A DNA stretch of 20,228 nt from Asaia bogorensis (GTDB taxonomy: Bacteria > Pseudomonadota > Alphaproteobacteria > Acetobacterales > Acetobacteraceae): positions 1 through 20,228 of the forward strand of contig CAMBXJ010000017.1 of the NCBI GenBank assembly GCA_945871455.1, given 5' to 3'. Below the pieces are notes generated by a model that was not told where the DNA came from, did no database searches, and saw only the letters and a program-made list of their open reading frames with translations. Shown here piece by piece: positions 1 through 20,228 of this stretch (positions within the stretch are counted from its first letter, which is position 1; the number at the start of each line of letters is the position of its first letter). Both the position numbers and the translations under genes were made by a program.

Positions 1-250
1 TCGACGGCGCATTCGGACTGGTGTACTGAAGCGGGCAATCCGCCACCCATGCGTCGAACAGACCCGCCTGCTTCAGGAACTCGATAAAAAACGGCATCTG
101 CCCGAGTGCCGTCACCGCCGCGTCCGGGTCCCATGCCACATCGATCCGACCCGCGTAGGTGTCAACCGCAATGGGGACGGCCAGGACTGACTCAACCAGC
201 GGTTGTTCACCCGTTGGGTGGGCCAATTTTAAGGGTTGATCTTCGCTCAT
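1..250 (-). CDS. IS transposase, N-terminal part (IS4-like), runs off left edge
   Basis: The reverse strand reads from an ATG at 250-248 without a stop to the window edge, giving 83 residues that start MSEDQPLKLAHPTGEQPL. The stretch WDPDAAVTALGQMPFFIEFLK, followed by GLFDAWVADCPL and YTSPNAP, is the conserved N-terminus I associate with IS4-like DDE transposases common in alphaproteobacteria. The catalytic region lies outside the window. The ATG is the first in-frame start before the conserved part; its ribosome binding site is weak. The IS end should lie a short way upstream (about 255-330), but no inverted repeat can be confirmed without the other end. It may have truncated the neighbouring DUF3489-type gene. 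The family assignment is from memory of sequence style. Confidence 0.6.
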   Translation of the reverse strand, partial: MSEDQPLKLAHPTGEQPLVESVLAVPIAVDTYAGRIDVAWDPDAAVTALGQMPFFIEFLKQAGLFDAWVADCPLQYTSPNAPS

Positions 251-252
251 CC

Positions 253-893
253 CAGAATGGTGCTGGCGACTCGGCCAGAGAGGCAAGTCTAACCGCCGGA
301 TTTAGGTTCAACGGACGTCCCGCCGCACACATTGCCGGCGACATTCTGGCCTGGCTGGTCGAGACCGAGGAGGAGGCGGAGGCCGCCGCCCAAGCTGCCA
401 ACCCTGGCGCCTTGACCACCGACACGGCGGACGACGACGCGGTGGCACGAGAAGCCGCGGCGGTGGCCGATGCTCTCGACGCCGCGCCCACGGCGCCCGC
501 ACGCGCCACGGTCCGGATGGCGGCACAGGTGGTCCTCGACGCCTGGAACGACGAAGCCAACCGCGAGACGGACATCATTGGCGCCCTGGAGGGACCCATG
601 GCCGCCCTTCAGGTCGCCCTTGCCGAACGGGGACCGTCCCGGTCCTTGCTGCCCCGCCCGCCACGCGCGGGCACGAAGCAAGAGACGGTCCTTGCCCTGC
701 TGCGCCGGGACGAGGGCGCGACGATCGCCCAGATCATGGAGACCACGGCCTGGCAGAGCCACACCGTCCGAGGCTTCATCGCCGGGTTGAAGAAGAAGGA
801 CACGCAGGTCGATGTCCTTGACCGCGTCCGCCAGGTCGGGCCGAACAAAGAGGGTGCGGGGGGTCCTACAGCATCTACCGCATCATGGGCTGA
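253..893 (+). pseudogene. DUF3489-type protein, frameshifted near C-terminus and probably 5'-truncated
   Basis: The C-terminal half matches the DUF3489 pattern: TKQETVLALLRRDEGATIAQIMETT, then HTVRGFIAGLKKK and RVRQVGPNKEGAG. The expected ending GSYSIYRIMG plus TGA (891-893) lies one frame away, after a run of six G at 858-863. One more G would restore it. In the present frame translation runs on as unrelated low-complexity sequence to 1272. DUF3489 proteins are small, probably DNA-binding proteins of unknown role, often found with mobile DNA. No convincing start codon is visible after the adjacent IS transposase start at 250, so the 5' end is uncertain and may have been removed by that IS. 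The G-run change could also be a sequencing error. The upstream acidic, Ala-rich part (about 280-620) is compatible with the same protein. Confidence 0.6.
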
Positions 894-1165
894 CGCCGCC
901 GATCACGCCGCCACCTACCGCGCGCGGGTGGCTGTGCCGGCGGCCCCGCCCGTGGGAATATCACCACCCATCGTCGGCACCCTGCGCATCCTGCCAGAGC
1001 TCGAACCGGCGCTTGTGTTCCAGGACTGTGAGCACTTCCGGCTCGACATAGTCGTCCATACGACTGACAATAAGGGCGAGGCGGCGAAGGCACTGTGGCA
1101 TGATCGCCGGCACGGGAGACAGCCTCCGTGCAATCTTCGAACATGTCCGGGGGAGGATGAAATCC
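894..1165. other. Noncoding gap upstream of the oxalate decarboxylase-like gene
   Basis: No gene is convincingly supported here. A minus-strand frame (stop at 961) reads a protein-like phrase, DDYVEPEVLTVLEHKRRFEL, which might be the tail of a decayed gene, but it has no recognisable family. The promoter of the downstream bicupin gene should lie in this gap; no clear -35/-10 pair was found. Confidence 0.3.
1152..1156 (+). promoter_or_regulatory. Ribosome binding site deciding the bicupin start
   Basis: GGAGG at 1152-1156 lies nine bases before the ATG at 1166 but touches the in-frame ATG at 1157. The spacing favours 1166. From there the protein opens with a twin-arginine signal, MRLQRRGVLGG, with the arginines close to the N-terminus as expected. 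Confidence 0.6.
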
Positions 1166-2275
1166 ATGAGGCTGCAACGACGTGGTGTCCTCGGCGGCGC
1201 GGTCGGTGCCGGGAGCACCCTACTGGCACAGATCCCATCGGCCGAAGTCGCGATGGGATCGCCTGTTGCTGACAGCCGCGTTTATGCCATCGACCTCCTC
1301 GGCCAACCAGACACAGTGGCGATGAACGGGTGCTGGCTGAAGGAGGTGAATTTCCGCAACTTCCCGGCCTCGCGCGGCATCTCGGGCGGGGTGATCTCGC
1401 TGTCGGGAGCCGCCCTGCGGGAACTGCACTGGCACGCGCAAGCCTCGGAATGGGCTTATGTGCTGGCCGGGCGCTGCCGGGTGACGATCCTGGACCCGCA
1501 AGGGCATTCCCAGGTGCTGGAGTTCACCGCCGGTGATATCTGGTATTTCCCTCGCGGCCACGGTCATTCGATACAGGCCCTCGGGCAGGAGGAATGCCGC
1601 TTCGTCCTGGCCTTTGACAGTGGTACCTACTCGGAGTTCGGTACATTCAGTGCGACCGACTGGTTGATACACACACCGAAACCCGTGCTGGCGAAGACAT
1701 TCGGTGTCCCAGTGAGCGCGTTTGACGAACTCCCCGCAGGCAGCGAGTTCTTCGCCAAGGCCGCCGACCACGGCGCGCCGCCGTTGGATCCCAAGCCCGG
1801 TCTGTCCGCGGATGCGTCGTTGTCGTGCCGCTATCCGTTGCGCGCGCAACGACCGACCGTGCGTTTCCCGGGCGGCACGATGCGCATCGCGTCATCCCGG
1901 GAGTTTCCCCTCTCACGCAGCATGACCAGCGCTCTGGTGCAATTGGACGTGGGCGGTTTACGAAATCCGCATTGGCATCCCAACGCCAATGAATGGCAGT
2001 ACGTGATATCCGGAACGGCGCGCACGACGATCTTCCTGTCGAAGGGCGAGACCGTTTCCTACGATATGCCCGCCGGTCATGTGGCATATATCCCGTCCGG
2101 CTGCGGCCATTTCACGGAGAATGTCGGTGCGACACCGGTGGAACTGTTGGCCGTATTCGACAACGGTATTTATGAAACGGTGGAGTTCAGGGACTGGCTG
2201 AAGTCCAACACCGCGGCGCTCCTGGCAGCGAATTTGCGCCTGCCACTGGCAGCGGCGGAGGTCCTGGTCCGGTAG
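1166..2275 (+). CDS. oxdC: Tat-exported bicupin, oxalate decarboxylase family
   Basis: This 369-residue protein is close to the length of bacterial OxdC plus a signal peptide. The N-terminus has a twin-arginine pattern (RLQRRGVLG) and a hydrophobic stretch, so export is likely. It has two cupin domains. Domain 1 has RELHWH (Arg85, His88, His90), Glu95 and His134, the metal set of OxdC. The lid segment SEFGT (156-160) corresponds to SENST of Bacillus OxdC and keeps the catalytic lid Glu (Glu157). Domain 2 has HWH (269-271), Glu276 and His315, but the position of OxdC Glu333 is Ala329 (LLAVF versus LEIF). The family converts oxalate to formate and CO2 with Mn; decarboxylase rather than oxidase activity is inferred from the lid Glu. 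It converges on the Mo-hydroxylase operon across a 219-bp gap. Confidence 0.82.
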   Translation: MRLQRRGVLGGAVGAGSTLLAQIPSAEVAMGSPVADSRVYAIDLLGQPDTVAMNGCWLKEVNFRNFPASRGISGGVISLSGAALRELHWHAQASEWAYVLAGRCRVTILDPQGHSQVLEFTAGDIWYFPRGHGHSIQALGQEECRFVLAFDSGTYSEFGTFSATDWLIHTPKPVLAKTFGVPVSAFDELPAGSEFFAKAADHGAPPLDPKPGLSADASLSCRYPLRAQRPTVRFPGGTMRIASSREFPLSRSMTSALVQLDVGGLRNPHWHPNANEWQYVISGTARTTIFLSKGETVSYDMPAGHVAYIPSGCGHFTENVGATPVELLAVFDNGIYETVEFRDWLKSNTAALLAANLRLPLAAAEVLVR

Positions 2276-2494
2276 TGGGCGCGCGGCGTCCGCCCCCGGC
2301 CAACGGAAGGCCGCCGGCCTGGCTGGTTGTTGCGAAACCCTATCGGATGCCGATCATCACGTTCTGATCGAAACGTTTTGCGGTCCTGGGCAGTGGATTT
2401 CACCGGGCGCCGTAGCACCATGCACGGCACGCTCGGCGGCCCGGGCGGACAGCCCGACTCACGAGCCGCTGCGCAACCTCGCGGCGCGCCCCGC
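2276..2494. other. Convergent intergenic gap
   Basis: Two convergent genes end at 2275 and 2495. The gap holds short GC-rich self-complementary stretches (CGGCC...GGCCG around 2298-2314) that could form a weak terminator. No T-run and no ORF with recognisable content is seen. Confidence 0.35.
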
Positions 2495-3592
2495 TCAGTT
2501 CAAGTCGTCGAGCGACGCGGGACCCGATCCACCGGAAATCAGTGCCGGCCATTGGTTCGATCCGAACGGCACCAAGGGTGGCAGGTAAGGCTCCTGACCG
2601 CGCGCCTTAATTTCCGCGATGATCGCCTTGCGCGCGTCACCGCCCATCAGCTCATAATCCATCAGACGGTAGTTGTTGAAGAACAGACCGCCGACTGAAC
2701 GATCGGAGATGATCCGCACCACCGACGTCAGCATGTCGTCCGGGGTCGTCGTGAAGGACACCGTCTCGATCAGCAGCAGCCGGTCGTTCATCGCGGCGGG
2801 GCCGAAATACTGTGCCAGCACGCTGAACAGCACGTTGTTCTGGCGCGCGACATAGATCGTGTTGCTGGCGCCATAGACCTGGTCGAAGCTGCCACCAAGC
2901 TCCTGCTTCCAGCCATCGAGCACGCCCATCCAATGCTTCACCTGCGTCTGGGCCGCCCAGCCGACGGCGTTGCGCAGAACCGGCGCCTGCTTCTTGGCGA
3001 AGGCCTGCACCGCGTCCAGCGTGATGACGCCCTTCGCCAGGCAGTCCTCCATGAAGGCGATGTTGTTTTCCAGGATGGCGCGGGAATTCGGGCGCCACGC
3101 ATCCGGCATCTCCGCGGCGCCGATCCCTTCAAGCGCGCTCTTCATCTCGGTCAGGTAGGCGCGCATCGGGGCGACCCAGCTCTTGTCGCCCGCGTTGTCG
3201 ACATAGGGCAGAACGACCTCCGAGACGGCCATCGTGCTGTGCCCGAGTGACTTCAGCACCTGGTAGACCTTCGGCACCGACGGCGCTTCGATCGCTGCCT
3301 GGCCAGGGCGGTAGAGGATCATGCGCCCGCCGGCCCCGGAAAAGAGCGCGAGGATGACCGGGTGCTTCGCGAGGATGTTCTTCCGGAACGCCGTCCCGGC
3401 GGCCTCGTAGAGGGTGAACATCGTCGTATTGAGCTGCAGGACGTTCCGCGTCGCGATGTCCTGCGCGGATGGCGGCTGCGGCGTCCCCGAGATCGGCTTC
3501 AGGTAGTCCGGCAGTTCGGCGGCCAGGACGCTCGATACCGGACCGGCCGCGAGCGCCACGGCCAGGGAGAGTCCCACAAACGCTTTCCTCAT
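2495..3592 (-). CDS. Secreted protein of unknown family, last gene of the Mo-hydroxylase operon
   Basis: I do not recognise this family. The 365-residue product opens with a clear Sec signal peptide: a basic start (MRK), a hydrophobic core FVGLSLAVALAAG and an Ala-rich cleavage region near residue 24 (SSVLA/AELP). The mature part is mostly soluble and probably helical. No metal-binding cysteine motif or membrane segment is seen. A conserved-looking C-terminal block contains YVARQNNVLFSVLAQYFGP and VGGLFFNNYRLMDYELM. Two adjacent ATG codons (3595 and 3592) follow AAGGAAG; the second has the better spacing. Longer upstream starts would run into the cytochrome gene. It begins 19 bp after the cytochrome c gene, so it is probably cotranscribed and works in the periplasm with the hydroxylase, perhaps in assembly or electron transfer; that role is inference only. 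Confidence 0.72.
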   Translation of the reverse strand: MRKAFVGLSLAVALAAGPVSSVLAAELPDYLKPISGTPQPPSAQDIATRNVLQLNTTMFTLYEAAGTAFRKNILAKHPVILALFSGAGGRMILYRPGQAAIEAPSVPKVYQVLKSLGHSTMAVSEVVLPYVDNAGDKSWVAPMRAYLTEMKSALEGIGAAEMPDAWRPNSRAILENNIAFMEDCLAKGVITLDAVQAFAKKQAPVLRNAVGWAAQTQVKHWMGVLDGWKQELGGSFDQVYGASNTIYVARQNNVLFSVLAQYFGPAAMNDRLLLIETVSFTTTPDDMLTSVVRIISDRSVGGLFFNNYRLMDYELMGGDARKAIIAEIKARGQEPYLPPLVPFGSNQWPALISGGSGPASLDDLN

Positions 3593-3611
3593 CATGTCTT
3601 CCTTTTTGTGA

Positions 3612-4289
3612 TCATTCCGGGCAGGCCGCGCCGGTCGCGATCCAGGCCTGCACGAGGGCCTTTGCCTGATGCTGGGTGCCGGGCGCGGGCGTGCGTCCGA
3701 AGCCCGGATTCCAGGCCCAGCCCACCAGCGTGTCATCGCCGATGTGTTCCACGAGCTGGGCCAGGCTGCGTCCGCCATTGCGTGCCGGATCGCTCACCTG
3801 ACGGCAGATCTGGCCGATGGTCTTGCCTTCCCACGCCATCTCCGCGGGGGCGAGATGCCAGCCCGGATGGCCGGGCATGCGGGCTGGTTCGTAGTTTGCG
3901 CTCTGGTGGCAGACGTTGCAGCGCATGCCCTCCAGCCCCATGCCGTCGGGTCCGCGGAACACCGGCGGCTGGTGCAGGCGCATGGTGTCGCCCTGGCGGG
4001 GTCGGTCGGTGGCAGGGTGGCAGTTGGTGCAGCGGGGGCTGGTCAGCACCTTCCCAAGTTCGGTGAAGACGGCGGCGGAGCGTGCCGGCATGTCCGCGAT
4101 CGCGGCGAACCGATCCGGTGCAGCCAGCTGGTCGGCGGGCACCGCGACGACCGTTTGTGCCCGCGGAGTAGATTGGGCGAAGGCGTGACTGGCCGCCAGC
4201 GTGCTGCCCAGCACCACCCCGAACAGCAGGACGACGTCACGCGGCCGCGGCGCGCGGGCCTTCAGGCGCGCGCGAAGACGGCCGGTCAC
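3612..4289 (-). CDS. Periplasmic cytochrome c with two CXXCH sites (isoquinoline 1-oxidoreductase-associated type)
   Basis: The 225-residue protein has an N-terminal basic stretch, a hydrophobic signal segment (about 19-36) and a likely cleavage after AFA (about residue 38). Two c-type heme motifs are visible: CTNCH (87-91) and CNVCH (124-128). The spacing is too short for two standard cytochrome domains, so it is a compact diheme type. The start is GTG at 4289, overlapping the TGA of the [2Fe-2S] subunit gene (GTGA), which implies translational coupling. Cytochromes of this kind are often encoded beside IorAB-type hydroxylases and are annotated as an isoquinoline 1-oxidoreductase subunit. 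Its likely job is to accept electrons from the Fe-S subunit in the periplasm. The axial ligands beyond the two heme His residues cannot be assigned from sequence alone. Confidence 0.8.
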
Positions 4290-4801
4290 AGCACGTACCG
4301 GTCGGGATCGGCGAGTATCACCGCCCGGACCGCCTCATGATATTTGACATAGCCGGTGCAGCGGCAGAGATGCCCATCCAGCGCGCGCTCGATCGTCGCT
4401 TCCAGATCGGCGCGGTTGATTTTCTGCCGGACCAGACGCTCGATCAGCACCTGGGCTTCGTTGAGGAAGCCGGCGGTGCAGTAGCCGCACTGGAAGGCGA
4501 AATGTTCGACGAAGGCCTTCTGCAGCGCGGTCAAGACGCCGTCCTTCGCGTGTCCCTCGATGGTGCGGATCGCCTTGCCCTGGAAGGCGATCGCGGGCGC
4601 GACGCAGGTCGGGCGCGTGTGGCTGGTGCCGTCCGGATCGTCGACGATGACCACGCAGCTCAGGCACTGCGCGGCGCCGCATCCGAACTTGGTGCCGGTC
4701 ATGCCGAGGACTTCCCGCAGGAAGTCGTTCATTGACAGGTCGTCGCGGACCTCGGTCGGCCCCTGGGGGCGGCCGTTGATGGTCAGGGAAAGGGTTGTCA
4801 C
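4286..4801 (-). CDS. iorA: [2Fe-2S] subunit of molybdenum hydroxylase (IorA-like)
   Basis: This 171-residue protein carries both clusters typical of xanthine oxidase-family small subunits. The N-terminal plant-type cluster uses Cys41, Cys46, Cys49 and Cys66 (CGAAQCLSC...C). The C-terminal cluster uses Cys105, Cys108, Cys146 and Cys148 (CGYC...CRC). The GTG start at 4801 overlaps the TGA of the large-subunit gene, so the two are translationally coupled; a reading frame extending further upstream is antisense-like sequence inside the large-subunit gene. No signal peptide is visible, so export would require riding with the Tat-signal-bearing large subunit, as is known for other enzymes of this family. 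The two-subunit arrangement without an FAD subunit is that of IorAB and related cytochrome-linked dehydrogenases. The iorA symbol denotes resemblance, not proven substrate. Confidence 0.85.
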   Translation of the reverse strand: MTTLSLTINGRPQGPTEVRDDLSMNDFLREVLGMTGTKFGCGAAQCLSCVVIVDDPDGTSHTRPTCVAPAIAFQGKAIRTIEGHAKDGVLTALQKAFVEHFAFQCGYCTAGFLNEAQVLIERLVRQKINRADLEATIERALDGHLCRCTGYVKYHEAVRAVILADPDRYVL

Positions 4802-7563
4802 GTCATGGCCTTCTTCAGCATGTCCGGCGTGACCGGCAGGGATTGGAAGCGGTAGCCGGTTGCGTCGTGGATCGCGTTCAACAGGGCCGGAACGATCGGG
4901 ATCATCACGACCTCCGCCATGCCCTTGGGCGGTTCCTTGGGGGAAACCGGCGGCAGGACCTCGATTTCCAGCCGGCCGAGCGGCAGGTCGGAAGCGCGGG
5001 CGACCAGGTAGTCGCCGAGGTTCCACTGGCCGTTGCCGGGCCCGCCCTCGAACGGCGGCAGGGTTTCGAGCAGGGCGTAGCCGACGCCCATGGCGAACCC
5101 GCCTTGCGCCTGGCCCTGCACGAGTTCGGGTACCAGGACCTCTCCGCATTCAAAAACGCTGTAGGCCGCGGCGATGCGCACCGCGCCGGTCGCGCGGGTG
5201 ACCTCGACCCGGACCACCGTGCCGCAGGAGGAGGTGAAGGACGTGCCGATGCGATTATAGTCCGTCGGCGGGAAGAAGACGGCGCTGCGGTCGATGGTCC
5301 GGAACGCCCCGCCGCCATGGCGGACCGCGAGGGCGTCGATCTCCGCCGCCCAGTCCGCGCCGCCGCCCAGGGGAAAGGCCGCGTGTGCCCAGGCCCAGCG
5401 CGAGAAGGCATGCGCCATCGCGCCGGTCACGCCGCCGCGGGCATGGGCCCTGGCCGCGATGTCCGCCTGCGCGAGCGGGGGCAGGCCGGAGAAGATCAGC
5501 TCATTCCCCTGCCAGAACGCTTGCTCGAACAGGTATTCGCGGGGATCGCCCGGGGCGATGCCCCACAGGTCCAGCGCTGCTGGCCACAGCCCGAAGCGGA
5601 AGATGACCCGCGCGGCCTGCGCCGCCGCCTGGGTGCCGACATGGGCGCCGATGGAGGCACTGGTTGCTGTTGAAATCTGCGGCGCCCAGCGCGGGTTCCT
5701 TTGTCCCGCGTCCTGGTCCGCCTGGGACATCATGTAGGGATCGCCCGTTGTGACCAGGCCGAGTTCATCGAACATGTCGATCCGCGCGACGCTGACGGTG
5801 CCGGCGGTTCGGCCGAGGATCGCGGCGACGCGGCGGGCGATGGCGGTGCCGATGCCGTTGCCCATCTCCACGGCGTCGGCGTGGATGGTGATCGCGCCGT
5901 CTGGGGCGACCTCGATCCGCCCGAGCGAACAGTCGGCGCCGGTGCCGTAGTCCTTGGTGCAGCAGGCGACCCCGGTGCCGACCAGAACGCCGTCCGGGCT
6001 GGCCTTCTGCCTTGCTCGATCCCGCCAGATCGGGTGGACGGCGAGCTTGTCGAGGATCTCCGGCGTGCGCACCGACACGGTCCAGGGATTGCCGGTCATG
6101 GTGCGCCCGCCGGTCTTCAGCAGGTTCCGCCGCCGCAGTTCGATCGGGTCGATGCGGAGGATCGTCGCGGCCTCATCGACCAGGGTTTCCAGCGCCGTCA
6201 TGGTCTGCAGGGTGCCGTATCCGCGCATCGATCCGGCGGTGACGCCGCGGGTGTGTTCGGCGACCGTGGTCACGTCGACCTTGGGGACGTCGTAGATGCC
6301 GATCGCGCCGGTGGCGCCGACGACCGCGACGCTACCGGAATAATTCGCAAGCCCGCCGCCATCGATGACGTGGTCCGCCGCGAAGGCCACCATCCGGCCG
6401 GTCGCGCGCTCGATCCCGATCTGGGAGCGCATGCGGAACGCGTGCCGCTTGACCCCGCCCTGGAACTGCTGGAACCGATCATGGGCAAGCCGGATCGGGT
6501 GCCCAGGCAGGAACAGCGCGGCGAGGGCGGTGTACAGGGGGAAAGGCGTATGGTCGCGCCCGCCGAAGCCGCCGCCGACATAGGCAAAGCGCGCATGGAT
6601 GCGGCTGGGTTTGAAGTTCGGACTGGCTTCCCCGAGCAGGAAGGCGACGGAACTGGCCGCCTCGAACGGGGACTGCACGCCCAGCAGGATGTCGAGTGAC
6701 TTCGATTGCGGTTCGAACCACGCCAGGCCGCATTCCGGTTCCAGGAACATCGGATCGACCGACTGCGTGTCGAAGGTTCGGTCGAGGACCATTATATCCG
6801 ACGATGGTTCGGCGAGGGTCCTGCGGACGTCCTCTCCGAAGGTTGCGCCCTTGGCATATTCGCCCCCGGCGGCCACGGGCAGAGGCTCCCAGATCGGGCG
6901 GCCGGAGCCTTCGGTGAAGCCCGGGCTGACCCAGCCTGCGTTCAGCGGGGAATAGAGGTCGGGGTCGGCCGGGGTGCGGCCGGCGATCCGGGTGAAGCGA
7001 AACGCCGCGTAGTTCGGTCGGGTGAGCGGGCCGGTTTCGGCGCCGAAGCGCACGAGGGTGCCGTTGCGGAACGCCGTGCGGGCCCGGTCGAAGGCGTCGA
7101 AGGTCTCGAACAACAGCAGCGCCACCGGCTGGCCGAGATAGAGCGGGGTCTGTCCGACTGAGCAGAACAGGTCGCCTTCATAGAAGGGGGGAACGCGCGT
7201 GCCGGCTCTCGCAAGGTCGGCCGCGGTCACCACCACCGTCGGCCGTGACCCGGCGTCGAGGCTTGCGATGTCGAGGCCCTGATAGGTATGCGTGGCGTCT
7301 GGCGCGCGCACGAGCAGGGCATGCGCCGTCTCGGAGGGCCAGCCGTCCATGTCCCGCGCGCGGAAGTCGGAGGCGTAGACCTTGGCGCCGGTCACCTTCG
7401 CCACGCCATCGACCCGGCCGATGGGCGGGCCGCCGAAACCGCCCGCCGGCGGGATGTCGGTGGCAGGCAAGGGGGCGGCGCGCGTGCCCGCGAACCGGGT
7501 CATGCTGAGCATGATTCCGCTGACAGTACCCCACTTCAGAAACTCGCGGCGGGACGGCTGCAT
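4798..7563 (-). CDS. iorB: Molybdopterin-binding large subunit of Mo hydroxylase (IorB-like), Tat-exported
   Basis: The 921-residue protein starts with a twin-arginine signal, SRREFLKWG (residues 4-12), followed by a hydrophobic segment. The body matches IorB-like large subunits of the xanthine dehydrogenase/aldehyde oxidase superfamily: an early GRVDGVAKVTGAKVYASDF domain entry, then MFLEPECGLAWF and VGGGFGGRDH, the molybdopterin-contacting region. Near the C-terminus KEPPKGMAEV corresponds to the GEPP motif that carries the catalytic base, placing it at about Glu877. The length fits an undivided family member. It is first in a four-gene operon. The typical reaction is water-derived hydroxylation of an N-heterocycle or aldehyde. 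The substrate here cannot be read from sequence, so isoquinoline is only the family name. The upstream gap contains no obvious regulator site. Confidence 0.87.
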   Translation of the reverse strand: MQPSRREFLKWGTVSGIMLSMTRFAGTRAAPLPATDIPPAGGFGGPPIGRVDGVAKVTGAKVYASDFRARDMDGWPSETAHALLVRAPDATHTYQGLDIASLDAGSRPTVVVTAADLARAGTRVPPFYEGDLFCSVGQTPLYLGQPVALLLFETFDAFDRARTAFRNGTLVRFGAETGPLTRPNYAAFRFTRIAGRTPADPDLYSPLNAGWVSPGFTEGSGRPIWEPLPVAAGGEYAKGATFGEDVRRTLAEPSSDIMVLDRTFDTQSVDPMFLEPECGLAWFEPQSKSLDILLGVQSPFEAASSVAFLLGEASPNFKPSRIHARFAYVGGGFGGRDHTPFPLYTALAALFLPGHPIRLAHDRFQQFQGGVKRHAFRMRSQIGIERATGRMVAFAADHVIDGGGLANYSGSVAVVGATGAIGIYDVPKVDVTTVAEHTRGVTAGSMRGYGTLQTMTALETLVDEAATILRIDPIELRRRNLLKTGGRTMTGNPWTVSVRTPEILDKLAVHPIWRDRARQKASPDGVLVGTGVACCTKDYGTGADCSLGRIEVAPDGAITIHADAVEMGNGIGTAIARRVAAILGRTAGTVSVARIDMFDELGLVTTGDPYMMSQADQDAGQRNPRWAPQISTATSASIGAHVGTQAAAQAARVIFRFGLWPAALDLWGIAPGDPREYLFEQAFWQGNELIFSGLPPLAQADIAARAHARGGVTGAMAHAFSRWAWAHAAFPLGGGADWAAEIDALAVRHGGGAFRTIDRSAVFFPPTDYNRIGTSFTSSCGTVVRVEVTRATGAVRIAAAYSVFECGEVLVPELVQGQAQGGFAMGVGYALLETLPPFEGGPGNGQWNLGDYLVARASDLPLGRLEIEVLPPVSPKEPPKGMAEVVMIPIVPALLNAIHDATGYRFQSLPVTPDMLKKAMT

Positions 7564-7989
7564 GACTCGAAAGTCCTATTTATGGCGGCGTATCGGGACG
7601 ATAGGGCGGTCCTGCTTCCCTGGTACACAGGGCAGGCAGGCCGGGTCGGTGGTGCTACTTCGTGTTTTTTCCGTCAGTTTATCGAGTTGCTAAGGGCGTC
7701 GATTGCCCCACGCGGAAGGCCCCCGCATCGGCAACACGTTGCGGAGTTTCGACCTGGTGCTTGTAAGGCTCCCCTTCATGCCGTTGATATATGCTTTATG
7801 GGTGTGGCGGCTTTACCGACAATTCCCCAATATGAGGACATGTGCCACCTTTTGTCAAAACAGCCGTAACTGCCCAGGTTCCCCGGTCGTCCTCAGTTGC
7901 TCCCCCCAAGCGCCGCGAGATCGATTCTCAAATTGGGTGTGGGCAGAATTCATTTGACGGAGGGTTAGGCTCCGGATTCGAAGGAGTCG
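7564..7989. other. Divergent intergenic region with possible IS66 left end
   Basis: No convincing gene is present in these 426 bp. The promoter of the Mo-hydroxylase operon must lie at the left side, but no clear -35/-10 pair was found. A GTAACTGCCCAGG stretch starting at 7866 has the GTAA terminus typical of IS66 elements and lies 124 bp before the transposase start, so it may be the left end of the IS66 remnant. The matching right end is absent, so this remains unproven. Confidence 0.35.
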
Positions 7990-8341
7990 GTGGATCACGC
8001 CGCCCTCAGCCAGCTTTCGAAAGACGCCCTTATCGCGCTGCTTCTGGCGCAAGAGGCGCGCATCGCCGAACTGGAACGCCGGCTCGGCCTGAACAGCGGC
8101 AATAGCGGCAAACCGCCATTCAGTGACGGTCTGAAAAAGCCCGTGCGCATCGCCAGTCTGCGAGAGAAGTCCGGCAAAAAGACCGGCGGACAGCCGGGCC
8201 ATCCTGGCAAGACGCTGCGCTAGACGGAAACTCCCAACGCCACCATCGACCATTTCCCCGAAACCTGCACCGGCTGCGGCAAGGCCCTGGCCGAGACCAT
8301 GGCCACGGACCACACCGTGAGGCAGGAGTTCGATCTTCCCG
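7990..8341 (+). pseudogene. IS66-family transposase remnant (N-terminal part)
   Basis: From a GTG at 7990 preceded by AAGGAG, the frame reads MDHAALSQLSKDALIALLLA, then ARIAELERRLGLNSGNSGKPP, the coiled-coil and GNSGKP N-terminus of IS66 transposases. An in-frame TAG at 8221-8223 interrupts it where a CAG would be expected (KTLR*TETPNATIDHF). Beyond it the same frame continues with the IS66 zinc-finger phrase ETCTGCGKAL and ends near EFDLPDP. At about 8341 IS66 sequence stops and glycosyltransferase coding sequence begins in another frame. The catalytic DDE part is missing, so the element is dead. A deletion or recombination inside the IS is the simplest explanation. Confidence 0.8.
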
Positions 8342-9124
8342 ATCCAGCAAGGTCTCGGCGACGCGATTCAGCTCGCGCGTTACGCAAGCCTTCTCGCGGA
8401 GCGCGGCGCGTTCGTGGTCATGGGCGTTCAACGACCGTTGGCTCAGCTTCTAGGCTCGGTTCCGGGCGTGTCGCGATGCGTCGCGGTTGGCGAGCCGCTG
8501 CCGACGTACGACGTGCATTGCCCCCTGCTCAGCCTACCGCGCGCGCTGGGAACGACGTTGGAGACCGTGCCCGCCATAGTACCCTATATTTTCTCGGAAC
8601 CGGACGCCGCCGCACGTTGGTCGGAACGGCTGCGGACGGACGTCGCGGGCTTTCGAGTCGGACTGGTCTGGGCGGGCAATCCCAAGCACCTCGGCGACAG
8701 GCAGCGCTCGATCCCCGTCAAGGCGTTCGCGCCGCTGTGGCGCGTGCCGGGCGTGCGTTGGTTCAGCGTACAGACGGGTGAGCGAGCCACCGATTTGGCG
8801 GAAATTCCGATAGGTGACCTACCTCCTGGCGGGATCGACGACTTGGCACCGGAACTGACTGACTTCACGGAGACGGCCGCCGCTCTAACCAACCTGGGTT
8901 TGGTGATCTCCGTCAATACGTCGGTCGCGCATGCGGCGGGTGCGCTGGGGCGTCCCGTGTGGACGCTACTGGCCAGGGTGCCGGATTGGCGGTGGCTGCG
9001 CACTGGGGCGTCGAGCCTCTGGTATCCGACGATGACCCTGTTTCGCCAGGATGATCGACGGGATTGGGCAACGGTGTTGTCCGAGGTCGAGCAACGATTG
9101 CGGGAAGTTTGCAATGGCCCATGA
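8342..9124 (+). pseudogene. GT9-like glycosyltransferase domain of a TPR protein, 5'-truncated
   Basis: The frame opens directly at the IS66 junction with IQQGLGDAIQLARYASLLAE, the internal start of the glycosyltransferase-9-like domain found at the C-terminus of TPR proteins in Rhodospirillales. It continues with FRVGLVWAGNPKH, RSIPVKAF, and SVNTSVAHAAGALGRPVWTL, then PDWRWLRTG and a normal stop. About 260 residues remain. The TPR half and the N-terminal start are missing. A GTG at 8414 could serve as a start but would lose the first conserved motif (GQGLGD-like). In-frame stop TGA at 8318-8320 lies within the IS66 part. The intact family is thought to modify surface glycans or proteins; this fragment is probably non-functional. 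Confidence 0.75.
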
Positions 9125-9291
9125 GGCATCGGGAACGCGAGCACCGCACACTCCGATGGTGGGGTCGTCTACAAGCAGAGCGGCATCGGCTGAGAGTTTT
9201 GGCTTGAAGGGATGCTCGACAGCTTCACACAACGCCAGAACGTGACCGTCAATCTCAATACACCACCGCGCCGTGACAACACCACATAAGG
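9125..9291. other. Gap between the glycosyltransferase fragment and the ISKra4 element
   Basis: No supported gene. Before the ISKra4 insertion this sequence led directly into the leader of the coxG-like gene, so the original promoter of that gene probably lies here. An in-frame TAA at 9287-9289 ends the coxG frame upstream of its start. Confidence 0.4.
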
Positions 9292-9300
9292 TAGACCGAA
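9292..9300. repeat. Target site duplication, left copy
   Basis: TAGACCGAA at 9292-9300 is repeated exactly at 10773-10781, immediately outside the two ends of the ISKra4-type element. Perfect 9-bp identity at both borders shows the element inserted by transposition and has not been rearranged since. Confidence 0.9.
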
Positions 9301-9361
9301 GGGTGCGATTCGACGTTGTGGGGAATATGCTGACACGTCGGTAATCGAGGGAATCGGACCC

Positions 9362-9667
9362 ATGGCGACAGCGAAACTCAGCGACGAGGCGCTTTTGGCG
9401 TTTTTCCAATCCCATCCGCATTTTCGCGACAGATTGGCGTCGATCGTGGGCGCGGTCGGAAACCTGGACGGAGACCTCGGAGAGGCGGACGCCGCCGAGG
9501 AGCGGTTGGTCGAGGAAATGCGGCTTCTGGGCCGCGAGGCGTTGCAAGGTTGGGCGGACAAGCGGGTCGAGGCGACGGAGCGGGACGTTCGTGGCCAAGT
9601 CGGGATGCACCGCCAGGGTAAAAAAAACTCCGCTGGCACACGAAATTTGGCGAAATCACGGTCATAG
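9362..9667 (+). CDS. ISKra4 transposase, upstream frame (N-terminal part)
   Basis: The frame encodes 101 residues: MATAKLSDEALLAFFQSHP, then an acidic helical region (GEADAAEERLVEEMRLLGRE) and a basic Trp-containing segment. It reaches an A8 run at 9620-9627 and ends shortly after at TAG 9665-9667. A -1 slip at the run continues in the frame encoding the catalytic part, giving a fused protein of about 462 residues, a normal ISKra4 transposase size. Alone this product would lack all DDE residues and may act as an inhibitor or be a by-product. Confidence 0.75.
   Translation: MATAKLSDEALLAFFQSHPHFRDRLASIVGAVGNLDGDLGEADAAEERLVEEMRLLGREALQGWADKRVEATERDVRGQVGMHRQGKKNSAGTRNLAKSRS
9622..9628 (+). 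promoter_or_regulatory. Probable programmed -1 frameshift site A_AAA_AAC
   Basis: In the upstream frame the codons are GGT AAA AAA AAC, giving a slippery heptamer A_AAA_AAC inside an eight-A run (9620-9627). Shifting by -1 gives AAA CTC CGC TGG, reading KLRWHTKFGEITVIEPQYRH, which flows into the catalytic domain with no stop. Frameshifted expression is established in several IS families. The intact ends and duplication argue that this is programmed and not decay. Confidence 0.65.
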
Positions 9668-10749
9668 AGCCGCAATACCGGCACAAAACCAACCGCGTGC
9701 GCCCCTTTGTCCTCGGTGCGAAGGTCAGCCCTCGCGGATGTTCGCGGCCTTTGCAACGGACGATCACGGATTTCGCAGCGGACACGCCCTTCGCCCAGGT
9801 CCCGTTGAAATTGCGCGAGCATTACGGTTTCGAGATCGGCGAAAGCACGATCCAGAGGGTCACTCTGGGCCATGCCCAGGCCATTTTCGAGGCCGGTCGC
9901 GCGTCTGTGGACTTCCCGGTGGCACCAGGCCAGCACAAGCAAATCGTGGCCCAGATCGACGGGGGCATGGTGCCGATCATGAAGCCGGACGCAGAACAGA
10001 AGGACAAGCGCAAGGGGAAGAAGCTGTCGTGGAGGGAGGCGAAGATCTCGCTCGCGCACGCCAAGGGAAGTCGCACGCCGGTCTACGGCGGCGGGATAGA
10101 AGGCGGCGTGGAGGAAGCGGGGCGGCAACTGTTCGCCTGCGCGGTTCGGGCGGGTTTCGGGTCGGATTCGCGCGTGCACGCGGTGGGTGACGGCGCGCCG
10201 TGGATTGTCGGTCAGATCGAAGACCGGTTCGGCGAACAAGGCAGCTATTTACTCGATCTCTATCATGTTTGCGAGTACCTGAACGCGGCCGCCAAGACCA
10301 TCGTTCCGGCGGCGGCGGAGAACGCCGCCGCCGTGAAAGCCTGGATGGAGACGCAAAAGGACGCCCTGAAGACGGGGCGCGTTGATGCGGTTCTCGGCGC
10401 CCTATTTCCCCACCGCGAAGCGCTCGATGTCAGCGACGACCATGCCCCGGTCCGCATATGCCACCGCTATCTGGGCACCCGCAAAGACCAGTTGAAATAT
10501 GCCGAGGCCATTGCCGAAGGGCTTCCGATCGGCTCCGGAGAAATCGAAAGCGCGCATCGCTGTGTCGCGCAAAAGCGCCTGAAGCTCCCCGGCGCCTGGT
10601 GGCTGGTTGAGCACGCAGAACACATGCTCGCGCTGCGGATCAACCACCTGAACGGCGACTGGGAAGCCTACTGGGCCGGGATCGTCGCCAACACACACGC
10701 GCCTGCCAATCTCAACCAGCCAAAGTTATCACAGAAGGCCGCCGCTTGA
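9628..10749 (+). CDS. ISKra4 transposase, downstream frame (catalytic DDE part)
   Basis: After the -1 shift the frame reads 373 residues to TGA at 10749. Catalytic acidic residues are visible in three expected contexts: QIDGGMVPIM (first Asp, near 9958), VGDGAPWIVGQ (second Asp, near 10189) and GSGEIESAHR (Glu, near 10540). The phrases LLDLYHVCEYL and IGSGEIESAHRCV are typical of ISKra4/ISAzba1-like transposases. An internal start (9697) exists but would give an incomplete protein, so expression by frameshift from 9362 is more likely. No inactivating stop is present. Confidence 0.82.
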   Translation, partial: LRWHTKFGEITVIEPQYRHKTNRVRPFVLGAKVSPRGCSRPLQRTITDFAADTPFAQVPLKLREHYGFEIGESTIQRVTLGHAQAIFEAGRASVDFPVAPGQHKQIVAQIDGGMVPIMKPDAEQKDKRKGKKLSWREAKISLAHAKGSRTPVYGGGIEGGVEEAGRQLFACAVRAGFGSDSRVHAVGDGAPWIVGQIEDRFGEQGSYLLDLYHVCEYLNAAAKTIVPAAAENAAAVKAWMETQKDALKTGRVDAVLGALFPHREALDVSDDHAPVRICHRYLGTRKDQLKYAEAIAEGLPIGSGEIESAHRCVAQKRLKLPGAWWLVEHAEHMLALRINHLNGDWEAYWAGIVANTHAPANLNQPKLSQKAAA

Positions 10750-10750
10750 T

Positions 10751-10772
10751 CGCACAGCTTTGGTTCGCACCC
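10751..10772. repeat. ISKra4 right terminal inverted repeat
   Basis: Read on the minus strand from 10772 it begins GGGTGCGA, matching the left end at 9301-9308 exactly, with further agreement at a TGTG block 17-20 bases in. It overlaps the end of the transposase gene region and is followed by the right copy of the target duplication. Confidence 0.82.
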
Positions 10773-10781
10773 TAGACCGAA
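10773..10781. repeat. Target site duplication, right copy
   Basis: TAGACCGAA, identical to 9292-9300. It lies eight to sixteen bases before the ATG of the coxG-like gene, so the target was that gene's translation leader. Confidence 0.9.
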
Positions 10782-10788
10782 CATCGAA

Positions 10789-11454
10789 ATGACAGGTGAG
10801 CGGCGGATCGCCGCGCCGCCCAAGGTCGTATGGGATGCATTGAACGATCCCGCCGTCCTGAAGGCCAGCATCCCCGGGTGTGAACGGTTGGAGAAGCTCT
10901 CGGACACCGAGATGAAGGCGGCCATATCGATCACGCTCGGTCCAATCTCCGCGAAGTTCAATGGTGCGGTGCAACTGTCGGACATTGATCCACCAACTGG
11001 CTACAGGATCAGCGGCGTGGGGCAAGGCCGTGTGGCTGGCTTTGCGAAGGGCGGTGCCAATGTGACGCTGATGCCGGACCAGCCGGACACGATCCTGTCC
11101 TATGCAGTCAATGCGCAGGTTGGTGGGAAACTGGCACATCTTGGCACGCGCTTGATCGACGCCACCGCGAAACAGATGGCAGATGCGTTCTTCGACCGCT
11201 TTTCAGGGCATGTCTTGGCCATGGTGCCTGCTGTTGAACCAGTTCCAGTCGTCGACCCGATTGCTTCGCAAGTGACAAACCCAGGTGAACTCGAGACGAC
11301 GAAAACCGCGCCAATCAAGTATGATCTCGATTCGCGGTCATCACGGGCAATCATTGTGAAGCAGCGTCGCCATGTTCTCGAGGTGCACAGAGCCGTTTGG
11401 GTCGGAGGCTGCGTCGTTGCCGCGGCGGTGCTATTGATCGCTGTCTTGCGCTGA
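10789..11454 (+). CDS. coxG: CoxG-family SRPBCC protein with C-terminal membrane anchor
   Basis: This 221-residue protein matches CoxG (carbon monoxide dehydrogenase subunit G family): MTGERRIAAPPKVVWDALND, then PAVLKASIPGCERLEKLSD and GPISAKFNGAVQLSDIDPP, then AQVGGKLAHLGTRLIDATAKQMADAFF. The SRPBCC domain covers about 1-145. A linker follows, then a membrane segment near the C-terminus (VWVGGCVVAAAVLLIAVL). In CO dehydrogenase systems CoxG recruits the Mo enzyme to the membrane; relatives accompany other Mo hydroxylases. No CO dehydrogenase genes are seen here. The nearest candidate partner is the IorAB-like operon 3 kb away. The ATG at 10789 follows the IS-generated duplication and an upstream in-frame TAA. 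The insertion leaves only a weak ribosome binding site, so expression may be altered. Confidence 0.82.
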   Translation: MTGERRIAAPPKVVWDALNDPAVLKASIPGCERLEKLSDTEMKAAISITLGPISAKFNGAVQLSDIDPPTGYRISGVGQGRVAGFAKGGANVTLMPDQPDTILSYAVNAQVGGKLAHLGTRLIDATAKQMADAFFDRFSGHVLAMVPAVEPVPVVDPIASQVTNPGELETTKTAPIKYDLDSRSSRAIIVKQRRHVLEVHRAVWVGGCVVAAAVLLIAVLR

Positions 11455-11656
11455 GGTCCTTGTGTCACGGGTAGCCTCGGACTTGGCAAGGTTCAGAGTG
11501 GATCAAGTGGCCCCCTGATTGTCAACGTTCCACAACGATATTCCAGTGCCCAGTTTCATCACACATGGGACGCCACGGCTGACATAATGTTGAACCTTTC
11601 CAGAGTTTTACGAGACTAATTGGCAAACCGGTTGCAGCCGGTTTGCCAAATCTTGT
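11455..11656. other. Chromosome/element junction region, probable left attachment site
   Basis: The gap lies between the coxG-like gene and the integrase gene at the end of the phage-like element, so one attachment site should be here. No tRNA or tmRNA 3' end is recognisable. The second att copy is outside the window, so the core cannot be defined. Confidence 0.4.
11620..11649. terminator. Perfect 12-bp hairpin between coxG-like gene and integrase
   Basis: TTGGCAAACCGG (11620-11631) and CCGGTTTGCCAA (11638-11649) pair perfectly around a six-base loop TTGCAG. It lies just after the integrase stop on the minus strand and downstream of the coxG-like gene on the plus strand. It is most simply a terminator serving both directions, although only short T-runs flank it. 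It could also belong to an attachment site. Confidence 0.5.
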
Positions 11657-12694
11657 TTACGGTCCGGCCGGTCTATTGCCAATTCGGCTCATAGCGACCT
11701 TCGCCCATTCCTCCTGATTGGCCGCCTTTGTATAGCGTTCGATCTCCTTCAACGTCGCATGGCCAGTCACCGACGCTATCTGATGCGGGGTGCATCCGGC
11801 CTCGGCCAACCGCCGTGCCGCCGCCTTTCGCAACCCATGGGGCGAAAGGCCAGGCGCGATCCCAGCCTTGCGTGCGCAGTCGATGAACCAATTGTAAAAC
11901 GCATTCCCCGATGCGAACGGCTTGCCTGTTTCGGTCATCAGGAATGTAAGATGATCGGAGGGGCATGCGTCGATAGCCTCCCGCAAGGTGGGGTGCACGG
12001 GGATGGTCAGGCGCTCCCCCGTCTTGTCTTGTTTAACGTCGATTGCGCCGCCGCGAAGATGCTGCCGCCCCATCCGAATCACGTCGGACCGCCTCTGGCC
12101 GGTGTAAAGCAACAGCGCCATTGCGAGTCTGGCGCGGCTTCCCAGGGACCACCGCGCCTCGAACAATTCAATATCGGCCTCTGACCAGGTGGCGAACCCA
12201 TCGGACTTGTAACGAATGCGCCGGACATAGAGCGTCGGGTCATCCGGGCGCCAAGCCCGGTCGACGGCATGGCGCATCAGCAGTCGGAGGATTGATAGCA
12301 ACCGGTTTGCCGCGGCGGGCGTCTCCGCCTTGGCATCCATCATTCCGCGTATGTGCCGCCCTTCCAGAGCGGCAACCGGCTTGTCACCGTTGTCGGCAAG
12401 GAAAGCTTCCACGATTCGCCGATAGTTGGTCTGCGACGCGGGCGACAGCCCTTTGAACGCGGCCGAGGCGTACCAAGAGACGACCAACGCGGACATGCTG
12501 CCCGGCGCGGTCTTGCTCGCACCGATGGGCAGAGGCTTCCCGGCTACGCAAGATTGATAAGCGGCCATGAACTCCGATGACCCCGGCTGGCCTGGCAGTG
12601 CCACGCGGGGGTGCCCCGAGCGCCGAAAGTAATGCCGGATATGCCCATGTCGGTCTTGGAACCGGTGTATGTGTTTTAGTTTCAAGCGAGTCAT
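11657..12694 (-). CDS. int: Tyrosine recombinase integrase of the phage-like element
   Basis: The 345-residue protein has the layout of a phage tyrosine integrase: an N-terminal arm domain (KHIHRFQDRHGHIRHYFRR, about 7-25), a SAM-like core-binding domain (about 66-150) and a C-terminal catalytic domain. Catalytic residues can be placed: Arg201 (TGQRRSD), Lys224 (DKTGE), His286 and Arg289 (HGLRK), His312 (TGHAT) and Tyr321 (ERYTKA). The ATG at 12694 overlaps the stop of the upstream AlpA-like gene (ATGA), indicating coupling; a longer in-frame extension upstream is out-of-frame sequence of that gene. All catalytic residues are intact, so it should be active. The integrase would insert and, with the small HTH partner, excise the element. 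It defines the left boundary. Confidence 0.92.
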   Translation of the reverse strand: MTRLKLKHIHRFQDRHGHIRHYFRRSGHPRVALPGQPGSSEFMAAYQSCVAGKPLPIGASKTAPGSMSALVVSWYASAAFKGLSPASQTNYRRIVEAFLADNGDKPVAALEGRHIRGMMDAKAETPAAANRLLSILRLLMRHAVDRAWRPDDPTLYVRRIRYKSDGFATWSEADIELFEARWSLGSRARLAMALLLYTGQRRSDVIRMGRQHLRGGAIDVKQDKTGERLTIPVHPTLREAIDACPSDHLTFLMTETGKPFASGNAFYNWFIDCARKAGIAPGLSPHGLRKAAARRLAEAGCTPHQIASVTGHATLKEIERYTKAANQEEWAKVAMSRIGNRPAGP

Positions 12695-12936
12695 TGCGCT
12701 GCGTCCCAGGGGTTGATCGTGGCAGCCTGCCCCCGTTTGGGTAGCGCCCGCCATGCCGCACGCACTTCGTCGGAATCCCAAAGCACCCGCCCGTCAACCG
12801 GCCGGGGCTGTGGCATCCGTCCATCCTTAACCAAGCGGTCGAAGAAGACCGCCGACACCCCGACCAACGCCGCCGCCGATTCTCTTGCTACGGCAAAGGG
12901 TATAATCCCGGGGGGAAGGTGGTCGAAGCTCGCCAT
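12691..12936 (-). CDS. AlpA/excisionase-like HTH protein
   Basis: The 81-residue protein contains a MerR/AlpA-style winged helix: RESAAALVGVSAVFFDRLVK, then DGRMPQPRPVDGRVLWDSDEVRAAW. The order HTH, MPQPRPVDGR wing and W-D-S-D-E-V-R-A-W is characteristic of AlpA and phage excisionases. Its stop overlaps the integrase ATG by four bases, the normal coupling of an excision factor with its integrase. The gene begins just three bases after the portal stop (12940), so int and xis may be read through from the head-gene transcript. It could alternatively be a transcriptional activator, as AlpA proteins of satellites often are. Confidence 0.78.
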   Translation of the reverse strand: MASFDHLPPGIIPFAVARESAAALVGVSAVFFDRLVKDGRMPQPRPVDGRVLWDSDEVRAAWRALPKRGQAATINPWDAAQ

Positions 12937-12939
12937 TGC

Positions 12940-14070
12940 CTAGATTCGCGCCCCTGCCGTTACCGCACGCGGCCCCCATCCTTCGATGTCCCGCACTTCA
13001 TTCCGGTCCAGAATGTCATTCTTGACGGCGATTTCCCAAGCCTTCCACCGCGTCTCGAAATCGCCCCTCATCAGTCCTGACAGGTCGATTTCCAGATGTG
13101 TCCCATCGTTGGCATTGAACACAGATCGCGCAAACTCCGCTTCAATCTTTCGGCACCATGGCGCGAGGCTAAATTGTGCGAACCACAAGGAAGCCTGGGC
13201 GCTGTTCGTGAAAGTATTATGCGTGTAATCCTGCACAATTGGCGGCGGCACCTGAAACAACCGGCACAGTTCTTCCACGGAAAACCGGCGCGACCCCAAG
13301 ACCTCCGCATCCTCTGGACTAACCGACAGAGGTTTCCATTTCGCATCATTATCTAAAACCAAGACCCGCCTGGCGTTCCCGACCCCGGTGTGCCTGCGGT
13401 CGAAGGCCGCGGTTACCCGGTCGAATTGCGGTTGGGTCAAGCTGCTCGCGATCTCAATCGCACCGGAGGGTGTCGCCTGGTTTTCCCATGCATTTCCGGC
13501 GAAATCCTGAAGTGAAACCGCATTTCCGACCACGTCCGGTGCCCGCGATATCCGGGACCGGCCAACCAAGCCGTCGTCGCTGCGGTCTTTCAGATAGAAT
13601 ACCTCGGTATCCAGTAGCCGCCGACGCGGCTGCGGATAGGAGGACACGTCGAAGGCGAGCCGACCGGAGCCGAGAAGGACCGGTGCGACAGATTGCCAGG
13701 GAATGGGCCGCAATCCGGTGACGCGCCCGGCGCCGTCGTGCACAATCTCGGCCAGCGCATTGCCGTGCAGCAGTACAGACCCCATCGCCCATTCGATCCA
13801 ATCGGGCCAGGTCATCATCGACCACGGGTTGCGGATCATGCGCGCTACTGGATGGCTGGGCAGTTCCATCCTGCCGCCGTCACCGGACCGGAACACCAAC
13901 GGGGGGAGCGAACCCATGACGCTGCCAATCGCGTTCACGCAGGCAGTAACCGTGCCCAGGTTCTCGGCCAGTTGGACATTGGCCGTTCGCGAACCGGTCA
14001 GGGCCATACCGGCGAAACCGTTCTGGTACGCGGCGCGGGTCTCAGGTTCACGCCGGCGGAAGGGCCACAT
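12940..14070 (-). CDS. HK97-family phage portal protein
   Basis: The 376-residue product matches HK97 gp3-type portals: an N-terminal MWPFRRRE, then LAENLGTVTACVNAIGSVMGSLP and HPVARMIRNPWSMMTWPDWIEW, then GNALAEIVHDGAGRVTGLRPI. Further conserved parts are RISRAPDVVGNAVSLQDFA, then LDNDAKWKPLSVSPEDAE and FQVPPPIVQDYTHNTFTNSA. It forms the dodecameric DNA entry ring at one capsid vertex and docks the terminase. Length is normal and no break is visible. Its ATG (14070-14068) shares a base with the protease stop (TAATG). Unusually, it is the last head gene in transcription order. Confidence 0.93.
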   Translation of the reverse strand: MWPFRRREPETRAAYQNGFAGMALTGSRTANVQLAENLGTVTACVNAIGSVMGSLPPLVFRSGDGGRMELPSHPVARMIRNPWSMMTWPDWIEWAMGSVLLHGNALAEIVHDGAGRVTGLRPIPWQSVAPVLLGSGRLAFDVSSYPQPRRRLLDTEVFYLKDRSDDGLVGRSRISRAPDVVGNAVSLQDFAGNAWENQATPSGAIEIASSLTQPQFDRVTAAFDRRHTGVGNARRVLVLDNDAKWKPLSVSPEDAEVLGSRRFSVEELCRLFQVPPPIVQDYTHNTFTNSAQASLWFAQFSLAPWCRKIEAEFARSVFNANDGTHLEIDLSGLMRGDFETRWKAWEIAVKNDILDRNEVRDIEGWGPRAVTAGARI

Positions 14071-14591
14071 TAGATCGTCTCCAAGATGATACGGCGCAAG
14101 CGGGTATGCGCTTCGATGCGCCCAAGCATTTTCGCGCGGGCGGATACGGTGGTCTGGCAGTATGCAGGGAATGCCTGGACTATCGATATCTCGAACAGAT
14201 CGACGGCACGAAGCTCGCGGCGGTCAGACGACGGCCAGGCGTCATCGGTGGCCTTGAACCCGAACGACATTCCGCCCAGGTCGCGACGCTCTGCCAGCGC
14301 GAGGATGTCGCTCCCCAACTGGGTTTCGGGGAGCGCAATATCAAAGGCCAGTCCGCGGGCATCCTCGACCAGTTTGAGTGTCCCCGATCCGGTTCGGCCG
14401 AGTAGCCGGGCCTGATCGTGGTCCACCAACGCCAGAACGTCACGGCCGGATGTCAGGGACGCCCGGAAAGCCCCCGGCCGAATGGTTTCAGAAAAGCCCC
14501 CGATGACGGCGGGAACGTCGAACACCGCAGCATAGCCGACAAGACGCCGGCCGGCGGTGCGTAGCTCGAGCGCTGCACTGCGGTGTTCCAT
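14070..14591 (-). CDS. HK97-family prohead (maturation) protease
   Basis: The 173-residue protein is a U35/S63-like prohead protease. RRLVGYAAVFDVPAVIGGFSE and IRPGAFRASL are the conserved N-terminal strands. The catalytic His is in VDHDQARLLGR (His58) and the catalytic Ser in GGMSFGF (Ser109). DLFEISIVQAFPAY is the conserved C-terminal strand. It would cleave the delta domain of the capsid protein during maturation. It starts three bases after the capsid stop and overlaps the portal start. Length is normal, and the nucleophile and His are intact. Confidence 0.92.
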   Translation of the reverse strand: MEHRSAALELRTAGRRLVGYAAVFDVPAVIGGFSETIRPGAFRASLTSGRDVLALVDHDQARLLGRTGSGTLKLVEDARGLAFDIALPETQLGSDILALAERRDLGGMSFGFKATDDAWPSSDRRELRAVDLFEISIVQAFPAYCQTTVSARAKMLGRIEAHTRLRRIILETI

Positions 14592-14594
14592 CGT

Positions 14595-15866
14595 TCAGGC
14601 CAAAATGTCTTGGATGGCGCCGAACGACTCCGGGTGCCGCACGCTGATATCGCAGGTGGTCATGGCCCGGACTTGCACGTTCCCTTTGCTGTAGGCGGTC
14701 GATTCGTATGGGTTGACCAGTACATCGATCTCGGACCAAAGGCCGATTAGCAGGTCCGCCCAATTGCCATAGATCAGCGCCGAGCAAACCCCGGACGATG
14801 TCCCTTTGGTGAGGTTTGCCGGGACATTGTTGGAGAACGCGCGGGGCATACCCTGGAACACGACCTCGGCGCCGAGCGGTCGGGCCTGGGTGTCCTTCAG
14901 CTTGGCGACCGCCCGGCGAACCTTCGTGTTCGTGAGGAACGCCAAACTACCCGCCTCCGCGTTGGCATCCGCGACGGTCCCCATTAGGTCCGCCACGGCA
15001 TCGTAGGTCACCGCAAGTCCATTGGTGCCCATGGCAACCGAACCAATGCCCGAAGTGTTCAAGACGCCGCGCGGCTGGTTGCTGGCACCAGTGCCCGCGA
15101 TGGCTGCCGCGTCGAGTGACTGCGCCAGCACCTGCGCGAGGATCCCGCGGACAAGCTGTTCCACGTCCGGGCTGGATTGCAGCAACAAGTTCCGTGAGAA
15201 CTCGGTAATTGAACCGACGTGTTTCGGGGCAAGGGTCACTTGGTCGGTTTGCGGGTCGGTCGCGGTGATGGCAGCGTTCTCCGCAACCCAAGTCGCTGTG
15301 GCATCGGCCTTGACGCGGGGGATCGCGACGTTACCGGTGAGACCCGACAACACGGTCGCGCCGAGTTGGCGGACCACCATGGACGCCCGCAGTCGGTCAA
15401 TCGTCTGGTTTGCCAGGACATCCGTTGAAATGATGTTGCTACCAGGGCCGCCCGCCGGATTGCCCGTCGTGAATACCCGTGTCTCAAGCGCGGCCAGGGG
15501 GACGGCGACACCCTGGAACTGCCGGCCGGATCGGCGCGCGACCTCGGCACTGATTTCCCGCTCGCGTCCCGCGTCGACGCCCGGCATGCCGGCCGCTCCG
15601 GCCAGCGCCCTTACGATGCTGAACTGCCTGACCTCATGGTCAAAGGAACGGTCGGACCCCTGGATGGGCTGGCCGGTTGCCCGTCGGTCCATGTCGTCAA
15701 CCATGGCTTGGCGGTGTTCCGAAAGCGCCAGGGCCGCGGCCTCGCTTTCCAGGGCCGTCCACCGGGTTTGCGCTTCGGTTGGCAGGGCATCGGGATGTGC
15801 GGCGTGAATCGACCGCATTTCTACGCGAATCGCGTCACGTTTGGCCAGGATTTCAAGCATCGTCAT
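14595..15866 (-). CDS. HK97-family major capsid protein
   Basis: The 423-residue protein has an N-terminal predicted coiled-coil delta domain (about 1-65, MTMLEILAKRDAIRVEMRSI onward) and a mature HK97-fold shell domain. Conserved parts include RASMVVRQLGATVLSGLTGN, then IPRVKADATATWVAENAAIT and the axial-domain phrase LAPKHVGSITEFSRNLLLQ. Later come GTGASNQPRGVLNTSGIGSV and a C-terminal DISVRHPESFGAIQDI. Maturation cleavage is expected between the delta domain and about residue 110, but no exact site is assigned. The ATG overlaps the TGA of the upstream MerR-like gene, so capsid synthesis should be coupled to it. It builds the shell of the particle; shell size cannot be read from sequence. 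Confidence 0.94.
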   Translation of the reverse strand: MTMLEILAKRDAIRVEMRSIHAAHPDALPTEAQTRWTALESEAAALALSEHRQAMVDDMDRRATGQPIQGSDRSFDHEVRQFSIVRALAGAAGMPGVDAGREREISAEVARRSGRQFQGVAVPLAALETRVFTTGNPAGGPGSNIISTDVLANQTIDRLRASMVVRQLGATVLSGLTGNVAIPRVKADATATWVAENAAITATDPQTDQVTLAPKHVGSITEFSRNLLLQSSPDVEQLVRGILAQVLAQSLDAAAIAGTGASNQPRGVLNTSGIGSVAMGTNGLAVTYDAVADLMGTVADANAEAGSLAFLTNTKVRRAVAKLKDTQARPLGAEVVFQGMPRAFSNNVPANLTKGTSSGVCSALIYGNWADLLIGLWSEIDVLVNPYESTAYSKGNVQVRAMTTCDISVRHPESFGAIQDILA

Positions 15867-16684
15867 CGGCTTTTCTCCGTCTTGGGGTTATGCCGCCTCG
15901 CGGCGGGTGGGTTTGGAAGTCCGTCTAAGGGACCGGGCGTCTCGCGACGTTCGATCTCACTACGCACTGCCGCTTCCTGGCTAATGCGCTGCATCCGCGC
16001 TCTTTCGTGTGTGTCTTGCAATGATTCGAAGCGGTCATAGTCCGCGTCGGCAGGGCTGCCTTGGTCGCCATCAAGGAAGCGGGCGTACCAGACGCTGTCT
16101 TGATAGGTCAGTCCAACGAATACCCGCCGCCCTTGTTCGTCTGTCGTCCACCGACGGGCGAAATCCTCGGCCTCTGGCAACGGCGCCGGTTCTACGGCCG
16201 GCAATCCGGCTATCACCCGCTCCATTTGTCTGATTATGCGGTCAATGAAGCGGTCGGTGCGTAATAGCAACGCGAAATCGGGAGCGTCGGGGCGAGTTAT
16301 TCCGGCCGGGTCAGCCTCGGCCGAAGCCTCATGGAATTGACGAACCAGCAACTCTCCCGTTGACGGGTGCAGCGTTAGAAGCGCCGATACTGGCCGGTCG
16401 CCCGGCCTCGGGAACTGGCGGGCGATCAATCGTGGATTGACGATCATATGCCAAATGAGTCGGGCCTTCGATACAAACACGCCTTGTCGTTGAATCTCAT
16501 GGACCAACGCCAATTGGATCACGTCCGAGCCACGATACAGCGGGTGATGTCCTTTCCCGACGGACACGCTCAGCAGCACAGTTTTACGCTCTACCCATTT
16601 AGCAAGGGTCCCTCGGGCCAGACCAGGAATGCTGGCCAGAACCTGCTGGGTGGTGAGTTGCGGCCGGGCTGTGTCGAAATTCAT
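15863..16684 (-). CDS. MerR-like HTH protein coupled to the capsid gene
   Basis: The 273-residue protein is not a family I can name. Residues about 10-70 look like a MerR-type winged helix: LTTQQVLASIPGLARGTLAK, then a short wing and YRGSDVIQLALVHEIQRQGV. The rest, about 75-273, contains a conserved-looking HEASAEADPAG segment, a Pro-rich middle and a charged basic C-terminus (RRHNPKTEKSR). Its last bases overlap the capsid ATG (ATGA), so it is translated with the head operon. Options are a regulator of the element, a small-terminase-like DNA recogniser (no other small terminase is visible) or a helper-sensing factor. Two related 19-bp palindromes lie directly upstream and are plausible binding sites. 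The assignment of HTH type is from pattern only. Confidence 0.55.
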   Translation of the reverse strand: MNFDTARPQLTTQQVLASIPGLARGTLAKWVERKTVLLSVSVGKGHHPLYRGSDVIQLALVHEIQRQGVFVSKARLIWHMIVNPRLIARQFPRPGDRPVSALLTLHPSTGELLVRQFHEASAEADPAGITRPDAPDFALLLRTDRFIDRIIRQMERVIAGLPAVEPAPLPEAEDFARRWTTDEQGRRVFVGLTYQDSVWYARFLDGDQGSPADADYDRFESLQDTHERARMQRISQEAAVRSEIERRETPGPLDGLPNPPAARRHNPKTEKSR

Positions 16685-16736
16685 TCATTGTGTATGACCG
16701 ATGTCGTAGGTGCTTTCAAGGGTCATCAAAGTAACG

Positions 16737-16755
16737 TGTAGCGTGATACGCTACA
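16737..16755. promoter_or_regulatory. Palindromic operator 1 (19 bp) and adjoining -10
   Basis: TGTAGCGTGATACGCTACA is a perfect palindrome of seven-base arms around TGATA. On the plus strand it is followed at once by TATACT (16756-16761), a -10-like hexamer, and preceded by GTAACG, a poor -35 (16731-16736). A 19-bp palindrome exactly filling the spacer is the classical MerR-type promoter design, in which the regulator untwists an over-long spacer. It would control the plus-strand small genes and possibly the regulator gene itself. The -35 is weak, so this reading is tentative. Confidence 0.55.
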
Positions 16756-16796
16756 TATACTTACCCAGCGGTACCCCCTGATCGCAAAGGCCTAGA

Positions 16797-16815
16797 TGTA
16801 GCCTGACAGGATACA
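16797..16815. promoter_or_regulatory. Palindromic operator 2 (19 bp), related to operator 1
   Basis: TGTAGCCTGACAGGATACA is a near-perfect palindrome and shares the TGTAGC-TGA-TACA framework with operator 1. The centres of the two sites are 60 bp apart. The pair lies in the only divergent intergenic region of the element. Confidence 0.5.
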
Positions 16816-16868
16816 AATTCACGGCTCAAAAATAGATTTGCCCTGGGGCGGGATTCATGCCCATGGTG

Positions 16869-16886
16869 CGGGTGTTCGCGCACCCG
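16869..16886. other. Hairpin in the leader of the first small plus-strand gene
   Basis: CGGGTG (16869-16874) and CACCCG (16881-16886) pair around TTCGCG. No T-run follows, so it is not a typical terminator. It may structure the leader RNA of the gene starting at 16929. Confidence 0.25.
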
Positions 16887-16928
16887 TGCTGTCCTACCCA
16901 ACCCACCCAACGGAAGGAACCCGCCGAA

Positions 16929-17219
16929 ATGAATCACGTCAGCAAACCTACACCGACCTTCGCCCAGGCGATATGTGACCTAGGGCACGCCCGTGCGCTA
17001 ATCGACGCCCCTGGGATATCCGACGCGGAGGCTGCAAAGCGCTCGGACGCCGCCACACGTATCGTGATCCGCGCCGCCAGTATACCCGCCATTAACCCGC
17101 CCGACCTCGCCCGTAAGCTGATTCTGGCACACATGGACGGCGCCGCGGATGGATCCCCGGCAGGTCTCGCTCTGCTGGACAGTGCTTACGCCGACGCCAG
17201 GCGGTTGCTCGGCTTGTAA
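16929..17219 (+). CDS. Small orphan protein 1 of the phage-like element
   Basis: I do not recognise this 96-residue protein. The ATG at 16929 follows GGAAGGA (16912-16918) at good spacing; an upstream in-frame ATG at 16857 lies in the leader and lacks such a site. The protein is helical and Ala-rich: FAQAICDLGHARALIDAPGI, then SDAEAAKRSDAATRIVIRAA and HMDGAADGSPAGLALLDSAY. There is no signal peptide or membrane segment. It is the first plus-strand gene after the operator region, opposite to the head genes, and so is probably an early or regulatory gene of the element. Confidence 0.6.
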   Translation: MNHVSKPTPTFAQAICDLGHARALIDAPGISDAEAAKRSDAATRIVIRAASIPAINPPDLARKLILAHMDGAADGSPAGLALLDSAYADARRLLGL

Positions 17220-17250
17220 CTATCCGACACAACTAAAGGGAAAACAGAGC

Positions 17251-17511
17251 ATGGTAGAAGCATCGCGTATCTACGTATTCGAGGAACCGCGGGGTTTGCA
17301 GGTGTTCAGGGAATACAGCACCGATGATTTCGGAGGCACCTTTCCAGCGGTCGGCGATGTCATTGTCGATCGATCGGATATGCAAAACCCACGCCTGCTT
17401 GAAGTCAGACAGCGATATTTCACCACAGCGTCCCAGCCACTTACGCACTTTGCTTGTTTGGTGGTTCACCCACGGGACGCTGCGGAAAGTGAGCGGGATA
17501 TCCTGGCCTAA
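17251..17511 (+). CDS. Small orphan protein 2 of the phage-like element
   Basis: I do not recognise this 86-residue protein. Its ATG at 17251 follows AAAGGG at fair spacing, 31 bp after the stop of the first small gene, so the two probably form an operon. The sequence looks beta-rich: ASRIYVFEEPRGLQVFREYS, then GDVIVDRSDMQNPRLLEVRQ and HFACLVVHP. Its TAA ends three bases before the end of the convergent terminase gene, a very tight tail-to-tail arrangement. Function is unknown; candidates are an anti-helper or capsid-size factor, without evidence. Confidence 0.55.
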   Translation: MVEASRIYVFEEPRGLQVFREYSTDDFGGTFPAVGDVIVDRSDMQNPRLLEVRQRYFTTASQPLTHFACLVVHPRDAAESERDILA

Positions 17512-17514
17512 CCG

Positions 17515-19113
17515 TCACGCCGCGAAGGTCAGGCCGGTGAACGTGAAATCCCGCGGCGCCGGCCGCCGCGACGCCAGCCCAACCGCGGTAACCGCAGCAA
17601 CAGCCGGATCAATGCGTCCCCGCGACCGCAGTTTGGACAGTTTCCGGTTCCCGGCCGGGTCCGCCTCGATAGCGGCGTTCGCCAGAGCCCAACGCAATAG
17701 AGGGTTCCCAGCGTGCGCCAGGCGCCGTTCTAATATCAACCCCTCATATGCCGTCAGGCTTGGCGACACGTCCTTGTAGCCGGCGCCATGGGGTTCCAAC
17801 GGCAGAGTGATCCCCTCACGGTCCATCTGTGCCCGCAAGTCCTCAATCAACCAGCGATCAGAGGCAATGGCCTGTAGGTCAAGCGCGTCGGTTTGTCGGG
17901 CAATCCAGGCCCCAGGCCATGCCCGGTCTGTGGTCCGGCCAGGGACCATCACCACGTGGCCCTGCGTCACCCAGGCCGGATAGGGGGCGTTGTCCGCCCG
18001 CGCCTTGTCGTGAAGCAGCATGGCGGGCAGGAAAGCCCAGACCCGCAAGGCCCCCGTGTCGGGCCAGAACAGCGCGAAGGCCGACAGGTCCGCCGGTCCC
18101 GCCGCCAGGTCCAATCCGCCCCAGCACGGCCCGGACGCCTCGGCCGAGGCGTTGCAGGCATCCCAATCGGCCGGTGCAATCCAGCGGTCATCCGTCGCCA
18201 CCGGCTGATTGAGGATATAGGCGCGGAAGGACGATTCCAGGGACGGGATGCGCCGCGCCTGTTCAGCCTGAACCCGCACGTCATCCATTGACCGGAAAGC
18301 CCCCAGCGCCGGGTTTGCGGCCCGCCATGCGGCTTCCGACCACGGATCGGCCTCTGGATCGGCCGAGAATATGAAGGCACGGAAGGCCGGATCGTCCACC
18401 GCGCCGGCCGCGATGTCCCGCGCGTAGGCAATCAGTTCTTCCAGGGGGTTGTCAGGATCGGGCGAGCGCGTCGAGATGACAAAGCCCAGTGGTTCCGCGT
18501 GCGCGCCCATGCCGGTTCTCAGGGCTTCCAACAGGTCCCGGCCGCGCCATTGCGCTACCTCATCCCCAATCCAGAAACTGGGCGACATGCCATGGGCTTT
18601 CCGGGCGTCACTCGACAGGGCTTGGTAGACGCTGCCTGTCTCCGCATCCTCGATTTCCTTCTTAAAATCCCGGAAGGTCAACCGGTTCGCCAGATCAGGT
18701 CGCGCCAGCGCCATACGTTTCATTGCCGAGTAGACGATGGCCGCCTGGGCACGGTCCGCCGCGCCAGACAGTACTTGCCCACCCTGGACGGCTTCCGGGC
18801 CGCACAAGTGCGCCAAAGCCAGGGCCGCGGCTAACCCGGTCTTGCCGTTCTTACGGCCCATGGTTAGCAGCGCCAGCCGCACCGTCCGTTTGCCCTTGCG
18901 GTTGGTCGCGTAAACCTCCTTCACGATTGCCACCTGCCACGGCCGCAGCTTGAACGCTCGGCCCGCGTGCTGTCCGCTCGGCACGGTCAGGCCGCCGATC
19001 CAGGATATCAGGCGGTCGGCTCGGGTGCGGCCGGTCACGGACGGTGCTATCGGCAACCCCCGGGAGGCAGACGGGGGCTTTATCGGCTTGGCGCCGGGAC
19101 CTCGGGCGCCCAT
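17515..19113 (-). CDS. Large terminase subunit (TerL, Terminase_1 type)
   Basis: The 532-residue packaging motor has both expected halves. The N-terminal ATPase carries GRKNGKT as Walker A (about 86-92) and FWIGDE as Walker B with acidic pair Asp184-Glu185. The C-terminal RNase H-like nuclease has GGLDLA (Asp335) and later RIDPAVAAVTAVGLA (Asp502). FKLRPWQVAIVKEVYA and the MGARGPGAKP opening are typical of the HK97-like group. It cuts concatemers and pumps DNA into the prohead through the portal. The ATG overlaps the HNH stop (TAATG), so it is coupled to it. No separate small terminase gene is visible. It is separated from portal and capsid by 3 kb that includes oppositely oriented genes. Confidence 0.93.
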   Translation of the reverse strand: MGARGPGAKPIKPPSASRGLPIAPSVTGRTRADRLISWIGGLTVPSGQHAGRAFKLRPWQVAIVKEVYATNRKGKRTVRLALLTMGRKNGKTGLAAALALAHLCGPEAVQGGQVLSGAADRAQAAIVYSAMKRMALARPDLANRLTFRDFKKEIEDAETGSVYQALSSDARKAHGMSPSFWIGDEVAQWRGRDLLEALRTGMGAHAEPLGFVISTRSPDPDNPLEELIAYARDIAAGAVDDPAFRAFIFSADPEADPWSEAAWRAANPALGAFRSMDDVRVQAEQARRIPSLESSFRAYILNQPVATDDRWIAPADWDACNASAEASGPCWGGLDLAAGPADLSAFALFWPDTGALRVWAFLPAMLLHDKARADNAPYPAWVTQGHVVMVPGRTTDRAWPGAWIARQTDALDLQAIASDRWLIEDLRAQMDREGITLPLEPHGAGYKDVSPSLTAYEGLILERRLAHAGNPLLRWALANAAIEADPAGNRKLSKLRSRGRIDPAVAAVTAVGLASRRPAPRDFTFTGLTFAA

Positions 19114-19466
19114 TACCGACGCCCCCGACCGGGCAAACTAACTCTAGGCGCTTGGTTGGCACGGTCCACGCCCCCTAGCTGTGAGCTATTTTTCGTGTTC
19201 CACCAGTGCCCTGGGTCGTTCGGCGTCCCATCCGCAGTGCAGCCCAGCGCCCGTGGCTCGCCCCCCTGGCGCCTCTGGTTGTGGCATCGGGTGCATAGGC
19301 CGCGGAGGTTGCCCAAGCTGTCAGCGCCGCCCTTGGACCGCGGCACGACGTGGTCCGCGGCCACCGACGGCGCGCCGCATCCCCGGGTGGTGCAGACCGG
19401 ATCACGTGCTAAACAGTCCGCCCGCAAGGCACGCCACACCGCTGTCCGGTAATATGCGGCGCTCAT
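19113..19466 (-). CDS. HNH endonuclease, packaging-associated
   Basis: The 117-residue protein is a compact phage HNH nuclease. Four cysteines in two pairs (Cys25, Cys30, Cys58, Cys61) form the structural zinc site. The active site reads ADHVVPRSKGG (His39), NLRGLC (Asn53) and CHNQRR (His62). A longer upstream start is possible, but MSAAYYRTAVW is the normal opening. HNH proteins beside terminase are required for cos cleavage in HK97-type phages and are a hallmark of head-encoding satellites. The gene is coupled to terL and preceded by a repeat-rich noncoding region. Confidence 0.88.
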   Translation of the reverse strand: MSAAYYRTAVWRALRADCLARDPVCTTRGCGAPSVAADHVVPRSKGGADSLGNLRGLCTRCHNQRRQGGEPRALGCTADGTPNDPGHWWNTKNSSQLGGVDRANQAPRVSLPGRGRR

Positions 19467-19632
19467 AACGTGGCACCCCGGACCGGCGCTGCTAGGGCGC
19501 CATGGCAGCACATGGCACCATTTTCCCTATAGACCCCTATGAGTGTACCCCTTGCACTCAGGATTCCGGTGTGCCGCTCTATAGGTGAAATGCTGCCATA
19601 TGCTGCCATGTCCCGCCCTGGGCAAAGGTCCA
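19467..19632. repeat. Repeat-rich noncoding region, candidate cos or replication origin
   Basis: This gap separates the helicase gene from the HNH/terminase pair. The 9-mer TGCTGCCAT occurs twice in tandem (19591-19599 and 19601-19609, within a ten-base unit) and once inverted (ATGGCAGCA, 19502-19510). Between them CCTATAG (19526-19532) pairs with CTATAGG (19579-19585), enclosing a TGAGTG/CACTCA hairpin (19540-19560). Clustered short repeats next to a packaging nuclease and a replication helicase suggest a cos/terminase site or an origin. Which of these it is cannot be told from sequence. Confidence 0.5.
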
Positions 19633-20228
19633 TCATGCCATCGCCTCCCACCAACGGTCGTTTAAGTACTTTGCCGGCCGCCATCCTATGGAGCGTAGCG
19701 CGTTGGTTATCCGCCTTTGCTCGCGGGTTCCCAGACGCTCATTGGGTATGCCCAGCGCTTGTTTGGCGACTTCCGACACGGTGCAGCGGTTCCGTGGCGG
19801 CATTGCCTCATCGGTATCGTCCAGCCCCGGTACGTTCAACCATGCCAGAATCACCGCTGCCCACTCATCGACCTGCTGGCGCGAATCCTGTACGGGCTTG
19901 ATATGCTCGCCTTCAAAATCGCTGTCGGGCCACCATTTCTCGCCACCCATGAACGCTTTCATAGCTTCGGCAAATAGCTGGTCACGGTCCGCGGCTAGCG
20001 CGTCGGTATTGATCGACCTGACGGCAACAGGCCAGAACCGCCGGCCCCCAGTTTCATCGCGAAGGTAGGTCGCCTGATTCGTCGTCCCAATGAACACGCA
20101 TGAACGCGGCTCCTTTACCTCCATGCGGCCGAATTTCGGCGTGTATGCTTCCTCCCGCTTCGTCAGGAATGCCTTTAAGTCGTCTGCCTCGGCCTTGCTG
20201 ATGGATGATAGCTCAGCGACCTCAAGCA
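19633..20228 (-). CDS. VapE-type helicase/primase-associated protein, C-terminal part, runs off right edge
   Basis: The reverse strand is open from the right edge to TGA at 19633-19635, giving about 198 residues. Starting at the edge it reads LEVAELSSISKAEADDLKAF, then LTKREEAYTPKFGRMEVKEP and CVFIGTTNQATYLRDETGGR followed by RFWPVAV. This is the conserved second half of the virulence-associated E (VapE) AAA+ domain, with the sensor-like GTTN and the arginine-rich DETGGRRFW. The end is a winged-helix-like region (VSEVAKQALGIPNERLGTRE). VapE-like proteins often replace a phage primase/helicase in satellites. The N-terminal part, and any primase domain, lies outside the window. An internal ATG (20124) is not the true start. 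Confidence 0.88.
   Translation of the reverse strand, partial: LEVAELSSISKAEADDLKAFLTKREEAYTPKFGRMEVKEPRSCVFIGTTNQATYLRDETGGRRFWPVAVRSINTDALAADRDQLFAEAMKAFMGGEKWWPDSDFEGEHIKPVQDSRQQVDEWAAVILAWLNVPGLDDTDEAMPPRNRCTVSEVAKQALGIPNERLGTREQRRITNALRSIGWRPAKYLNDRWWEAMA

Follow-up and report, generated by a model that had tools for sequence, protein, structure and literature searches.

The natural standard of comparison for the locus considered here is the cf-PICI group of capsid-forming satellites. The E. coli stretch that we compared, which from its gene content we take to be the cf-PICI prototype EcCIEDL933, has the order int...primase-MCP-protease-portal-closure-connector-HNH-TerS-TerL, and carries no annotated tail gene. 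According to excerpts of PMC10803314, cf-PICIs average 14 kb; the integrated PICI, P4-like and PLE satellites average about 9.5–18 kb, and PICMIs are smaller. As excerpts of PMC11389934 and PMC10803314 describe them, PICI, P4-like, PLE and PICMI satellites use the capsid of a helper, reshaped or not, whereas the element described below encodes its own.

The window, that is, the whole stretch of 20,228 nucleotides that was analysed, takes up the whole of contig C17 in its assembly, so that the second attachment site of the element lies outside the data. The contig end cuts the VapE gene, and the right end is unseen. Reading along the minus strand, the order is VapE–HNH–TerL–(two small plus-strand ORFs)–MerR-type protein–MCP–protease–portal–AlpA–integrase (Table 1). 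Profile matches bear out the earlier note on this DNA, which had named integrase, AlpA-like factor, portal, protease, capsid, TerL, HNH and VapE genes at 11620-20228. The window thus has the cf-PICI hallmarks of its own MCP, maturation protease, portal, HNH and TerL, along with an integrase, an AlpA-type regulator and a primase, the last seen only as the C-terminal part of VapE; the hallmarks absent from the window are recognised connectors and the EcCIEDL933 gene order. The two small plus-strand ORFs have no homologues outside the window among the ORFs of 35 oriented loci.

Table 1. Features of the element in the window
Feature	Position	Strand	Basis or remark
Weak candidate att-site core, int end	11542..11574	.	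33 bp, 91% identical to G740 intergenic stretch
Inverted repeat, probable terminator after integrase gene	11620..11649	.	Self-complementary match, sequence inspection
Tyrosine integrase	11657..12694	-	PF00589 1.2e-17; PHROG integrase 4.8e-40
AlpA/excisionase-like regulator	12691..12936	-	PHROG 5e-9 and 3.6e-6
Portal protein	12940..14070	-	PF04860 1e-87
Prohead maturation protease (S78)	14070..14591	-	PF04586 2.3e-41
HK97-type major capsid protein (MCP)	14595..15866	-	PF05065 2e-41
MerR-type DNA-binding protein	15863..16684	-	4-nt overlap with capsid gene start
Small ORF, opposite strand	16857..17219	+	ORF call
Small ORF, opposite strand	17251..17511	+	Inside a longer called ORF
Large terminase subunit (TerL), HK97 type	17515..19113	-	TerL_nuclease 7.8e-28; TerL_ATPase 6.9e-22
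HNH endonuclease	19113..19511	-	PF01844 1.5e-9; PHROG 2.9e-18; 1-nt overlap with TerL start
VapE-type primase/helicase, C-terminal part	19633..20226	-	PF05272 1.2e-36; cut by contig end

The same note had the portal gene followed directly by xis-int and then by chromosome, and this also holds. The portal, AlpA-like and integrase genes are contiguous, and positions 10760-11660 are matched by DNA in 30 of 33 same-genus genomes, the element's own genome included, so that the sequence past int is a host region. The integrase ORF is open from 12781, with a likely ATG at 12694 that overlaps the alpA stop; the AlpA-like protein is without a Pfam match. The integrase is 53-56% identical to those of the relatives L103, L105 and L180, in which palindromes similar to the one in the window are seen by eye 3' of int. 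Downstream of the int terminator, at a position corresponding to that of att in the relatives, the 33-bp stretch in Table 1 is suggestive as a weak candidate for the attachment-site core. Its match comes solely from G740, one same-genus genome; a second copy was not found in the assembly, and no tRNA gene was called at the int end of the window, in contrast to most relatives. L118 and L198 gave no Rfam match. At the other end, the visible VapE is the C-terminal 197 residues, 52% identical to residues 489-671 of the 673-residue VapE of L110. The rest of the assembly gave no VapE N-terminus: the L110 query returned only a truncated contig-end match, and another VapE query was too distant to detect even the window's own VapE part. 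The full element would be about 10.2-10.4 kb, of which 8.6 kb is visible.

What kind of element is this? We favor, with a probability of roughly 0.84, an integrated, tail-less, capsid-forming phage satellite of a new lineage, one that would be mobilised by borrowing the tails of a helper. The reading of the locus as a capsid-encoding, tail-less satellite, already put forward in the earlier note, is thus supported, with the dependence on helper tails a presumption. In the portal tree a 43-row clade has support of 100/99, and two E. coli elements join it at 97/82; the clade groups with the E. coli capsid-forming satellites, apart from ordinary phage portals. For the portal, MCP and TerL, the best among the matches listed from 50,697 phage records are 31-38% identical, and for TerL the best phage record among those listed is HK544, at 37%.

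Might the locus instead be the remnant of an ordinary prophage that has lost its tail and lysis genes? The locus has phage-type head genes, its copy in the window is cut by the contig end, and some copies have a decayed appearance, among them L171, whose capsid ORF is 188 residues long. Several gene pairs, moreover, have dN/dS values above 0.4: the MCPs of the window and L175 (0.60, at 35% identity), the MCP and protease of L170/L018 (0.56 and 0.46), and the portals of L103/L173 (0.45) and L172/L173 (0.65, with few changes), values to be read with synonymous sites close to saturation in several pairs. Against this, the closest informative pairs are strongly constrained, with values of 0.04 for portal and 0.06 for MCP in L108/L182, for example; L112/L185, where no terminase is seen, has 0.05 and 0.04. 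The head genes are under purifying selection in close pairs, and some other pairs are without strong constraint. A remnant is also hard to reconcile with a portal clade that stands apart from phage portals, and with the recurrence of the same compact head order, in 25 portal loci from 20 of the 395 genomes sampled from the taxonomic order.

The boundaries of the relatives bear on the same question. Direct repeats bound 14 of the 21 elements examined, 13 of them at a tRNA gene called by ARAGORN, and the remaining seven have no accepted att repeat. Chance 14-mers turned up elsewhere in the att search, one each in L105, L109, L172, L173 and L174, and therefore 14-bp repeats were accepted only inside a tRNA 3' end. 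The repeat-bounded elements span 9.05–12.16 kb, and two metagenome contigs, of ~10.03 and ~9.99 kb, are terminally redundant. An empty site is found in at least 12 of 49 genomes of one relative's genus, taking as the rule a single match across the joined L109 flanks that reaches past the repeat by at least 20 bp on the left and past the tRNA by at least 20 bp. Decay, which the earlier note had raised as an alternative, is made unlikely by the recurrent size, the paired att repeats and the constraint on head genes among close pairs of relatives, and we regard a prophage remnant as improbable.

A second alternative is that the window holds part of a phage that is complete but very small, with its tail and lysis genes past the contig end. 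The contig does stop inside VapE, and the visible window, its right end unseen, has no tail genes. The relatives provide an answer that the window does not: a VapE-profile ORF was called in 11 of the 14 repeat-bounded elements, at a distance of 90–381 bp between its start and the repeat, and no other called ORF lies between the two in those 11. VapE is thus terminal there, with no tail, baseplate or lysis gene between it and att. Nor do the two terminally redundant ~10-kb relatives have a tail module. Residual ORFs, mainly of 16 elements (the 14 repeat-bounded and the two terminally redundant), include no members of the tape measure, major tail, baseplate, holin or endolysin families, as far as profiles reach, for tail or connector proteins that are small or divergent may escape them; Pfam, for one, missed the connector-like protein of L110. 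The sole tail-type gene among these ORFs is one tail-assembly protein, in L114, and there are some head-tail adaptors. The residual sets left out ORFs that any gene profile other than the MerR-type one, eight of nine in all, had already picked up, together with cut ORFs and ORFs of less than 45 residues. The first, of 95 ORFs, took in 91 of 93 listed ORFs, L010:6537-7223 and three window ORFs; it missed ORFs in L107, L108, L110 and L182, which a second set was made to cover. This second set, of 76 ORFs, comprised 75 of the 87 ORFs of at least 75 residues and one from L107, and left out the L109 integrase, ten minus-strand L010 ORFs and one L019 ORF. For the scan of the 95 ORFs the best 25 of 46 families were listed; the rescan of 89 ORFs, with six strong-match proteins removed, gave a complete list of 15 families. 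PADLOC, run on the set of 95, found 12 families, with one member each. We consider a complete small phage highly improbable. Equally hard to credit is a domesticated head module kept by the host, as a gene-transfer-agent-like system or storage compartment, for which the constrained heads of L112/L185, with no terminase seen, might speak, but against which stand, as pointers to active mobility, the integrase, excisionase and primase genes, the att repeats at tRNA genes, the three portal loci in the single genome G637, and the different integrases beside near-identical heads in L109/L182 (int 21% and MCP 91% identical).

If the element is a tail-less satellite, how is its DNA packaged, and how are its heads joined to tails? 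At an E of 1e-3, none of the scanned window ORFs has TerS as its best match; the HNH protein also matches one PHROG named TerS (9e-10), through its HNH domain. Searches by tblastn with two TerS queries found no match in 20 elements or loci other than the window. No connector profile matched among the window ORFs scanned, and a divergent connector may escape such a scan; connectors are found in L010 (PHROG 2.1e-34) and L109 (PF05135 3.5e-6), and likely homologues, from sequence and position, in L107, L110 and L182. With no TerS and no connector recognised in the window, packaging and tail joining would rest on unrecognised or helper proteins. The MerR-type protein is a candidate regulator and/or small terminase subunit. 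A search of 5.8 billion proteins with it yielded three (itself and two others), and it has weak PHROG matches to a MerR regulator (0.0057) and to TerS (0.06). Its AlphaFold model has a pLDDT of 63, and the best Foldseek match is the MerR-type CvkR (7xn2, E 2.6e-3). We dropped an identification as TerS by fold, since from this low-confidence model no more than a winged helix of MerR type finds support; that the protein is a functional substitute for TerS is possible.

What we infer of helper dependence, tail theft, head size and regulation may be put as follows. The VapE-type protein would replicate the excised circle, the portal, protease and capsid protein would assemble the element's own small head, and HNH and TerL would load element DNA into it. 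A helper phage would supply tails, lysis functions and, here probably, connectors, and the head would be joined to the tails. AlpA and int come last in an almost gapless unit that starts at the MerR-type gene, so that excision and head production are probably induced together; the MerR-type protein may be an activator and/or a packaging-specificity factor. Among the att-bounded relatives, five of 14 keep the head and have neither HNH nor TerL that we could see. Heads with their own capsid and portal and no terminase would have to be filled by a helper's packaging motor. It is a tentative joint proposal, which we think rather more likely wrong than right, that helper motors fill the heads of these terminase-less satellites and that the MerR-type protein, in the branch to which the window belongs, is both a TerS-like factor and the switch for excision and head production.

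How, then, does the lineage compare with known systems? We found no published description of it in the literature surveyed, which mostly did not extend to subscription journals. In gene content it resembles the cf-PICIs. It shares with EcCIEDL933 an integrase, an HTH regulator, a primase-type gene (annotated there as DUF927), HNH, TerL, and its own MCP, protease and portal in the same order. That order, MCP before portal, was considered as a novelty and dropped, as EcCIEDL933 has it. The earlier note's claim of a distinct lineage accordingly stands on the portal tree and falls for the head-gene order; the distinctness lies in the placement of the integration and replication module, in a TerS that goes unrecognised, and in connectors that are missing or moved. 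The terminase-less subtype, five of 14 bounded elements, is a further difference from the E. coli satellites. On the circle, int and primase of the window lie between portal and HNH, and xis–int end the head operon, differences in order that rest on one prototype and not on every cf-PICI. The proteins are distant (MCP BLASTP E 0.11; portal 28% and TerL 26% identical), and the lineage, at ~10 kb, is smaller than the cf-PICI average given in excerpts of PMC10803314.

Two other entries, the 16.5-kb induced element vB_KppS-Ant and an Acinetobacter plasmid cluster, share MCP-protease-portal and HNH and/or TerL, with connectors nearby. They differ in the order around int, their portals are 28% and 33% identical to that of the window, and vB_KppS-Ant, unlike the window, carries an annotated tape-measure gene; the records do not label them capsid-forming-satellite-like, a description that we draw from the gene tables. 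The Streptomyces satellites MulchRoom and MiniFlayer, absent from the top phage matches listed for portal, MCP and TerL, also have their own head and packaging genes, but excerpts of PMC10690885 describe no primase, scaffolding and TerS present, and virulent helpers. Charybdis elements were rejected as relatives, being without portal, terminase and HK97 capsid in excerpts of PMC12324425. HK97-type temperate phages such as HK544 share the HK97-type head genes, but HK544 has the order TerS-TerL-portal-protease-MCP-connectors-tail in 40 kb.

A ~10-kb lineage found in about 5% of the sampled genomes of one order offers clean systems for testing which of the head, packaging and connector functions an element can borrow. 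Its tRNA att sites and its terminase-less subtype broaden what satellites may supply for themselves. If our proposal for that subtype is true, it mirrors the classical PICIs, which supply the packaging specificity and borrow the head.

The earlier note had read the right part of the window as a tail-less, capsid-encoding satellite, and every gene that it named is present where it had been placed, each with a profile match. The order on the minus strand is VapE–HNH–TerL (large terminase)–[two small plus-strand ORFs]–MerR-type gene–MCP (major capsid protein)–protease–portal–AlpA–int. With the int start taken as the ATG at 12694, which is the likely one, ORF coordinates place the genes from the MerR-type gene through int overlapping or at most 3 nt apart, and the excisionase and integrase are therefore the final genes of the head unit. 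Small overlaps are also found at the portal–alpA–int junctions of the related elements L105, L110 and L182. The window is the complete contig C17 of an assembly of 520 contigs, judged 85% complete, and the contig ends inside VapE. Since about 8.6 kb of the element is visible, and alignment to the L110 VapE indicates that about 488 codons are lacking, the full size is estimated at 10.2–10.4 kb. As for the flanking host DNA, the nearest plasmid-borne matches of one protein are from Methylocella tundrae (69%), followed at about 40% by mostly other alphaproteobacteria and one Burkholderia; this is consistent with the alphaproteobacterial host of the earlier note, without proving it.

What are the ends of such elements? 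The int and VapE sides of 21 elements were compared for direct repeats, which were accepted in 14 (L105, L106, L108–L111, L113, L114, L170, L174, L177, L178, L182 and L185); the other seven (L107, L112, L172, L173, L179, L003 and L018) gave no accepted repeat. The bounded elements are 9.05–12.16 kb; 13 of them have the right copy at an ARAGORN-called tRNA gene (Phe, Ala, Thr, Gly or Asn), with repeats of 14–47 bp, and by eye the L114 copy resembles a tRNA 3' half. A VapE-profile ORF was called in 11 of the 14; its start lies 90–381 bp in from the repeat, with no further called ORF in that interval. Joining the L109 flanks restores an intact tRNA-Gly region, and the empty site is found as one continuous match in at least 12 of 49 genomes of its genus, by a rule requiring that the match extend 20 bp or more to the left of the repeat and 20 bp or more past the tRNA; on the left flank these matches are short (20–100 bp). 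The viral contigs L010 and L019 have terminal repeats of 118 and 105 bp, and so represent complete circular or permuted genomes of about 10.03 and 9.99 kb. No integrase was recognised in L019 (10,097 bp), which is possibly a non-integrating satellite; a 472-aa open ORF of L019 clusters with AAA_25 proteins from L003 and others.

Two sets of residual ORFs were scanned for tail, connector and lysis genes, mainly from the 14 bounded elements and L010/L019, plus three window ORFs and one L107 ORF. The first set, of 95 ORFs, matched 46 PHROG families, 25 of them among the matches listed, and 12 Pfam families, all listed; 89 of the 95, scanned anew, matched 15 PHROG families and a second set of 76 further ORFs matched 21, all listed. 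Among the listed matches of both sets there is no tape measure, major tail, baseplate or lysis family, and tail-type matches are confined to one L114 protein (tail assembly, PHROG 4.9e-41). Its gene sits 3' of portal alongside a small unknown protein, and this satellite may modify its borrowed tail. Head-tail adaptor matches were found in L010 (PHROG 2.1e-34) and in L109 (Pfam), in the latter between HNH and TerL; judging from sequence, L107, L110 and L182 likely have homologues, the Pfam match there being weak or none.

A terminase-less subtype, with capsid and portal genes, is also seen. No TerL or HNH query gave a tblastn match in L105, L106, L113, L178 and L185, which make up five of the 14 bounded elements, or in loci L112, L172, L173 and L179, and the residual ORF scans (Pfam, 95 ORFs; PHROG, 89 + 76 ORFs) yielded no terminase family. 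Either these heads are filled by the motor of a helper, or the elements have a motor of their own that escapes recognition.

Are the head genes maintained? In several pairs dN/dS is well below 1, the ratios being rough because synonymous distances exceed 1 in many pairs: for portal, protease, MCP and TerL, 0.04, 0.14, 0.06 and 0.07 in L108/L182 and 0.10, 0.05, 0.07 and 0.08 in L109/L182; for portal, protease and MCP, 0.12, 0.07 and 0.13 in L180/L181 and 0.05, 0.22 and 0.04 in L112/L185, a terminase-less pair that retains portal and MCP under constraint. There are counter-cases, however: the window versus L175 (MCP 0.60, portal 0.12, protease 0.18), L170/L018 (portal 0.26, protease 0.46, MCP 0.56), L103/L173 (portal 0.45) and L172/L173 (portal 0.65, on very few changes). 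The integrases of L109 and L182 are 21% identical and their MCPs 91% identical; such integrase swapping between near-identical heads is a sign of mobility, not decay.

How widespread is the lineage? A capsid protein search found seven loci in named genomes and 54 in viral contigs, with the capsid gene followed by window-related protease and/or portal genes in three (L003, L004 and L006) and 20 of these, respectively. Portal matches at E ≤ 1e-120 number 25 loci in 20 of 395 genomes of the window's taxonomic order, the window counted; of 385 genomes sampled across the class, G000 and G340 alone reach this value. Surrounding stretches were taken for the other 24 loci and for genomes G340, G435, G425, G624 and others, several ending at contig ends. 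In L004 and L006 the genes run capsid–protease–portal, and the stretch taken for each shows no TerL match; L004 has restriction-modification-like genes (by eye) upstream. One chromosome (G637, contig C1) carries three lineage portal loci, L171–L173; the capsid ORF of one is shortened, and the integrase of another is split. A small protein family of unknown function lies between terminase/primase and capsid operon in 11 loci, found with a profile built from five of them and matching weakly in L107 and L113.

Coordinates of features in the window and in related loci
Locus	Coordinates	Feature	Remarks
Window	4798-7563	molybdopterin-binding oxidoreductase-like gene	69% identical to gene on Methylocella tundrae plasmids
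Window	9697-10749	insertion-sequence transposase-like ORF	between host genes and element; by eye only
L018	602-3571	type I restriction HsdR-like gene	upstream of element genes
L033	8678-9358	LamG/concanavalin-like domain protein	immediately 3' of portal; possibly head decoration
L114	4152-4796	tail-assembly protein	
L105	8821-9255	small-family member	profile search (others also found)
L106	8450-9292	small-family member	profile search
L112	7571-8080	small-family member	profile search
L174	5816-6229	small-family member	profile search
L177	10760-11236	small-family member	profile search

A search of 5.8 billion proteins found the MerR-type protein itself and two homologues, and L174 has a further relative (35%). 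In its predicted structure, which has low confidence (pLDDT 63), the N-terminal MerR-type winged helix is the only meaningful part. By eye, an HTH-looking protein immediately precedes the capsid gene in many other members, none being obvious in L003, L175, L176 and L177; that of L019 matches MerR_1 (Pfam, 1.2e-8). The protein is a candidate regulator or packaging-specificity factor.

Where does the lineage stand among known systems? In a portal tree of 88 rows, in which rows labelled phage-like include some without assignable gene order, such as L163, the lineage is a single clade of 43 rows (100/99), joined by the E. coli cf-PICI EcCIEDL933 and the induced element vB_KppS-Ant (97/82). Support is weak (95/52) for the larger group that adds the plasmid-borne Acinetobacter cluster, and L117 and L163 come in at the fork after that (87/58). 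All three known systems have MCP before portal, as here. Among loci of assignable order, all with portal scores of 3e-81 or better have MCP before portal, and those scoring weaker are portal-first, except the G252 loci (L068, L117 and L159), L086 and L153. Since the better-scoring loci include all three known systems, MCP before portal is a shared satellite trait and is not new. By the definition in a passage of PMC10690885, a cf-PICI encodes capsid protein, protease, portal and connectors, together with HNH and the two terminase subunits, and takes nothing but tails from its helper. The scan of the window ORFs recovered neither the connectors of that definition nor a recognised small terminase (TerS), and we therefore call the element cf-PICI-like rather than a cf-PICI. 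Compared with EcCIEDL933, no TerS is recognised here, and the connectors are absent or displaced. The window TerL is HK97-phage-like, 37% identical to that of phage HK544 versus 26% to that of EcCIEDL933. What does set the lineage apart by gene order is where the int/replication module sits: between portal and HNH here, between TerL and MCP in EcCIEDL933.
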